A DNA stretch of 64,000 nucleotides from Sedimentisphaera salicampi (GTDB taxonomy: Bacteria; Planctomycetota; Phycisphaerae; Sedimentisphaerales; Sedimentisphaeraceae), in contig NZ_CP021023.1 of NCBI RefSeq assembly GCF_002117005.1, positions 1 through 64,000 on the forward strand, read 5' to 3'. Position 1 is the first letter of the stretch; each line of letters begins with the position of its first letter. The notes under the pieces are model-generated. The model made no database searches, was not told where the DNA came from, and worked only from the letters and a program-made list of their open reading frames with translations. A program made the position numbers and the translations under genes. Below, one piece after another: positions 1 to 64,000 of this stretch.

Positions 1-1515
1 GTGGAAAAGAAACTGCCCGAAATGCTGTTGATTAGACCTTTGTTAGGAATATCATTTCGCACTGTTGTGGAAGTGCTTGAATCATTTTTACTGAAGAAGA
101 AGGATATCGATTTGACTAAACTAAAGGACAGCCCCGAATCCAAGGCAAAGGAGTATTTGCTTGATAAGATTGGACGGGAAAAATACGATTTGTGGTTTTC
201 ACAGCTCGATATGTCCTTTGAGAAAGACAAGCTTCAGGTGTTGGTCCCCAATTCCTTTATGGAAGGTATGTTAAGGAGGAACTATCTTGCTCTCTTAGAG
301 GAAGCTGGCAGCAGCGTATCGGGCAGTGAAGTTGGTATTTCTTTTGTTGTAAACAAGCAGGCTCAGAAAAACTCCGAAAGGCGCATTAAGCCTGCAAATG
401 CGAGCAAGCCGCTCAAATATCCCAAAGCAAGGCCTGTTGTGGTGGAAGACCTGCCCGCCGGAACTGGCAGATACAATCTTGATGATTTCATTGTTGGCAG
501 GAAGAACAAAATGGCTCACAGGGCGGCAAAGGCGTGCGTGAGCTCGGGAAGCGAGCTGTACAACCCGCTGTTTTTCTTCGGAAGCTACGGCCTCGGAAAA
601 ACCCACCTGCTCAAGGCGATAGTAAACGAGACAATGAGAAACAATCCCTCATTGAAGTGCAAATATATATCAGCAGAAGATTTTACAAATCAGTTTGTAA
701 ACAGCACGCTCCGAAAGGATATGAACAGCTTCAGAAAGCGCTTCAGAGGAGTGGATGTTTTGGCGATTGATGATGTGCATTTCCTCGCAAGCAAGAAGGG
801 TACGCAGGAAGAGTTCCTCAATACCTTCAACTCCATAGACCATGCAGACAAGAAGATAATCCTCGCCTCTGATTCTCACCCAACGATGATTGAGCAGTTC
901 ACAGAGAGCCTTGTAAGCAGGTTTGTTTCGGGTATGGTGATAAAAATGGAGATGCCAGAATTCGAAACGAGGAAGAAGATCGTAGAGATAAAAGCCTCAA
1001 GGATGGGGCTCAGCATCTCGCAGGATGTGGTTGAATACGTTGCTCAGAATGTATCCGCAAGCGTGAGGGAGCTGGAGGGCGCTGTAAAGAAGCTCTCCGC
1101 CCAGCATCTGCTTCTCGAGAAGAAGATAACTCTCAGCTCAGCTCAGTATCTGATTTCGGATATGGTAAGCAGGGTGAGCTCTGCGCCGGATGCTGAAGGC
1201 ATAATCGATACTACTGCCTCGTTTTTCAGCGTGTCTTCAAGTCAGCTTCGCTCCAAGGCAAAAGCCAAAACAGTGAGCCTTGCCCGCTCAGTGGCAATGC
1301 ATCTCCTCCGCGAAAACACAGACCTTTCATTCCCTGAGATCGGCGGGTGTTTCGGCGGGAAGAATCACAGCACCGTAATACAGGCCTGCAGAAAGGTTAA
1401 AAAGCTTATCGATGCAAACGCCACTGTTGACTGGAAGCACAGGGGCGTGAAAAGAAGCGAGAAGATCGGCTCGGTGATAAAGCAGGTGTCAGATTCGTTA
1501 AATATTCAGCAGTAA
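1..1515 (+). CDS. dnaA: Chromosomal replication initiator DnaA
   Basis: AAA+ ATPase that binds DnaA boxes and opens the replication origin. Domain I (about residues 45-105) is followed by a short linker. The AAA+ domain has Walker A GSYGLGKT at 194-201 and Walker B VLAIDDVH at 253-260, with an arginine near SLVSRF. C-terminal domain IV carries the DnaA signature around FPEIGGCFGGKNHSTV (444-459). The GTG at base 1 gives 504 residues, with about 37 residues ahead of the usual DnaA N-terminus. A TTG at 112 preceded by AAGGA (100-104, spacing 7) would give a 467-residue protein of ordinary length and may be the true start. The gene sits at the window edge, so its upstream region and any oriC are not visible. 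It is not followed by dnaN. Confidence 0.96.
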   Translation: MEKKLPEMLLIRPLLGISFRTVVEVLESFLLKKKDIDLTKLKDSPESKAKEYLLDKIGREKYDLWFSQLDMSFEKDKLQVLVPNSFMEGMLRRNYLALLEEAGSSVSGSEVGISFVVNKQAQKNSERRIKPANASKPLKYPKARPVVVEDLPAGTGRYNLDDFIVGRKNKMAHRAAKACVSSGSELYNPLFFFGSYGLGKTHLLKAIVNETMRNNPSLKCKYISAEDFTNQFVNSTLRKDMNSFRKRFRGVDVLAIDDVHFLASKKGTQEEFLNTFNSIDHADKKIILASDSHPTMIEQFTESLVSRFVSGMVIKMEMPEFETRKKIVEIKASRMGLSISQDVVEYVAQNVSASVRELEGAVKKLSAQHLLLEKKITLSSAQYLISDMVSRVSSAPDAEGIIDTTASFFSVSSSQLRSKAKAKTVSLARSVAMHLLRENTDLSFPEIGGCFGGKNHSTVIQACRKVKKLIDANATVDWKHRGVKRSEKIGSVIKQVSDSLNIQQ

Positions 1516-1530
1516 ACAGCATTGGATGAT

Positions 1531-2253
1531 ATGAGCGATACGAAAAGTTTTGAAGTAAAGGGCGGGTATTCGCTTGAAGACCTGCTCGAGATGTTCGAGG
1601 GCAGTAAGGTTGATCTCGCAAGATTCAAAGACTACCCCAAATTTGCCCTCGAATATTTCCATGATAAAAGCGAAATTGCAGATCCGAACCTGCATATGAC
1701 CCTCCAGCTTGATATTACAGGTCTTCGTGAAAGGTATGACCGAGATTTTGCAGGGATTAACTCAACGTTTACCGCATTTCTTGTGTATAAGCTGCTCCTT
1801 GCTGCCTCCGGCATTGAGTTCCTTCGCTACAGGTACATTGAAGGAAGCTGGTACTGCTTTGATAACCTCCCGCTCTTCTTCCCCGTTGCTGTTGGAGGAG
1901 ACAAGCGGTTTATGGAAATCATAATAGACAGTCCCGCGAGGCTGGATTTTCCCGAGTTTGCAGAGAAGTATTGCACGGGGCTTGAGAAAATCCGCAATAA
2001 CCCCTCCGATTATAAGCCAGTGCCCAACGAGATATGGAAGAATATGTGGTTCATCGGCAACCTAAGCTATATGCGCTTCACCTCTTTCGGCGTGCACCTC
2101 AATCAAAGAGATACCGGCAGGCCTATATTCTATTTCGGCCAGAGATACCAGCAGGGCGAAAGGCTCTATGTACCGCTGTATTCAAGGATAGACCACGCCA
2201 CGGGCGATCCGTTTATCCTGAATGAGGTGATTGAAGCATTTCTGGAAAGCTGA
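1531..2253 (+). CDS. Chloramphenicol acetyltransferase-fold acyltransferase
   Basis: About 240 residues with the general layout of the CAT family, trimeric enzymes that transfer an acetyl group from acetyl-CoA to a small hydroxylated substrate. The clearest sign is the C-terminal HxxxD active-site motif, seen as DHATGD in RIDHATGDPF; the family histidine is the general base. A central beta-rich segment (TLQLDITGLRERY, FFPVAVGGDKRF) also fits the fold. Many chromosomal CAT-like proteins are not resistance enzymes and the substrate here is unknown. An in-frame TTG at 1522 is an alternative start; neither start has a convincing ribosome-binding site. It lies directly behind dnaA (gap of 15 bases) and is probably co-transcribed. 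Confidence 0.78.
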   Translation: MSDTKSFEVKGGYSLEDLLEMFEGSKVDLARFKDYPKFALEYFHDKSEIADPNLHMTLQLDITGLRERYDRDFAGINSTFTAFLVYKLLLAASGIEFLRYRYIEGSWYCFDNLPLFFPVAVGGDKRFMEIIIDSPARLDFPEFAEKYCTGLEKIRNNPSDYKPVPNEIWKNMWFIGNLSYMRFTSFGVHLNQRDTGRPIFYFGQRYQQGERLYVPLYSRIDHATGDPFILNEVIEAFLES

Positions 2254-2257
2254 AATC

Positions 2258-2899
2258 TCAGTCTTCACAGCTCCTGCTTTTGAGATTGAAGTCTCGACAG
2301 TATCCATAGAGCTTGAGCACTGCATTAAGAATGAAAACGTATCCCAACAGCTCCAGCCCTTCCTGTATTACACCTTTATAAAGCGAGCTGTCTATACTTC
2401 CGCTTATTGAGTTCCATATAAGCCGGCCGCTGCCGAATACCCTGCTGAAAAACAGAACTATCACCATTCCGTAGGCCATATGTACAAATGCTTTGCTCTT
2501 TAAAAACTCCCTGAAAGGCAGCAGAAGGCTGTCTCTGTATTTAGCTGCCGAGAGCCATATTGAAAATCCTGCTGCCGCAAGGGCAGGCCATACCCAAAAG
2601 CCGTGGCTTATCTGATCGAAAAAGGCATCCATCTCACGAATCAGCATACAGAAGAAAAAGCCTGCTATGAGCGTGTACATCCCGCGGCAGTTGGCAAACC
2701 GAAACGCATTCCTCGTGCAGGCCAGCCCGCATATAAAGAGAATCACAAGCTGCATTATTTCCGTTGCAGAAACCTCCGAGAGGCGTCTGTCCAGAACGGT
2801 GATATCGAGGTACACGCATAAAGGAGCTATCATTGATATGCCGGCTAATGTTAAAAATTCGATTCCTGCGGCAGTATATTCGTCTTTGTAATTGTTCAT
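2258..2899 (-). CDS. Unknown integral membrane protein
   Basis: 213 residues with about five or six hydrophobic segments: around 13-35 (FLTLAGISMIAPLCVYLDI), 46-62 (MQLVILFICGLACT), 73-90 (MYTLIAGFFFCMLI), 98-115 (FWVWPALAAAGFSIWL), 137-153 (MAYGMVIVLFF) and 180-196 (LLGYVFILNAVL). No catalytic motif or family signature is recognised. A conserved-looking charged stretch REMDAFFDQ lies between helices 3 and 4. It converges with the upstream acyltransferase gene, with 4 bases between their stops. Function is unknown; the call rests only on an intact reading frame and clear membrane segments. Confidence 0.7.
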   Translation of the reverse strand: MNNYKDEYTAAGIEFLTLAGISMIAPLCVYLDITVLDRRLSEVSATEIMQLVILFICGLACTRNAFRFANCRGMYTLIAGFFFCMLIREMDAFFDQISHGFWVWPALAAAGFSIWLSAAKYRDSLLLPFREFLKSKAFVHMAYGMVIVLFFSRVFGSGRLIWNSISGSIDSSLYKGVIQEGLELLGYVFILNAVLKLYGYCRDFNLKSRSCED

Positions 2900-3140
2900 T
2901 TTAAGGCTAAATCATAGATTAAAAACTTGAAAATTTTCTTATGGTAATATTGGTAAGCTGAAATATAAGTATTCGGCCGGCAATTGCAAACACTGCAAGG
3001 GGGTTAAGTGTGCGTAATATCCTCGTCATTTCCTCTGTTTTTTTGCGGGAATGCTTGGTGAATATTGTTTATTCACGATTCCTCGCATAGCGGTTAAACC
3101 TTTGAAAAGTAAACAGCTGCCGGCTTGAGGATCGGCTGGT

Positions 3141-4787
3141 TCACTTTGCTTTGGATAATTGCTCCGCCCTTGCCCTTAGCTTGTACTTCTGGATCTTTCC
3201 GCTTGCTGTCATGGGAAATTCATCAACGATAAAGATATGTTTTGGAGATTTGTATCTTGCGATTTTGGCTCTCGCAAAGTCCCTGATGTCCTCAGCCTTT
3301 GCATCCGAGCCTTCTTCGAGGATAATAAATGCCCCAACTTCCTCGCCGTACTTCTCATCCGGTACGCCCACTACCTGCACATTCCGTATCTCAGGCATTG
3401 TGTAAAGGAATTCTTCAATCTCCCTGGGGTAGATATTCTCGCCGCCGCGGATGATCATATCCTTTATGCGGCCGGTTATTTTGTAGTAGCCCTGTTCATC
3501 AGCCTCTGCCAGATCGCCGCTGTGCAGCCAGCCGTCTTTGTCTATTGTTCGAGCGGTGGCTTCGGGCATTTTGTAGTAGCCCTTCATTACATTGTATCCT
3601 CTGCAGCAGATTTCGCCCTGTTCTCCCGGTCCGAGCTTCTCGCCTGTGTCGGGGTCTATAATCTTCACCTCGATATGCGGGAGTTTCGTTCCCACAGTCT
3701 CAACTCTTCTCTCAATCGGATCGTCCGTGCTGGTCTGCGTAAACACGGGAGAGGCCTCAGTGAGCCCGTAAGCGATAGTTATCTCATCGCAGTGCATCTT
3801 GTTCATAACGCTCTTCATTGTTTCGATAGGGCAGGGCGAGCCTGCCATAATCCCCGTACGAAGGCTGAAAAGATCAAACATATCGAACATTGGGTGGTTA
3901 AGCTCTGAGATGAACATTGTAGGCACGCCGTAAATGGCCGTGCATTTTTCCTTCTGAACTGCTGCAAGGGCGAGCAGAGGGTCAAACTGCTCGAGTATTA
4001 CGAGCGTGCCCCCGTGAGTGAGCGTTGCCATAACACCGAGAACAAGCCCGAAGCAGTGGAAAAGAGGCACCGGCAGGCATACCCTGTCGGCGCTGGTGAG
4101 TTTCTGCCTTCCACCGATGTAGTAGCCGTTGTTGAGTATGTTCGAGTGAGTGAGCATAACGCCCTTGGGAAAGCCGGTTGTGCCGGAGGTGTACTGTATA
4201 TTGACCACCTCATCAGAATCAAGATTTGATGCATTCTGATAAACCTTCTCCCAGCTTGTATGCTCGCCGAGAATCATAAGCTCGCTGGTGTTATACATCC
4301 CCCTGTGTTTTTCCTGCCCGATGTAGATAACGTTTCTGAGCTCAGGGTATTTCTCGCTTTTGAGTTCGCCTCTTTTCTGCGTTTTCAGCTCGGGCACGAG
4401 CTCGTAAACAGTCTGCACATAATCAACGTCTTTGCAGCCGTCAACTATTGCAAGGGCCTTCATGTCAGACTGCTTCAAAACGTAATCCAGCTCGAATTTC
4501 TTGTAAAGCGTATTCACCGTTACCAGCACGGCACCAATCTTTGCAGAAGCGAATAGAAATGTCAGCCAGTCCGGCACATTCCTCGCCCATACTCCCACGT
4601 GATCCCCTTGGACTATCCCTGTGTTTAAGAGGCCTGCGGCGAGCCTGTTTACCCTTTCATCAAACTCCCTGTATGTCCATCTCAGATTTCTGTCGGGGTA
4701 TATGATGAAGTCTTTATCGGGGCTTCTGCGGGACAGGTCTGTGAGAAATCCGCCCAGCGTATTTCGGGTAAAAAGCTGGTTTGTCAT
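3141..4787 (-). CDS. Fatty-acyl-CoA synthetase (AMP-binding, ANL superfamily)
   Basis: Activates a carboxylic acid with ATP to an acyl-adenylate and then an acyl-CoA. The 548-residue length is normal for this family. The P-loop-like AMP-binding motif is [16 protein letters not shown] near residue 200, and AYGLTEASP is the A5-type motif. [19 protein letters not shown] contains the ATP-ribose-binding Asp and the hinge. The C-terminal catalytic lysine lies in [12 protein letters not shown]. The sequence resembles medium- or long-chain acyl-CoA ligases rather than acetyl-CoA synthetase; the chain length is not readable. It is last in a minus-strand operon behind an XRE/cupin regulator and an aminotransferase, which suggests a role in branched-chain acid metabolism (inference). 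Confidence 0.92.
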
Positions 4788-4798
4788 AAATTAAGGCC

Positions 4799-5374
4799 TT
4801 AAAAAGGTGTGTAAACCACTGCAAGTATTTTGGCATCTTTGCCCATAGCGTGCACGTTGTGGGGTACTATCGAATCATAGTATATACTGTCCGACTGAGA
4901 AAGGCTGTATTTATGCTTGCCGTAATCGATCTCTATATTCCCCTCCAGCACGTATATAAACTCCTCTCCCTCATGCGAGGAAAGGCTTCGGTCAACGCTG
5001 CCTGAATATTTCACGCTGATGATGAACGGCTCCATATGGCGGTCTTTTTTTTCAGAGGCAAGGCTTGTGAAGTCCAGCTCGCTTTCCCCTGCTGCCTTAG
5101 AGTTTCCGCTGAAACGCACAACCTTCTCAGATTCCTCTCCCCTTACTACTGCAGGGCTCAGCCCCGGGTCGTCATCAAGCAGAGTTCCGAGGCGAACTCC
5201 CAGCCCGCGTGCTATTTTGATAAGCGGAGCGAGGGATGGGGCACGAGAGCCCTCTTCAAGTTTCCTGATTTGTTCGGCGCTGATACCGCTTTGTTTTGAG
5301 AGCTGGTCTATGCCTAAATCTTTCTGCTCTCTTTGATGCTTAAGTCTTTCCGCAAGTTTATTGTTATCAGCCAT
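4799..5374 (-). CDS. XRE-family regulator with cupin domain
   Basis: An N-terminal Cro/C1-type helix-turn-helix covers about residues 5-60 (LAERLKHQREQKDLGIDQLSKQ then SGISAEQIRKLEEG). A C-terminal cupin sensing domain includes SSHEGEEFIYVLEGNIEIDYG and VPHNVHAMG. Proteins of this build bind a small ligand in the cupin barrel and control neighbouring genes. The ATG at 5374 begins right before the HTH and is preferred. A longer frame begins at 5455, overlapping the end of the aminotransferase gene by 8 bases, and would add 27 atypical residues. Neither start has a strong ribosome-binding site. The gene lies between the aminotransferase and acyl-CoA synthetase genes, 11 bases before the latter. 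Confidence 0.88.
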   Translation of the reverse strand: MADNNKLAERLKHQREQKDLGIDQLSKQSGISAEQIRKLEEGSRAPSLAPLIKIARGLGVRLGTLLDDDPGLSPAVVRGEESEKVVRFSGNSKAAGESELDFTSLASEKKDRHMEPFIISVKYSGSVDRSLSSHEGEEFIYVLEGNIEIDYGKHKYSLSQSDSIYYDSIVPHNVHAMGKDAKILAVVYTPF

Positions 5375-5447
5375 GATAAACCCAATAATTGCTTGTTGCC
5401 AACTAACAGGCGCAGAAGCCGAAAACAGCCCCAGAGCCTGACGAATC

Positions 5448-6305
5448 TTACTCATTTACGCAGGTGTAGAACCTTTTTCTAAGGTCTTTTGTGATAGGCC
5501 CCGGGCTCCCGTCTCCGATTATCCGTCCGTCAATCTTCACAACACCGATCACCTCAGCAGCAGTTCCCGTGAGGAACATCTCATCTGATGAGTAGAGATC
5601 GAACCTTGTGAGATTTTTCTCAACTGTTTTGTATTCGGCCTGCTCTGCGAGCTCGAGGACAACCTGCCGGGTAATACCGTTAAGCGAGCCTGCCTGAACC
5701 GGAGGAGTGCAGACTATGTTGTCTTTCACGATAAAAACATTATCACCCGTGGCTTCGGCTACGTACCCCTGGCTGTTGTACATTATCGCTTCAAGCACAT
5801 CATTGTCTATCGCTTCGATTTTGGCGAGTATGTTATTGAGATAATTGAGGCTCTTAACCTGCGGAGGTACGCATTGAGTAGGGTTTCTCATATATGAAGA
5901 GCTTACTACAGAAAGCCCGTTTTCATACAGCTCTTCGGGGTATAGCTGTATGTTTGCGGCAATGATAAACACCGTCGGCTCAGGGCAGTGAAACGGATTA
6001 AGGCCAAGAGTTCCAGCACCTCTGGAGACTACGAGGCGGATATACCCGTCGGTAACTTCGTTGGCTTCAACGGTCCTGTGCATTGCGTCTATCATTTCCT
6101 CTTTGCTCATTTTGATATTGAGCCTGATATACTTTGCACAGCTGTAGAGCCTGTCTATGTGCTGCTTTTCGCGGAATATTTTTCCGCTGTAAACACGAAT
6201 ACCTTCAAATACTCCATCTCCGTAAAGAAGGCCGTGGTCTAATACAGACACCTTGGCATTCTCTTGGTCAACAAGCGAGCCGTTGAGCCAAATCTTTTGA
6301 ACCAT
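5448..6305 (-). CDS. ilvE: Branched-chain amino acid aminotransferase
   Basis: PLP fold type IV aminotransferase that interconverts Leu, Ile or Val and the 2-oxo acids, with glutamate as partner. Visible family features are the N-terminal KIWLNGSLV, DHGLLYGDGVFEGIR (PLP phosphate and fold-IV signature), the catalytic lysine in PQVKSLNYLNN, and EATGDNVFIVKD. The C-terminal FLTGTAAEV also fits. The ATG at 6305 is preceded by GGAG at a good distance and matches family length (285 residues). A frame open to 6365 would add 20 unlikely residues. It is first in the operon with the XRE/cupin and acyl-CoA synthetase genes. D-amino acid transaminase is a less likely alternative. Confidence 0.93.
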   Translation of the reverse strand: MVQKIWLNGSLVDQENAKVSVLDHGLLYGDGVFEGIRVYSGKIFREKQHIDRLYSCAKYIRLNIKMSKEEMIDAMHRTVEANEVTDGYIRLVVSRGAGTLGLNPFHCPEPTVFIIAANIQLYPEELYENGLSVVSSSYMRNPTQCVPPQVKSLNYLNNILAKIEAIDNDVLEAIMYNSQGYVAEATGDNVFIVKDNIVCTPPVQAGSLNGITRQVVLELAEQAEYKTVEKNLTRFDLYSSDEMFLTGTAAEVIGVVKIDGRIIGDGSPGPITKDLRKRFYTCVNE

Positions 6306-6408
6306 AAAAATCTCCGGTCTTTGAAAAGTGCTTAGTAGGGATATACGCCGGCGGACTGAAATCAATGAAAATCAAACCCGCATATCAGCCGTTGTAAACG
6401 AAGTTTTA

Positions 6409-6436
6409 AGAATAACTTCCAGTGCTTTTTTGTCAA
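6409..6436 (-). promoter_or_regulatory. Predicted sigma-70 promoter of the ilvE operon
   Basis: On the minus strand TTGACA (6436 to 6431) is followed after 16 bases by TATTCT (6414 to 6409). It lies about 100 bases ahead of the ilvE start. Judged by eye only. Confidence 0.45.
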
Positions 6437-6447
6437 TCTATTTCATA

Positions 6448-6490
6448 GCGATTTTGCAGTAAAATCGCCGATTCTCCGCTGCTGGAGAAT
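6448..6490. repeat. Two adjacent hairpins behind the hydrogenase terminator
   Basis: GCGATTTT (6448-6455) pairs with AAAATCGC (6461-6468) around the loop GCAGT. ATTCTCC (6471-6477) pairs with GGAGAAT (6484-6490) around GCTGCT. Together with the terminator at 6493-6515 they make three consecutive hairpins. They may insulate the hydrogenase operon from the ilvE operon. Confidence 0.6.
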
Positions 6491-6492
6491 AG

Positions 6493-6515
6493 AAAAGGGG
6501 GCATTTAGCCCCCTT
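6493..6515 (-). terminator. Intrinsic terminator of the hydrogenase operon
   Basis: Stem AAGGGGGC / GCCCCCTT with an ATTTA loop, followed on the minus strand by TTTTCTATT. It sits 27 bases after the hydC stop codon. Confidence 0.85.
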
Positions 6516-6542
6516 AAATTATTCGCCAAACCAGGGAGAATA

Positions 6543-7028
6543 TTATCCCGCAGCTTTTGCATTTTCTCTGTATGATTTGATTATCTCTACGGTCTTATCT
6601 GGTGTGAGGTCACCGTAGATTTCGTCATCAATCATCATCACTGGAGCAAGCCCGCAAGCACCAACACAGCGGGCCTCCTGAAGAGTAAAGAGCATATCTT
6701 CCGTTGTTCCGCCCACTTCCACGCCCAGTTCTTTCTTGAGCGTATCGAGCACAACATTTGCTCCCTTAACATAACAGGCCGTTCCCATGCATACCGCTAC
6801 ATTGTGCTTGCCTTTTTCTGAGAGGTTGAAGAAGCTGTAGAATGTAGCAACGCCCCATATATGAGCCGTTGGGATGTTCATCTGCTCTGAGATGATGTTC
6901 ATTGCATCCAGGGTTAGATATCCGTAGAGCTTCTGAGCCTTGTGAAGCACTGCAATCAGGTATGACTCGAAGTGCGGCTTATCTCTCAGGCTGTCTATAT
7001 ACTGCTTGAGTTCTGTATAGTCGGGCAT
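6543..7028 (-). CDS. hydC: [FeFe]-hydrogenase subunit gamma, NuoE-like
   Basis: 161-residue thioredoxin-fold [2Fe-2S] protein of the NuoE/HydC family. In trimeric HydABC hydrogenases this subunit works with HydB in electron transfer to and from NADH. The four cluster cysteines are in CMGTAC (two, spaced x4) and CVGAC (two, spaced x3), the normal family pattern. The N-terminal helical part (VLHKAQKLYGYLTLDAM, then WGVATFYSFF) also matches. It is the last gene of the hyd operon, behind hydG. GGAG precedes the ATG by about 10 bases. The position beside hydB and hydA makes a hydrogenase role more likely than complex I. Confidence 0.92.
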   Translation of the reverse strand: MPDYTELKQYIDSLRDKPHFESYLIAVLHKAQKLYGYLTLDAMNIISEQMNIPTAHIWGVATFYSFFNLSEKGKHNVAVCMGTACYVKGANVVLDTLKKELGVEVGGTTEDMLFTLQEARCVGACGLAPVMMIDDEIYGDLTPDKTVEIIKSYRENAKAAG

Positions 7029-7070
7029 ATAATATTATCTCCTATTTCTTTATTATTTAAACACTAATTA

Positions 7071-8564
7071 CTAAAAATAAATATCTCTTTCACCGTTCAG
7101 CGTTCGTTCATAATTGCTCATAAACTGCTGATAAACCTTTTCAGGGCTTTGTTCTTTGATCTCCCGGATCTCTTTCTGGATAACCTTTTCGCCGAGCTGC
7201 TTAGTCCTTTCGCCGGCAAAATCATCAAGCCATTCGCGGAAGGTGATCACTGCATTAAGCTTGCAGAATTTGCCCTCTTCGCCTGACTTAAGCAGGTTCA
7301 TAATGCACTTGCCCGTACGTCCGCAGCGATAGCCTGCTGTGCAGAATGAGGTGATCATTCCCTTCTCGGCGTAGTCGCCTATCATCGTATCAAGGCTTCT
7401 GGTATCCCCGAGAACAAACTGCTGCCGGATTTCTTCCTGCGCCGATTCTGCAAGCTCTGCATACCCGCCGATTCCGATCTGGGATGAGGCGTCTGTCTGG
7501 GTGCAGCCGTAGCTGAGGCATTTATCCTTAAACTCTGCATCTTCCCTGCAAGTAATGATAAGCCCTGTATGCGGGACCGCAAGCCGGACTACTGTTACCA
7601 GCCTCTCGAAATCATCGTTGCTCACGCCTTTGCACTGCGATACGTAAGGTGTGTTCACTGCCGGTTCAATTCGAGGGAATGAAATTGTATGAGGCCCAAT
7701 CCCGAATTTATCTTCCAGCTCTATTGAATGATACAAAAGACCCATCACTTCAAATTTCCAGTCGTCGTACAGGCCGAAAAGAGCCCCGATTCCCACATCA
7801 TCAACTCCTGCCTCCAGAGCCCTGTGCATACAGTACAGCCTCCAGCGGTAGTTGCCTTTGATCGTGTTGGCGGGGTGAACCTTGGCGTAAGTAGGTTTGT
7901 GGTATGTCTCCTGAAACACCTGATATGTGCCTATCCCAACGTCTCTGAGATATTTGAGTTCATCAATCTGAATAGGAGCCATATTCACGTTGACACGCCT
8001 GATTGAGCCGTAGCCCTTTTTCGTGGGCATCTTTGCGCTGTAAACGGTGTTGATCGTATCAGCCACATAATCCACGTCTGTGCTTGGGTGCTCGCCGTAA
8101 ACAACGATAAGCCGTTTATGACCGATCTTCCCAGCCAGAACTTCCGCTTCCTTTTTCACCTCTTCCATTGAAAGGGCTCGGCGGGAGGACTGCTCGTTTT
8201 CAGTCCTGAAACCGCAGTAGGAGCAGTTGTTCACGCAGAGATTAGACATATAAAGCGGGGCAAAGGTAACAATCCGGTTGTCGTAAACCTTTTTCTTGAC
8301 CTTCAGAGCCGCTTCCTGCATCTCAGCAAGCATATCAGGGTCTGTAACGTTGAGAAGCTCGGCAGTTTCCTGCGGGGTGAGATTCTCCACGTTAAGGCTC
8401 TTGGCGATTATCTCACGCACCCTTGCCGGCTCCGGCTCTTTTCCCTCAGCGCCGGCGAGTACAGATTCAATCTCTTCGGTGTTGATAAAGTCTTCCCCAT
8501 TCTCGAGGTACTTATCAATCTCATCCTGCTTGATTCTGTTTTCTATCCAGCTTTTTGTGTCCAT
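7071..8564 (-). CDS. hydG: HydG-type radical SAM maturase (variant C-terminal cluster motif)
   Basis: Related to HydG, which cleaves tyrosine to make the CO and CN ligands of the [FeFe]-hydrogenase H-cluster. The radical SAM cluster motif is CVNNCSYC (CX3CX2C). The BATS-type C-terminal region follows, and the length (497 residues) is normal. In characterised HydG the C-terminal auxiliary cluster is held by CX2CX22C. Here the segment reads CTAGYRCGRTGKC, with the third cysteine in KFCKLN. The middle ligand is glycine, and two new cysteines appear 3 and 9 residues after it. So the enzyme may be a HydG subfamily with altered cluster binding, or a paralog. It lies between hydA and hydC; hydE and hydF are not in the window. 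Confidence 0.85.
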   Translation of the reverse strand: MDTKSWIENRIKQDEIDKYLENGEDFINTEEIESVLAGAEGKEPEPARVREIIAKSLNVENLTPQETAELLNVTDPDMLAEMQEAALKVKKKVYDNRIVTFAPLYMSNLCVNNCSYCGFRTENEQSSRRALSMEEVKKEAEVLAGKIGHKRLIVVYGEHPSTDVDYVADTINTVYSAKMPTKKGYGSIRRVNVNMAPIQIDELKYLRDVGIGTYQVFQETYHKPTYAKVHPANTIKGNYRWRLYCMHRALEAGVDDVGIGALFGLYDDWKFEVMGLLYHSIELEDKFGIGPHTISFPRIEPAVNTPYVSQCKGVSNDDFERLVTVVRLAVPHTGLIITCREDAEFKDKCLSYGCTQTDASSQIGIGGYAELAESAQEEIRQQFVLGDTRSLDTMIGDYAEKGMITSFCTAGYRCGRTGKCIMNLLKSGEEGKFCKLNAVITFREWLDDFAGERTKQLGEKVIQKEIREIKEQSPEKVYQQFMSNYERTLNGERDIYF

Positions 8565-8582
8565 TTTGAAACCTCTTTCTAT

Positions 8583-8607
8583 GCAGGCCGGCGAGTTTCC
8601 GGCCTGC
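8583..8607 (-). other. Intercistronic stem-loop between hydA and hydG
   Basis: Perfect 9-bp stem GCAGGCCGG / CCGGCCTGC around a 7-base loop, in the 59-base gap between the two genes. There is no following T-run on the minus strand, so it is more likely an RNA-processing or stability element than a terminator. Confidence 0.6.
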
Positions 8608-8623
8608 TCTAAGTCTTATTTCC

Positions 8624-10399
8624 CTAACATTTTGAGAGCAGCTCAGTTGGAATAACTCCCTTGGGCTCCTTCGGTTTGTAATGGGTGTGAAGGTATTTAT
8701 GTGAAATCTCACCGAGGGGTTCGCCGAGGTATTCCTCATAGAGCTTCTTGATATCGGGGTTCTCATGGCTAACCCTGATCTCGTTTGTGTCATCGCTGCT
8801 GTAAAGGGCGGAGGCCCTCTTGGCGAGGCATTCCTCGTCCAGCGGGATGCTGTTTGTTAGCGGATAGGGCTGTCCCCCTCCGCCGATACAGCCGCCCGGG
8901 CAGGCCATTATTTCGATGAAGTGGTATCTGTCGGGATGTTCCTTGGCTTCCTTGAGAAGCTTCTCGGCATTTCCCAGCCCGTGGGCTGCTGCCACGCGTA
9001 CTTCCATATCGCCGATCATAACTGATCCCTTCTTGATGCCCTTCATACCTCTGACCGCTTCTACATTCACCTCGCCCAGCTCTTCGCCTGTGATCATATA
9101 ATGAGCTGTTCTGATTGCAGCTTCCATCACGCCGCCTGTTGCTCCGAAAATAACGCCTGCGCCTGAATAAACGCTGAGCGGATTGTCCGGCTTCTCAGGC
9201 TCCATATCAACGAAGTTTATCCCTGCGCTTTTGATCATCCAAGCGAGCTCTCTTGTAGTTAACACTTCATCAGTAGATTTGATCCCGTCAACATCGAGCT
9301 CCGGCCTTGAAGCCTCAAACTTCTTCGCTGTGCAGGGCATTATGCCTACATTCACAATATCGTCCTGCTTAACGCCTAAGCTCTCTGCGAAGTATGATTT
9401 TATCACTGCCCCTGCCATACTCATCGGAGATTTGCAGGTTGACAGATGCTCAAGAAGCTCAGGATAGAACTGCTCTACGAATTTCATCCAGCCGCTTGAA
9501 CAGGAGGTGAGCATCGGGAGCGTTCCGCCGTTCTTGATTCGGTGAACAAGCTCGCTGGCCTCTTCCATAATCGTAAGGTCTGCTGCGAAGTTTGTATCGA
9601 AAACGTAGTCAAAGCCGAGCTTGCGGAGGGCTGCAAATATCTGGCCTTCCATATCCCTCCCCGGCTCAAGCCCGAAAGCCTCGCCGATAGATGCTCTCAC
9701 TGAAGGAGCTACGTTAACTGTTTTAACCTTGCTCTTATCGCCCAGAAGATCAAACACGTCCTGACAGCTGTTGTTCTCGAGGAATGCAGCGGTGGGGCAG
9801 ATATTCACGCACTGCCCGCAGGCTGCGCAAACGCTCTCGCTCATCGGCATATCAAATGCCGGCATTACCACTGTCTTAAAGCCCCTGTTTGCAAGGCCGA
9901 GATTCGTTACTTCCTGTATCTCAGAACACATCCTCACGCATCTGCCGCAGAGAATGCATTTGTTCGGATTCCGCACTACTGAAATCGAAGAGTAGTCCTC
10001 GTTGTATTCTTTCCTCTCGCCCTCGAAATGCCTTTTCTGAATACCAACAGAAGAAGAGAGCCTCTGGAGCTCGCATATGCCGTCTCTCTCACAGGTATGG
10101 CAGTCCTGCGGGTGATTATCGAGAATCAATTCTACGATATCACGCCTTGCCCGCCTTACTTCCGGGGTGTTGGTATAGATCTTCATCCCGTCTCTAACAG
10201 GCGTAGCGCAGGAGGCAGAGAAATTTCTTGCCCCTTCCACCTGCACAATACAAACCCTGCAGGCCCCTTCGATTGAGAGCTTGGGATGATAGCAAAGCCT
10301 CGGTATCTTGTAGCCGAGCTTGTCTGCGGCCTGCATAATCGTCTGGCCGGGTTCCACTTTATATTCTATATCGTCTATATGTATGGTTATTAAGTCCAT
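8624..10399 (-). CDS. hydA: [FeFe]-hydrogenase catalytic subunit
   Basis: Iron-only hydrogenase subunit of 591 residues. Domains in order: N-terminal [2Fe-2S] ferredoxin (CYHPKLSIEGACRVC), His-Cys-type cluster region (HPQDCHTCERDGIC), two [4Fe-4S] ferredoxin motifs (CILCGRCVRMC and CAACGQCVNIC) and the H-cluster domain. L1 is TSCSSGW rather than the textbook TSCCPxW, so the proton-relay cysteine is serine. L2 is MPCTAKKFEASRPE and L3 is MACPGGCIGGGGQP, both canonical. All H-cluster-ligating cysteines are present. The domain build and the neighbouring hydB and hydC fit a trimeric NAD(P)H/ferredoxin-linked, possibly electron-bifurcating enzyme in the cytoplasm. The gene begins 5 bases after hydB ends. 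Confidence 0.95.
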   Translation of the reverse strand: MDLITIHIDDIEYKVEPGQTIMQAADKLGYKIPRLCYHPKLSIEGACRVCIVQVEGARNFSASCATPVRDGMKIYTNTPEVRRARRDIVELILDNHPQDCHTCERDGICELQRLSSSVGIQKRHFEGERKEYNEDYSSISVVRNPNKCILCGRCVRMCSEIQEVTNLGLANRGFKTVVMPAFDMPMSESVCAACGQCVNICPTAAFLENNSCQDVFDLLGDKSKVKTVNVAPSVRASIGEAFGLEPGRDMEGQIFAALRKLGFDYVFDTNFAADLTIMEEASELVHRIKNGGTLPMLTSCSSGWMKFVEQFYPELLEHLSTCKSPMSMAGAVIKSYFAESLGVKQDDIVNVGIMPCTAKKFEASRPELDVDGIKSTDEVLTTRELAWMIKSAGINFVDMEPEKPDNPLSVYSGAGVIFGATGGVMEAAIRTAHYMITGEELGEVNVEAVRGMKGIKKGSVMIGDMEVRVAAAHGLGNAEKLLKEAKEHPDRYHFIEIMACPGGCIGGGGQPYPLTNSIPLDEECLAKRASALYSSDDTNEIRVSHENPDIKKLYEEYLGEPLGEISHKYLHTHYKPKEPKGVIPTELLSKC

Positions 10400-10404
10400 T
10401 TGTC

Positions 10405-12291
10405 TTATCCTCTGTCAACTGCACCGAATTTACAAACTTCGTAACATTGTCCGCACTTTATGCACTTATCCTGATCGATAACGTGCTTGCCCTTTTTCTC
10501 GCCCGAGATTGCATCAACCGGGCAGGCCTTCTTGCATGCCCCGCAGCCTACGCAGTTGTCGTTGATGCTGTATCCGAGCAGTGCGCTGCAGACGCCTGCA
10601 CGGCATTTCTTCTCTTCAATATGCTCAACATATTCATCTCTGAAGTTTTTGATTGTGCTGAGCACGGGATTCGGGGCAGACTGCCCGAGCCCGCAAAGCG
10701 AGGCCTTCTGGATCATAGTCCCGAGCCTTTCGAGCTTTTCAATATCTCCCGCCCGGCCTTTGCCTTCAGTGATGCGGGTGAGAATCTCAAGCATCCTCTT
10801 TGTTCCTTCACGGCAGGGTGTGCACTTCCCGCAGGATTCATCCTGAGTGAATTCGAGGAAGAATTTCGCCACATCCACCATGCAGGATGTCTCATCCATT
10901 ACAATCATACCGCCGGAGCCCATAATAGAACCCGCTGCAGCGAGTGAGTCGTAATCGATTTTTGTATCCAGATAGCTTTCAGGCAGGCAGCCGCCTGAAG
11001 GACCGCCGGTCTGAACGGCTTTGAATTCTTTGTCGTCCGGAATTCCGCCGCCGATATCGTAAACCATCTCTCTGAGCGTAGTTCCCATCGGAACTTCCAC
11101 GAGCCCCGTATTGTAAACTCTTCCTGCAAGAGCGAATACTTTCGTGCCTTTGCTCTTCTCCGTTCCCACTGTGGAGAACCACTCTGTACCGTCCAGCAGT
11201 ACCGCAGGAATGTTAGACCAAGTCTCAACATTGTTGATAAGCGTAGGCTTGCCGAATACGCCGCTCTCAGAAGGATATGGAGGCCGCGGCTTGGGCATAC
11301 CCCTGCGTCCTTCTATCGAATGGATAAGGGCGGTTTCCTCGCCGCAAACAAACGCTCCAGCGCCAAGCCTGAGCTCGATATCGAAAGAGAATCCAGACCC
11401 GAGAATATTTTTCCCGAGAAGCCCTCTTTCCTTTGCCTGCCCAATGGCGATTTCAAGCCTCTTGATGGCAAGCGGGTATTCAGCACGGATATAGATGATT
11501 CCGTTGCTTGCCCCGATTGCGTAAGCGCCTATAAGCATACCCTCAAGCACTGAATGCGGATCGCCTTCAATCGTGCTCCGATCCATAAATGCCCCAGGGT
11601 CGCCTTCATCGGCGTTGCATATAACGTACATCTCCTCGTCCTGGAATTTGGCGGTGATGTCCCATTTAAGACCTGTGGGGAAACCTGCGCCGCCTCTTCC
11701 GCGAAGACCGGATTCTTTAACCTTTTCTATAACATCTGCGGGCTTGAAATTTTTCAGCACCTCTGCAAGTGCCTCATATCCGCGGTGATGGATGTATTCG
11801 TCGATATTTTCCGGATCAATGATTCCGCAGTTTCGAAGGGCAATTCTAAGCTGCTTCCCGAAAACCGGCAAATCACCGAACCTCCCGTAAGAGCGGTTAT
11901 GAAGGTTGTCGCTTTCGGGCTTCTCGCTTCCGTATTCGCCCTGAAGCCATTCTGTGATCACCTCTCCGCCTATAAGATGCTTTTGAACTATCTCAGACGC
12001 CTTTTCCGGCGTTACTTTTATATACCTGTACGATTTCCCGCCGGTAACTATTTCTACGGTAGGCTCTACATTACACCTGCCCGCACAGCCCTTGCGTGAA
12101 ACCCTGGCATCCTTGAGTTCGCCGGATTCTATTGCATCGTTGAACACCTTCATTGCTTCTCGAGAACCCGCAGCGATCTCGCAGGTTGCCATACCAACGA
12201 ATATCTCGTGCTTTATCCCTTCGCGCTCGTGCTGATAACTTTCATCAGCGCCGCTGCGCATTTCCTGAATAGCTTGGATTGGATCTGACAC
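10405..12291 (-). CDS. hydB: [FeFe]-hydrogenase beta subunit, NuoF-like flavoprotein
   Basis: NADH- and FMN-binding electron-entry subunit of 628 residues. An N-terminal thioredoxin-like [2Fe-2S] domain has cysteines in MATCEIA and GCAGRCNVEP. The NuoF core shows GRGGAGFPTGLKW and CNADEGDPGAFMDR (FMN/NADH site), and the N3-type [4Fe-4S] motif ESCGKCTPCREGT. Two [4Fe-4S] ferredoxin motifs close the protein (CVGCGACKKACP and CIKCGQCYEVC). This three-part layout is typical of HydB of trimeric hydrogenases rather than complex I NuoF. The gene lies between rex and hydA; an intrinsic terminator separates it from rex. Confidence 0.94.
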   Translation of the reverse strand: MSDPIQAIQEMRSGADESYQHEREGIKHEIFVGMATCEIAAGSREAMKVFNDAIESGELKDARVSRKGCAGRCNVEPTVEIVTGGKSYRYIKVTPEKASEIVQKHLIGGEVITEWLQGEYGSEKPESDNLHNRSYGRFGDLPVFGKQLRIALRNCGIIDPENIDEYIHHRGYEALAEVLKNFKPADVIEKVKESGLRGRGGAGFPTGLKWDITAKFQDEEMYVICNADEGDPGAFMDRSTIEGDPHSVLEGMLIGAYAIGASNGIIYIRAEYPLAIKRLEIAIGQAKERGLLGKNILGSGFSFDIELRLGAGAFVCGEETALIHSIEGRRGMPKPRPPYPSESGVFGKPTLINNVETWSNIPAVLLDGTEWFSTVGTEKSKGTKVFALAGRVYNTGLVEVPMGTTLREMVYDIGGGIPDDKEFKAVQTGGPSGGCLPESYLDTKIDYDSLAAAGSIMGSGGMIVMDETSCMVDVAKFFLEFTQDESCGKCTPCREGTKRMLEILTRITEGKGRAGDIEKLERLGTMIQKASLCGLGQSAPNPVLSTIKNFRDEYVEHIEEKKCRAGVCSALLGYSINDNCVGCGACKKACPVDAISGEKKGKHVIDQDKCIKCGQCYEVCKFGAVDRG

Positions 12292-12341
12292 CTTTATCCT
12301 ATCCTTTCAAAAGATTCACTAATTACTTGTTTTAATACGCC

Positions 12342-12367
12342 AAAAAAACTGCGTTTAACCGCAGTTT
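12342..12367 (-). terminator. Intrinsic terminator between rex and hydB
   Basis: Stem AAACTGCG / CGCAGTTT around a 6-base loop, followed on the minus strand by a run of T (A-run 12342-12348 on the plus strand). The stem begins at the last base of the rex stop codon. It should stop part of the transcription that comes from the rex promoter. Confidence 0.85.
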
Positions 12368-13014
12368 CAAATATCATTATTATTTTGAGCCTTATTTTTC
12401 TCAGCTGCTATCACATAGTAGATGAGGTTTTCAAGCTCCATCTCGAGGTTGATATTGTTTATAACCACCTCGTCGCTGCTGCCCAAATTTATAGGGGCAA
12501 AGTTCAATACGCCCTTTATCCCAGCTCTCTTCATTACTTCAAAAACCTGCTGAGCCGCCACATCAGGCACCGAAATAACACCCAGCTTTATGCGGTTTTC
12601 TTGTATATATTCTTCAAGTTTCTCAAAGGGGTAAACAGGGATCTCTGCCTTCTCATTCACCTTTGAGCTGTCTATATCGAAAGCCGCATCTATCTTGATT
12701 GATTCCTTCTCAAAGCCCTTATAGCTCATTAAGGCCTTGCCTATATTCCCAAAGCCCACTATAATAACCTTGTGAACCTCGTGCTTGCCGAAGATTGTGT
12801 TCATCTGTTCGACCAAATCGTCTATGTTGTACCCGCCGCGCTTGTTGCCGGTGATGCCGAACAGTGAGAAATCTTTTCGAACCTGTGCAGAGGAGGTTCC
12901 TGTAGCATCTGCAAGATTGCTCGAAAATACTTTAACAAAACCGAGCGATTTCAGTCTTGTTAAAGCGTTTTTATAACGTGAAATCCTTACAATGCAGTTT
13001 TTGTTAGTTGCCAT
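12367..13014 (-). CDS. rex: Redox-sensing transcriptional repressor Rex
   Basis: Dimeric repressor that binds DNA at low NADH/NAD+ and leaves it when NADH rises. An N-terminal winged helix covers about residues 5-80 (RISRYKNALTRL, SSAQVRKDFSLFG). A Rossmann NADH domain follows with GFGNIGKAL near residue 100 and FDIDSSKV. The length of 215 residues is normal. It stands at the head of the hydrogenase locus, and its own upstream region has a strong Rex-box match, so it probably controls itself and the hyd genes. Confidence 0.93.
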   Translation of the reverse strand: MATNKNCIVRISRYKNALTRLKSLGFVKVFSSNLADATGTSSAQVRKDFSLFGITGNKRGGYNIDDLVEQMNTIFGKHEVHKVIIVGFGNIGKALMSYKGFEKESIKIDAAFDIDSSKVNEKAEIPVYPFEKLEEYIQENRIKLGVISVPDVAAQQVFEVMKRAGIKGVLNFAPINLGSSDEVVINNINLEMELENLIYYVIAAEKNKAQNNNDI

Positions 13015-13078
13015 AAAGGCTTACTCCCGGAAATTTCTTTCCTCGAATAAATCAACACCTAATACTCTTTTATATGTT

Positions 13079-13107
13079 TATTAAAAACATTATAATGCAA
13101 AAGTCAA
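13079..13107 (-). promoter_or_regulatory. Predicted rex promoter
   Basis: On the minus strand TTGACT (13107 to 13102) lies 17 bases from TTAATA (13084 to 13079), about 65 bases ahead of the rex start. A perfect TATAAT is also present (13094 to 13089) but has no well-spaced -35 box. Confidence 0.4.
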
Positions 13108-13114
13108 GCTTTTG

Positions 13115-13132
13115 TTGTTCAATTTTTCACAA
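13115..13132. promoter_or_regulatory. Rex operator (ROP) candidate
   Basis: The 18-bp sequence TTGTTCAATTTTTCACAA matches the Rex consensus TTGTGAAnnnnTTCACAA at 12 of 14 defined positions, with a perfect right half-site. It lies just upstream of the predicted -35 box of rex. Confidence 0.7.
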
Positions 13133-13183
13133 AATAAAAAATTTTTATAACTTTTTTGCATAGTAATTGAGTTTCAGGGGGCT

Positions 13184-13942
13184 TCAGCTGGTGTATTCGC
13201 CGGCAGTGAACTTTGCTCTGAGCTGTTCAAGTTTTTCTCTGTCGGTCATAAAGTATTTTACGGGTGTGATTGTTGTATATCCGTTCATTATTGCTTCTCT
13301 GTCGGTTTCTTCTTCAGCAAGGGCGTCTTCTTCGCTCATAATCTGGTATGTTTTCTTGCCCTCTTCGTTTATGCCCTTGAAGTATTTCTCTTTATAAACC
13401 TGCTCCGCTTGAGGAACAAAAGCAATCTTCTTTTCGTTAAATTCTCTCAAGCAGGGCACGTTTATGTTGTAAACGTCTCCCGGCTGCATAATCTCTGCTA
13501 TCATTTCGATTGCCCTGAAACCCTCCTCAGCAGCTTCTTCGATCGATTCCTGTCCGATACGTGCTGAAACTGCGATTGACGGTATTCCGTAAAAAGCACC
13601 TTCCACAGCAGCTGCAAGAGTGCCTGAATAGAGCATATCAACCCCAGCATTCGAGCCGATATTCATTCCCGATACTATGAGGTCGAACTGTCCGTCGAAA
13701 AGCTCCAGCACTGCAAGCTTAACGCAGTCTGCCGGCGTGCCTTCGACAGCCCAGCCGTTGAAAAGCCCGTCAACTGAAGCCTTCTCACATACTATCGGGC
13801 TCAATGTAAGGCTGTGGCTTGCGCCGGATTTACCGGTAAGAGGAGCTGCCACTTCAACATCCCCCAGTTTGGTTAATTGCCTGTATAAGCAGTGGAGAGA
13901 TTCGCAGAAGATCCCGTCATCGTTTGTAAGTAGAATCCGCAT
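13184..13942 (-). CDS. surE: 5'/3'-nucleotidase SurE
   Basis: Metal-dependent nucleoside monophosphate phosphatase of stationary-phase survival. The N-terminal MRILLTNDDG contains the metal-binding Asp pair. SGASHSLT and SGMNIGSNAGVDMLYSGTLAAA are family motifs (phosphate-binding Ser and Asn). The length of 252 residues is normal. The gene is alone between rex and a sulfatase on the same strand; a terminator at 14081-14107 separates it from the sulfatase. Confidence 0.95.
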   Translation of the reverse strand: MRILLTNDDGIFCESLHCLYRQLTKLGDVEVAAPLTGKSGASHSLTLSPIVCEKASVDGLFNGWAVEGTPADCVKLAVLELFDGQFDLIVSGMNIGSNAGVDMLYSGTLAAAVEGAFYGIPSIAVSARIGQESIEEAAEEGFRAIEMIAEIMQPGDVYNINVPCLREFNEKKIAFVPQAEQVYKEKYFKGINEEGKKTYQIMSEEDALAEEETDREAIMNGYTTITPVKYFMTDREKLEQLRAKFTAGEYTS

Positions 13943-14011
13943 ATTGTTTACCCTTGTATTGCACTTAATTTTATTTCAAAGTTTAATCACTTTTCCCTTA
14001 ATATCAAACCA

Positions 14012-14031
14012 TCCGTTTTGTTCAAAACGGA
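14012..14031. repeat. Small palindrome upstream of surE
   Basis: TCCGTTTT (14012-14019) and AAAACGGA (14024-14031) form an 8-bp perfect inverted repeat with a GTTC loop, 70 bases ahead of the surE start. It has no T-run and could be an operator. Confidence 0.45.
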
Positions 14032-14080
14032 CACTTAAAACAGGCCATTTGGTATTGGAAGTCCTGTTCAGCTGTCGCAT

Positions 14081-14107
14081 AAAAAAGGGCGGCTCAATTG
14101 CCGCCCT
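14081..14107 (-). terminator. Intrinsic terminator after the sulfatase gene
   Basis: Stem AGGGCGGC / GCCGCCCT with a TCAATT loop, followed on the minus strand by T6. It begins 6 bases after the stop codon of the sulfatase. Confidence 0.9.
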
Positions 14108-14113
14108 GAATTA

Positions 14114-15736
14114 TCATCTAACGCTTTTCTTAATCTTTGGTCGCCAGCCGGAGTTGTCCAGCGGATAAACGCCGTTCTTCTTGGCCCAGGAGTCCCAGAG
14201 CTCTATCATTTTCTTTTTCAGCTTGGGGAATTTCTCCGAGAGGTCATTCAGCTCGCATGGGTCTTTTTCTATATCGTAAAGATACCACTGGCCTGCGTAG
14301 GGCTTTTTGTTTTGCCCGGGAGATACCAGCTTCCATTTCCCGTAACGTACAGCTCTGTTGGCCTCGTGTTCCCAGTAGAGCGGTCTGCGGGGCATACTTC
14401 CGCCTTTGAAAGCAGGCATAAGGCTTGTGCCATCCGGTTTGTTGATTGGATTGCCCTTGTGTTTGCTGGGATATACCGCTTCGCCAACGTCAAGGCAGGT
14501 GGGGAGTATATCGATTACATGCCCATATTCGTCTGTATATCCGCCTTTCCCGCTCACTTTCCCTGGCCAGCGAACAATAAGAGGCGTGCATATTCCGCCT
14601 TCGTACGTGTCCTTTTTGTATTTCCTGAACGGGGTGTCGCTGGCATTAGCCCAGTTTATCTTATAGCTTTCTTTGTCGCCGGGCTTGCCTATAGTTTCGA
14701 TATTTCCTTTGCCTGCAGATTCAGCACAAGCGCCGTTATCAGAGAGGAACATAATGAGCGTGTTGTCCAGTTCGCCTTTTTCTTTAAGCTTATTAAGCAC
14801 CATACCGAGATTGTAGTCCATGCATTCAATCTGGCCGGCATATGCCGCCATTCGCTTATCCCAAAGCTTTTTCTTATTATTCGGAATATCCTTCCAAGCA
14901 GGCACTCTCGGGTCTCTTGGAGAGAGCTTGTATGTCTCATCAAACAGTCCGATCTCTTTCTGCTTCTTGAAGCGTCTCTTGCGGAGCTCGTCCCATCCAA
15001 TCATATACTTGCCCTGATACTTTTGGAGGTATTTATCAGGCACCTGAAGAGGACGGTGCGGTGCATAGAACGCAAGATACATAAACATCGGATCTGCGGC
15101 TTTCTCCTCAAAGTGATTGTCTATATAATCAACCGCTTCTTCTGCCACTCTGTCTGTGAGGTATTCACCGTCTTTGAGTTCGATTCTCTTGTTGTCTTTT
15201 GTCATTGTCGGTGTATTGTAGTAGCTGCCTCCGCCTGTGAGATGGCCGTAGAAATGATCAAAGCCGCGCTGGAGAGGCCATGAGGATTTATCCCCGTCTT
15301 TAGACATATTTTCATGGAAGGTTACATGCCATTTCCCGAGCATATAAGAAGTGTAGCCTGCCGGTTTGAGCCCTTCAGCTATTGTGATGCACTCATCGTT
15401 CAGCTCGCCCTGATAGGCATCTGTTCCCAGATCAGAGGCTGTCATCCAGCCCATGCCCACGCTGTGCTGGTATTGCCCTGTCAGAAGAGATGCCCGCGTC
15501 GGGCAGCATCTGGCAGTATTGTAAAATTTTCTGAAGCGAACGCCTTCCTCAGCGAGCCTGTCAATGTTAGGCGTTGATATCTCGCTTCCGTAGCAGCCGA
15601 GGTCTGAGTAGCCCATATCGTCAACTAAAACTACCAGAATGTTAGGCTTTTTTGTTTTTTTCAGTGTGTCCCCGTAGGCCGCTGAGCAGTATGCAAGCGG
15701 CAGGGCTTTTAGAAAATCTCTTCGGTTTAGAGTCAT
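14114..15736 (-). CDS. Tat-exported sulfatase (formylglycine type S1)
   Basis: Hydrolyses sulfate esters, probably on algal or other marine polysaccharides, in the periplasm. The N-terminus has a twin-arginine signal (LNRRDFLKALPLAY). The catalytic signature CCPTRASLLTG contains CxPxR, whose first Cys becomes formylglycine. Metal ligands are in VVLVDDMG and LSDNGA, and LGKWHV supplies the substrate-binding Lys and His. The ATG at 15736 has AAAGG at spacing 7. An upstream ATG at 15751 overlaps the ksgA stop in an ATGA and would allow translational coupling. No anaerobic maturase (anSME) gene is seen nearby. Substrate cannot be read from the sequence. Confidence 0.94.
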   Translation of the reverse strand: MTLNRRDFLKALPLAYCSAAYGDTLKKTKKPNILVVLVDDMGYSDLGCYGSEISTPNIDRLAEEGVRFRKFYNTARCCPTRASLLTGQYQHSVGMGWMTASDLGTDAYQGELNDECITIAEGLKPAGYTSYMLGKWHVTFHENMSKDGDKSSWPLQRGFDHFYGHLTGGGSYYNTPTMTKDNKRIELKDGEYLTDRVAEEAVDYIDNHFEEKAADPMFMYLAFYAPHRPLQVPDKYLQKYQGKYMIGWDELRKRRFKKQKEIGLFDETYKLSPRDPRVPAWKDIPNNKKKLWDKRMAAYAGQIECMDYNLGMVLNKLKEKGELDNTLIMFLSDNGACAESAGKGNIETIGKPGDKESYKINWANASDTPFRKYKKDTYEGGICTPLIVRWPGKVSGKGGYTDEYGHVIDILPTCLDVGEAVYPSKHKGNPINKPDGTSLMPAFKGGSMPRRPLYWEHEANRAVRYGKWKLVSPGQNKKPYAGQWYLYDIEKDPCELNDLSEKFPKLKKKMIELWDSWAKKNGVYPLDNSGWRPKIKKSVR

Positions 15737-15747
15737 TAATGAACCTT

Positions 15748-16638
15748 TCATCGAGTTTGTAATAAATCGAATAATATATTGGAAAGCCCAACGTATTCAG
15801 ATGGGCTGAGCTTTTCTCCTCTAAAGTTTGAATCAATCTCAGCCTTCCGGAAAATATCTTCCCAGTTTTCAACTTGCGATAATTGCCCGTCCGCAAGCCG
15901 GCAGCAGGCTCTGAGAGTTTTACGTCTGTGCCCCATAAACAGACTCACAGTTTCCTTTAAAAGATATATATCCTTAATGCGTGCAGTTTTTGACATATTT
16001 TTTTCAAATTTAACCATCACAGACTCCACCTTGGGCGGAGGCCAGAAAACCTGCGGAGGGAGAGTTTTCAGGATTTCGACCTCACCAAGAGCCTGAATTA
16101 TAATGCTCAAAGGCCCGTAGATCTTGCTTCCGCACGGGGCTGTCATCCGCCGGCCAACCTCTTTCTGTATCGTTACATACATCTGGCCTGCAAACGGACG
16201 TCCTGTAACAGCGTTAATCATAACTGAAGATGCTATGTTGTAAGGCAGGTTTGCTGCGAGAATAAGCCTTCCATTAAGAGAGCTCTGGAGTTTTTCCGCT
16301 TCAGCAATCAAATCAAGGTTGAGCTGGTTCTTTGTTTGAAGGGCATCTGCACAGATTATCTTGACGTTTTCGTAATCTTTGAACCGCTCGCTGACGCACT
16401 TGCCAAGCATTTTATCGTATTCCACCGCCACAACTCCGCCTGCGGCCTCAGCCAAAGCTTCGGTGAGGCTTCCCGTTCCCGGACCAACCTCTATCACCGC
16501 ATCAGATTTTGTGATTTGCGCCTGAGAAACCAGAAAGTTAATCAGGTTCGTATCAAAGAGAAAATTCTGGCCGAGTTTTTTGTCCGGCCTTGCCCCGCAC
16601 TGGGCAAGTATGCTTTGAATCTGCTGCTTACTCTGCAC
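15748..16638 (-). CDS. rsmA: 16S rRNA (A1518/A1519) dimethyltransferase KsgA/RsmA
   Basis: SAM-dependent methyltransferase that dimethylates two adenines near the 3' end of 16S rRNA late in 30S assembly. Motif X is KKLGQNFL, motif I is VIEVGPGTGSLT and motif IV is ANLPYN, all diagnostic. Residue count (296) is normal. The start is GTG at 16638, six bases after the pdxA stop, and no strong ribosome-binding site is visible, so coupling to pdxA is likely. Confidence 0.95.
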   Translation of the reverse strand: MQSKQQIQSILAQCGARPDKKLGQNFLFDTNLINFLVSQAQITKSDAVIEVGPGTGSLTEALAEAAGGVVAVEYDKMLGKCVSERFKDYENVKIICADALQTKNQLNLDLIAEAEKLQSSLNGRLILAANLPYNIASSVMINAVTGRPFAGQMYVTIQKEVGRRMTAPCGSKIYGPLSIIIQALGEVEILKTLPPQVFWPPPKVESVMVKFEKNMSKTARIKDIYLLKETVSLFMGHRRKTLRACCRLADGQLSQVENWEDIFRKAEIDSNFRGEKLSPSEYVGLSNILFDLLQTR

Positions 16639-16644
16639 GGTGAA

Positions 16645-17658
16645 CTACTTTTCAGACTGGAATTTGCGTTTTCGGTCAACCATCATCGCAGCAACGCGGA
16701 TCGCCATTTTCATGCTCGCCTCATCGGCTTTTCCCTTCCCTGCAATGTCGAATGCTGTTCCGTGGGCGGGTGAGGTTCTGATTACAGGCAGCCCTATAGT
16801 AACGTTTGTCGCATCGTTCATTGAGAGTGTCTTCACGGGTATAAGCCCCTGATCGTGGTACATTGCAAGAAATCCGTCGTATTTGTCTCTGCTTTCTTTG
16901 GTGAAAAGTGTGTCTCCCGGGCTCGGGCCGTCAGCATCAATCCCGTTTTCCCTGCTCGCCACAACAGCCGGCCTTATGATTCTGCTCTCTTCTTTCCCGA
17001 ATCTCCCGCTTTCGCCGGCGTGCGGATTGAGCCCTGCAACTGCTATCCTCGGCCGCTCTATGCCGAAATATTTTACAAGCGTCTGATTGAGCAGTTCGAG
17101 CGTGTTTGTAATCTTCTTTATGCTCAGCCTGGCGGGCACTTCTGATAAAGCGCAGTGGATAGTTGCAAGAGCCACTTTCAGCTCGCTGGATACAAACATC
17201 ATCGCCGAATCTTTGCAGCCGGTTTTATGGGTCAACAGCTCGGTATGCCCGGGCCATTTTGCGCCGGCCATTTTCCAGCTCTGTTTGTGTATCGGGGCGG
17301 TTACAAGGGCATCAAGCTTTTTCGCAAAAACATCAGAAATCGCATCACTGCAAAATAAAAGCGAGGCCCTTCCGGAATCTTCGTTAGGCTCGCGAATTCC
17401 TCCGCCAATAGAGAAGCCGTAATCAAAAACGGTAACCTGATTCTCCTTTTCCGGGAAATTACCCGGCGAGCAGACAGACCAGAACCTCTCTATACCCAGC
17501 TCGCGGGCAGCTTTGGTTAAATATTTATCACTGCCGTAAATATAGAATCTGCCCTGAAGCCTTATCACGGAATCGTAAAGCGCCTTTACAATTATCTCAG
17601 GGCCGATTCCGTTTAGATCGCCCATTGTTATGGCTATTCTTTTATTGGAGAACAGCAT
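16645..17658 (-). CDS. pdxA: 4-hydroxythreonine-4-phosphate dehydrogenase PdxA
   Basis: NAD-dependent metalloenzyme of the DXP-dependent pyridoxal phosphate pathway. The 337 residues include the N-terminal ITMGDLNGIGPEI. Metal-binding histidines are in WPGHTELL, MYHDQGLIPVK and RTSPAHGTAFDIAG. First gene of a tight minus-strand run pdxA-ksgA, perhaps also the sulfatase. The PLP product is used by the IlvE-type enzyme encoded elsewhere in this window, but the two are not linked in an operon. Confidence 0.95.
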   Translation of the reverse strand: MLFSNKRIAITMGDLNGIGPEIIVKALYDSVIRLQGRFYIYGSDKYLTKAARELGIERFWSVCSPGNFPEKENQVTVFDYGFSIGGGIREPNEDSGRASLLFCSDAISDVFAKKLDALVTAPIHKQSWKMAGAKWPGHTELLTHKTGCKDSAMMFVSSELKVALATIHCALSEVPARLSIKKITNTLELLNQTLVKYFGIERPRIAVAGLNPHAGESGRFGKEESRIIRPAVVASRENGIDADGPSPGDTLFTKESRDKYDGFLAMYHDQGLIPVKTLSMNDATNVTIGLPVIRTSPAHGTAFDIAGKGKADEASMKMAIRVAAMMVDRKRKFQSEK

Positions 17659-17732
17659 ATCATTACCTGCATTAAACGAATAAAATTTTAATCTTACGCT
17701 TTATATCTGACAGTTCAACTCATTTCCTTTTC

Positions 17733-17760
17733 TTGTAAATGATTTTATCACAGCTATAAT
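17733..17760 (+). promoter_or_regulatory. Predicted xseA promoter, probably leaderless
   Basis: TTGTAA (17733-17738) and a perfect TATAAT (17755-17760) are spaced by 16 bases. The xseA ATG is only 8 bases after the -10 box, so transcription should start at or within a base or two of the start codon. Confidence 0.6.
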
Positions 17761-17768
17761 TTCTATAT

Positions 17769-19103
17769 ATGAAAAATCAATACACCGTTACTCAGATAAA
17801 CAATATGATTAAGGTTGCGCTTGAATCAAGCCTTCCTGCGTATATGTCCGTTATTGGGGAGGTTAGCAACCTCAAGCGGCCTTCAAGCGGGCATATCTAT
17901 TTCTCCCTCAAAGACAAAAACAGCCAGCTTCCCTGCATTATGTGGAAATCTAACGTTTCAAAGCTCGGTTTTGAACTTGAAAACGGGCTCTCTGTGATCT
18001 GTTCAGGACATATAGATGTCTATTCGCCTTACGGGAAATATCAGTTTATAAGCCAGCACATAAGCCCGGCAGGGGTTGGCAGTCTCCAGATCAAGTTCGA
18101 ACAGCTTTGCAGAAAGCTCAAGGAAGAGGGGCTTTTTGAAGACTCTCGAAAAAAGGCGCTGCCGAAATACCCGTTCAATATTGCGGTTATCACAAGCTCC
18201 AGCGGAGCGGCAGTGAAGGATATTTCAGAGAGCATACATTCACGTTTCCCCTGCGCAAAGCTCTATCTCTATCCCGTACCGGTGCAGGGGAAGGGGGCTG
18301 AGAAGGAAATCGCCGCTGGCATTGCAAGGGTGAATGCTCTGCGGGAAAGATTTTCATTGGACCTGATTATCCTCGGCAGGGGAGGCGGGAGCCTCGAGGA
18401 TTTATGGTGCTTTAACGAGGAGGCCGTGGCAAGGGCGATTGCGGCTTCTAATCTGCCTGTGATAAGCGCTGTCGGCCATGAAATTGACACAACAGTTAGC
18501 GATATGGCCGCAGATGCCGTGGCTTCAACGCCTACGAAAGCGGGCTTTATAGCCGTACCTGACAAATCAGAGCTCGAGGCAAAATTTGATGAGCTTGAAA
18601 ACAGGCTCAAGCAGGACCTCCGAAAAAGGGCAGCTCTGGCCTCCCAGCAGCTTGAAACAATTCAGGCCTCGGCTGTATTCAAGAATCCAAGATATGCAAT
18701 AAACTATAAATCACAGCAGCTCGATGAACTCACTGGGAAACTCAGGCAGGCCTTGTCTGAAACGCTTCTAAGCAGGAAATCCGAACTTTCGCAGCTCCAG
18801 AATCAGCTTGCCGGAAGCTCGCTCTACAGCCTCATGAAGACAGCCCAGAGCAGGATAGAGAAAAACCAGAGCCATCTGGAACGAGCCTTTACAGGCCGGC
18901 TGAACAGCTCTGTAAATGATCTCGATAAACTTGAAAGCAAGCTTACAGTCCTCAATCCCCGCTCTGTTCTGCAGCGAGGCTTCACTCTCACAAAAAATGC
19001 AGAAGATAACTTTATTGTAAAACAGCCAGATGATTTGAACAAAGGCCAGAGGCTAATCACCGAATTTGCGGACAGAAAAACCATAGAAAGTATAGTCGAT
19101 TAG
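17769..19103 (+). CDS. xseA: Exodeoxyribonuclease VII large subunit
   Basis: Catalytic subunit of the single-strand-specific exonuclease VII. The N-terminal OB fold covers about residues 1-100 (SVIGEVSNLKRPSSGHIYFSLKD). The catalytic domain shows ITSSSGAAVKDI, LIILGRGGGSLEDLWCFNEE and SAVGHEIDTTVSDMAADA, the conserved Gly-rich and His/Asp motifs. A long coiled coil follows (about 265-400), then a C-terminal region with VLQRGFTLT. The length (444 residues) is normal. There is no visible Shine-Dalgarno sequence. The small subunit xseB, often next to it, is absent; a HemW-like gene follows after 9 bases. Confidence 0.96.
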   Translation: MKNQYTVTQINNMIKVALESSLPAYMSVIGEVSNLKRPSSGHIYFSLKDKNSQLPCIMWKSNVSKLGFELENGLSVICSGHIDVYSPYGKYQFISQHISPAGVGSLQIKFEQLCRKLKEEGLFEDSRKKALPKYPFNIAVITSSSGAAVKDISESIHSRFPCAKLYLYPVPVQGKGAEKEIAAGIARVNALRERFSLDLIILGRGGGSLEDLWCFNEEAVARAIAASNLPVISAVGHEIDTTVSDMAADAVASTPTKAGFIAVPDKSELEAKFDELENRLKQDLRKRAALASQQLETIQASAVFKNPRYAINYKSQQLDELTGKLRQALSETLLSRKSELSQLQNQLAGSSLYSLMKTAQSRIEKNQSHLERAFTGRLNSSVNDLDKLESKLTVLNPRSVLQRGFTLTKNAEDNFIVKQPDDLNKGQRLITEFADRKTIESIVD

Positions 19104-19112
19104 GGGTTTATA

Positions 19113-20234
19113 ATGATTGAAACAGCGAGTCTCTACGTTCACATCCCGTTCTGTGATTACAAGTGCGGCTGCTGCGGGTTTTACTCAATTCCCGAAACGG
19201 ATGAGAATGTACACCAAGACTACCTGAACGCTTTGCAAAACGAGCTTGACAGCTTTGATATTGATGAAGATTCGCTTGAAACAATTTACATCGGCGGCGG
19301 GAGCCCTTCAATTCTTTCCGATAAGAATCTCAGCGCTTTGCTGAGTATGTTTGCAGAGAAATTCTCGCCCATTGAGTTTACAGTTGAGATGAATCCCCGC
19401 CATCTCACCAGAGATAAACTTATTACAGCGGAGCTCTTCGCTGTGGACAGGCTTTCTGTGGGCGTGCAGAGCTTTTCAGAGAAATCGCTTGAGGTTTTGG
19501 GCAGGAAAGGCTCGCGAGCCGAAAATCTCAACGCCCTTGATGCAGCAGGCGAATCTGTAATAGAAAATCTCAATATTGATTTGATCTTCGGGCTTCCCTC
19601 TCAAACTCTCGAAGATTTTGCAAAAGATTTGGATATTGCTCTGAGCTTCGAGCCCAGCCATATTTCCGCATACAGCCTGTCTGTAGAGCAGGGCACACCC
19701 CTCGCTGAAGCAGTGAAGAATGGCAAGCTGAAACTTCCCGACCAGCAGCTCGATAGAAAAATGTACGAGCATTTGATTCACCGGCTCGAAGAAGCAGGGT
19801 TATATCAGTACGAGATCTCAAATTTTTCCCTGCCTGATTTTGAATGCCTGCACAACTGGAACTACTGGCGTTCAGAGCAGTATCTGGGCTTAGGGGCATC
19901 CGCCGGAAGCTTCTGTGAGGGCAAAAGATTCAGCAATCCAGCTGATGTTGAAGGGTATATTGCTGCCGGTGGGAATCCGGAAAGAGAGTGCCAAGTGCTG
20001 ACAGAGAAAGAATATGCATGGCAGACAGCAGTTCTGATGCTCAGAACAAACAGGGGAATTCTTAGCCCCGAATTCAGCGATAAGACAGGTTTCGATTTCG
20101 AAAAACTATTCTCTTCTGAGATTGAAAAAAACATCAACGAAGGTTTACTTGAAAAAACACTCTCAGGCTTCCGCCTCACTCCGGAAGGATTTTCTGTGGC
20201 AGATACTGTAAGCAGAGATTTTGTTTTGGATTAG
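19113..20234 (+). CDS. hemW: HemW-like radical SAM protein (coproporphyrinogen III oxidase family)
   Basis: Radical SAM protein of 373 residues. The cluster motif is CDYKCGCC (CX3CX2C) after YVHIPF, followed by the glycine-rich IGGGSPS. SVGVQSFSEKSLEVLGR and IDLIFGLPSQTLEDF are typical of HemN/HemW, and HNWNYWRSEQYLGLGASAGS is the C-terminal HemW-type segment. HemW is thought to be a heme chaperone, whereas HemN decarboxylates coproporphyrinogen. The length and the C-terminal motif favour HemW. Probably co-transcribed with xseA. Confidence 0.86.
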   Translation: MIETASLYVHIPFCDYKCGCCGFYSIPETDENVHQDYLNALQNELDSFDIDEDSLETIYIGGGSPSILSDKNLSALLSMFAEKFSPIEFTVEMNPRHLTRDKLITAELFAVDRLSVGVQSFSEKSLEVLGRKGSRAENLNALDAAGESVIENLNIDLIFGLPSQTLEDFAKDLDIALSFEPSHISAYSLSVEQGTPLAEAVKNGKLKLPDQQLDRKMYEHLIHRLEEAGLYQYEISNFSLPDFECLHNWNYWRSEQYLGLGASAGSFCEGKRFSNPADVEGYIAAGGNPERECQVLTEKEYAWQTAVLMLRTNRGILSPEFSDKTGFDFEKLFSSEIEKNINEGLLEKTLSGFRLTPEGFSVADTVSRDFVLD

Positions 20235-20263
20235 CTTGCTTGAATAAACATCTTAAAAAATAA

Positions 20264-20287
20264 AAGTCAGGCCGTGAGGCCTGACTT
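20264..20287. terminator. Bidirectional-looking terminator hairpin
   Basis: A perfect 10-bp stem AAGTCAGGCC / GGCCTGACTT with a GTGA (GNRA) tetraloop lies between the convergent hemW-like and symporter genes. An A-rich tract on its left gives a T-run on the minus strand, so it best suits the symporter/UroD operon. Confidence 0.75.
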
Positions 20288-20441
20288 AACGGTAAATATG
20301 GTTAGAATTAGAGGGGTTATGTTTTTAGTCTGTTTTTCCGGCGTAAATCATCCGGAGGTTTCATTTTTCAGCTTTCTACTTTAACGTTTATTGCTGTTTA
20401 TGTCAATCCATACTTTTAAGCTTTTTGCAGAATTTATCTTT

Positions 20442-21974
20442 TTACCTGAAAATCACGATAAAAGCAATCACAGCAGCTATTACAAGAATTCCGTAAATCT
20501 TAACATCAGTTTTGGTTTCGAGGTCTATATCCTCCCGCACAGGCAGCTTTCTCGGCGTTTCAAGCGGCCTGAGGAATGTCATAAGCCCCATAATACAGAT
20601 AACCAGATTGAAGCTTATCGCCACATCCACCAAGAAGTGCTGAGTTTTCGCAAACATCTGGAAAATTGCGTAGAAAATCGGGCCTGAAACAAGAGCCACA
20701 ACACCTGAAGCAGCCGGTGCCTGCGGGACGAGCATACCGAAAAGGAACGCCGCAACTACGCCAGGCCAGATATAACCCTGAAATTGCTGTATATACTGGA
20801 AAACCCCGCCGAACTTTGGATTATCGAGCATCGGGGCAAGCAAACAGCCTACTATCACGAAAATCATAGTCATAGAGCGGCCGAGAAGCAGAAGCCCTTT
20901 CTGACCGGCTTTACCGCCGAACATCCTTTTATAAACATCCATTGTGAAGATTGTCGAAGCGGAGTTCAGCATAGAGCCAAGAGAACTTATCACAGCTCCG
21001 GATATCGCCGCAAACATAAATCCTCTCAGCCCCGCAGGAACGAGATTGCGGATCAGTATTGGGAAGGCCTCGTCAGGCGTGCTCATCTGATCGCCGTAGA
21101 GCTGGTTAGACATAATTCCGGGAATTACAATAGCAAAAGGAACAATCAGCCATAAAGCACCTGCAAATATCACGCCGAGCTGCCCGTCCCGCAGGGTCTT
21201 AGCAGCGAGATTTCTCTGCACGATAAACTGATTGAGCCCCGTATAGTAAATAAGAACAATCCACATACCAGAGGCAAGCCCTGTCCAAGGCAGTTTCTCG
21301 TGGCTTTCGGGGAGAATCATATGAAGCTTGTCTTCGTTTACCTCTGTAAACTGTTCCCAGCCCCCGCAGGCATGCAGACCTAAGAAGAAAATAACCAGCC
21401 CGCCTACAATCAGAGCTCCGCCCTGAAACAAATCTGCCCATGCTACAGCCTTGAGGCCGCCCCAGACCGTGTAGCCCGCAGCGAGAAGGCCGATAAGCCA
21501 TACGCCGTATTCGAGCTTGAGCCCGAATATCGTACGCAGCGTTATACCGCCGGAGTAAAGCACTGCCGTTAGCAGAACCGCCACATAAACCACTACTGTA
21601 AGAAGCGCCATTATACCTCTTGCTGCGGAGTTGTAGCGGTATTCGAGGTATTCAGGCATAGTGTAAATGCCGGCCTTGAGAAATCGAGGTATCAGAGTGA
21701 ACGCTATCACTACAATACCAATACTTCCAAGGAGCTGCCAGTTCGAAACAGCCAGGCCCACGTCTCCGGCGCCTTGGCCTGCCATTCCCACAAACTGCTC
21801 GGTAGAGATGTTGGCTGCCACGATCGACACACCAATCAGCCACCATTTCAGCCCTCTGCCTGCGAGGAAATAATCCTCGCTGCTTGTCTCTTTTCGGCTC
21901 TTGAAAAGGCTTACGCCTATAACAACAGCAAAGAATCCTACGAATACGAGTACATCAAATAAGCTTAGTTCCAT
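20442..21974 (-). CDS. Sodium:solute symporter (SSS/SGLT family)
   Basis: Inner-membrane Na+-coupled transporter of 510 residues with about 14 hydrophobic segments. The N-terminal part has SSEDYFLAGRGLKWWLIG and the family-typical SIVAANISTEQFVGMAGQG. GYTVWGGLKAVAWADLFQ is the SSS signature region. The protein resembles sugar symporters of the SGLT branch. It is 35 bases downstream of the UroD-like gene in the same operon and beside sulfatases, so import of a released sugar or uronate is plausible (inference). Confidence 0.92.
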   Translation of the reverse strand: MELSLFDVLVFVGFFAVVIGVSLFKSRKETSSEDYFLAGRGLKWWLIGVSIVAANISTEQFVGMAGQGAGDVGLAVSNWQLLGSIGIVVIAFTLIPRFLKAGIYTMPEYLEYRYNSAARGIMALLTVVVYVAVLLTAVLYSGGITLRTIFGLKLEYGVWLIGLLAAGYTVWGGLKAVAWADLFQGGALIVGGLVIFFLGLHACGGWEQFTEVNEDKLHMILPESHEKLPWTGLASGMWIVLIYYTGLNQFIVQRNLAAKTLRDGQLGVIFAGALWLIVPFAIVIPGIMSNQLYGDQMSTPDEAFPILIRNLVPAGLRGFMFAAISGAVISSLGSMLNSASTIFTMDVYKRMFGGKAGQKGLLLLGRSMTMIFVIVGCLLAPMLDNPKFGGVFQYIQQFQGYIWPGVVAAFLFGMLVPQAPAASGVVALVSGPIFYAIFQMFAKTQHFLVDVAISFNLVICIMGLMTFLRPLETPRKLPVREDIDLETKTDVKIYGILVIAAVIAFIVIFR

Positions 21975-22009
21975 TTCAACACCTAAAAACTGTTAATTAC
22001 CAAATTTTA

Positions 22010-23284
22010 TTATATTGTTTTAAGTCCGCGTGCATCATCAACCGCTTTGATCATAGAGATCAAATTCTCCAGAGGCACGTTGCTCTGGATGTTGTGTATG
22101 CTGTTGAATACGTAGCCTCCGCCCTCATTGAATATATCAATCCTCTCTCGCACTTCTTTGTACACCTCTTCAGGGGTGCCGAAGGGCAGTGTTTTCTGTG
22201 TGTCAACTCCTCCGCCCCAGAATACAAGCTGCTCGCCGAATTCGTCTTTGAGCATCTGAGGATCCATATTCTCAGCAGAGCACTGAACAGGATTGAGCAC
22301 GTCAAAGCCCGCGTCGATCATATCGGGAATCAGCGGGGCGATAGAACCGCAGCAGTGCATAAACACTTTCCAGTTGGTGAGCTTGTGGATTTTGTCGTTT
22401 ATTGCCTTCTGGAAAGGCTTATACATCTCTCTGTAGGTTTCCGGAGATATAAACGGGCCCCGCTGGGCGCCGAAATCTGTTCCGGTTACAAACACAACCT
22501 GCGGCATATCTCCCAGCGTATCAGCCAAAAGCTCGATATTCTCAAGAGCAATCTCACACTGCTTCTCGAAAACCTTCATAATATAATCCTTGCGGATAGC
22601 TGTGGATATATACCACTCCTCGACGCCACGTATCCCCTTGGGATCTTTCAGGAAAGGTCCTGGCACAAGCGCTATATCACCGAAAGCCATTGCCGGCAGG
22701 GTTACATAAATCCCGAATTCTGTGTTATTGTAGTACCAGCTTACCTGCTGCTTGAAATAATTCAGCTCTTTTTCACTGAGCAGCCCGAATTCCTCGCAGT
22801 TGTCCAGGTAGTTCAGCTTATCTTCCTCGACTGGCTTCTGCCGGTCTATAGAATCGAAGAAATAGCTCGTTGAAGGCATAACTGCCGAAGGCGGGACGGA
22901 TGTATCTCCTTCGGGATACATATACACATCGCCGTTTTCGTTAACTGTGTAGTTAAAACCCTCAGGCACAAGGCACTCTGTTCCGTCAACAGGCATCTTG
23001 AATTTCTTGAACTTGCCCGTTTCAAGCCCAAACATATCATACAGCGGATAAATCCCTGCAACATCAAGCTGAAGCTTTCTTTTGAGATCATCGTCAACCT
23101 CGCCGAGCATCTGGAATGTCTCACAGATCTTGCAGGTATAGTCTTCATCACCTGTTACCGCTTTTCTAAGCTTGTCCAGAGCACATATACCTATACCAGT
23201 CTGACCGCCAGCGCCGATATCAACGCAGAGCCTGTCCGGCTGTTTGTGCTCTAATACTGTTTGAAGTCTTTCTCTTGAATTCAT
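22010..23284 (-). CDS. UroD/MtaA-like family protein of unknown substrate
   Basis: 424 residues with the uroporphyrinogen decarboxylase-like TIM-barrel fold, as in corrinoid methyltransferases MtaA and CmuA. Visible features are the N-terminal RERLQTVLEHKQPDRLCVD, the FVTGTDFGAQRGPFISPETYREMY segment in two parts, and a likely zinc site FMHCCGS followed by LNPVQCSAENMD. It is longer than true UroD and lacks clear heme-pathway context. Such proteins are frequent near sugar-utilisation genes in Planctomycetota and Lentisphaerota, but their reaction is not established. First gene of an operon with the symporter; divergent from a sulfatase. Confidence 0.8.
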   Translation of the reverse strand: MNSRERLQTVLEHKQPDRLCVDIGAGGQTGIGICALDKLRKAVTGDEDYTCKICETFQMLGEVDDDLKRKLQLDVAGIYPLYDMFGLETGKFKKFKMPVDGTECLVPEGFNYTVNENGDVYMYPEGDTSVPPSAVMPSTSYFFDSIDRQKPVEEDKLNYLDNCEEFGLLSEKELNYFKQQVSWYYNNTEFGIYVTLPAMAFGDIALVPGPFLKDPKGIRGVEEWYISTAIRKDYIMKVFEKQCEIALENIELLADTLGDMPQVVFVTGTDFGAQRGPFISPETYREMYKPFQKAINDKIHKLTNWKVFMHCCGSIAPLIPDMIDAGFDVLNPVQCSAENMDPQMLKDEFGEQLVFWGGGVDTQKTLPFGTPEEVYKEVRERIDIFNEGGGYVFNSIHNIQSNVPLENLISMIKAVDDARGLKTI

Positions 23285-23518
23285 TTTTTAATCCTGTCCT
23301 TAAGTTGAGCAATATTTTATAAATTACTAAAAGCGTTATTAGAACAAAAAATAAAAAATATTTAACTCAATATTGTATAATAATTCCGCAAATTTGTGCA
23401 AAAATTCATATTTCGGCCATTAATTTTACCTCTATTTGAAATTTTCTGGTAAATTATTACTGCTTGAATACATAATAAAATAGAAACAGTCTCATTATTT
23501 TTTAACTCGGAGAAGTAA

Positions 23519-25054
23519 ATGAATTATTCAAGAAGGAATTTTCTTAAGGCTGCAGGAGTGATGTCTGCGGGGTTTGCTCTGGGCGGAAATGTACTTGCTG
23601 AAGAGCAAAGAAAGCCGAATGTTGTAATTATCTACACAGACGACCTCGGTTACGGCGATGTGAGCTGCTACGGAGCAACTGAAATCGAAACGCCGAATAT
23701 CGACAGGCTCGCCAAACAGGGCATTCGATTTACAAACACGCACACTGCCTCTGCCACCTGCACCCCATCAAGATACGCCCTCCTCACAGGAGAATACCCT
23801 TGGAGAAGGGAAGATACAGGGATTGCAGCTGGTGATGCGAATATGATTATTGAAGCCGGCAGACATACATGGCCGGAATCTATGCGTAATGCGGGCTACA
23901 AAACAGCAGTTGTGGGCAAATGGCACTTAGGCTTAGGCGATTCAAAGATAGACTGGAACCAGAAGATTGCCCCTGGTCCGTTAGAGGTAGGCTTTGACTA
24001 CAGCTTCATTATACCCGCCACCGGAGACAGGGTTCCCTGCGTTTATGTGGAAAATCACGAAGTGGCAAACCTTGATGAAGACGACCCGCTCTATGTGAGC
24101 TTTAAAAAGCCGTTTGAAGGCCTTCCTACGGGCAAAAAGAATCCCGAACTGCTGGATATGAAGCATTCCCACGGCCATAACAATGCAATTATCAACGGTG
24201 TTGGCCGTATTGGGTATATGAAGGGCGGTGCGAGCGCCGTCTGGAACGACAGGACTATGGCTGCTAAGCTGGTTGACAAGGCGTGCAATTTTATGCACAG
24301 AAACAGGAAAAAACCATTCTTCCTTTATTTCTGTACGCACGATGTTCACGTTCCAAGGCTTCCAAACGAGAAGTTCCGCGGGAAAAGCGGAATGGGGCCG
24401 AGGGGTGATGCCATTCTTCAGTTAGACTGGACTGTAGGGATGCTGCTCGACGAGCTTGAGGAAATGGGGCTTAAAGACGATACGATTGTGATGTTCTCCA
24501 GTGATAACGGGCCGGTGCTCGACGACGGCTATCACGATCAGGCAGAGGAAAAACTCGGAGACCATGAGCCATGGGGGCCATACAGCGGAGCAAAATACAG
24601 CAGATATCAGGCCGGTACGCTCGTTCCGTTCATAGTGAGATGGCCGGGCAAGGCTCCTGCGGGCAAAACATCCGATGCGCTGATCAGCCAGACAGACCTG
24701 TTTGCCTCATTCGCTGCGATGAATAATCAGAAAATGCCAAAGACTGCTCCGGACAGCATGAATGTTCTGCCCGCTCTTCTCGGAAAAACGGAAAGGGCCA
24801 GGAAATATCTCGCTGTTGATTCGATTGGCGGGCTGGCAGTTGTCGGCGGACGCTGGAAGTTTATGCCGGCAAATAAAAAGCCTAAAACCGCTTGGCAGAC
24901 GGGAATCGATACCGGTGCAAGGAGAAAACCCCAGCTATACGACCTGAAAAAAGATATGGCAGAGAAAAACAATCTTGCTGATAAGATGCCGGATAAAACA
25001 AAAGAGCTTTCTGCCAAACTTGAAGAGATATTAAACGGCGCTGCCCCTGAATAG
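23519..25054 (+). CDS. Tat-exported sulfatase (formylglycine type S1)
   Basis: 511 residues. The twin-arginine signal is YSRRNFLKAAGVMSAGFALGG. The catalytic signature CTPSRYALLTG has its first Cys as the future formylglycine. YTDDLGYGDVSCYG and FSSDNGPV supply metal ligands, and VVGKWHLGLG the conserved Lys and His. It resembles arylsulfatase A-type enzymes. GGAGAAG precedes the ATG. The divergent partner operon encodes a symporter and a UroD-like protein; the 234-base gap between them is AT-rich and must hold both promoters, although no clear pair of boxes was found. Confidence 0.95.
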   Translation: MNYSRRNFLKAAGVMSAGFALGGNVLAEEQRKPNVVIIYTDDLGYGDVSCYGATEIETPNIDRLAKQGIRFTNTHTASATCTPSRYALLTGEYPWRREDTGIAAGDANMIIEAGRHTWPESMRNAGYKTAVVGKWHLGLGDSKIDWNQKIAPGPLEVGFDYSFIIPATGDRVPCVYVENHEVANLDEDDPLYVSFKKPFEGLPTGKKNPELLDMKHSHGHNNAIINGVGRIGYMKGGASAVWNDRTMAAKLVDKACNFMHRNRKKPFFLYFCTHDVHVPRLPNEKFRGKSGMGPRGDAILQLDWTVGMLLDELEEMGLKDDTIVMFSSDNGPVLDDGYHDQAEEKLGDHEPWGPYSGAKYSRYQAGTLVPFIVRWPGKAPAGKTSDALISQTDLFASFAAMNNQKMPKTAPDSMNVLPALLGKTERARKYLAVDSIGGLAVVGGRWKFMPANKKPKTAWQTGIDTGARRKPQLYDLKKDMAEKNNLADKMPDKTKELSAKLEEILNGAAPE

Positions 25055-25178
25055 GGAGGGCGTTCATAGGCAACGAACCTGATATTATCCGCAGATTTAA
25101 TGTTAATTTTTGCCGCTAAGCCCATGATGAAAGGCTCAAGGGATTCGATGGATATTATTTGAAGGCTTTGCCAAATCA

Positions 25179-25211
25179 GGGCGAACCTATGTGTTCGCCC
25201 ATCTTTTATTT
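25179..25211 (+). terminator. Intrinsic terminator downstream of the first plus-strand sulfatase
   Basis: Stem GGGCGAAC / GTTCGCCC with a CTATGT loop and then ATCTTTTATTT. It lies about 125 bases after the stop codon. Confidence 0.85.
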
Positions 25212-25329
25212 CCCTTGCGGCTGTACTTGAGTGTCTTTTTTTGGCTGTGTTCACTCCTTGGTGAATTTTTCTATCACAAAGCCCGAGGAGATAGTCCTGC
25301 CGCATCATTTTGGGGCGAAATGTTTGGGC

Positions 25330-25358
25330 TTGTATTGCATTTTGAATTGCTGTAAAAT
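25330..25358 (+). promoter_or_regulatory. Predicted promoter of the second sulfatase/LamG operon
   Basis: TTGTAT (25330-25335) and TAAAAT (25353-25358) are spaced by 17 bases, 33 bases ahead of the start codon. Judged by eye. Confidence 0.5.
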
Positions 25359-25391
25359 GCAGAAAGAAATAATTACTAAGGGGCTTTCAAT

Positions 25392-26969
25392 ATGAATCTC
25401 TCGAGGCGAAAATTTCTTAAAAACGCTTCTATGTTAAGCGCAGGCGCTTTTATACGGCCTTCTTCGGCCGGCTCATCAAACAGCAGGCCGAATATAATAT
25501 GGCTTATATGCGAAGATATGTCGCCGGATCTCGCCTGCTTCGGCGATCCGATCGTGCACACCCCAAACATTGATGCCCTCGCCCAGCAGGGCAGGCGGTA
25601 CGACAGAGCTTACTGTACGGCTCCGGTCTGCTCGGCAAACCGCAGCGGATTGTTCACCAGTATGTATCAGACAACCCTCGATGCCCAGGACCACCGAAGC
25701 CACAGAGATGACGGATATGCCCTGCCTTCCCCAGCTCGAGTTATAACAAACTACTTTCGCGATGCCGGCTACTACACAAGTTGCGGACGCTGGGACAACA
25801 CCTCCAATTGGGGCAAAGGCGACTGGAACTGGCAGAGCCCCGGACTGCATGAAAGCTTCGACGGCACGGATTGGTCCGGAAGGGCGGAAGGCCAGCCGTT
25901 CTTTGCTCAGGTGAGCTTCTCGCTTACCCATAGGTCTGCCGGCCTTGTTCAGGACTCGGACAATCCCGTTTCGCCTTCTGAGATTGAGCTTCCTCCCTCA
26001 AATCCCGAACACCTGCTAACCAGAAAAGACTGGGCCAACTACCTTGAGAAAGTGCAGGCATTGGATTCTCAGGTGGGCTCGGTGCTCTCAAGAATCGAAT
26101 CAGAGGGGCTTTCGGATAATACGATAGTCTTTTTCTTCTCAGACCACGGCCGACCGCAGATATGGGATAAGCAGTGGCTCTATGAAGGCGGCCTTAGGAT
26201 TCCGCTCATTATTCGCTGGCCGGGAGAGATTCCCGCAGGCAGCGTTAGCGGTGATCTTATCAGCACGCTCGATTTCGCACCAACTGCGATGAAATGGGCG
26301 GGTCTGGATATCCCGGATCATTTCCACGGCATCCCGTTCTCCTCAGAGGGCAGAAGGCTTGTTTTCGATTCTGCAAATCTCTCCCTCGGCCTCACCGGCC
26401 AAACCTCCGGCAGGAACTATGCCTTTGCAGCGAGGGACAAATGCGGGGCAAGCTTCGATCGGATAAGAGCAGTTATCACGAAAAGATACAAGTATATTCG
26501 CAATTTTTATCCTGAAAGGCCGTACACGAACAACCCGGGCGAGCCTATGTTCAACAGGTACATTGCAAACGAGTATCCAGTTAATGCGGTTCAGTTTGCA
26601 AAGTATTATCAAGGTTCACTTGAGCCTGCCCAGCTTAAATTTATGGAAACGGTAGGCGGTGCAAGCCGGCCGGCAGAAGAGCTCTACGACCTTCAGGCAG
26701 ACCCTTGGGAGCTGAATAATTTAGCCCAGTCTCCAAACCACCAGCCCATAAGAGAGCATCTATCCCGCAGGTTAGACCGCTGGATTGTCGAAACGGGGGA
26801 TATGGGTGAATATCCGCCGGACGACCTGAATGTTGGTCTTAACTGGGGAACAAATAATTTCTACAGCACCCTTGAAAGCAGAGGAATTGATACAACGCCT
26901 TTCAAACAGGGAAATTTCCAGAAAGGCTGGGAAAATTATCTTGCCTACTGGGAAAATGTTTTGCTTTAA
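25392..26969 (+). CDS. Tat-exported sulfatase with atypical active-site motifs
   Basis: 525 residues with twin-arginine signal LSRRKFLKNASMLSAGAF. Metal-binding segments are ICEDMSPDLACFG and FFFSDHGRPQ. The formylglycine signature is CSANRSGLF, so the usual Pro of CxPxR is Ala. Where most sulfatases have GKWH, this one has CGRWDN: the sulfate-contacting Lys is replaced by Arg and the His by Asp. In heparan-N-sulfatase-like relatives the corresponding segment also departs from GKWH, so this may be a subfamily feature rather than loss of function. AAGGGG precedes the ATG. The LamG gene follows after 10 bases. Confidence 0.9.
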   Translation: MNLSRRKFLKNASMLSAGAFIRPSSAGSSNSRPNIIWLICEDMSPDLACFGDPIVHTPNIDALAQQGRRYDRAYCTAPVCSANRSGLFTSMYQTTLDAQDHRSHRDDGYALPSPARVITNYFRDAGYYTSCGRWDNTSNWGKGDWNWQSPGLHESFDGTDWSGRAEGQPFFAQVSFSLTHRSAGLVQDSDNPVSPSEIELPPSNPEHLLTRKDWANYLEKVQALDSQVGSVLSRIESEGLSDNTIVFFFSDHGRPQIWDKQWLYEGGLRIPLIIRWPGEIPAGSVSGDLISTLDFAPTAMKWAGLDIPDHFHGIPFSSEGRRLVFDSANLSLGLTGQTSGRNYAFAARDKCGASFDRIRAVITKRYKYIRNFYPERPYTNNPGEPMFNRYIANEYPVNAVQFAKYYQGSLEPAQLKFMETVGGASRPAEELYDLQADPWELNNLAQSPNHQPIREHLSRRLDRWIVETGDMGEYPPDDLNVGLNWGTNNFYSTLESRGIDTTPFKQGNFQKGWENYLAYWENVLL

Positions 26970-26979
26970 GGAGGCAGAT

Positions 26980-28869
26980 GTGAGATTTTTAATCAGTATA
27001 TTTGTTCTTTTCGCTGCCGCAGGATTGAACGCAGATATATCAGACGGACTTTCCGGTGCGTGGATGTTTGAAAATTTCGCCTCGGGGGAAGTCAGAGATT
27101 ATTCGGGGAATAATGCCGCCGGAATAACAAAAGGAAACCCCGAAGATTGTGGGGGTTACATATCGGGCGGGATCGAGCTGGATGGATTCGATGATTATAT
27201 CAATGCGCCCTCGTTCAGTATGAACACTCAGAACGCAACCTTTTGCGCATGGATAAAAACTCACTCAATCCCAAACTGGTGGGTTTCAATAATCAACACT
27301 CACAAGGCCTCAGGCAAGTGCGGCCTTGCTTTCTACAAAAAACAAAACCAGCTTGCATATTACTGGAACGACAGCAAATACAGCTTCGACAGCGGCCTTG
27401 AGATTCCGCTTAATCAGTGGGTTTTTACTGCCGTTGTTATCGCGCCGCAAAGTGCCGTGCTGTATGTTAAGCCTCAGGGAGGCCAGCTCGCCAAGGCGGT
27501 TAATCTCGATTCGCATTCTTTCTGCACTCTCTCGGGAGTTATGATAGGCAGGGATTCTGCCCCGGGCTGGGGTGATGGCGAAAGACGCTTCGACGGCTGT
27601 ATAGATGAGGTGAGGATTTATTCAAGGAGCCTTCCAGAGAGCGAAATAATCCAGCTTTCTGATATGAGCCGCTGCTGGAACTACCCGCCTCTGGTTTATG
27701 CGAGTGATTCCCAGATTGCATACCTCGGTGAGTCCAAGCCCTTTGCTTGCAGTTTTGAAGACGATGGAAGACCGTTTATAGGGGGCTGCGGGGATTTAAC
27801 GCAGGGTACTTCCTTCCAGAAGAGCTTCCTTTGGAGCAAACTCTCCGGCCCGGGCAGCGTTAGCTTCACTGCCCCATCTCAGCAAAGTACTGAAGCAGTT
27901 TTCTCTGAGACTGGCAACTATCAGATCCAGATAGAGGTTTCTGATGGCCCTTCGGGAGTGCCTGCGGATATTTACGGGAAAACTGGCTCTGAGGTTATTG
28001 ATGTAGATGTAGTCAGTGAAAGCGAGAAGAAGCTTGCAGCGGATTACAGATTTCAGCAGCAGCCTGATGAGGCTGCCGTGGATTCAGCGGGATTAAATGA
28101 CTGGGCAGCAAGGCTTGAATTCGGCAGTTCTTTCCAAACTCACTGCAACGCTCCGGAAAACGGGAAGGGTGTCGGCTTTATGCCGGGCGAGGATTCAGTT
28201 TTTGAAATCCAGCCCCAGCCTGCAGGTGCGAGCGAGATATCGGGAATCAAAGAGGCAACAGTATGTGTATGGATTATGCCCCTTACAGTCTCGGAAGGAA
28301 ATGGGAAGGTTTGTTTCAGTGCGAAAAGCTCTTCCGGAAACACCTTTACCCTTCAGGGCAGCACGCCGCTAAGCTATTCGCAATGGCATCATATTGCTGC
28401 TGTGTATGATGCGGTTCAAGGGCAGATGCGCATTTATGTCAACGGCAGCCTTGATGCCTCCGCTGAAATCCCGCCGGCAGCCCTCAGCAGTGAGTGGTAT
28501 GAGCCTTTAATCGGTTCTGGAGGCTCGGGGAAGAGGGAAAATTTCGTCGGCTGCATCGATAAGCTCCAGATTTTTAATTATGCACTGTCTGGTCAGGAAA
28601 TTGTTTCGCAGATCGAGTGCAGCGAGTTTGTCTTTGCTGGCTTAAACGGCGAGGCAGATATCTCAGGCAGATTTAATCTGCCCGACTGCAGGGTAAATCT
28701 CTTTGATTATGCGATGTTTTCTGAAAACTGGCTTACTGAATCCCTTTCCCCGGCTGATTTTAATGAGGATTCTCACACCGACATTGCGGATTTGGCCGTT
28801 TTAGCAGAGAACTGGCTGTTTTGCAAAGACCCTCAGGATACAAACTGCCTTCAACATTTTGGCTTTTGA
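26980..28869 (+). CDS. Secreted LamG-domain protein with dockerin-like C-terminus
   Basis: 629 residues from a GTG start placed 5 bases after AAGGAGG, which overlaps the stop of the preceding sulfatase; a longer frame to 26830 would run into that gene. A signal peptide (FLISIFVLFAAAGLNA) is followed by a LamG/concanavalin-like domain (about 20-215, LSGAWMFENF to IDEVRIYSRSL). A PKD/immunoglobulin-like segment comes next (about 225-335), then a second LamG domain (about 345-545). The C-terminal 70 residues carry two EF-hand-like dockerin motifs (LFDYAMFSENWL and DFNEDSHTDIADLAVLAENWL in parts). Likely binds carbohydrate outside the cell. No catalytic residues were seen. Confidence 0.88.
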   Translation: MRFLISIFVLFAAAGLNADISDGLSGAWMFENFASGEVRDYSGNNAAGITKGNPEDCGGYISGGIELDGFDDYINAPSFSMNTQNATFCAWIKTHSIPNWWVSIINTHKASGKCGLAFYKKQNQLAYYWNDSKYSFDSGLEIPLNQWVFTAVVIAPQSAVLYVKPQGGQLAKAVNLDSHSFCTLSGVMIGRDSAPGWGDGERRFDGCIDEVRIYSRSLPESEIIQLSDMSRCWNYPPLVYASDSQIAYLGESKPFACSFEDDGRPFIGGCGDLTQGTSFQKSFLWSKLSGPGSVSFTAPSQQSTEAVFSETGNYQIQIEVSDGPSGVPADIYGKTGSEVIDVDVVSESEKKLAADYRFQQQPDEAAVDSAGLNDWAARLEFGSSFQTHCNAPENGKGVGFMPGEDSVFEIQPQPAGASEISGIKEATVCVWIMPLTVSEGNGKVCFSAKSSSGNTFTLQGSTPLSYSQWHHIAAVYDAVQGQMRIYVNGSLDASAEIPPAALSSEWYEPLIGSGGSGKRENFVGCIDKLQIFNYALSGQEIVSQIECSEFVFAGLNGEADISGRFNLPDCRVNLFDYAMFSENWLTESLSPADFNEDSHTDIADLAVLAENWLFCKDPQDTNCLQHFGF

Positions 28870-28930
28870 ATTTTACTCACTCGAATTGTTGATTTATCAA
28901 ATCATATCTTTACAATTATACAGGTTTTTT

Positions 28931-28958
28931 TGCGCAGTGTGCGCAGTCTTGTTTTTTT
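28931..28958 (+). terminator. Probable terminator after the LamG gene
   Basis: TGCGCA-GTG-TGCGCA forms a short stem followed after six bases by T7. The stem is only 6 bp, so confidence is moderate. It also contains a direct repeat of GCGCAGT. Confidence 0.5.
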
Positions 28959-29005
28959 ATTAACTTAAATATTAGTAAAACTCTATTAAAGAAAAAGGAG
29001 TAATC

Positions 29006-31384
29006 GTGGACATGACAGGTATTAAGAAATTTATGTTGCCTGCCATTGCGGCTTTTCCTTCGCTCGCATTAGCGGCAGGGGGCTCAAACGGCGGTGAAGC
29101 AGACGTGTCAACAGGCTGGGCAGAGCCTATCTTTTGTGTTATCGCCTCTCTTGTTGCTCTTGGATTTGCCAGATTCTTCTACAAGAAGATGATGGAGGCC
29201 TCCGAGGGAACAGACAAGATGAAGGAAATTGCCGAAGACGTTCGCAAAGGTGCTTATGCATATCTCAGAAGGCAGTATGGGGTTGTAACGGTGGTATTCA
29301 TTGTGCTGCTGCTCATATTTGTAGGCCTTGCGATGGTGGGTGCTCAGAACCCGTTTGTTCCGCTTGCTTTCTTGACAGGCGGCTTCTTCAGCGGTCTGTG
29401 CGGTTATCTTGGAATGAAAACTGCTACATACGCATCAGCTCGAACAGCCAACGGTGCAAGAGAAGGCCTCAACAGGGGTCTTACCGTAGCTTTTAGAAGC
29501 GGCGGCGTAATGGGGCTTGTTGTAGTGGGCTTTGGCCTATTGGATATCTCTCTTTGGTATCTGCTTCTGGATAAGCTGGTTTATACCGCAGAACATATGA
29601 GAGAAGGATGGGGCTTTCTCGTGCCGGCAGGTATGAACCCCGACCACAAGCTCATTGTGATCACCACAACAATGATTACATTCGGTATGGGTGCTTCAAC
29701 ACAGGCTCTGTTCGCACGTGTTGGCGGCGGTATCTACACAAAAGCTGCTGACGTTGGTGCAGACCTCGTTGGCAAGGTTGAAGCGGGCATCCCCGAAGAC
29801 GATCCGAGAAATCCTGCTACTATCGCAGATAACGTTGGAGATAACGTTGGCGACGTTGCCGGAATGGGTGCAGACCTGTACGAAAGCTATTGCGGTTCAA
29901 TACTCGCTACTGCCGCTCTCGGTGCTGCCCTTGGAATCAACCTGCCTCACGGCCTCGAGCCGTTCAAGGTGGTTGTAGCTCCGATGCTCGTTGCTGGTAT
30001 TGGTATCATCCTATCTGTAATCGGGATGTTTATGGTTAAGTGTAAGGAAGGGGCTTCCCAGAAAAACCTCCTCCGCTCACTTCTCACAGGTACGCTTGCA
30101 AGCTCTGTAATGATTGTTATTGCTCTGATGATCCTCGTTTTCACAGGCTACATCACTTGGGGAATCTTCGCTGCTGTAATAACAGGACTGATTGTGGGCG
30201 TGATCATCGGCCAAATCACAGAATACTACACCTCAGATGAATTTGCACCTACTAAAAGCATTGCCGAACAAACCCAGATGGGGCCTGCTACAACAATTAT
30301 AGAAGGTATTTCAGCCGGTATGTATTCCACCGGATTCACGGTAGCAACAATCGTAATAGGTATTCTGCTTGCTTACGGTTTCAGCGGCGGATTCAACAAT
30401 CCCGCTATGGGACTCTACGGAATCGGCTTTTCCGCTGTGGGTATGCTTTCGACTCTCGGAATAACTCTTGCATCAGACGCATACGGACCAATCGCAGATA
30501 ATGCAGGTGGTAATGCTGAGATGGCAGGGCTCGGCGAAGAAGTTCGAAACAGAACAGATGCTCTTGATGCCCTCGGAAATACTACAGCTGCCACAGGCAA
30601 GGGCTTTGCTATCGGCTCAGCCGCTCTTACAGCTATGGCTCTTCTCGCTGCATATCTCGAAGAGGTACGCGTGTGGATAGGTAAGCTCGCCAATGAATCG
30701 GCAGAAGGTATATACAGAGTGGGCGAGTTTGTGTTTACAGCCGAATCTGTAAAAACCGCTCCTGTGGCGAAATTCGTTGAGGCATACAACCTCACCATTA
30801 TGAATCCGAAAATGATATGCGGGCTCTTTATCGGCTCAATGATGGCCTTCGTATTCAGCGCTATGACAATGAAGGCTGTTGGAAGGGCTGCCGGCGATAT
30901 GGTGAACGAAGTGAGAAGGCAGTTCAAGGAGATGCCCGGAATTCTTGACGGCTCTCAGAAGCCTGATTACGCAACTTGCGTTGCGATTTCAACCAAGGGC
31001 GCTCAGAAGGAAATGATCCTTCCCTCAGCGATTGCGATTATCGTGCCTGTGCTTACAGGTCTGATTCTCGGTGTTGCTGGTGTTCTCGGCCTGCTCGCAG
31101 GCGGCCTTGTTGCTGGATTTTCCCTCGCTATCACCCTCAACAACGCAGGCGGGGCTTGGGATAACGCCAAGAAGTATATCGAAAAAGGACACTACGGCGG
31201 AAAGAATTCAGAAGCACACCACGCAGGCGTTGTGGGTGATACCGTAGGCGACCCGTTCAAGGACACGTCAGGACCATCTCTGAACATTCTCATCAAGCTT
31301 ATGACAATGGTTTCTGTTGTTTTCAGTGGCGTTGTTATCAAATTCGGCCCGCAGATTTCCGATTTACTGAATTTGAACTACTAG
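29006..31384 (+). CDS. hppA: Membrane-bound ion-translocating pyrophosphatase, K+-dependent type
   Basis: Couples pyrophosphate hydrolysis to H+ and/or Na+ export at the membrane, giving fermenters an energy saving. The 792-residue protein has about 16 membrane segments. The catalytic loop DVGADLVGKVEAGIPEDDPR and DNVGDNVGDVAGMGADLYES are diagnostic, as is DNAGGNAEMA. GNTTAATGKG has Ala where K+-independent enzymes have Lys, which indicates the K+-requiring class. H+ versus Na+ specificity was not assigned. GTG start with AAAGGAG at 28994-29000; an ATG at 29012 is possible. Single gene with its own terminator. Confidence 0.96.
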   Translation: MDMTGIKKFMLPAIAAFPSLALAAGGSNGGEADVSTGWAEPIFCVIASLVALGFARFFYKKMMEASEGTDKMKEIAEDVRKGAYAYLRRQYGVVTVVFIVLLLIFVGLAMVGAQNPFVPLAFLTGGFFSGLCGYLGMKTATYASARTANGAREGLNRGLTVAFRSGGVMGLVVVGFGLLDISLWYLLLDKLVYTAEHMREGWGFLVPAGMNPDHKLIVITTTMITFGMGASTQALFARVGGGIYTKAADVGADLVGKVEAGIPEDDPRNPATIADNVGDNVGDVAGMGADLYESYCGSILATAALGAALGINLPHGLEPFKVVVAPMLVAGIGIILSVIGMFMVKCKEGASQKNLLRSLLTGTLASSVMIVIALMILVFTGYITWGIFAAVITGLIVGVIIGQITEYYTSDEFAPTKSIAEQTQMGPATTIIEGISAGMYSTGFTVATIVIGILLAYGFSGGFNNPAMGLYGIGFSAVGMLSTLGITLASDAYGPIADNAGGNAEMAGLGEEVRNRTDALDALGNTTAATGKGFAIGSAALTAMALLAAYLEEVRVWIGKLANESAEGIYRVGEFVFTAESVKTAPVAKFVEAYNLTIMNPKMICGLFIGSMMAFVFSAMTMKAVGRAAGDMVNEVRRQFKEMPGILDGSQKPDYATCVAISTKGAQKEMILPSAIAIIVPVLTGLILGVAGVLGLLAGGLVAGFSLAITLNNAGGAWDNAKKYIEKGHYGGKNSEAHHAGVVGDTVGDPFKDTSGPSLNILIKLMTMVSVVFSGVVIKFGPQISDLLNLNY

Positions 31385-31412
31385 GCCAAGTATAAAATCA
31401 TATTAACTGTAC

Positions 31413-31445
31413 AAGGCAGCGGCCCGCGAGGCTGCTGCCTTTTTT
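31413..31445 (+). terminator. Intrinsic terminator of hppA
   Basis: AAGGCAGC pairs with GCTGCCTT and continues with further partial pairing, and is followed by a run of six T. It starts 28 bases after the hppA stop. Confidence 0.9.
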
Positions 31446-31529
31446 CGAATCTTGTTTTATTTTTCAGATTTGCAGGATTTCAGTGATTTGATATATTTGG
31501 GTTCAGGTTTAACTTTAAGGAATGAGAAA

Positions 31530-32615
31530 ATGATGAAAATTTGTAATCTTGCTGCCTGCCTTGTTTTTATATCCGCTGCATTTGCGGTCGGTGCAAAAGA
31601 AATCAAAGTTGGGGCATATTATTACGCCTGGCATGGCGATAATAATTTCCATGGCGGAGCAGATACCGTTCTCAGATACCATTTATCTCCAAAGCAAACA
31701 CCCGTTCTCGGCTGGTACAATCAGCAAAACAATGAAGTGATCAGCCAGCATTACAAATGGGCTGAATATGCAGGGATTGATTTTTTCGTTGTCAGTTTCT
31801 GGGGCAAAGGCAGTGACAGCATTCTAAGAGAGAAAATGTTTAACAACTCGAACAGAGGCAATACTGAGCTGGCCGTTTTCCTTGAGCCTTCAATAAGCAG
31901 CGAAAATATTTCTTCGCAGATGGATTATCTCTGCCAGAATTATTTCAATAAAGAAGGCTATCTGCATATAGACGGCAAGCCTGCGGTTTTTATATACATT
32001 ACAAGATCCAAAAGCACAAAGCAGCTTGCCCGGTATATAAAAAACATACGCAGCAGGGCTGCCGCTAATGGTTATGAGGTGTACTTGGCGGGGGATGAGG
32101 TTTGGGCAGCTCCCAACAGAGATTATGAAAAAAAGCGTATTTCAATGCTTGATGCTGTTACCAATTATGATGTTTATGGAAATCTGGGGCGAAGAAAATA
32201 TGTGCAGCCCTCACACCTGAACCACTGGCAGGCTAACAATAAGAAATGGAAGCAATTAGCAGAAAACCTTGGCAAAGATTTTATCCCCGCTGTATCACCG
32301 GGGTTTAATGACACTGCTGTTAGAAAAGGGCATACGCCCAGCTCAAGAAAACTACAAGGCGAGAAAGGCGAATTCGGCAGTCTATTCTCAGCGTTGCTTG
32401 AGAGAGCATTGAAGCTTGAAGGCAGCGATATGATTATGATAACATCATGGAATGAGTGGCACGAAGATACGCAGATAGAACCGGTCTCTCCAGCTGAGCC
32501 CACAAAGAAGGACGATGGAGAAGGGCGTTACACCAAGGGACTGGCCTACAGCGGATACGGCAAGCTGTATCTTGATATTCTAAAAGAAAAAACATCACCG
32601 GTTTTGAGCGATTAG
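31530..32615 (+). CDS. Secreted glycoside hydrolase family 99-like protein
   Basis: About 362 residues. The ATG at 31530 follows AAGGA (31517-31521) and starts a signal peptide (ICNLAACLVFISAAFAVGA). The mature protein begins KVGAYYYAWHG, the usual opening of GH99/GH71-like (endo-alpha-mannanase-type) barrels. The C-terminal TSWNEWHEDTQIEPV is the hallmark motif of the GH99-like group and includes likely catalytic acidic residues. VVSFWGKGSDS and LAVFLEP lie between. Enzymes of this group cut mannan or act on related glycans; the substrate here is not known. No dockerin tail. Confidence 0.85.
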   Translation: MMKICNLAACLVFISAAFAVGAKEIKVGAYYYAWHGDNNFHGGADTVLRYHLSPKQTPVLGWYNQQNNEVISQHYKWAEYAGIDFFVVSFWGKGSDSILREKMFNNSNRGNTELAVFLEPSISSENISSQMDYLCQNYFNKEGYLHIDGKPAVFIYITRSKSTKQLARYIKNIRSRAAANGYEVYLAGDEVWAAPNRDYEKKRISMLDAVTNYDVYGNLGRRKYVQPSHLNHWQANNKKWKQLAENLGKDFIPAVSPGFNDTAVRKGHTPSSRKLQGEKGEFGSLFSALLERALKLEGSDMIMITSWNEWHEDTQIEPVSPAEPTKKDDGEGRYTKGLAYSGYGKLYLDILKEKTSPVLSD

Positions 32616-32957
32616 CAAACTCAGCAGAGAGAATCAATGCCCTAAGCATTAGCTTTGTGATAACTTTCGCAAAATTTTTGTTTTTTTTCGAATTTATTCT
32701 TGACTTTAGTGCTGAAAAGGTATAACTTAAACTTAGGTAATTAGTTTGTTTATATTATATTAAGCTAAGTTGCAGTATAATATTATCTTTTAGGCCTTTG
32801 ACATAATTTTACGTAAAACTTTTGGTTGTTTACATCTAAGCATCGCTTCAGCTTTCCGGGCTTAAAACGCATCAGGTTTTATAAATATGTTTGCTGCCTT
32901 TTTGAAGTGAGGGCAGTGGTAAAATTTTAGAGAAAACATATTTTTAGGAGTGATTGT
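32616..32957. other. Intergenic region ahead of the PPC-repeat genes
   Basis: AT-rich with no coding region supported. A candidate promoter lies at 32700-32726, which would leave a leader of about 225 bases. AGGAG at 32946-32950 is the ribosome-binding site of the next gene. Confidence 0.5.
32700..32726 (+). promoter_or_regulatory. Possible promoter for the PPC-repeat gene pair
   Basis: TTGACT (32700-32705) and TATAAC (32721-32726) are separated by 15 bases, which is short of the ideal 17. Confidence 0.35.
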
Positions 32958-35012
32958 ATGTTTAAGGCCATATTTATTGTTGTTCTGTTTTTGTCTGCTT
33001 TTGCTGTTTTGCCATTGTGTGCGGAGACCCCGGATTTCGGCGATGATATAGGATCTGCCTTTTCAATCACGCCGGATAATGATCCAATAGAAGGAGAGCT
33101 TCAAACGGGAGCCGATATTGATTTCTTTGCCCTCACCCCAGAGCCCGAAACGGTGTATCGTGTGTTCTTTAATAACGGGTTGTCGGACAGGAAAAATTTG
33201 AAAGTCTTAATGGAAAATTCCGACTATGAGCTACGAAACATAAAAAAGCTCGATTCAAACGCTGAAACTGAATATTCCACTTTCTATTGCGAATACGGCT
33301 ATCCTGTGTACTTCAAGGTTTTCAGCGATTACAGCGCATCGGGTTTGTATCATATTGAAGTGCAGACAGTCAAAACAGTTCCTGTTGATTCGTTTTCAAA
33401 CAGCTGCTCATCCCCAACCCAACTGGATCTTTCAAGCGGCTATATTGAAACAGAAGCGGTTATAGATACTTCCGAGCCAAATTTCTCCGCAGCTCCCGAC
33501 TACTACACCTTTGATGCACTGGAAAACTACCGTTATTATATCAGCTTCGATTATCTGGACTCTTCGCAGTTAAGAGCCACTGTTCTTAATTCCAGCTGCA
33601 GCTCTCTGGTTAGTTCAGTAAATGAAGATGAGGGAATAACGCTGGTATCGAATGACGGCGGGGATTTTATAATAAAATGCGGGCATTCCCCTTACGGCGA
33701 CAGCGAAGACATAAGCGTTGGGAATTACTATTGCCTCAAGGTTTCTGCTGAAGGTCCTCTCTACGACGACTTTTCCAATTCCAAAGATTCTGCCCATCAG
33801 ATCATCCCCGGCGATGGCCCTGTAAAGGGAACTGTTTTCGGCGCTAATTACGGCGGAGATATAGATTGGTTCTATGCTGATGTAAATGAAAACTCACTCT
33901 ACCGAATTACAATAGACGGATATGACTATTCCAGATACAAAGACTGCAAGATCTATTATGCCCGAACCCCCGAGTCCGGTCATCCCGAGTCTCTTATTGA
34001 ACTTTACTCAACCTCCGAATACAACGCGATTTATTCCTACCTTTTCAGCCGAGATTATATGATAGAAGACTCCGGCAGGCTGTATATCCGTATGGCAGGA
34101 CGCCATTTCGATACGTCCTATACTGTGGCGGCAGAGCTGATTAGTGAGTTTTCGGAAGATTTGTATCCCAATACTATGGAACAAGCCCAGCAGATCCCAA
34201 CAGACAACACAAGGATTATCGGTGCTGTTCTCGGGGAATACACCGATCCGAATTATGTTACTCATCCCGATAAGGATTATTTTTACTTCGACACGCAGGA
34301 CTGGCATAAATACGAGGTGCGGGTGTCAAAGTCTGACAATGCAAATATAAATTTCGGAGTGCAGCTCACAGACCCCGCCGGTTCAACGATCATTGATTAC
34401 CACGAGGATCAGGCAGTCTTAACCTTCGTTGATACATCACAGCAAGATAAGTGGTATATATGCGTGGAAAATAAAGGCTTACATCTCGGTGGTTACTACG
34501 AGTTTACCGTGCGGGACCTGGGTTCTTTCCCCGATGACCGCCCTAGCAATTTCGACTCTTCCGATACTTTCCGCCTGCCCACAGACGGGACTTGGTATGG
34601 AGGCTCCATAGATTACTACAGCGACAGGGGAGACGATTCTGACCTCCTGCTCTTCGATATCCCTGTTTCCGGCGAATATACCTTCAATTTCTACAACAAG
34701 ATTTACAGGAAGGTCTTTTTCAAGGTTTACTACTGGGACACCGAATATCACCCTGCAATATCTAAATTTGATGTCAGCCGAGGCGAAACGGTTACTAAAA
34801 CGCATAACTTCCCTACAGCAGGCCTCGGCAGGATAGTGGTCAGCACTGAGAATAATTATACAGGAGACTATTTCGTAAGCATAAAAGATCCGTTACCCCG
34901 CTGCGGGGATGGTTATGCTCCGCCTCCAGGCGATACAAACGAAGACTGCTATGTTGATTTCCAAGACGTTGCTGCAATAGCTGAAGGCTGGCTTAATGAC
35001 ACGAATCCATAA
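32958..35012 (+). CDS. Secreted PPC-repeat protein with dockerin-like tail (paralog 1)
   Basis: 684 residues with a signal peptide (FIVVLFLSAFAVLPLCA) followed by ETPDFGDD. About five beta-rich repeats of the bacterial pre-peptidase C-terminal (PPC) type can be read, each with an aspartate-rich DxDxF core: ADIDFFALTPE, PDYYTFDALE, GDIDWFYADVN, DKDYFYFDTQD and SDLLLFDIPVS. The C-terminus has GDTNEDCYVDFQDVAAIAEGW, a single EF-hand-like dockerin motif. No enzymatic domain is recognised, so a binding or surface-display role is likely. AGGAG precedes the ATG. The following gene encodes a paralog, 48 bases downstream. Confidence 0.8.
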   Translation: MFKAIFIVVLFLSAFAVLPLCAETPDFGDDIGSAFSITPDNDPIEGELQTGADIDFFALTPEPETVYRVFFNNGLSDRKNLKVLMENSDYELRNIKKLDSNAETEYSTFYCEYGYPVYFKVFSDYSASGLYHIEVQTVKTVPVDSFSNSCSSPTQLDLSSGYIETEAVIDTSEPNFSAAPDYYTFDALENYRYYISFDYLDSSQLRATVLNSSCSSLVSSVNEDEGITLVSNDGGDFIIKCGHSPYGDSEDISVGNYYCLKVSAEGPLYDDFSNSKDSAHQIIPGDGPVKGTVFGANYGGDIDWFYADVNENSLYRITIDGYDYSRYKDCKIYYARTPESGHPESLIELYSTSEYNAIYSYLFSRDYMIEDSGRLYIRMAGRHFDTSYTVAAELISEFSEDLYPNTMEQAQQIPTDNTRIIGAVLGEYTDPNYVTHPDKDYFYFDTQDWHKYEVRVSKSDNANINFGVQLTDPAGSTIIDYHEDQAVLTFVDTSQQDKWYICVENKGLHLGGYYEFTVRDLGSFPDDRPSNFDSSDTFRLPTDGTWYGGSIDYYSDRGDDSDLLLFDIPVSGEYTFNFYNKIYRKVFFKVYYWDTEYHPAISKFDVSRGETVTKTHNFPTAGLGRIVVSTENNYTGDYFVSIKDPLPRCGDGYAPPPGDTNEDCYVDFQDVAAIAEGWLNDTNP

Positions 35013-35060
35013 CATTATAACAAAACTGAAAGCTCAAAAATGTAATCAGGAGAAAATAAA

Positions 35061-37085
35061 ATGACTGCTTTACGTTTTAATATATTATCAATCGCCGTAC
35101 TGGCTCTTTGCTGCTGCGTTTCAATGGCAGAGACGCCGGATTTTGGAAACAACTGGCAAAACGCTCATCTCTTCAATGCGGACGAAAGTTTTGTTGAGGG
35201 AGTCCTTGATGCCGGCGGAGATGTTGACTGGCTGAAATTTATACCATCCCCGCAATCAATATATGCGGTAACCTGCATCAATCCCGAATCGAACTACAAA
35301 GAATTTCAGATTTTCTCTGCTAATAAGTACAATTCGATGATCTGCGAAATTACTTCAGATGAATCTATTTTCAATACCAGCTGCACGTTTTATATTTACT
35401 GTGAAACCGCAGCACCAATCTTCATCAAGGCTTATGACGGCGCAGGCAGCTATGAAATCACCGCTATGCTCGAACAGTCCTTTGCTCTGGACTCATATCC
35501 TGATATTTGCTCCAGCCCCTACAGCATTACCTTAACAGGCGCGATTACTGTGGTTGAAGGCGTAATCGATAATGCCGATATTGCAAACCCCGACAAAGAC
35601 TGCTTTACCTTCGATGCAGTTTCCCACCAAAAATACCGTATTTACTGTACCGGCATAGATTCAACTAATGTGCGGATAGATGTGCTGGATGAAAACGGCA
35701 AGGAGCTTCAAAGCAATAAAGACGAAGTTACATACCTCTCAGAATCAGGCGCTGACTGCCGAATCCGTATTGAATCGCAAAACCGTTCGCACTGGAAGCT
35801 GGGAAACTACTATCAGCTTGTAATAGAAGATCTCGGATATATTTCAGACGACCACTCAGACCGCTTCGACTTTGCAACCACCATCAACACCGATTCTTCT
35901 ACCGTTTCAGGTTCGCTCGATTATCTGACTTCTCTTGATAATGATGAGGATATATTCGTCTTCGACTGCCCGGGAACCCGGCTGTATCGTTTCAATTATC
36001 ATGCGGATTCAACATCGCTTAAACGCCTGAAGATGTACAACTCAGGATACTACGACGTTCTCGAAAGTTTCCACAAAAGCTCTTTTCCCTACTTCGAGCT
36101 CGATCCCAATTCTTCATTCGAATTCAGTGTTGAAGAGCCTGGGCCTGTTTACATCAAGATCTATACTGAAAACTCATCTATCGGTGATGGTGAATATTAT
36201 TTCAGCATTGAGGATTTGGGTCAGATAGGCGATAACTACTCTAACGACCCCCTCGCCCCCACTCCCATCACAAGCGCAAACACAACTAAAGCAGGTACTG
36301 TTGTATTCGCTTCAGACGGCGCTGCAGCAGACTACTTTACATTCAACGCTCAGGAGGGAAAGATCTATAAAATCCGACTTTATCAGCCGTTCGGCTCGGA
36401 AGACAGCAAGATAAAATACGCCATGTATGAAGATATCTATCAAAGCCCGTTGATAGAAAGCTATGTCGACAAATATTTTGCAGCGCCAGAGGATAAAACA
36501 TACACCTTTAGAATATCACCTAATCACTCGCTTGTTAGAAATCAGGGCAGTTACTACGAGTTCACGATAGAAGAGGCCGGCTCTTTTACAGACAATCAGC
36601 CCAGCTCTTGGACTCAGGCAATGCATCTGGTGAACGATGGCTCAACCTTTAACGCTTCCATCGATTATTCCACCAACTTAAACTACGATCTCGATTATTA
36701 TTCCTTCACAGCTCCTTCCGACGGGACGTACACAATCACAGGCACCGAATACATCTCAGGGAGTTTATGGTTCAGGCTCTTCAGCAAAAAGACATATGAT
36801 TCTCCCGGATCATTTGAAGTTAGCGGAAGTGATTCCGTTTCATACAACCTCACGGCGGGAGAGTATATCCTCAAGGTGGAGCATGACAACCCGCACGGCC
36901 AGAGAACCGGCAATTATCAGATAACTGTTGAATCTCCGCCTTTCTTCTGCGGCGATCTCGACCATCCATATCCCCCGGGCGATATCAATCAGGACTGCAT
37001 AACAGATTTAAGCGATTACAGCCTGCTCGCCTCAGACTGGCTTACATGCACTGATCCGAATCCGCCTTGCAATTATGCGCCTTAA
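35061..37085 (+). CDS. Secreted PPC-repeat protein with dockerin-like tail (paralog 2)
   Basis: 674 residues, similar in layout to the preceding gene product. A signal peptide (ILSIAVLALCCCVSMA) leads into ETPDFGNNW. PPC-like repeats have cores GDVDWLKFIPS, DKDCFTFDAVS, DEDIFVFDCPG, AADYFTFNAQE and DLDYYSFTAPS. The C-terminal GDINQDCITDLSDYSLLASDW is a dockerin-like EF-hand. AGGAG lies before the ATG. The two genes look like a tandem duplication that has diverged. Function unknown; probably extracellular. Confidence 0.8.
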   Translation: MTALRFNILSIAVLALCCCVSMAETPDFGNNWQNAHLFNADESFVEGVLDAGGDVDWLKFIPSPQSIYAVTCINPESNYKEFQIFSANKYNSMICEITSDESIFNTSCTFYIYCETAAPIFIKAYDGAGSYEITAMLEQSFALDSYPDICSSPYSITLTGAITVVEGVIDNADIANPDKDCFTFDAVSHQKYRIYCTGIDSTNVRIDVLDENGKELQSNKDEVTYLSESGADCRIRIESQNRSHWKLGNYYQLVIEDLGYISDDHSDRFDFATTINTDSSTVSGSLDYLTSLDNDEDIFVFDCPGTRLYRFNYHADSTSLKRLKMYNSGYYDVLESFHKSSFPYFELDPNSSFEFSVEEPGPVYIKIYTENSSIGDGEYYFSIEDLGQIGDNYSNDPLAPTPITSANTTKAGTVVFASDGAAADYFTFNAQEGKIYKIRLYQPFGSEDSKIKYAMYEDIYQSPLIESYVDKYFAAPEDKTYTFRISPNHSLVRNQGSYYEFTIEEAGSFTDNQPSSWTQAMHLVNDGSTFNASIDYSTNLNYDLDYYSFTAPSDGTYTITGTEYISGSLWFRLFSKKTYDSPGSFEVSGSDSVSYNLTAGEYILKVEHDNPHGQRTGNYQITVESPPFFCGDLDHPYPPGDINQDCITDLSDYSLLASDWLTCTDPNPPCNYAP

Positions 37086-37164
37086 AAATATGGTTATAAA
37101 CAGGCTTGATCTTGTGCGTTTCACTGTAAAAATTGCTTAAAATGCTAAATCAATAATTGAGAAT

Positions 37165-37181
37165 ACCGCATTTTTTGCGGT
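37165..37181 (+). terminator. Weak terminator-like hairpin after the PPC-repeat genes
   Basis: ACCGCA pairs with TGCGGT around a T5 loop, 80 bases after the stop codon. There is no clear T-run after it. Confidence 0.35.
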
Positions 37182-37196
37182 TTGAAGAAATTTAAT

Positions 37197-37226
37197 TTGA
37201 CTTTCCGCCATCAGATTTTGTATGAT
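37197..37226 (+). promoter_or_regulatory. Predicted promoter of the beta-helix protein gene
   Basis: TTGACT (37197-37202) and TATGAT (37221-37226) are spaced by 18 bases, about 100 bases ahead of the start codon. Confidence 0.5.
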
Positions 37227-37326
37227 GGAGTCAGCGAGCTGATTAGATTAGCTCCACCCGCCGATACACTTCAAGCAGCCCGTTATGTTGTTCATTAATT
37301 ATGTTGTTTTTCATAGGAGTTTTAAA

Positions 37327-39516
37327 ATGAATTATTTGAAATTATTATTAGTTATTGCTGTTTCAGTAGCTCTTGTCTCGCCCGGCTTATCTGTTGAAAA
37401 TAACGATCCATGGGAATACACCTATACCGATAATTTCGAAACAGACAAGGCAGTTGATGACAGCTACGACCATTCAGTTTTCTGGCCTGAGGCTGCATTC
37501 CCGCCGGCAGAGCCTTATCTTGTTTACACCAGCATCTATCACACTGATTCGGTGAATCAAAGGGGAGTGCTGTTTAACGATTTCAAGGGTAAGCTTGCGC
37601 ATCTGAATTACTGTTTCCCTCTGGTTTCCGCGCAGAATGCTGATGCGGTAAAGGGCTATATTGAGTTCGATCTGAAGATGGAAGATAATAACGATGATTC
37701 GCAGGTAAGCCGCAGGGGCTATTTCTGCTATTCGGTTTCTTCAGACGGTCATCAATGGACAAAGCCTGCAGCTCTTAAGTCCGGCCACCAGAAACTCGAG
37801 CTTTACTCAGATGAAGGCACGTGCTACATCAGCCTTCGTGGACGTGATGCGTTTATAGATAATCTTTCGGTAGCCCTAAAAGTAGAGCATGATGAGCCTG
37901 ATGTTATAAACGTGCCTGAAGACTACCCAACCATTCAGCAGGCGGTAGATGCTGCTCAGGACGGACAGACTGTTCAAATTGCCCCGGGAACATACTCAGG
38001 CCAGGGAAATGTAAACATCGATCTGCTCGGGAAGGCAATAACAGTGCGCGGGGCAAAAGGACCGAGAGCAACCGTTATAGACTGCTCTGTGATTATGCCT
38101 GCAGTGGAAGACCCGCCGCAAAAGATTATCTCACGAGGTTTCTATGTTCATCAGGGCGAGAGGCGTGATACCGTTATAAGAAATCTTACGATTGAAAACG
38201 GTTTCGTGAGCGGCTCTGAAATCCCAGAAGATGATATGCGTTGGAATTTATCGCCTGAGCATCCGATCGGAGCGGGGATTTACTGCGAGTTTGCAAGCCC
38301 CACAATCAAAAACTGCATTATCACTGACTGTCGCACAGAAATGGGAGCCGGAATTGGCTGTGTTGGCGCCCATCCGGACATCTCATTCAGCAGAGTTCAC
38401 GACTGCAATGCAGGGGGATTCGGCCCTTGCGAATCAGGCGGTTTTGGAGCAGGCATTGGGTTTATAAGGCATTCCTCTCTAAATATAACCAACTGCAGAG
38501 TTGTGAGAAATTCCGCATACTACAACAGCAAAGGAGCAGGGCTCTACTGCCGGAGAAGCAGGGCAAAGATCTACGGTTCAACCTTCAGCAGCAACAGCGC
38601 AGACGGCAATTTGTTAGGCGGCGGCGTTTACTGCGGAACCGGTTCGGAAATGATGCTCAAAAACTGCGTTGTTTCCAACAATCTCGCAAACTGCGGAGCG
38701 GGAATCTTTGCTCATAGGAGGCTGGCGAGCGAGGTTTCTGCTCTTGAGGCCCCCGTTTTTCCCCGCACCTCAATCAGGGTGGAGAATTGTACAGTTGCAA
38801 ACAACAGGCTCGTTAATCCTATGCCGATTTATCCCGGCGCAGGAATACACGCCCGAGCTGCTGATATAAAGGTAAGCAGCTCCATTGTATGGTACAACAG
38901 TCCCACGCAGATTGTGATTTATAAATCTCCCCATAAGTTCCCCGTAACATACTCCAATGTGCAGGGGGGCTATCCAACATCTGAGGCTGTTCTTGATAAT
39001 TACGGGCCGGACGACGGGCTCGAGCCTCTAGCAGGAGACACCACAGACGATTACTACCAGCAGCTCAGCCTCGTTGAATGCCCGGGCAATATCGATAAGG
39101 AGCCGCTGTTTGCAGATCCTGTTCTCCCGATTGTTGACTACCATCTAAAATCTAAAACTGGAAGGTACGTTCCAGGCAGAGTGGTAAGCGCAAGCGGGAA
39201 CGTAAGCCCTGGGCAATGGGTGAAAGATGATGTCCACAGTCCGAGCATTGATTCTGGCAATCCGTTTATGCCTTTCAAAGAGGAGCCTATGCCGAACGGT
39301 TTCAGGCTCAATATGGGAGCCTACGGAAACACAAATCAGGCAAGCAAGAGTATGCCTTGGCACATCCTCGAAAAGGGCGGCTTCGGCGAGGATATCAGAA
39401 GCCCCGATATCAACAAAGACGGCATCATTGATTATGAAGATATTGTGAAGATGGCAGAGCAGTGGCTTCAGGGATTCAAAGGCTACGGAATACAGACACA
39501 TCCCCCGCAAGATTGA
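37327..39516 (+). CDS. Secreted right-handed parallel beta-helix protein with dockerin-like tail
   Basis: 729 residues from the ATG at 37327, preceded by AGGAG (37315-37319); a frame open to 37285 is longer but lacks this site. A signal peptide (LKLLLVIAVSVALVSPGLS) is followed by a domain of about 170 residues of unknown type. Then comes a beta-helix beginning NVPEDYPTIQQAVDAAQDGQ, the usual opening of pectinesterase/NosD-like helices, with coils such as GAGIYCEFASPTIKNCIITD. The C-terminal DINKDGIIDYEDIVKMAEQW is a dockerin-like EF-hand. No polysaccharide lyase catalytic motif was identified, so enzyme activity is not claimed. Confidence 0.85.
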   Translation: MNYLKLLLVIAVSVALVSPGLSVENNDPWEYTYTDNFETDKAVDDSYDHSVFWPEAAFPPAEPYLVYTSIYHTDSVNQRGVLFNDFKGKLAHLNYCFPLVSAQNADAVKGYIEFDLKMEDNNDDSQVSRRGYFCYSVSSDGHQWTKPAALKSGHQKLELYSDEGTCYISLRGRDAFIDNLSVALKVEHDEPDVINVPEDYPTIQQAVDAAQDGQTVQIAPGTYSGQGNVNIDLLGKAITVRGAKGPRATVIDCSVIMPAVEDPPQKIISRGFYVHQGERRDTVIRNLTIENGFVSGSEIPEDDMRWNLSPEHPIGAGIYCEFASPTIKNCIITDCRTEMGAGIGCVGAHPDISFSRVHDCNAGGFGPCESGGFGAGIGFIRHSSLNITNCRVVRNSAYYNSKGAGLYCRRSRAKIYGSTFSSNSADGNLLGGGVYCGTGSEMMLKNCVVSNNLANCGAGIFAHRRLASEVSALEAPVFPRTSIRVENCTVANNRLVNPMPIYPGAGIHARAADIKVSSSIVWYNSPTQIVIYKSPHKFPVTYSNVQGGYPTSEAVLDNYGPDDGLEPLAGDTTDDYYQQLSLVECPGNIDKEPLFADPVLPIVDYHLKSKTGRYVPGRVVSASGNVSPGQWVKDDVHSPSIDSGNPFMPFKEEPMPNGFRLNMGAYGNTNQASKSMPWHILEKGGFGEDIRSPDINKDGIIDYEDIVKMAEQWLQGFKGYGIQTHPPQD

Positions 39517-39531
39517 TTTTGTTAACTGAAA

Positions 39532-39557
39532 AAGGGCAGCCGATTTGTGCTGCCCTT
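39532..39557. terminator. Bidirectional terminator between the beta-helix gene and trmO
   Basis: A 9-bp stem AAGGGCAGC / GCTGCCCTT with an 8-base loop lies between convergent genes. The plus strand continues GCTGATTTT and the minus strand gives TTTTTC. Confidence 0.75.
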
Positions 39558-39619
39558 GCTGATTTTCCGGCCTTCCGGAACAAGCGGGAGAGCTCCCTGC
39601 TTTAATGCTTGTGATGTGT

Positions 39620-40096
39620 TCAGCGGTCTCCGGATTTGCTTTTGTTCATCCCGTTCACCTTCCCCTCAAGCCAGCCGAGCCTGATATCTCCCTGTGGATT
39701 CAATTCCGGCACATACGGCTTTATATCGAGCACTGGGCTGGCCTCTGCCATATCGATGCCCGCGATGTGCAGCTCTCCTCCTTCCATGCTGATAAGCCGA
39801 ACCACCGATACGCCGATTGGATTCGGCCGGTATGGGCTTCTCGTAGCGAATACCCCATGCCGCCGGCCGTCCCAAGGGGGATGAGCCTTCAGGCTCGGCT
39901 GGCTTACTCTGTGCAGATGAAAAACCACAACAATATGGCTGAACCCCTCCAAATCCTCCAGCCCGGGCAAATATTCATCAAATATCTCAATCCTGCCGGC
40001 GAGCTCAGATGCCCCCGCCGCCTGACGCGGAACCCCTGTCCCGTCTTTAAATTCGGTATGTATCCTCCCAATCGGTCTGTATCGTATCTCTTCCAT
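39620..40096 (-). CDS. trmO: tRNA (t6A37) N6-methyltransferase TrmO/TsaA family
   Basis: 158-residue protein of the UPF0066/VirR family, whose characterised member TrmO adds a methyl group to N6-threonylcarbamoyladenosine 37 of tRNA-Thr using SAM. Visible motifs are the N-terminal YRPIGRIHTEF, FSHIVVVFHLHRV, GVFATRSPYRPNPIGVS (the family signature) and LDIKPYVPELN. A plus-strand frame of 193 codons overlapping it looks like an antisense shadow. It ends the glycan region and is divergent from the helicase gene. Confidence 0.9.
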   Translation of the reverse strand: MEEIRYRPIGRIHTEFKDGTGVPRQAAGASELAGRIEIFDEYLPGLEDLEGFSHIVVVFHLHRVSQPSLKAHPPWDGRRHGVFATRSPYRPNPIGVSVVRLISMEGGELHIAGIDMAEASPVLDIKPYVPELNPQGDIRLGWLEGKVNGMNKSKSGDR

Positions 40097-40207
40097 AAAA
40101 CCTGCCTTCTAAAAGACTCAAAAATAAATTATGGGGAAGTGTTTGTTATGCTACCACCCTTATCTTTACAGTCAAGCATAGCATGAATTTTAGACATTAT
40201 TAATGTT

Positions 40208-40235
40208 TTGCAAAAAATATACAGAATGTTATTAT
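40208..40235 (+). promoter_or_regulatory. Predicted promoter of the helicase/ATPase pair
   Basis: TTGCAA (40208-40213) and TATTAT (40230-40235) are spaced by 16 bases, 45 bases ahead of the GTG start. GGAG (40270-40273) is the ribosome-binding site. Confidence 0.5.
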
Positions 40236-40280
40236 ATTAAAATAAAAGAAATAATCTTATTTTGTTAGTGGAGATTAAAC

Positions 40281-43200
40281 GTGAATAGTAGCGAAATTGA
40301 ATTGAAGATTCAGGAAATACTTTCCCAAACTACCGTGCAGCTAGCCTCATTTCTCAGTGAGGAATTAGCCGATATTTCTGAAGATTACTGGAGAGAAATT
40401 GTAAGACCATCTTTAACATATCCGCAAAAAATGTTGGTAGATCAAAAAGGAGTAACCTCTTTAGATGGATTAGATTTATCTGCGCTTCTGCGAATACTTG
40501 ACAGAAACTGGTTCGATTTATCAGGAGAATTCAATTTTTCAAAAGAGCAGCGAAACTACTTGAAGGAAATGCAGTCTATTCGTAATCGGTGGGCTCATAA
40601 AACCGCAGAGAAATTGGATTTGGAAGATTATTATAGAGACTTGGATACTATTCAGCGTTTTGTTTCTTTTATCAGCAGCAATTCTGAGTTAAAAGAATTC
40701 ATCCAAAATTACAAGGCTCAGCTACAATCCTTAGCTGCTGAGAAGGCGGAACCTGTTGATAAAACTGAAGCCAAGAATAGTACGAATTTTTCAATAAACG
40801 AATTCGTTTGTCTAAAATCATCTCCCGAAAAAAAAGGCGTAATATTAGAAATAGATGATTCAAAAGAAGAAACCCGCTATCAGATATTTATAGATTCTAA
40901 AAAGAGCTGGTTTTATGAATCTCAGCTATTTCGAGAGCCTGAAAAAGAGGAGATTAATTTCTTAACATCTGAAGAATTCAATTCAAATCTCTCCTCCATT
41001 CTCATAAGGGATCCTTCCTTTTCAAAGCTTTATTCGCTTAACTCAGCTCGAATTGATTTTATTCCTTATCAGTTCCGCCCGGTTCTCAAGCTTATGAGAT
41101 CAGATCGTCCCAGATTGCTTATAGCAGATGGGGTTGGAGTGGGAAAAACTATTGAAGCAGGGCTTATTATAAAGGAGCTTCAAGCGAGGAACAAGATTGA
41201 ATCTGTTCTCATTATATGCCCGAAGCCGTTGATAACTGAAAAAAAGTGGGAAAATGAAATGAGGAGATTTGAGGAAAAATTTTCCCCGCTTGATGGGCCC
41301 ATGATGAGGAATTGCATAAAAGAAACAAATTTGGAAGGCCAGTGGCCCCAGCAGTATGAGAAGGCAATCATTCCTTTTTCTCTGTTTGATGAAAAGCTGT
41401 TGTATGGTTCTGAAGGAAAGAAAAGAAAGAGAAAAAAGCAGGGCCTGCTTGATCTTGATCCGCCGCCAAAGTTTGATTTAGTGATCGTTGATGAGGCCCA
41501 CAAAATAAAGAACCAAAGCACCTATACACATCAGGCAACACGGTTTTTCTGTGATAATGCCGAAGCAGTTATATTTCTCACGGCAACTCCAATACAATTA
41601 GGCGGCAACGATTTATTTACCTTGCTGAACGTTATAAGGCCTGATCTTGTGATCGATGAAAACACCTATCAATCAATGATTGCCCCGAATCCCAAAATAC
41701 ACAAAGCAGTTAGTATTCTGAGGGCTCAGGAAAAAGACTGGCAATCTCAGGCTAAAGATTTACTCGAACAGGCAGCTCATACAGAGTGGGGCAGTTCAGT
41801 TATTAAAAATAAGCCCGAATTTTTAGAGATTCAGGAAAAGCTGGCTAAAAATAATTTGTCTCCAGAGCAGCGGGTGGATTTGATACGTGATATTGAAGAG
41901 CTGAATACATTTTCCGATATGATAAACAGAACCAGAAGGAGGGATATTGGAAGTTTTACAGTCCGGGAGCCTAAAACTATAGAAGCTGAGTTTACTCCTG
42001 AACAAAAAAAGGTGCATGATAAGGTTCTTGAGATACAGGCAGATGTTCTATCCTTGATTCATGATAATCAGAACATCAAGTTTATGATGAGCACAATACT
42101 GCGTCAGGCAGCAAGCTGCATCAACGGGCTTGTACCGTTTCTAAAAGATATTCTTACACGCAATTTATCCGAAATCGAAGAACTCGCCTTTCTTAATGAG
42201 TGGGATGCTTTGAAAATCGCTAAGATTCCTCAAGACATCAGAAAAATCATATCAAAAGCTGAAAACCTTGGAAGCAAGGATCCAAAATTGGAATCTCTCT
42301 TGAAAATTGTATCTGAAAAGCAAAGCGATGAAAACAACCGGATTATAGTCTTCTCAACATTCCGCCATACTTTGAAATACCTATACACAAATCTGATTGA
42401 AAACGGCGTTAGAGTTGGCCTTGTAAACGGAGATACCCCTGTAGAAGAGAGGATATGGCTTAGAGAATGTTTTGAGATGGACAGAAAAAGCGATGATGCT
42501 GTGGATGTGCTTTTGTTCAGCGAAATTGGCTGCGAGGGTCTGGATTATCAATTTTGTGATTGTATGGTTAATTACGACCTCCCATGGAATCCAATGAAAA
42601 TAGAGCAGAGGATTGGCCGAATAGACAGAAATGGTCAGCAGAGCGAAAAAGTTCTGATCTACAATATGATAACAAAAGATACTGTTGACGCTGCAATATA
42701 TGAACGCTGCCTTAAAAGGATAGGAGTTTTTGAAAGTACGCTTGGAGCAGGTGAAGAGATTCTCGGCGAGATCAGCCAGCAAATTCAGGGAATTGCCGAA
42801 GATTACCAGCTAACTGAGCAGCAGCGAAATGATAAACTTCAGCAGCTTGCCGACAACAAAATAAGGGAAATACAGGAACAGAAAAGGCTTGAAGACCGTC
42901 AGGCTGAATTTTTCGGAGTAAACTTGCCTCAGAAACAAATTGATGATGAAATAAAACACGCCACAAGTTTATGGCTTTCTCCCGAAGCCGTCCAGAGGCT
43001 TGTAACAAATTATATTCGCAAGGCTGCCGGCGAAATGGCAAGCAGTGAATTCATACTCGGTGAAGGAATTGAAAAAACACTGCGCCTTTCTGAGAATGTG
43101 AGAAGAAAGCTGCTTGAAGATTATAGGCAGATGCCTAAGGGCAAAAGCACAGTTGAACGCCCTTGGGAGAATTGGCTTAGCGGCGACAATCCAATGCTTA

Positions 43201-43829
43201 AAATTACATTTGATATCAGATGCGCCGCGGATAAAAGGAATGTAACTTTGATTTCTCCCCAACATCCTTTGGTAAGGCAGGCTGCTGCTAAGCTTGAAAT
43301 TACAGATAAGCCTGTAGCCTGTCTGGAAGTTTGCCAGAGCGGGATAACCTCTGGGGATTATCCTTTCGCAGTTTATAAATGGGTTTATACCGGCATTACC
43401 AAAAAAACCGAACTTATGCCGATCGCCTCTTCTAAAGAAGTAACAGAAAATCTTGAAGAGCTTCTCGCTCAGGCCTGTGATTTTGATTATGAAACTCAAA
43501 TCACAGATTATTCGTTATGGGAAGACATCGAGAGCAGCCATTATAAGCTTTGGAGTTTTGCAAGGCATAGGCATATCGAAAATGTTAGGAGTAATGCTGA
43601 ATACAAGGAAAAAAGTCTTTCTGTAAGCCACAAAGCGAGAGTGAGCAGATATCAGGATATAATCAATAATGCTGATGATGATAAAATAATTCGAATGAGA
43701 ACAAGCGAATTGAAATCAGCAGAAATGGATTATAAACAAAAAATCGAAGAAATACAGGCAGCCCCTCAACGAGCCGATTTAAACAGTGATATAGTAGCAT
43801 ACGGTATTTTAAGAGTGAAGGAGTGTTGA
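40281..43829 (+). CDS. HEPN-SNF2 helicase, candidate defence protein
   Basis: 1182 residues. The N-terminal Swt1-like HEPN domain (about 1-150) keeps the RNase motif Rx4H as RNRWAH (101-106). A small SH3-like segment follows (about 172-222). The SNF2/RapA helicase has Walker A GVGVGKT (284-290), DEAH (404-407) and TAT (434-436). Its second lobe includes VFSTFRHTLKYL, SEIGCEGLDYQ and the motif VI QRIGRIDRNGQ. A long C-terminal region follows with helical linkers. The helicase may move on DNA or remodel a complex while the HEPN part cuts RNA; both roles are inference. GTG start with GGAG at spacing 7. The next gene starts one base after the stop. Confidence 0.85.
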   Translation: MNSSEIELKIQEILSQTTVQLASFLSEELADISEDYWREIVRPSLTYPQKMLVDQKGVTSLDGLDLSALLRILDRNWFDLSGEFNFSKEQRNYLKEMQSIRNRWAHKTAEKLDLEDYYRDLDTIQRFVSFISSNSELKEFIQNYKAQLQSLAAEKAEPVDKTEAKNSTNFSINEFVCLKSSPEKKGVILEIDDSKEETRYQIFIDSKKSWFYESQLFREPEKEEINFLTSEEFNSNLSSILIRDPSFSKLYSLNSARIDFIPYQFRPVLKLMRSDRPRLLIADGVGVGKTIEAGLIIKELQARNKIESVLIICPKPLITEKKWENEMRRFEEKFSPLDGPMMRNCIKETNLEGQWPQQYEKAIIPFSLFDEKLLYGSEGKKRKRKKQGLLDLDPPPKFDLVIVDEAHKIKNQSTYTHQATRFFCDNAEAVIFLTATPIQLGGNDLFTLLNVIRPDLVIDENTYQSMIAPNPKIHKAVSILRAQEKDWQSQAKDLLEQAAHTEWGSSVIKNKPEFLEIQEKLAKNNLSPEQRVDLIRDIEELNTFSDMINRTRRRDIGSFTVREPKTIEAEFTPEQKKVHDKVLEIQADVLSLIHDNQNIKFMMSTILRQAASCINGLVPFLKDILTRNLSEIEELAFLNEWDALKIAKIPQDIRKIISKAENLGSKDPKLESLLKIVSEKQSDENNRIIVFSTFRHTLKYLYTNLIENGVRVGLVNGDTPVEERIWLRECFEMDRKSDDAVDVLLFSEIGCEGLDYQFCDCMVNYDLPWNPMKIEQRIGRIDRNGQQSEKVLIYNMITKDTVDAAIYERCLKRIGVFESTLGAGEEILGEISQQIQGIAEDYQLTEQQRNDKLQQLADNKIREIQEQKRLEDRQAEFFGVNLPQKQIDDEIKHATSLWLSPEAVQRLVTNYIRKAAGEMASSEFILGEGIEKTLRLSENVRRKLLEDYRQMPKGKSTVERPWENWLSGDNPMLKITFDIRCAADKRNVTLISPQHPLVRQAAAKLEITDKPVACLEVCQSGITSGDYPFAVYKWVYTGITKKTELMPIASSKEVTENLEELLAQACDFDYETQITDYSLWEDIESSHYKLWSFARHRHIENVRSNAEYKEKSLSVSHKARVSRYQDIINNADDDKIIRMRTSELKSAEMDYKQKIEEIQAAPQRADLNSDIVAYGILRVKEC

Positions 43830-43830
43830 A

Positions 43831-46800
43831 ATGAAGTCTTTTGAAGATTTGACTGCAAAACGTAAGAATTGGGTTGAGGCAAACCGTGAGAATGGTTTTG
43901 AAGAGGGTATCACAAATCTCTTAAGGGAGCTTTATCCTGATAATGCGCATTTCATATATGAATTACTGCAGAACGCAGAAGACGCTCAGGCTTCAAGTAT
44001 TAATTTCAACTTATATGCCGATAAACTTATAGTAAGGCATAACGGGAGAAGGCAGTTTGATTATAATGATGTAGAATCTATTACCAGCATAGGAAAAAGT
44101 ACGAAATCATCTGATGCAACAGCCATAGGAGAATTTGGGGTAGGTTTCAAGGCTGTATTCTCTTATACAAATACTCCTCGCGTCTATTCAAAGGATTATA
44201 ATTTTCAAATTAGTGATCTTGTAGTTCCCGAACAGGTGCTTGAGAGGAAGGGGATCGGCAATGAGACTGTTTTTGAATTCCCTTTCAATAATCCTTATAA
44301 ACCTAATGAAAAAGCGTTTCAGGAAATAGAAAAAGGCTTGTACGATTTGAAAGAAAATACGCTTCTGTTCTTAACTAATATCAAAAGCATTAACTTCTAC
44401 ATTGATTCAGAAGAACGCATAGAAGGCAGTCTCAAGAGTGAAATGGGGAAAGACAACATCCTAAGGCTTTCCCGAGAAATAAATGATGAGATATCAACAG
44501 ATTACTGGCTCAGATTCCAGAAAAAAGACATTCCTGTAGAAGATGAGAAGGGGGGAACAAAAAACTGCACTGTTGCAGTTGCCTATAAACTCGAAAAAAT
44601 AGAAACAGAAAACAAGAAGGGAGTTAAGGCCACCAGATACAAGATAGTACCCTATGAAGACGCAGGAGTATCAATATATTTTCCAGCAGTTAAGGAAACA
44701 ACCGGGCTGAAATTTCAGATTCATGCCCCATTCGCATCAACTGTAGCAAGGGACAGCGTCCGAGACTGTGAGGAAAATGAAAGATTGGTTGAGTATTTGG
44801 CAGATTTGATTGCTGAAAAAATGGCCGATATTAAAAAATTAAAAATGCTCGATATCGATTTCCTGTCGATCTTACCTTCCTCTAAAATGGCTATAGAAGA
44901 TTTTTATGAGCCTATTAGAGAAAGGCTGATTGAAGAATTTGATGAAAAAGAATTGCTGCCTATGAGAGCTGGTGGGTATTCAAAGGCTGGGGATGTTTAC
45001 CGAGGCTCTGAAGAGATGGGTGGCTTGATTTCAGATGCTGATTTAGCTGGTCTGCAGGATTGCAGCAGTAAAAAACCTCTCTGGGTTAAAAGTCCACCCA
45101 AAATTAACGATTTTTTAAGTATGTTAGACGTTTCATCTTTTACTCCTGCTAATTTGTTAATTATAGCTTTCAATCCCGAAAAATTGCCCAAGCTTATTGA
45201 GATTATGGAAAAAAAGGTTCCAGCTGACCATCTTAAATTATACGACTTAATCTATAAGGCTACTAAAAGTAAAGAAGAACCTGTAATAATAAATGGGAAG
45301 TTACAAGAAATTCCGATTATTCTAACGCAAGATTGGGAATACAAATCTGGTAGTGTGTGCTATTTTAAAAACACGGATTATGAATTGAATGAGGGGCGTT
45401 ATTTCATAAATGATGAAGTAATAAATGATGAAAATCCCGCCAAAAGGGAAGCGAATGAAATTTTACTGCGTAATTTTGGTGTGCAGGAATTTGTTTTTGA
45501 AGAGCTTGTAAAAAATATTCTTGAAGATAAATACGATCGCCCTGATTTAGCTATTGATAACAAACATTACGCGAAGGATCTTAAGCTTTTCATGGAATTG
45601 ACACAAGAAGACAGGTATAATCGTAATTATCTTAAAGATTTGTTCAGTAAGTATTACATATTTAAGGTTAATGAAGACACATGGTGCAAGCCATCAGAGA
45701 TTTTTATTGATAGTCCCTTGTCGGAAACAGGCTTAAGCGAATATTTTAATTTATTAAAAAAATATTCAGACAAGTATTCATTTTCAAATACTGAGCAGTA
45801 TCGAAATGAAGTTGCAAAAAAACATAAGTTGCCTTATGAAATGACTGATTTATTGAATTGCAGTGAATCTGAACTGTTTGTTTTTGCAAACAAAGCTGGT
45901 TGCAAAACCGATTTAGAAGTCTTTAAGGACGAAGGTTCTGAATATAAACATTTTTATGTTGAAACACGAGATAGATCTATGACTGAATATATATTCGAAT
46001 CTGTAAAAAGTTTGGCATTGGCGAAATTGTTATGGAGGTTTATTTCTAATTTGTCCAGTGAGGCTCTTTATGAATGGTCAAGACCAGACGGAAGATATAA
46101 TTTTGAAAGATCGTATAAGCCTAAAGTTGTGGATGGCGAGATTGTCAAAAAGTTCAGAGCTTCTGCTATATTGAAGCCAGCCTCGGATAATTCTTGGGTT
46201 CCTCAAAAAACTAAAAATGGTTTTACCTTTGTTTTGCCAAGAGAAGCTTCAAAGGAAATGTTGCCTGAAGATTTATGTGATTATCCCAAAAATAATTGGC
46301 TAGAAGTCGTAGAATTTGGAAAAACTTTATATGAAGAAGAAAAAAAACGCCATCAGGAAAAACGCAAAGAAGAAGAGTTTGAAAAAATCTTAAAAGATAA
46401 ATATGGCATTTCATTATCTCAATTAAAAAAGTTAATACCCAGTGGTAATACTCAAGTCAGCTCTATTACCTCCCATTCATCAGGCACTGTTGAATTCCCT
46501 GAAAGAAAAGCCTACAATTGCGAAAGGCGTATGAATAAAATCATAGATGATTATAATTCAGCTCCAGTGAAGGAATACAAAATGGTTGAGATAAGCCAGA
46601 GGATTTCAAGGTCTTCTTCTGACCCTAAATCGTATTTATCAGATCAGTATACAAACATTGATGATTTTTTAGTGTGTCAAATATGCAAAGAGGAAATGCC
46701 GAAGAAAAAATATAATGATTATTATTTTGAAGCAGTTGAAGCATTTGATAACGATATAATCAAAAAAGAGCATGAAGCCCCATATCTTGCCCTTTGCCCT

Positions 46801-47001
46801 GTTTGCGCTGCCAAATATAAAGAGTTTATAAAAAAGGGCAGGAACGGCGAATTGAAAGAGCTCAGAGATAAACTTTTATCGTTAGATGATAACGATTTAG
46901 AAGTTTCTATAACTCTTAGCGAAAGTGATACCGTCCCGACTATACGATTTACTCAGCAGCATTTGATAGATATCAAGGCTGTGCTTAGCCAGGAATCTTA
47001 A
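43831..47001 (+). CDS. Sacsin/HSP90-type ATPase protein with C-terminal zinc motif, candidate defence protein
   Basis: 1056 residues. The N-terminal GHKL ATPase domain of the sacsin type has N-box YELLQNAEDAQ (43-53, Glu44/Asn48/Asp51) and VRHNG (68-72) in place of the usual DNG. The glycine-rich lid is GKSTKS...IGEFGVGFKAVF (89-110). A long, unclassified middle follows, then a charged helix (EEEKKRHQEKRKEEEFEKI). Near the C-terminus CQICKEE and LCPVCAAKYKEF give a CxxC/CxxC zinc-binding pair that resembles an HNH treble clef but lacks a visible catalytic His. It is coupled to the HEPN helicase gene. The middle is much richer in A+T than the ends. Not recognised as a named defence system. Confidence 0.82.
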   Translation: MKSFEDLTAKRKNWVEANRENGFEEGITNLLRELYPDNAHFIYELLQNAEDAQASSINFNLYADKLIVRHNGRRQFDYNDVESITSIGKSTKSSDATAIGEFGVGFKAVFSYTNTPRVYSKDYNFQISDLVVPEQVLERKGIGNETVFEFPFNNPYKPNEKAFQEIEKGLYDLKENTLLFLTNIKSINFYIDSEERIEGSLKSEMGKDNILRLSREINDEISTDYWLRFQKKDIPVEDEKGGTKNCTVAVAYKLEKIETENKKGVKATRYKIVPYEDAGVSIYFPAVKETTGLKFQIHAPFASTVARDSVRDCEENERLVEYLADLIAEKMADIKKLKMLDIDFLSILPSSKMAIEDFYEPIRERLIEEFDEKELLPMRAGGYSKAGDVYRGSEEMGGLISDADLAGLQDCSSKKPLWVKSPPKINDFLSMLDVSSFTPANLLIIAFNPEKLPKLIEIMEKKVPADHLKLYDLIYKATKSKEEPVIINGKLQEIPIILTQDWEYKSGSVCYFKNTDYELNEGRYFINDEVINDENPAKREANEILLRNFGVQEFVFEELVKNILEDKYDRPDLAIDNKHYAKDLKLFMELTQEDRYNRNYLKDLFSKYYIFKVNEDTWCKPSEIFIDSPLSETGLSEYFNLLKKYSDKYSFSNTEQYRNEVAKKHKLPYEMTDLLNCSESELFVFANKAGCKTDLEVFKDEGSEYKHFYVETRDRSMTEYIFESVKSLALAKLLWRFISNLSSEALYEWSRPDGRYNFERSYKPKVVDGEIVKKFRASAILKPASDNSWVPQKTKNGFTFVLPREASKEMLPEDLCDYPKNNWLEVVEFGKTLYEEEKKRHQEKRKEEEFEKILKDKYGISLSQLKKLIPSGNTQVSSITSHSSGTVEFPERKAYNCERRMNKIIDDYNSAPVKEYKMVEISQRISRSSSDPKSYLSDQYTNIDDFLVCQICKEEMPKKKYNDYYFEAVEAFDNDIIKKEHEAPYLALCPVCAAKYKEFIKKGRNGELKELRDKLLSLDDNDLEVSITLSESDTVPTIRFTQQHLIDIKAVLSQES

Positions 47002-47011
47002 TTGTTTTCAT

Positions 47012-47968
47012 TTACTCCATTCCGTTGAGGCCGATTAGCAGGTCGTATAGCATAATGAATGCTGGGATGGTTATTATAGAGGCCATAAAGCTTGTGAAGA
47101 TAAACTGATTTGTAATGTGTCTCTCGCCGCCGCAGCGTTCAGTCATAACAGAAAGCGAAGTTATCGGCGGCACAGCAGCCTGAAGCACAATCATAAACCC
47201 CACCGGCTTCGGGATATTCAGGAAGAAAACGGCCGCAAGGGCGATAAGCGGGAAAATGATGTTTTTGGCAATGGTAAACTTCACCGATTCTGCGAGTTTG
47301 AATTCGCCCTTATCCCTGAAATCGATATAGATGCTCCCGCCGAGGATCATCATAAGCAGCGGTGCTGCGGTTCGGCCTGTGAGCTTGAGGGCGTGCACAG
47401 CAAACTGCGGCACAAACTCCGCCAGCCCGGTAAGCACGAGCGTAAGGGCGATTAGGGTTGCGATGAGCACGGGGTTGAATATCTTGGAGAGCGGGATTTT
47501 GGCGTTTCTGCTGCCGTGAAAAAAGAGATTCACAGCCGCAAAATAGAACGGCGGGAACAGCAGAGTAAAAAGGAAAAGCTCTGTAACCAGCGGATTTTCA
47601 TCCGAAAAAACGCCCGTAATAATCGCAAGCGGAAAGAAAACGGCATTATTGAACACCAGCCCCGAGCGGAATTCCTCCCTGAAGCTTTTCTTAGCGGCAA
47701 ACGAAAGCAGGAATGCTGCAATTATCCCCGCAATCATAAAGCCAGCCCACCATAGAGGCCTTGTCCACCAGTCCGGCATATCCTCCGGATTAAAGGAGGT
47801 GATTATCTTCGAGAATACAAGCGCAGGCAGCGCCACGTCCACAGCGATCGTTGCAAGAACGCTGATTGCCTTCTCCGGAATCACTTTTCGAATTATCAGA
47901 AAAAAGCCCGTAAGCCCGATTAAGAGCAATGCGGCCACTGCTTCAAATGTTGTTATGAAAATCTGCAA
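47012..47968 (-). CDS. AEC-family (auxin efflux carrier-like) transporter
   Basis: 318 residues with about ten hydrophobic segments in the two five-helix halves usual for AEC carriers such as malonate or malate permeases. Typical pieces are the N-terminal VAALLLIGLTGFFLIIRKVIPEKAISVLATIAVDVALPALVFSKI in parts, LLMMILGGSIYI and QAAVPPITSLSVMTERCGGE. The cargo is unknown, perhaps an organic acid. It converges with the sacsin-like gene, with 10 bases between stops. Confidence 0.88.
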   Translation of the reverse strand: MQIFITTFEAVAALLLIGLTGFFLIIRKVIPEKAISVLATIAVDVALPALVFSKIITSFNPEDMPDWWTRPLWWAGFMIAGIIAAFLLSFAAKKSFREEFRSGLVFNNAVFFPLAIITGVFSDENPLVTELFLFTLLFPPFYFAAVNLFFHGSRNAKIPLSKIFNPVLIATLIALTLVLTGLAEFVPQFAVHALKLTGRTAAPLLMMILGGSIYIDFRDKGEFKLAESVKFTIAKNIIFPLIALAAVFFLNIPKPVGFMIVLQAAVPPITSLSVMTERCGGERHITNQFIFTSFMASIITIPAFIMLYDLLIGLNGME

Positions 47969-48326
47969 TTATTGCTCCTGTAAACAATTTGACCAGCCGG
48001 ATTATCTATCAACTCTTAACGCTGTCAATTTGTTTTCAGAATATCTGCCTCAGAAAGCGATCGCCGGCTTTTGCCTGCAACATTCATCGCAGATTCCCGT
48101 TCCCGCATTCTGCGTCTGATTTGCCCTCCTTAGTCCTAAACGTCTAAATCCTGAAAATATCAGTGAATAATTAGCAGCGATTGGCGGCTGGTAAGATAAA
48201 TGTCTTATCAAAAAACTCGCATAAGCAGGGCAGCATCTTTTCAATTCAATGTAGAAGTTTTGTTTACAATCTGTTAAAATACTGCGGCAGGTAAAATTTT
48301 ATCTTTAAGGATTGCAGAGGGTATAG
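47969..48326. other. Divergent intergenic region between the AEC and MscS genes
   Basis: 358 bases with no coding region supported. It contains a short inverted repeat GATAA / TTATC near 48200 and an extended -10 element (48272-48280) for the downstream channel gene. Nothing else is recognised. Confidence 0.5.
48272..48280 (+). promoter_or_regulatory. Extended -10 promoter element of the MscS-like gene
   Basis: TGTTAAAAT has the TGn extension ahead of TAAAAT, 46 bases before the ATG. No well-placed -35 box is seen. Confidence 0.35.
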
Positions 48327-51300
48327 ATGCATAAAACAGCCTACAATAATTCTATTTTTATTAAGCTCCTCATCGCTGCATTTCTGCTTATTCAGGGGGC
48401 GTCTTTTGCTGAAGAAAAGAGCCCAGCCAAAGAGACTCAGGCCGAGGCACCGCCTGAAGAGGTTAAGGCCGAGCCTGAGGAGGCTTGGAGCGTTGATGTA
48501 AAGCAGATTGAGCAGGCCAGACAGCGGATTTCTGAGAATAAGGAAATGGAGGAGGAGGAGAAGAGTAAATATCTTGAGATTTACGACAGCATTCTTGAGC
48601 AGGCAGAGCTCTTCAAGCAGTATCAGGCTGAGAAGGAATCCTTCTCGAATATGCAGAAGAATGCCGCTGCAGAGCTTGAGAAGGTAAAGAAGGAGCTGGA
48701 AAAACTTAAAGAAGAATCTGCAGAGCTTTCCGCTGAGGATAAAAGCGCCTCTGAACTGGAAACCCGACTCACAGAAGCGAATATGAACCTTGAAAGTGCA
48801 AGGGAAACCAGCACCAAGCTTGAAAACGAACCTAAAAGACGTGCGGAAAGGCGAACCCAGATACCCGAGCAGAGAAAACAGATTCAGGAATCTATAGCAG
48901 AGCTGAATGAAAAGCTCAGTCAGCTTCCTGCTGAATCTGAGCAGGACAAGCTCATAGAGGCCAATCGAATGCTCCTGAAGGCCAAGCTAAAGGCCCAGGG
49001 AGCAAAGCTTGATTCTCTTGCAGAGGAGCTCAAGGCATACGAGGCCACCAGCGAGATTCTCGCCTTGCGTAGAGATCTTGCTGCCGCAAAATTGAGCAAA
49101 TACGAAAAGCAGGTGAAGTTTTGGCAGGATGCCCTGAGCCAGGCGAGGAAGAAGGAGGCTGAGCGTGCCAAGCAAGAGGCCAAAAAGGCTGTTCAGCAGT
49201 CTCAGAGATCTCATCCGCTCGTGCAGGAGCTCGCAAATGAGAATGTGGAGCTTGCCAAACAGCAGTCTGAGCTTGTAAAGGATATCGAACAGACAAACAG
49301 CTACTTAAAGGAGATTCAGCTTGAGGTGGAAAACCTCTCTCAGGATTTCAGCAGCCTTCAGGAGCAGATAGACAAGGCGGGCAAAATCACAAGCGCAATG
49401 GGCGTTTTGCTCATGGCCAAGAAGAACAACCTCAAGGATGTTCGCCAGCATAAGAGGCAGATAAGCGAGAGGGTGGCCAAAACCTCCACTATTCAGCTCA
49501 AATGGAGTCAGTACGACAGGAGGTGGGCAGATCTTGCGGAAACTGAGGCCCATGCAGAAAGACTGCTCGAAGAAAACAGCGTAAGCGAGGATATGCCCAA
49601 CTACGCTTCGGTAAAGGAGGAGGCCGAAAACCTGCTCAGAGACAGACGGAAAATCGTTCGAAAAATCGCAGATTACTATATGGATCACATCACTGCCCTT
49701 GCCCAGCTTGATATGAGCGAACGCTCGCTGGTCAAAACGGTAGAAAAATACCGCAGCTATATCAATAAAAGCATTTTGTGGGTGAAGAGCTCCTCGCCTG
49801 TGCAGAAAAGCGAAATAGCCAAGATTATTTCAGGTGTAAAGGCATTCGCTCAAAACAACAATCCTGCAAGGATGCTCGGTGTTATTGTCAGCGATTTTAT
49901 GAAACGTCCCCATTACTACATAATCGCCGGCATTGCTTTCCTCTTGCTGATATTCTCAAGGCCTAAGCTTATAAAAACAGCGAAGGCCGATTCGCAGAAG
50001 GTGCAGAAAATCACGGAAGACCGCTTTGTTTATACGCTCCGTGAGGTTGCAGTTATGCTTTTTTGCGCATCAGCGATTCCTTTGGCAATGGTTTTCCTCG
50101 GCTGGCGTCTGCTTGAGAATTCTGCAAACTATGAGTATTTCGCATATTTTGCTGAAGGGCTTTTCCATGCTTCGTATTTGGCATTTGCCTTTGGAATAAT
50201 GCGGTTTTTCACAAAACCCTGCGGCCTCGGTTCACATTTCGGGATGAATGAAGAAGCTCTGCAGACTTTCAGCGCTAATTTAGTGTGGTTCTTTTCTATA
50301 CTGATTCCCGCTGCCTTCCTGTATTATTCTTTCCAGCTCGGTGAGGATACAAAGGCTGGTCAGGATGCCTGCCGGCGGATTATATTTCTTATCCAGCAGG
50401 CGTCGGTAATTGTATTTCTAATAACAGTTTTGAACCCGAAGGGTACGATTATTCGAAGCTGGCTTGAAAAACACGAAGGAAGCTGGCTTGATAAGCTCAA
50501 ATATCTCTTATTCACGATTGCAATACTCGTTCCTTTTTCATTCTGCATACTCTCCATCATCGGCTACGGCTATGCAGCAATGCATCTCCATCAGGAGCTT
50601 ATGTACACCTTTGCACTTCTTGTTACTGTTTTCTTCCTCACGGCTCTTCTGAAAAGAAGCCTGCTTGTAACCAGAAGACGCCTTGCAATCCAGCAGTTAG
50701 ACAGGCTCAAGGAGCAGACAATCGAGGAGGCTCAAAGTGATACAGAGCAGACTCAGTCTGTAAATATGGCGCAGCAGGCCGGCAATACTATCTCCACCAT
50801 CTCCGATCAGGCAAGGAGTGTAATCAAATTTGTATCCACGCTTTTGGTAGTTCTCGGTGTATGGTGGATATGGAAAAGCACGCTTCCGGCCCTTGAGGCT
50901 CTCGAAAATATCCAGCTCTCTCAAACTACAGATGCTCAGGGCGAGATTATCATAATCAGCTTGGGAAGCTTATTCAAAGCGATTGTAATTTTCATAATAA
51001 CACTCGTTCTAACGAGGAACGTACCCGGGCTCTTGGAGATTATGGTGCTCCAAAAGCTGCCTATAAATTCCGCTGCAAGCTTTGCGATAACAACGCTCTG
51101 CAGGTATCTGCTCTTTATCATAGGCATTGTATATACGTGCTTTGTGCTGGGGATTCGCTGGTCAACGGTGCAGTGGCTTGTGGCTGCTGTGATGGTAGGT
51201 CTCGGTTTCGGCCTGCAGGAGATATTCGCAAACTTCATATCAGGCCTAATAATACTTTTCGAACAGCCTATCAGGGTTGGTGATACTATAACAATTGGAG

Positions 51301-51791
51301 ATGTTAGTGGGCGAGTTTCGAAGATTAAGATACGCGCTACTACAATCCGAAAGTGGGATGAGAAAGAGCTCGTTGTGCCCAATAAGGAATTCATCACTGG
51401 AAGACTGGTAAACTGGAGTCTTTCTGACACCACACTGCGGATAGAGTTCCCCGTGGGTGTGGCATACGGCTCCGATGTTCAGAAGGCCGAGAAAACCCTT
51501 CTCGATATTGCAAAACGCCATCCGGATGTTATAGATACTAAACCTGCTCCGAGGGTGATATTCAAGGGCTTTGGCTCCAGCAGTCTAGACCTTGAGCTCA
51601 GGGTATATATCAGCTCAATAGCCCAGTATCTTGATGTATGGCATCAGATAAACAGCAGGATTGACAAGAGATTCAGAGAAGAAAAGATTGAAATAGCGTT
51701 CCCCCAGACAGATTTGCATTTCCGTTCATCAGATTTACCTATTCCGCTTGATATCAAAGGCAGTGAAAGAAAGAGCAGCGAAGCTGATTGA
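48327..51791 (+). CDS. Large mechanosensitive ion channel, MscS/MscK type
   Basis: 1154 residues. A signal peptide (IKLLIAAFLLIQGASFAEE) precedes a long periplasmic coiled coil (about 50-500) rich in Glu, Lys, Ala and Gln. About ten membrane helices follow from residue 530 to 970. The MscS pore and beta domain are seen in GLGFGLQEIFANFISGLIIL, FEQPIRVGDTI and VVPNKEFITGRLVNWSLSD. Opens under membrane tension to release solutes after osmotic downshock, acting at the inner membrane. The coiled-coil N-terminus and size are like MscK/KefA and related YbdG or YjeP types. Fits an organism from saline sediment. Confidence 0.92.
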   Translation: MHKTAYNNSIFIKLLIAAFLLIQGASFAEEKSPAKETQAEAPPEEVKAEPEEAWSVDVKQIEQARQRISENKEMEEEEKSKYLEIYDSILEQAELFKQYQAEKESFSNMQKNAAAELEKVKKELEKLKEESAELSAEDKSASELETRLTEANMNLESARETSTKLENEPKRRAERRTQIPEQRKQIQESIAELNEKLSQLPAESEQDKLIEANRMLLKAKLKAQGAKLDSLAEELKAYEATSEILALRRDLAAAKLSKYEKQVKFWQDALSQARKKEAERAKQEAKKAVQQSQRSHPLVQELANENVELAKQQSELVKDIEQTNSYLKEIQLEVENLSQDFSSLQEQIDKAGKITSAMGVLLMAKKNNLKDVRQHKRQISERVAKTSTIQLKWSQYDRRWADLAETEAHAERLLEENSVSEDMPNYASVKEEAENLLRDRRKIVRKIADYYMDHITALAQLDMSERSLVKTVEKYRSYINKSILWVKSSSPVQKSEIAKIISGVKAFAQNNNPARMLGVIVSDFMKRPHYYIIAGIAFLLLIFSRPKLIKTAKADSQKVQKITEDRFVYTLREVAVMLFCASAIPLAMVFLGWRLLENSANYEYFAYFAEGLFHASYLAFAFGIMRFFTKPCGLGSHFGMNEEALQTFSANLVWFFSILIPAAFLYYSFQLGEDTKAGQDACRRIIFLIQQASVIVFLITVLNPKGTIIRSWLEKHEGSWLDKLKYLLFTIAILVPFSFCILSIIGYGYAAMHLHQELMYTFALLVTVFFLTALLKRSLLVTRRRLAIQQLDRLKEQTIEEAQSDTEQTQSVNMAQQAGNTISTISDQARSVIKFVSTLLVVLGVWWIWKSTLPALEALENIQLSQTTDAQGEIIIISLGSLFKAIVIFIITLVLTRNVPGLLEIMVLQKLPINSAASFAITTLCRYLLFIIGIVYTCFVLGIRWSTVQWLVAAVMVGLGFGLQEIFANFISGLIILFEQPIRVGDTITIGDVSGRVSKIKIRATTIRKWDEKELVVPNKEFITGRLVNWSLSDTTLRIEFPVGVAYGSDVQKAEKTLLDIAKRHPDVIDTKPAPRVIFKGFGSSSLDLELRVYISSIAQYLDVWHQINSRIDKRFREEKIEIAFPQTDLHFRSSDLPIPLDIKGSERKSSEAD

Positions 51792-51945
51792 GACTAAGCT
51801 TATTAGAGAATAAAATCTTGATGTATGCGTTAGATCTGCGAGGTAAAAAGCGGATTGGTTTAATTGTTCGGTTTTGCTTTTTTGCCCTTAATCATTATAC
51901 TAAGCCCGAATATGCGAATTTAGATTAAAATGGAGATTATTACAA

Positions 51946-52533
51946 ATGAGTAAAAGATTATTTTTGAGCATTTTAGCGGTATCAGCAGCAGTTATTTCTC
52001 TCTCTGCGAGCAGAGTTGACGGTCTAGACAATTCAGCTCCATCAGGAACGGCTGTAGTAAGCATTCCGGAGGTGATAGACAGCAGCGAATATGCCAATCA
52101 GCTCGATTCAGGCCTCCAGAAGGAAAAGGAAAATGCCCTTTCTGAGCTTGAGCAGTACAAGGCTGAGATAGATTCTCTCAGGGCGGATATGAAAACCCGC
52201 AAGCCCGATTCGGAAGAATACGAAGACCTCAAGCAGAAGGTTATGGAGAAAACAGCCGTTGCAGAGGCAAGAAAAAAGCACCTTCAGGAATCGCTTGTGA
52301 AAGAAAACCGCGAGATTATGGAACAGCTCTATCTTGAGATAGTGGCCGTTTCAAAAGAGGTGTGCAAAGAGAAAAATATTGAAATCCTCATAGACCGCGA
52401 CCAGCTCAAACTACCCTCAAGAGATTCTCAGGAGCTTTCGGGCATAATAAAAACCCATAAAGTGATTTATTATGCGCCTCACATAGATATTACAGATGAG
52501 ATAATTGAAAGGCTTGATCAACGCAGCAAATGA
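51946..52533 (+). CDS. skp: OmpH/Skp-like periplasmic chaperone
   Basis: 195 residues with a signal peptide (LFLSILAVSAAVISLSASRV), a short beta strand (AVVSIPEVID) and a long coiled-coil hairpin (about 50-135). A C-terminal strand follows (IEILIDRDQL). This is the Skp/OmpH layout: a trimeric holdase that carries outer-membrane proteins through the periplasm. It is the first gene of the lpx operon, as in many Gram-negative bacteria, and its stop overlaps the lpxD start in an ATGA. Confidence 0.86.
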   Translation: MSKRLFLSILAVSAAVISLSASRVDGLDNSAPSGTAVVSIPEVIDSSEYANQLDSGLQKEKENALSELEQYKAEIDSLRADMKTRKPDSEEYEDLKQKVMEKTAVAEARKKHLQESLVKENREIMEQLYLEIVAVSKEVCKEKNIEILIDRDQLKLPSRDSQELSGIIKTHKVIYYAPHIDITDEIIERLDQRSK

Positions 52534-53561
52534 GTAAAAAATTTACAGCCGGCCGAATAGCCCAGGCCTTAGACGCCCAGTTTTCAGGCAGCCCTGACAA
52601 GGAATTCACCGGCATTACCAGCATAGACCTAGCTGACGAAAACAAGCTTACTTTCGCCGACGGCAAACACCTTAAGCGCCTTGCAGGCAGTTCTGCAGGC
52701 GGTGTTATTGTTCCTGAAATGCGGAAAGATATTCCGGACAAGCTCCAGTTTGCAGTCAAAGATGTCAACGAAGCCTTGATAAAGGTTCTCGAGATGTTTG
52801 CTTTAGAGCCGGCCTTTGAGCCGAAAATAGAGCCCACCGCAGCGGTTGATGAGAATGCCAAAATCAGCTCTAAGGCGTATATAGGGGATTTTGTGCTGGT
52901 GCGGGGCGATGTTAAGATCGCTGATGGTGCGGTAGTTAAAGCCGGCGTTAAGATTCAGGGGCCATGTGAGATTGGCGAAAATACCGTTATTGATTCCAAC
53001 TGCGTTTTGTATCCCCGAACAAGAATCGGCAGAAATTGCTTGATTCACGCTGGAACTGTAATTGGAGCGACAGGATACGGGTATCGTCCGGTAAACCAGA
53101 TGCCAAAGCTCATCCCCCATAACGGCGGAGTGGTAATAGAAGATTTCGTTGATATCGGGGCAAATTCCTGCGTGGACAGGGCGAAATTCGGAGATACAGT
53201 TATCGGAGCAGGCACGAAGATAGACAACCTCTGCCAGATTGCGCATAATGTAAAAGTCGGCAAATGCTGCCTTATAGCGGGGCAGTCTGGAATAGGCGGA
53301 AGCACTGTTACGGGGGACGGCTGCATTTTAGCAGGCAATTCCGGAGCAATAGACAACATTGAATTAGGCGATAAAGTTACAATCTGTGCTACTTCTACTG
53401 CCCTTAAGAACTTAGAATCAGGCAGGGTAATTGCAGGTCCTAACGGTATAGATAGAGCGAAGTATCTTAAAAGTCAGGTTTTAGTGGGCAAGCTTCCTGA
53501 GATTGTGCAGAGGCTGAAAGCACTGGAAAAAAGGTTGAACAATGAAACAGAAAACGATTAA
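52530..53561 (+). CDS. lpxD: UDP-3-O-(3-hydroxyacyl)glucosamine N-acyltransferase LpxD
   Basis: Third enzyme of lipid A synthesis; it adds the second acyl chain from acyl-ACP. The 343 residues have an N-terminal uridine-binding part (GRIAQALDAQFSG, FADGKHLKRL). A left-handed beta-helix of hexapeptide repeats follows (about 110-300). The catalytic His is in CQIAHNVKVG, and DFVDIGANSCVDRA and GGSTVTGDG are typical. Its end overlaps lpxC by 20 bases. Confidence 0.95.
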   Translation: MSKKFTAGRIAQALDAQFSGSPDKEFTGITSIDLADENKLTFADGKHLKRLAGSSAGGVIVPEMRKDIPDKLQFAVKDVNEALIKVLEMFALEPAFEPKIEPTAAVDENAKISSKAYIGDFVLVRGDVKIADGAVVKAGVKIQGPCEIGENTVIDSNCVLYPRTRIGRNCLIHAGTVIGATGYGYRPVNQMPKLIPHNGGVVIEDFVDIGANSCVDRAKFGDTVIGAGTKIDNLCQIAHNVKVGKCCLIAGQSGIGGSTVTGDGCILAGNSGAIDNIELGDKVTICATSTALKNLESGRVIAGPNGIDRAKYLKSQVLVGKLPEIVQRLKALEKRLNNETEND

Positions 53562-54846
53562 AAACGAGGCTTCACTTTCCGGCAAAGGCCTCTTCAGCGG
53601 AAGCGCAGTTGAAGTGAAATTTATCCCGGCAGAGGCGGATACGGGAATTGTGTTCGTGCGTACAGACAACCCCTCGCCAACGAAAATACCAGCCCACGTC
53701 AGCTCTCTGATTGAAACAAGCAGAAGAACAGCTCTGGGCAAAGGCGAGGTTACAATCAGCACAACAGAGCACTGCCTTGCGGCCGTTTATGCACTCGGAA
53801 TCGATAATCTTGTGATAGAGGTTGCAGGGCCTGAACTGCCCGGGCTCGACGGCAGCGCTGCATGCTATATGGAGGCACTGAAGAATGCAGGGATAAAGCA
53901 GCTTGCTAAAGATGTGAACGAATTCGTGGTAACTGAGCCTATAGGTATAGTTGAAGACGATGCCTCAATCTATGCACTCCCTGGAGCGGAGGGGAAATAT
54001 ACCGTAAGCTTCGATTTGAACTACAATCAGGTGGATGCTATAGGCAAGCAGCTGTTTTCATTCGAGGTTACTCCGGAAAGCTTTCAGAGAGAAATAGCTC
54101 CTGCAAGAACATTCCTGCTCGAGAAAGAGGCTGTTGAATTTCAGAAAAATGGGATAGGCAGCCATCTCTCCCCTGAAGATGTGCTTGTGATCGGCGAGGA
54201 CGGCCCTATCAGCAATGAATTCCGTTTCGAAGATGAGTGTGTAAGGCATAAGGTGCTGGATATTATCGGAGACCTTGTCCTTGCCGGCGTTCGGATAAAG
54301 GGCAAGATTGTGGCTTCGAGAAGCGGGCACGAACTCAACAGAAAGCTCGCTGCCAAGATTTCCGAGCTCTCCCGAAAGCAGCAGAGAAAGAAAAAACGCG
54401 GAACAGATGCATTGCTCGATATCAGGAACATCCAGCGGATCCTGCCCCACAGATACCCGTTCCTGCTGGTTGACAAGATTGTCGATATTGAGCACGATTC
54501 AAAGATTGTGGGGGTTAAAAACGTAACATTCAACGAGTTGTTCTTCCAGGGGCATTTCCCCTCAAACCCGATAATGCCAGGGGTGCTCATTGTGGAGGCT
54601 CTCGCTCAGGTGTCAGGTCTTCTGTTTGCTCAGAAACTTGAAAATACAGGTAAGCTCGCAGTGCTTATGACAATGAATGATGTAAAAATTAGGCGTTCTG
54701 TTGTGCCGGGAGACCAGCTCGTGCTGCTTGCGGAAACAGAGAAGGTACGTAGAAGAAGCGCTCAGTGTAGATGTCAGGCAAAGGTGGATGGGAAAGTTGC
54801 CGCTGAAGCCGTGCTGAAATTTATGCTGATTGATGACGATGTTTAA
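53542..54846 (+). CDS. lpxC/fabZ: Bifunctional LpxC deacetylase / FabZ dehydratase fusion
   Basis: 434 residues that join two enzymes. LpxC (about 1-285) deacetylates UDP-3-O-acyl-GlcNAc; its zinc ligands are in [12 protein letters not shown] and [11 protein letters not shown] (His and Asp). The second part (about 295-434) is the hot-dog-fold 3-hydroxyacyl-ACP dehydratase FabZ, with [14 protein letters not shown] and the active-site helix region [14 protein letters not shown] charged linker KKKRG joins the domains. Such fusions are known in Bacteroidota and in some other phyla. Together they couple fatty acid supply to lipid A synthesis. Confidence 0.95.
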
Positions 54847-54861
54847 TGGGGACCAGAGTTT

Positions 54862-55677
54862 ATGGATAATGCGAATATTCATCCAACAGCAATAGTTCAA
54901 GATGGTGCCAAAATAGGTGATGGTGTGGTGATTGGGCCAAACTGTTTCGTGGGAAGCGGCGCAGAAATTGGAGACAATACAAAGCTTTCAGCTAATGTTA
55001 TAGTTGAAAAGAATGTGGTGATGGGCAAGGATAATGTGGTTTATCCGCAGGCGGTCATAGGCTGCGGGCCGCAGATTTTCGGAAAGCCAAGCGATTACAA
55101 ATACGGCCGGCTGGTTATTGGAGACTCCAACATAATCAGAGAGCAGGTTACGATTCACCCGGGTATGTTTGAAGGCTCTAGCACTGAGGTGGGCAGCCGG
55201 AATTTCCTTATGATTGGCGTTCATATCGGCCACGATTGCGTTATTGAAGATGATATCGTTACGAGCAACTACTCGCAGATTTCAGGCCACTGCTGGCTCC
55301 AGCGGGGCGTCTGGTTCAGCGGTATCGTAACTGTGCATCAGTTCTGCACGATAGGCCGCTGGGCATATGCCACAGGACTTACAGGAATCAATCACGATAT
55401 CCCGCCGTTTATGACCGCAAGCGGACATTATCCGTGCGTTGTGCGTACTGTGAATCGACGCGGAATGGCAAGGGCAGGCCTCAGCCAGGAAGAGCAGAAA
55501 TCTGTAACCGATATCTTCAAAAAGGTTTACAGAGAGGGCGGCCCGATTCTCGAAAAGGTGCGCGAGATGGTGGGCGATGAGTCGCTTAAAGACGTGCAAA
55601 GAGAAATAATCGAATTCATCAGCCGCGCAAGCGAACACCGCTTCGGAAGATACCTCGAAACAAAAAGACAAGACTGA
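54862..55677 (+). CDS. lpxA: Acyl-ACP--UDP-N-acetylglucosamine O-acyltransferase LpxA
   Basis: First enzyme of lipid A synthesis. 271 residues: N-terminal left-handed beta-helix of hexapeptide repeats (about 5-185) and a C-terminal helical part. The catalytic His is in MIGVHIGHDCVIEDD, corresponding to HIAHDC of the E. coli enzyme. REQVTIHPG and GLTGINHDIP are also family motifs. Gap of 15 bases after lpxC/fabZ. The next native operon gene is probably the Gfo/Idh oxidoreductase at 58120, with a restriction-modification pair lying between. Confidence 0.95.
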   Translation: MDNANIHPTAIVQDGAKIGDGVVIGPNCFVGSGAEIGDNTKLSANVIVEKNVVMGKDNVVYPQAVIGCGPQIFGKPSDYKYGRLVIGDSNIIREQVTIHPGMFEGSSTEVGSRNFLMIGVHIGHDCVIEDDIVTSNYSQISGHCWLQRGVWFSGIVTVHQFCTIGRWAYATGLTGINHDIPPFMTASGHYPCVVRTVNRRGMARAGLSQEEQKSVTDIFKKVYREGGPILEKVREMVGDESLKDVQREIIEFISRASEHRFGRYLETKRQD

Positions 55678-55717
55678 GAATAACAGCATTAAAGAGGCGA
55701 ATTGGAACGCTGGGGCA

Positions 55718-57295
55718 ATGGATAATCTATTAACTATAAAACAGGCAAGTGTTTGGGCGTCAAAACATTTGGGCAGAGATGTTACGCCTTCCAATATCTC
55801 TTATCTGGTGCAGTACGGCAGGATACCCAAGAGAGGCGATAACGGCAGAGTGCTTGTTGATAAATTGGAGCTTCAGGCCTATTATAGAAAGCATTTTTCA
55901 ACAACTGAAGATCGCTGGAAACAGAAACTCGGACAGGACTTAAACTGGCATCTTTCTTTCTCAGACTGCAAAGAATCTGAAAGAACAAAGCATGTACACC
56001 GGCTTCATCCGTATAAGGGCAAGTTTATACCTCAGTTAGTGGAGTATTTCTTGGATGAGCATACTGATGAATTCAAGAAAGAGGCATACTTCAAGCCCGG
56101 AGATATAGTTTTAGACCCGTTCTGCGGGAGCGGTACAACACTTGTGCAGGCAAATGAGCTTGGAATCAACGCAATAGGGATTGATGTTTCTGCGTTCAAT
56201 GCCTATATAAGCAACGTTAAGGTCAGCCATTTTGATTTAGAGGATATAAAAGCTGAAGCGGCCAAAATCTCTAAAAATTTGAGTGAGTTTCAGAGGCAGA
56301 ATAATAATGCAGCCTTCGAACAGCACCTTTTAGAAAAGCTCAAAGAGTTTAATAATAAGTATTTCCCGTCCCCTCAGTTTCGTTTCAAAGTCAGAAAAGG
56401 GGAAATAAATGAAAAACAATATTCTAAGCAGAAGGCTGAAGAATTCCTGAAAACTTACAGCAAGCTTGTTGATGAATATAATCTGCAGCTCAGGCAGCCT
56501 AAAGAAGATACCTTCCTTGAAAAATGGTTTCTCCAGCCTGTAAGAAATGAGTTGGATTTTGTATTCGAGCAGGTTAAGGGAATTGAAAATATCAAAACCA
56601 AGAAAGTTTTGGGGCTTGTGCTCAGCAGAACAATGCGTTCCTGCAGGGCCACAACCCACGCAGACCTCGCCACGCTCAAAGACCCGATAACTCAAACTTA
56701 CTACTGCAGGAAGCACGGGAAGATTTGCAAGCCCCTGTTTTCTATACTGGGCTGGTGGCAGAGATACGTGCAGGACACAATAGACAGGCTGGAAAAATTT
56801 TCCAACCTTAGAACTGACACCTATCAGAGATGTTTAGTGGGCGACAGCCGAAATATAGATATAGTTTCAAACTTGAAAGACAAAGCTCCGAAATTAGCCG
56901 CATCCATTCAGGAAGAAGGCGTTGCAGGAATTTTTTCAAGTCCACCGTACGTAGGCCTGATTGATTATCATGAGCAGCACGCCTACGCATACGATCTTTT
57001 CGGTTTTGAAAGAAATGATGATTTGGAGATCGGCCCTTTATACAAGGGGCGTGGCAAAGAAGCCAGAGATTCTTATATAGAAGGGATTTCTGAAGTTCTG
57101 CTGAATTCCAAGCCTGTGCTTAAAGAAGACTACAATATTTTTTTAGTAGCCAATGATAAGGATGGGCTGTACAGATCTATTGCCGAAAGGGCGGGGATGA
57201 GGATTGTTAGAGAATTCAAAAGACCAGTTTTAAGCAGGGTTGAAAAAGACAGGTCAGCTTATTCTGAAACGATATTTCATATGAAGGAGAAATAG
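55718..57295 (+). CDS. Site-specific DNA methyltransferase with N-terminal HTH
   Basis: 525 residues. SAM-binding motif I is DPFCGSGT (133-140) and catalytic motif IV is SPPY (408-411), the form common in N4-cytosine methyltransferases. Motif I comes before motif IV, with about 270 residues between them that probably hold the target recognition domain. The first 57 residues look like an excisionase/MerR-type helix-turn-helix (LTIKQASVWASKHLG, SNISYLVQYGRIPKRG), an unusual addition that may regulate or target the enzyme. ATG start with GGGG just ahead. The restriction endonuclease gene follows after 3 bases. Confidence 0.88.
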   Translation: MDNLLTIKQASVWASKHLGRDVTPSNISYLVQYGRIPKRGDNGRVLVDKLELQAYYRKHFSTTEDRWKQKLGQDLNWHLSFSDCKESERTKHVHRLHPYKGKFIPQLVEYFLDEHTDEFKKEAYFKPGDIVLDPFCGSGTTLVQANELGINAIGIDVSAFNAYISNVKVSHFDLEDIKAEAAKISKNLSEFQRQNNNAAFEQHLLEKLKEFNNKYFPSPQFRFKVRKGEINEKQYSKQKAEEFLKTYSKLVDEYNLQLRQPKEDTFLEKWFLQPVRNELDFVFEQVKGIENIKTKKVLGLVLSRTMRSCRATTHADLATLKDPITQTYYCRKHGKICKPLFSILGWWQRYVQDTIDRLEKFSNLRTDTYQRCLVGDSRNIDIVSNLKDKAPKLAASIQEEGVAGIFSSPPYVGLIDYHEQHAYAYDLFGFERNDDLEIGPLYKGRGKEARDSYIEGISEVLLNSKPVLKEDYNIFLVANDKDGLYRSIAERAGMRIVREFKRPVLSRVEKDRSAYSETIFHMKEK

Positions 57296-57298
57296 GGT

Positions 57299-58081
57299 TT
57301 GGCGCTTTCTTATAATCAAGTTGAGCAGATTAAACAGCTGCTTTCGGAAAAAATAGAGAATAAACTTTCCAGATACGGCAGAGAAACCGTTTCAATGCCC
57401 TTTCTTGCAAGGCTTATTCAGGATAATGAGAAGATTGCAGCGTATTCGTTTATCCACTCAATCGCCACAACTTTAGGTATGAGTATCTACGAAGATGTTT
57501 CTGTTATAATTGCTTCTGAGAGATCGCAAGAGGCCTACAAGAAATATGGAGTTGGCGGGGTTTTGGCTTCTGAGCAGAAAGACAGGATTTCTTCTATAGT
57601 AAATGAACTAAGAAACGGCAGCAGAGACGCAAATATTGAAAATGAAATTTCGGAAGTATTATCCGCCTCAGCTCAAGGTGGTGAATTTCAAAAATCGGGC
57701 AATGAAGCCGATTTTTATATGAAAAGAGATGGGGAAGAATATTTCTTTGAAATAAAAACCGTAAAGCCGAATATTGATGTTTTTCAGGCGAGCAAAACCA
57801 AGCTTTTGGAATGGGTTGCCAGAAAACGGGAAAGGGTAAATGTATATTTGGCATTCCCCTACAATCCATATCACCCTGAACCTTACAGCCGCTTTACAGA
57901 AGTTGGAATGATGGATTTGGGCAATGATTTTCTAATCGGCGAACAATATTGGGATTTTATAGGCGGAAACGGGACTTTTTCTAAACTTTTAGAAGTCTTT
58001 GATGAAGTTGGCAAATATTATAAAGCTCGGCTGGATAAGAAATTTAAAGAAGTTGCAGAGAAAAGGTTGGATTCCTATTAA
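57299..58081 (+). CDS. TdeIII-like type II restriction endonuclease
   Basis: 260 residues from a TTG start, with AAGGAG about 10 bases ahead and only 3 bases from the methyltransferase stop. The PD-(D/E)xK nuclease core is read as Asp138 (NEADFYMKRDG) and Glu151-x-Lys153 (FFEIKTVKP). The overall sequence (YGVGGVLASEQKDRISSIVNELRNG in parts, AFPYNPYHPEPYSRFTEVGM in parts) fits the TdeIII family, characterised members of which are reported to cut GGNCC-type sites. The actual recognition site here is not known. It pairs with the upstream methyltransferase as a restriction-modification system. Confidence 0.82.
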   Translation: MALSYNQVEQIKQLLSEKIENKLSRYGRETVSMPFLARLIQDNEKIAAYSFIHSIATTLGMSIYEDVSVIIASERSQEAYKKYGVGGVLASEQKDRISSIVNELRNGSRDANIENEISEVLSASAQGGEFQKSGNEADFYMKRDGEEYFFEIKTVKPNIDVFQASKTKLLEWVARKRERVNVYLAFPYNPYHPEPYSRFTEVGMMDLGNDFLIGEQYWDFIGGNGTFSKLLEVFDEVGKYYKARLDKKFKEVAEKRLDSY

Positions 58082-58119
58082 GAACTTAAAACAGCCTTTC
58101 GTGGCAAAAGGAATTTGAT

Positions 58120-59124
58120 ATGGCGAGATTAAAAACAGCAGTGATAGGCGCCGGCAAGATGGGCAGCCTGCATACAAGGATATACAGCGAGCTTGAGCTC
58201 AGTGAGCTTGCAGCGGTAGTAGATAGTGATTCGGCCAAGGCGGGCGAGCTTGCGGAAAAATACGGCTGCGAAGCGCTTTCGAGTCCTGAAGAGCTTATCG
58301 GGAAGGTTGATGCGGTAACGATAGCCGCACCGACAGACAGCCATCTGAAGATTGCTGCTCCCCTTATAAAAAACGGAATCGCTGTGCTTATAGAAAAGCC
58401 GCTGGCATCAAGCGTGGAGCAGGGCGAGGAGATTGCCCGCCTCGCACGCACCAAAGGCGTAACAGTTGCCGTGGGACACAGCGAACGCTGCAATCCTGTT
58501 GTGCAGGCGATGGACAGGCTCGAGATAAAGCCCCGATTCATCGAGGCCAACAGGGTGAGCCCGTATCCCTTCCGCTCAACGGATATCGGCGTTGTGCTGG
58601 ATGTTATGATTCACGATATAGACATTATCCTCTCGATAGCGGGCAGTCCGGTTAAGAGCGTGGATGCTGTAGGCGTTGATGTTATCGGGCAGAATGAAGA
58701 CATCTGCAATACGAGGATAGTTTTCGAAAATGGCTGCATGGCCAACGTAACTGCATCAAGGCTTGCCCTCAAAACAGAGCGGAAGATTCGGATTTTCAGC
58801 TCGCAGGCGTATCTGAGCCTCGATTATTTCCGCAAGGAGGGTATTGTAATTCAAACGGCCCCGAATGTTAATGTGGTTGAGTGGATAAGAGAGAGGCAGA
58901 AGGAGCCGGGATTCAGCTTTGAAAACGTGAATTGGCCGGATCTTCTGAATATCGAAAACCTCAAGATCGAAGACAAAGAGCCGCTCAAAGTTGAGCAGTC
59001 TGCTTTTCTTGAGGCTGCCGCCGGAAAACGCCGGAGACCGATCGTAACAGCCGAAGAAGGGCTTGCTGCCCTTGAGTGCGCATACAAAATCCTTGAGAGC
59101 ATAAAGGAAAAGGCGTGGCAGTAA
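58120..59124 (+). CDS. Gfo/Idh/MocA oxidoreductase, possible GnnA-like enzyme
   Basis: 334-residue NAD(P)-dependent sugar oxidoreductase. The Rossmann motif is AVIGAGKMGSLH (residues 7-18), followed by IEKPLASS (the catalytic Lys) and the C-terminal-domain VMIHDIDIIL with the conserved Asp-x-x-His-type segment. AAGGA precedes the ATG. In some bacteria GnnA, a Gfo/Idh enzyme encoded next to lpxA, oxidises UDP-GlcNAc at C3 for lipid A with 3-amino sugars. The location behind lpxA suggests such a role, but the partner transaminase GnnB is not in the window. Confidence 0.85.
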   Translation: MARLKTAVIGAGKMGSLHTRIYSELELSELAAVVDSDSAKAGELAEKYGCEALSSPEELIGKVDAVTIAAPTDSHLKIAAPLIKNGIAVLIEKPLASSVEQGEEIARLARTKGVTVAVGHSERCNPVVQAMDRLEIKPRFIEANRVSPYPFRSTDIGVVLDVMIHDIDIILSIAGSPVKSVDAVGVDVIGQNEDICNTRIVFENGCMANVTASRLALKTERKIRIFSSQAYLSLDYFRKEGIVIQTAPNVNVVEWIRERQKEPGFSFENVNWPDLLNIENLKIEDKEPLKVEQSAFLEAAAGKRRRPIVTAEEGLAALECAYKILESIKEKAWQ

Positions 59125-59213
59125 TTAAGAGAAGTTTCTTTGCTTTGGCTTGAAATGAAAAAGTGATTGATTTACGGATTATTGAATTGCAGTTTTAATG
59201 CTGTATCAAGATC

Positions 59214-62200
59214 TCACTGCTCTTCTGCCGGAGGGAAATATATATTAAAATCGGTGCCTTTGCCCAATTGCGAGTCTATGGTAATCAGCCCGCCTAAGCT
59301 GCTTATTATTCCGTGAACCACTGAGAGCCCCATTCCCGTACCTTTGTTTACTGGTTTGGTTGTAAAGAAGGGCTCGAATATTTTTTCCTTGGTATTCTCA
59401 TCCAGCCCGCAGCCGTTATCGCTTACAGTGAGCTTTATGTACGTTCCGGGCGAGAGGTTCCCGTTTATAGTAACCAGAGGCTCTTCAAGCTTGGCTTCCT
59501 CAAGGATCACATAGATTTGCCCGTTCTTTTCCCCCACAGCGTGTATTGAGTTTGTTATCAGGTTTGAAATAATCTGCAGGAGCTGGGATTCATTGCCTCT
59601 GATTGTGTCTCTGCTGGTTCTGATAAACTTTGAAATCCGTACATTTTCCGGCACAGAGGGCTTAATCATTGACAGGCACTCATCGATAATCGAACAAACA
59701 GAGATGCTTGTTTTCTGCAAGTCTGATGATCTGCTGAATGTAAGTATCTGATTCACCAGCTTTTTCGCCCTGTCAGATGCTTGAAGTATCTGATTGATGT
59801 TTTTGTATGCACGGGAGTCTTCTCCGCAGTTTTTCTTTGCCAGCCCGGCATGTCCGATTATTGCGGTTAATATATTGTTGAAATCGTGCGCTATTCCGCC
59901 GGCGAGTGTGCCCAGGGATTCAAGTTTCTGCCTTTGATGGAGCTGTTCAGAGAGCCTGCGGTTTCTATCTTCATTTATCTTTCTTTCAGTTACGTCTCTG
60001 ATAATTGCGTGATAATTTTCGATGCTGTACTCTCGGGAGAATTCAGCGCTCCAGTCCATCTCTATGAACAGGTGTTCTCCTGTTTTGGATTTTAGTTTAA
60101 GCCCAAGCCCTCTCACTTCACTTTTGCCGGAATTTAAGAATCTTTTGAATGATTTTGCTGAGTTTTCATCTAAGAAATCCGAAAACTCCTTCCCAAGCAT
60201 CTCCTCTCTGCTGCAGCCGGTGATTGACAGCATGGCAGGGTTAACTTCTCTGATTATCCCGTATGTGTCAAAACATTGATAGCCCAGAAGCGTTTTTTCG
60301 TAAATCAGCTTAAAACGCTTATTGCTTTCCCGAAGTGAGGAAAGGGCGGTGTATCTGGAAATTACGCATGCAAGACTGTCTGCAGTCCGTTCAAGAGAGC
60401 GGACAGTTTCAATGTCAAAGTTGTTTTTGGCCCTTGTGTTAAGCTGTAAAAGCCCGATAATCTCTCCAGCATCTCTGAGCGGAATCAGAGCAATGGATTC
60501 GAATCCTTCAGTGCAGCACCTTCCTCTTATGTTTTCAGAAAAGCCGCTTTCCGCCATAGCTTCCATAAGGCCGCTTGAAGAGTTCGTCCAGAAACTCCCC
60601 GATTTTGTAAAGTTTCCTGTATCTCGGTTTGTATCCCCGCTCACAACTAATCCGCACATGCAGGCGTATTTTTGTTCGCTTACCTGCCCTCTAATTGGGC
60701 AGTATTTTTTATTCAGCAGGCAGATAGAATTTTCAGTTTGCACAAAATCTTCAGAGAAGCCTAAAGTATGGTAGTATGGATAGTCCTCTCCCCTTTTGAG
60801 CCTGATTCCTGCTGCATCGCATTTTGCCCAATCTCTAAGGTAGGGCAGAAATTCCTTGATTAACTCGCTGAGCTTTTCCCTGCAGTTTACCAGCCTGAAA
60901 AGCTCTACCATCGCTTCCTGCTCACGCTGCTGCCTCTCACGCTGTTCAATATTGCGGGAAATCCCGAGAAAAACCTTTTCACCATCGATTTCAAAGCTCC
61001 CAAGCCTAACTTCTGCGGGAAAAATGCTCCCGTCCTTTCTTATGTTTTCCGTTCTAAATACAAAATTTTTGCCATAAGCTGTTTTCTCGAGTGCTTTTTG
61101 CACATCTACGGGTTCGTCAAGATTGTTATCTATATCTTTAACATTGAGCCCTGCAAGCTCTTTTTCTGTGTATCCTAGATCATCCATTGCCTGATTGTTG
61201 AATAAAAGCAGCTTTCCATCCTTTCTGTGTACATATATAGCATCTCCAGCGCTGTTAAGGATTGTCTTGAATTTCTCCTTTTCTGCGGAGAGTTCACGGG
61301 TTCTCTGTTTAACTCTTGATTTGAGCTGTTTGTTCCAGACAAGAATCAGAGCTATGATAAAGGCCGCAAGTCCCGCAGATACTGAAAGCCAGAATCGAGC
61401 TCTCTTTATGTTGATGTGATGGATGATGGCAGACTCTGCCCATTTTTTATTGATTCTCTCTGTCTCATTCTTCGAAAGGGAGGCGAGGGTTTTATTTATT
61501 ATATCTCTAAGCTCAGGCCAGTCTTTGCGAACTCCGAAACAGATTTTGTATTGATAGGGCGTTGCACCGGCAGCTTTAATACCCTTGAAATTGTGCTTGG
61601 CTATATTGTATTTGGCCACAAGAAAATCTTCTATTACAGCTTCAACTTTGCCTTCGCTGAGCCTCTCGAAGGAATCTGTAACAGAGCCTGTTTCTACGAT
61701 TTTTATTTCAGGATAGTCTCTTCTCAGCCAATTTTCAACGGCATAATCGTTTACAACAGCAACCCTCTCTCCGTTTAGCTCCCGTAAGTTTGTAATGTAT
61801 GGCCCGCCCAGCTGCGTGTAAATACCGATTGGAAAGGTTACATAAGGTCGGCTGAATAATAGACGCTCCTTTCTGTCTTCAGTATAGGCAGCAGAGCTCA
61901 ACATATCGGATTGCCATTCTATTGCGCTTTCAAATGTTTCAGCCCAGTTGTCTGTTTGTGTGATTTTAAATTTTAGGCCGGTTTTTTCTGAGATAATCCT
62001 GAGGTATTCGCCCGAAAAACCTTTAATTTCACCGTTTTCCACAAATTCTATCGGCGCAAAGTTCTTGTCTGGGGCCACTTTTACAACAGGATGTTCTTCA
62101 ACCCATTGCTTTTCTGTCTTGTTCAAAAAGTCGGATTTGCCGTTTTCGCCGGCTATAAGCCCGGCGGCTGAAACAAGAAACAGCAGCTTCCAGCATAGTA

Positions 62201-62228
62201 TTAAGTATTTAGACTTCTTTAAGTTCAA
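59214..62228 (-). CDS. Multi-domain sensor histidine kinase with periplasmic SBP-like sensor
   Basis: 1004 residues. Order: signal peptide (about 1-26); solute-binding-protein family 3 sensor (about 30-275, VKVAPDKNFAPIEFVENG, AVIEDFLVAKYN); membrane helix (about 282-301, LSVSAGLAAFIIALILVW); PAS (about 320-440); GAF (about 455-640) with many cysteines (LNKKYCPI, YACMCGLV, GRCCTEG); second PAS (about 650-765); HisKA with GGIAHDFNNILTAIIGH; HATPase with DNGCGLDENTKEKIFEPFF and GTGMGLSVVHG. There is no receiver or output domain. It may sense a small amino acid-like or other ligand and signal to the divergent response regulator at 62383. Confidence 0.93.
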   Translation of the reverse strand: MNLKKSKYLILCWKLLFLVSAAGLIAGENGKSDFLNKTEKQWVEEHPVVKVAPDKNFAPIEFVENGEIKGFSGEYLRIISEKTGLKFKITQTDNWAETFESAIEWQSDMLSSAAYTEDRKERLLFSRPYVTFPIGIYTQLGGPYITNLRELNGERVAVVNDYAVENWLRRDYPEIKIVETGSVTDSFERLSEGKVEAVIEDFLVAKYNIAKHNFKGIKAAGATPYQYKICFGVRKDWPELRDIINKTLASLSKNETERINKKWAESAIIHHINIKRARFWLSVSAGLAAFIIALILVWNKQLKSRVKQRTRELSAEKEKFKTILNSAGDAIYVHRKDGKLLLFNNQAMDDLGYTEKELAGLNVKDIDNNLDEPVDVQKALEKTAYGKNFVFRTENIRKDGSIFPAEVRLGSFEIDGEKVFLGISRNIEQRERQQREQEAMVELFRLVNCREKLSELIKEFLPYLRDWAKCDAAGIRLKRGEDYPYYHTLGFSEDFVQTENSICLLNKKYCPIRGQVSEQKYACMCGLVVSGDTNRDTGNFTKSGSFWTNSSSGLMEAMAESGFSENIRGRCCTEGFESIALIPLRDAGEIIGLLQLNTRAKNNFDIETVRSLERTADSLACVISRYTALSSLRESNKRFKLIYEKTLLGYQCFDTYGIIREVNPAMLSITGCSREEMLGKEFSDFLDENSAKSFKRFLNSGKSEVRGLGLKLKSKTGEHLFIEMDWSAEFSREYSIENYHAIIRDVTERKINEDRNRRLSEQLHQRQKLESLGTLAGGIAHDFNNILTAIIGHAGLAKKNCGEDSRAYKNINQILQASDRAKKLVNQILTFSRSSDLQKTSISVCSIIDECLSMIKPSVPENVRISKFIRTSRDTIRGNESQLLQIISNLITNSIHAVGEKNGQIYVILEEAKLEEPLVTINGNLSPGTYIKLTVSDNGCGLDENTKEKIFEPFFTTKPVNKGTGMGLSVVHGIISSLGGLITIDSQLGKGTDFNIYFPPAEEQ

Positions 62229-62260
62229 ATTATTTTTAGAAAAATTACTTTATTATTTTG

Positions 62261-62293
62261 TTGCAATTTTAACCCATTTGGTTAATATTGCAA
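62261..62293. promoter_or_regulatory. 33-bp palindrome over the histidine kinase promoter
   Basis: Left arm TTGCAATTTTAACC and right arm GGTTAATATTGCAA match as an inverted repeat at 13 of 14 positions around CATTT. On the minus strand the arms contain TTGCAA (-35) and TAAAAT (-10) spaced by 16 bases, so a bound dimer would block or control kinase transcription. Confidence 0.65.
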
Positions 62294-62336
62294 ATGTTAT
62301 ATATGCAGTTTGAAATTCTTTCGCACATTATTTACA

Positions 62337-62365
62337 TTGAGAAGTAAAATCCAAGGATATAATAT
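62337..62365 (+). promoter_or_regulatory. Predicted promoter of the response regulator
   Basis: TTGAGA (62337-62342) and a perfect TATAAT (62360-62365) are spaced by 17 bases, 17 bases ahead of the TTG start codon. Confidence 0.6.
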
Positions 62366-62382
62366 TAGGACGGGGTAAAAAA

Positions 62383-62766
62383 TTGACCAAAATTCTCGTA
62401 ATAGATGATGACTCACAGATTCTTGAAATGGTAACCGAATTTCTCGCAGATGCAGGCTATGAAGTGTTCGGAGCCTCTGACGGAGATAAAGGTGTAGAGC
62501 TTTTCAGAGAAAAATCGCCGGATTTGGTTATCACCGATATCATAATGCCCGGCAAAGAAGGCATAGGCACGCTGATGGATATAAAAAATCAGGCCCCGGA
62601 CGTTAAGGCGATAGCTATTTCCGGGGGCGGGAGAGTAGTACGCGCCTCGGATGCCCTGAAAGACGCCAGTTTTTTCGGTGCTGAGGAAATTATCGAAAAG
62701 CCGTTTTCCTGCGATAATCTGCTTGAAACAGTTAAGAAAGTTCTGGGAGAAAGCAATAAATCCTGA
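62383..62766 (+). CDS. Single-domain response regulator (receiver only)
   Basis: 127-residue CheY-like protein. Acidic pocket residues are in VIDDDSQ, the phospho-acceptor Asp is in LVITDIIMPG, and the conserved Thr/Ser and Lys are in AISGGG and IIEKPF. There is no output domain, so it probably passes phosphate or acts through protein contacts. TTG start; GGACGGGG lies ahead of it. It is divergent from the histidine kinase, its likely partner. Confidence 0.92.
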   Translation: MTKILVIDDDSQILEMVTEFLADAGYEVFGASDGDKGVELFREKSPDLVITDIIMPGKEGIGTLMDIKNQAPDVKAIAISGGGRVVRASDALKDASFFGAEEIIEKPFSCDNLLETVKKVLGESNKS

Positions 62767-62768
62767 AT

Positions 62769-63209
62769 TCAGCTGTCATCTTCGTTTGTCTCGACAATAT
62801 TGTCCAAGTTATTCAGTATGAAGGTGTAGAAGGGGGAAATCTCTCTGAATGCTTTTTCGCTTAGATTTTCTTTGAAAAGCCTGAGCCATTCGTTGAGCTG
62901 TATCTGCCAGTATTCCTTTTTGAATCCTCTTGCCATGTATGTGCGAACCGCCCAGAGCACAGTTTCTGAGAATACATTCGGGTCGTATTCACTCATAACT
63001 GATGACATAAACTCAATGTGATTTTTGTGATTTATTTTCATCATCTGAATGCTGCCTGTGCCTATGTATTTTTCAATATCATTTCTCTCGGAAAGATTTT
63101 TGTTAATAAGGCTCAAAAGCAATTCGCTGTTATTTTTCATTTCTGCGCTGGTTTCTTCGCTTACAGATTCGATTTTTCTTGCCTGCTGAAGCAGTTCTTC
63201 TCTTGTCAT
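62769..63209 (-). CDS. Unknown helical protein linked to the cobalamin-binding gene
   Basis: 146 residues, predicted by eye to be largely alpha-helical and charged, with no signal peptide or membrane segment. The middle part (SVMSEYDPNVFSETVLWAVRTYMARGF in parts, YWQIQLNEWLRLF) has conserved-looking aromatic residues and may form a four-helix sensor. No family is recognised. GGGA precedes the ATG. It follows the cobalamin-binding gene by 9 bases and ends 2 bases from the convergent response regulator stop, so it may be a partner in the same signal route. Confidence 0.75.
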   Translation of the reverse strand: MTREELLQQARKIESVSEETSAEMKNNSELLLSLINKNLSERNDIEKYIGTGSIQMMKINHKNHIEFMSSVMSEYDPNVFSETVLWAVRTYMARGFKKEYWQIQLNEWLRLFKENLSEKAFREISPFYTFILNNLDNIVETNEDDS

Positions 63210-63218
63210 CGGATCCCT

Positions 63219-63890
63219 TTATTTTTCAAGCCTGAGATCAATGTAATTTTTAAGATTAGTTAGAGTTTTGAATATCTTAGCATTCCTCGGAAGGTTCAGT
63301 CTGCTTTGCATATTATAAAAAGCCTGCCCGCCCGCTATTATTTCCGATTCAGGCGATATGCTGTATAATTGTTTGGCAGTTTCTATAAAAATCGGCATAT
63401 TTGAATAAATTGTTATGCTGAACATTATAAAATCCGGTTTTTCCGTCTTTGTAAGTATCATAAGGTCTGTTCTGGGAACATCTGCTCCTAAGTGAATCGC
63501 CTGAATCCCCCAAAGTTCAAGCAGATAGGATATCATTTTGGTTCCGAGCTGATGGTGTTCATTTTCTATGCAGGCTATTATGGCCTTAAGCCCTGAGAAA
63601 GCCCTTTTTTCCTGAATAATCTTTGGATAAAGGCCTGTTATAAGCGTTTCAGTGATGCAGGTTGCAATATGTTCCTGAGCTACTGAAAGCTCATTCTTTT
63701 CCCATCTCTCGCCCACAACAACCATCGATGGGTAAAAAAGATTTTCGAATATATCTAAAACTCCCCAGCCCTTTGAGAGAAGCTCTGAGACAGTGTTCTG
63801 GCAATACGAGGTGTGTCCCTGAACCAAATGGTCAACGTATTCAGTAAGCTCTCCGTTTATTTTAGAGCCGACATTAATTTTTGAGCGCAT
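63219..63890 (-). CDS. Stand-alone cobalamin-binding protein with CarH-type Wx9EH motif
   Basis: 223 residues. The helical cap domain (about 15-95) contains WEKNELSVAQEH, the Wx9EH pattern linked to light-sensing B12 proteins such as CarH. The Rossmann B12 domain (about 100-215) has EHHQLG, a form of the (D/E)xHxxG lower-ligand motif, and SITIYSNM and IAGGQAF, the usual SxT/V and GG positions. There is no MerR-type DNA-binding domain, so it resembles AerR-like or methyltransferase-type small B12 modules. With a helical partner gene and two-component genes next to it, a sensory role is likely, though a corrinoid protein role cannot be ruled out. Confidence 0.85.
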   Translation of the reverse strand: MRSKINVGSKINGELTEYVDHLVQGHTSYCQNTVSELLSKGWGVLDIFENLFYPSMVVVGERWEKNELSVAQEHIATCITETLITGLYPKIIQEKRAFSGLKAIIACIENEHHQLGTKMISYLLELWGIQAIHLGADVPRTDLMILTKTEKPDFIMFSITIYSNMPIFIETAKQLYSISPESEIIAGGQAFYNMQSRLNLPRNAKIFKTLTNLKNYIDLRLEK

Positions 63891-63927
63891 AAAACCAACA
63901 TTAATTAAAATTTAATAATCTTTTATT

Positions 63928-63956
63928 ATTATATAAGAAATTTAAACTGTCCGCAA
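63928..63956 (-). promoter_or_regulatory. Predicted promoter of the cobalamin-binding gene
   Basis: On the minus strand TTGCGG (63956 to 63951) and a perfect TATAAT (63933 to 63928) are spaced by 17 bases, about 38 bases ahead of the start. An AT-rich inverted repeat ATTAAA-A-TTTAAT (63904-63916) lies between it and the gene. Confidence 0.55.
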
Positions 63957-64000
63957 CTCTGCAAAATTACTGTAACAGACGAATTACAAATTGGCGGGGA

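What the first reader, a model, noticed from the sequence alone, without database searches (positions are those of the whole stretch)
40281..47001. HEPN-SNF2 helicase plus sacsin-type ATPase: candidate two-gene defence system
Two large genes are separated by one base. The first product joins a Swt1-like HEPN domain with an intact Rx4H RNase motif (RNRWAH) to a RapA-like SNF2 helicase. The second starts with a sacsin/HSP90-type GHKL ATPase and ends with a CxxC/CxxC zinc module. Eukaryotic sacsin has both the HSP90-like ATPase and a HEPN domain, so the same two parts are found here in separate proteins of one operon. A helicase as sensor, a GHKL ATPase as switch and HEPN RNase as toxin would make an abortive-infection device (inference). 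I do not recognise it as any named system.
Basis: partly seen in the sequence, partly recalled or inferred. Interest (0 to 1): 0.78.

Follow-up and report, generated by a model that had tools for sequence, protein, structure and literature searches.

The report
Helicase plus exchangeable sacsin-type ATPase defence pair
Two neighbouring bacterial genes form a mobile module, probably against phages or other invading DNA, in which a conserved helicase (here with an RNA-cutting domain) is paired with a sacsin-like ATPase that close relatives swap for unrelated versions, as if it were an interchangeable recognition part.

Summary
P1 (40281-43829) is a Swt1-type HEPN domain with an intact Rx4H motif fused to a RapA/DrmD-type SNF2 helicase. 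One base later, P2 (43831-47001) is a sacsin/HSP90-type ATPase ending in a CxxC/CxxC module. The pair is a clean 6.9-kb, low-GC insertion: a species of the same genus has the flanking genes 12 bp apart. Close helicase relatives in many phyla, on plasmids and in viral-catalogue contigs are followed by a P2-type gene, often inside or beside restriction-modification operons, so a defence role is well supported by context. New result: P2 is mosaic. Loci with 84-96% identical helicases carry unrelated P2 ATPase and/or middle regions, usually before a conserved P2 tail. I infer that P2 is an exchangeable specificity subunit, the helicase a constant motor, HEPN an accessory RNase effector. No named system fits as a whole (closest DISARM DrmD, Tiamat TmtA, Hma/Type-1 BR); HEPN-SNF2 fusions were noted in 2013. 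No activity was tested.

The parts
40097..47010 (.). inserted segment: two-gene module absent from a congeneric genome
   Evidence: G294 matches the window at 33576-40096 and 47011-48042 with only 12 bp in between (genes located); local GC 34-41% against 45-50% around it
40281..43829 (+). P1: HEPN_Swt1 + RapA/DrmD-type SNF2 helicase, 1182 aa, GTG start
   Evidence: Pfam, PADLOC and NCBIfam; alignment A1, 48-54% identity to 15 relatives; GC 39.7%
40335..40676 (+). HEPN_Swt1 domain (P1 residues 19-132)
   Evidence: PF18731, 6.3e-17; all-helical in the predicted model, pLDDT about 80
40581..40598 (+). Rx4H catalytic motif RNRWAH (P1 residues 101-106)
   Evidence: R, x4, H kept in all 14 relatives with a complete HEPN (RNRWAH, RNHWAH, RNRLAH, RNNWAH)
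41103..42635 (+). SNF2 motor, two RecA-like lobes (P1 residues 275-785); GVGVGKT 284-290, DEAH 404-407, QRIGRIDR 776-783
   Evidence: PF00176 and PF00271; motifs conserved in A1
43341..43700 (+). P1 C-terminal alpha/beta plus coiled-coil region (residues 1021-1140), the part of the helicase that drops most in identity where P2 has been exchanged
   Evidence: sliding identities, predicted structure; docking to P2 is inference
43831..47001 (+). P2: sacsin/HSP90-type ATPase with C-terminal zinc module, 1056 aa
   Evidence: PF25794, NF047352, TmtA profile 190 bits over residues 5-754; GC 35.4%
43876..45141 (+). GHKL ATPase plus Hsp90/GyrB-like middle domain (P2 residues 16-437); E44, N48, D51, G100, G103, G105, T146, R307 invariant
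   Evidence: VIA-align Z 15.4 to human sacsin SR1 (rmsd 2.7, 173 aligned, residues 20-204), Z 13-15 to Hsp90 and GyrB N+middle; invariants; correspondence to Hsp90 Glu33, Asn37, Asp40, Gly118/121/123 from PMC9880540
45091..46470 (+). hypervariable, exchangeable middle region of P2 (residues 421-880)
   Evidence: mean pairwise identity 19-33% against 48-56% (first 120 residues of the ATPase) and 47-59% (tail); replaced between close relatives
46498..46998 (+). P2 C-terminal constant tail (residues 890-1056)
   Evidence: up to 88% identical between loci whose other P2 parts are 15-39% identical
46675..46686 (+). first CxxC (C949, C952) of the zinc module
   Evidence: invariant in A2; no Pfam family
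46795..46806 (+). second CxxC (C989, C992) of the zinc module
   Evidence: invariant in A2

Best explanation
A horizontally mobile two-gene anti-invader (most likely anti-phage) module. P1 is a constant DNA motor of the RapA/DrmD/BrxH type that, in this locus and in 16 of 27 related loci, carries an N-terminal HEPN RNase. P2 is a sacsin-type ATPase that acts as the exchangeable recognition and gating subunit: its ATPase holds the complex in an inactive or searching state, its variable middle region senses an invader feature or partner, and its conserved zinc tail docks on the helicase. On recognition P2 releases the helicase, and in HEPN-bearing versions the HEPN RNase, which would cut RNA and stop the infection (abortive outcome); HEPN-less versions must act through the motor alone or with neighbouring restriction enzymes. 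Shown here: domain make-up, intact motifs, gene pairing, insertion, R-M association, optional HEPN, mosaic exchange of P2. Inferred: RNase activity, complex formation, what is sensed, abortive outcome. In the window itself exchange could not be seen, because no relative with a helicase over 68% identical was found.
For: Empty site in the congener G294 and low GC (39.7 and 35.4% against a mean of 47.4, sd 3.2). Pairing: 28 distinct helicase relatives, 26 with a P2-type gene next and 2 with one ~200-aa gene between (many of these were found through P2, but helicase-first hits of 39% or more in viral, plasmid and phylum searches also have it where flank allows). R-M or defence surroundings: L061 type III Mod/Res + HARE-Mrr, L064 HsdR + HARE-Mrr, L096 HsdS/HsdR + HARE-Mrr, L097 type III, L050 DUF499, L047 Eco57I methylase, L052 C5-methylase + MutH-like + Vsr, L084 Vsr, L094 AbiEi, L068 TIR; conjugative plasmid. 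Rx4H kept in all complete HEPNs. Mosaic P2: L061/L053 helicase 90%, P2 39/30/15/19%, tail 88%; DNA identity 88.8% runs to the helicase end, vanishes, and returns at 87% in the last 487 bp. L061/L096: 93.4% DNA through HARE-Mrr-HEPN-helicase, another P2, a decayed piece of the old tail left behind. L061/L052 and L050/L064 break after the ATPase. L098/L100 and L049/L056 show no break.
Against: No activity, complex or phage phenotype was measured. Exchange of P2 shows variability, not that P2 senses; effectors are also swapped in conflict systems. The window's own locus is not in a defence island. HEPN could be regulatory. P2 keeps the phosphate-binding and catalytic residues of Hsp90 but has His at what I align with the adenine-contact Asp79, so ATP use is likely, not certain.
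Confidence: 0.5

Rival explanations
1. DNA-level restriction accessory: the helicase acts with neighbouring R-M or BREX-like enzymes (as DrmD, BrxH or HmaA do) to move on or expose invader DNA; P2 is a structural ATPase and HEPN only a backup.
For: Closest helicase profiles are DrmD, BrxHI and HmaA; six or more loci lie in or beside R-M operons, some with overlapping genes; HEPN is optional; a Type-1 BR/Hma-like operon of the same class holds an SNF2-NOV_C helicase directly followed by a sacsin-type ATPase.
Against: The window and many other loci have no nuclease or methylase next to the pair; the companion R-M type changes while the pair stays.
Confidence: 0.25
2. One reading: helicase is the sensor, the GHKL ATPase a generic switch, HEPN the toxin of an abortive-infection device.
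For: Domains and motifs are as described; helicase sensors are known, for example Hachiman HamB (PMC10925250 abstract).
Against: The HEPN is missing in 11 of 27 loci and the helicase is the most conserved part while P2 is exchanged wholesale, the reverse of what a variable sensor and constant switch would give.
Confidence: 0.15
3. P2 is itself the swapped effector (or a chaperone of one) and the helicase plus zinc tail the constant sensing platform.
For: In modular conflict systems effectors are also exchanged; TmtA, the Tiamat protein listed by PADLOC, matches P2 over residues 5-754.
Against: No nuclease, NADase or other effector domain was found in P2; the ATPase fold stays the same through exchanges, only its sequence and the middle change.
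Confidence: 0.1
4. Housekeeping RapA-like transcription or stress function with a chaperone partner.
For: RapA is the nearest solved helicase; Hsp90 and sacsin are chaperones.
Against: Sporadic: 3 of 293 other genomes of the phylum have the helicase at 39% or more identity; precise absence in a congener; R-M operon and plasmid contexts.
Confidence: 0.04

Closest known systems
DISARM helicase DrmD (PADLOC PDLC02623; NCBIfam NF038317)
   Same: SNF2 helicase homologous over about 815 residues; best PADLOC match, 385 bits
   Different: 312 bits against an equivalog cut-off of 610; extra HEPN; partner is a sacsin ATPase; no DISARM gene flanks the pair
Tiamat TmtA (PADLOC PDLC03972 and others)
   Same: P2 residues 5-754 align with TmtA 8-767 at 190 bits: same ATPase and middle
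   Different: P2 lacks the TmtA region 768-1302, has a zinc tail instead, and stands beside a helicase gene; Tiamat is, to my knowledge, a one-gene system
Hma / DUF499-centred Type-1 BREX-related (BR) systems (PMC12839542; HEPN-DUF499 first noted in PMC3710099)
   Same: same part list: HEPN_Swt1, SNF2 helicase and, in L071, a sacsin ATPase behind the helicase
   Different: there HEPN is fused to the DUF499 ATPase, and a methylase and an SNF2-NOV_C helicase complete the system; here HEPN is fused to the helicase and there is no DUF499 or methylase of its own
HEPN-SNF2 fusions noted in 2013 (WQE_15321, PMC3710099)
   Same: Swt1-family HEPN fused to a SWI2/SNF2 ATPase, predicted active
   Different: no sacsin partner, exchange or system described there in the passages read
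Eukaryotic sacsin
   Same: its SR1 domain is the best solved relative of the P2 ATPase
   Different: sacsin's HEPN is of the HEPN-T family, not Swt1-like; no helicase; so the shared pair of parts is probably convergent
Type I R-M specificity subunit HsdS (analogy only, from general knowledge)
   Same: constant motor genes beside a subunit whose recognition parts are exchanged by recombination between conserved segments
   Different: no sequence relation; what P2 recognises is unknown

Membership tests
DISARM | DrmD helicase at equivalog level | tested here: not met
   312 bits against cut-off 610 for NF038317, 145 against 950 for NF038318
DISARM | drmA, drmB, drmC and a methylase in the same operon | tested here: not met
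   flanking genes are trmO, a membrane transporter, a beta-helix protein and an MscS channel; nothing else lies in the insertion
Tiamat (TmtA) | sacsin-type ATPase and middle region homologous to TmtA | tested here: met
   190 bits over P2 5-754 / TmtA 8-767
Tiamat (TmtA) | full-length TmtA (1300-1780 positions) | tested here: not met
   no match to profile positions 768-1302; P2 ends in another, zinc-binding tail
Hma / Type-1 BR | DUF499 ATPase and DUF1156/N6 methylase next to the helicase | tested here: not met
   absent in the window's insertion; present in L071; a DUF499 gene lies upstream of the pair in one relative, L050
HEPN RNase (Swt1-like) | HEPN family match with Rx4-6H | tested here: met
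   PF18731 62.4 bits over 27.5; R101 and H106 in RNRWAH, kept in 14 of 14 complete relatives
HEPN RNase (Swt1-like) | RNase activity | not testable with these tools
   needs biochemistry
GHKL ATPase, sacsin type | Bergerat fold with catalytic Glu, Asn, Asp and the GxxGxGF motif | tested here: met
   E44, N48, D51, G100, G103, G105, F106 invariant, matching Hsp90/sacsin residues in PMC9880540; sacsin SR1 Z 15.4. The adenine-contact Asp appears as His70 here
Anti-phage defence system | protection against phage | not testable with these tools
   only genomic context was tested: mobile, sporadic, R-M linked

The most novel reading that the evidence does not exclude
A sacsin/HSP90-type ATPase serves as an exchangeable specificity subunit: cassettes coding for its ATPase and/or middle region are swapped by recombination between a constant HEPN-helicase gene and a constant 3' tail, giving one effector motor many recognition ranges, a bacterial use of the sacsin module that I found described nowhere.
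Probability: 0.45. Interest if true: 0.82.

Novelty: new variant of a known kind. Interest (0 to 1): 0.62.

Why it matters
If right, it adds an unnamed, widespread helicase-plus-ATPase defence module and gives bacterial sacsin-type ATPases, whose role is unclear, a testable job as swappable recognition subunits. The natural swap pairs (L061/L053, L061/L096, L050/L064) are ready-made tools for asking what such an ATPase senses, and the optional HEPN separates recognition from killing. It may also bear on sacsin itself, whose Hsp90-like domains are of disputed function.

Tried and rejected
HEPN as essential toxin: rejected, 11 of 27 loci lack it; one apparent lack (L052) was a frame change, HEPN found by tblastn. 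DISARM, Tiamat and Hma membership: failed. Zinc tail as a known family: no Pfam match over cut-off for eight tails. Tail as a degenerate HNH treble clef: profile comparison inconclusive (E 0.0045, probability 8%). Repeated hairpin units in the P2 middle: only weak pairwise signals (best E 0.001), not claimed. Replacement effector in HEPN-less loci: small neighbour genes (rhizobial ~180 aa, L054/L059 ~200 aa, L069 201 aa) have no Pfam match and no shared Rx4H. VIA-align on P2 listed only GHKL folds for residues 16-437; the rest is untested by fold. The P1 model has low confidence in the helicase core (mean pLDDT 63), so only its HEPN and C-terminus are used. Promoter and repeat scans gave nothing above chance; ten terminator-like sites against 5.5 expected fit no operon feature. 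Literature searches for a sacsin-SNF2-HEPN system found none; subscription papers are not held, so a published description could have been missed.
Full report
1. What is there. The two ORFs are as described: P1 40281-43829 and P2 43831-47001, one base apart, each with a good ribosome-binding site. P1 carries HEPN_Swt1 (PF18731, residues 19-132) with R101-N-R-W-A-H106, then an SNF2 helicase. Its best family matches are DISARM DrmD (385 bits in PADLOC; 312 bits in NCBIfam, below the 610 cut-off), BrxH, HmaA and RapA; RapA is the nearest solved structure by sequence and fold. P2 carries the sacsin-type ATPase (PF25794, NF047352) and matches the Tiamat protein TmtA over residues 5-754. Human and lizard sacsin SR1 are its nearest solved relatives, and the model of residues 16-437 resembles the ATPase plus middle/transducer part of Hsp90 and GyrB. 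The catalytic Glu (E44), Asn (N48), Asp (D51), the GxxGxGF motif and a candidate catalytic Arg (R307; its equivalence to sacsin Arg474 is my inference) are invariant in 18 aligned sequences. The C-terminal CxxC/CxxC module is invariant but matches no Pfam family.

2. It is an acquired segment. GC is 39.7% (P1) and 35.4% (P2) against a mean of 47.4% (sd 3.2) for the other large ORFs of the window (profile). In a congeneric genome (G294) trmO and the transporter gene that flank the pair lie next to each other with 12 bp between the matched blocks, so window bases 40097-47010 are missing there. In 40 relatives only one other genome (G127, same family) has the pair, at another place, with P2 split into two ORFs, and the two helicases are not sisters in the tree. 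In 294 genomes of the phylum the helicase at 39% identity or more occurs in three genomes besides the window's own.

3. It is a conserved pair. A genome scan with P2 gave 23 loci from many phyla; viral-contig, plasmid and phylum searches added more. Of 28 distinct close helicase relatives, 26 have a P2-type gene as the next gene (including one weak match, L095, and one match on the opposite strand, L092) and two have one ~200-aa gene between. Many of these were found through P2, so the count is biased. The bias does not apply to the helicase-first hits: three rhizobial plasmids, the viral contigs with enough flank and the three top phylum genomes all have P2 next to it, and so does a more distant helicase (28%) on a Methanomethylovorans plasmid, whose neighbour is annotated as a chaperone of the HSP90 family.

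4. The HEPN is optional. It is present in 16 and absent in 11 of the 27 relatives that can be scored; the tree needs at least four changes. In all 14 complete cases R and H are kept. So selection keeps the RNase motif where the domain exists, yet the core works without it.

5. Surroundings. Relatives sit inside or beside restriction-modification or defence genes: type III Mod/Res plus HARE-Mrr nuclease in L061, with overlapping genes; HsdR plus HARE-Mrr in L064; HsdS, HsdR and HARE-Mrr in L096; Mod/Res in L097; a DUF499 ATPase in L050; an Eco57I methylase in L047; Vsr, C5-methylase and a MutH-like enzyme in L052; Vsr in L084; AbiEi in L094; TIR in L068; an ABC-three-component system in L098; a conjugative plasmid in L099. 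The window's own neighbours are ordinary. L071 and L072, Hma-like operons, have a helicase followed by a sacsin-type ATPase; in L071 the other parts are a DUF1156 methylase and HEPN_Swt1-DUF499, so the same parts recur in another arrangement.

6. P2 is a mosaic. Across 22 pairs of genes, mean identity is 57% for the helicase and 33% for P2. In pairs of loci with close helicases the drop is abrupt. L061/L053: helicase 90%, P2 residues 1-150 39%, 151-420 30%, 421-640 15%, 641-860 19%, tail 88%. L061/L096: helicase 96%, whole P2 25-34%. L061/L052: helicase 84%, ATPase 97 and 91%, middle 44 and 33%, tail 65%. L050/L064: helicase 94%, P2 79, 62, 44, 20%, tail 64%. L048/L045 show the reverse, ATPase 48/36% but middle 56/58% (sliding windows). 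At DNA level L061/L053 match at 88.8% up to the helicase end, then not at all, then at 87% over the last 487 bp of P2; L061/L096 match at 93.4% through HARE-Mrr, HEPN and helicase and stop at the helicase end, and L096 keeps a frameshifted piece of the old P2 tail just downstream of its new P2. L048/L059 show the same pattern. Pairs L098/L100 and L049/L056 are uniformly similar, as unswapped controls. Several of these loci are metagenome-assembled, but L061 and L050 are isolates and the pattern recurs in independent pairs, so misassembly is an unlikely cause. In L049 and L056 two P2-type genes stand behind one helicase, the first truncated in L049.

7. Mechanism. Constant motor and effector with an exchanged partner is the logic of a specificity subunit (known for HsdS, from general knowledge). 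I therefore propose that P2 recognises and gates, and that P1 acts, with HEPN RNA cleavage as an accessory, probably abortive, output. The P1 C-terminal alpha/beta and coiled-coil region (residues 1021-1140) shows the largest identity drop within otherwise near-identical helicases when P2 has been swapped (73-75% against about 90% in L061/L053; 87-88% against 92-100% in L061/L096), consistent with a P2-contacting surface; this is inference, since the region is also less conserved in general. RNase activity, complex formation and the trigger are not shown.

8. Known or new. HEPN-SNF2 fusions were listed in 2013 (PMC3710099) and HEPN_Swt1-DUF499 systems are known (PMC12839542). I found no description of the helicase-sacsin pair as a system, nor of P2 exchange, within an open-access library only.

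Noticed in passing
L071:1-14102 and L072:1-12118: Hma/Type-1 BR-like operons in which a helicase is directly followed by a 1378-1452 aa sacsin-type ATPase; in L071 the helicase is SNF2 with NOV_C and the operon holds a DUF1156 methylase and HEPN_Swt1-DUF499. The sacsin gene was not found mentioned for these systems in the papers read.
   Followed up: partly
L085:5040-15118, L087: 1718-aa protein joining a sacsin-type ATPase to an SF1 helicase (AAA_11/AAA_12) directly behind two genes resembling a type III Mod/Res pair on contigs catalogued as viral; another sacsin-plus-helicase combination.
   Followed up: partly
L049:8678-13885, L056:6220-13186: Two P2-type genes in tandem behind one helicase in Poribacteria; in L049 the first lacks the ATPase, as if cassettes accumulate and decay.
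   Followed up: partly
L096:14790-15119: Frameshifted remnant of an older P2 tail lies just downstream of the replaced P2 gene, a footprint of exchange.
   Followed up: yes
L095:11588-16300: HEPN-helicase followed by a 1570-aa protein with two separate sacsin-type ATPase matches (around residues 85 and 730).
   Followed up: no
L067:9824-14277 (G127): P2 is split into a 371-aa ATPase ORF and a 1088-aa ORF with the middle and tail.
   Followed up: partly
L054:8901-9509, L059:3935-4582: A ~200-aa gene without Pfam match (48% identical in the two loci) sits between helicase and P2.
   Followed up: partly
L098:10235-10765, L099:10226-10780, L100:10239-10769: On rhizobial plasmids a conserved ~180-aa gene, by eye like a sigma-factor or HTH protein, overlaps or abuts the HEPN-less helicase gene; no Pfam match for the two scanned.
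   Followed up: partly
window P2 model against viral structures: Phage RIIA proteins are among the viral fold matches of P2 (E 2.5e-7 to 1e-5); they share the GHKL fold, TM-scores are low, no function implied.
   Followed up: no
window 57299-58081 and 63219-63890: Two other ORFs with unusually low GC (38-39%) for the window.
   Followed up: no
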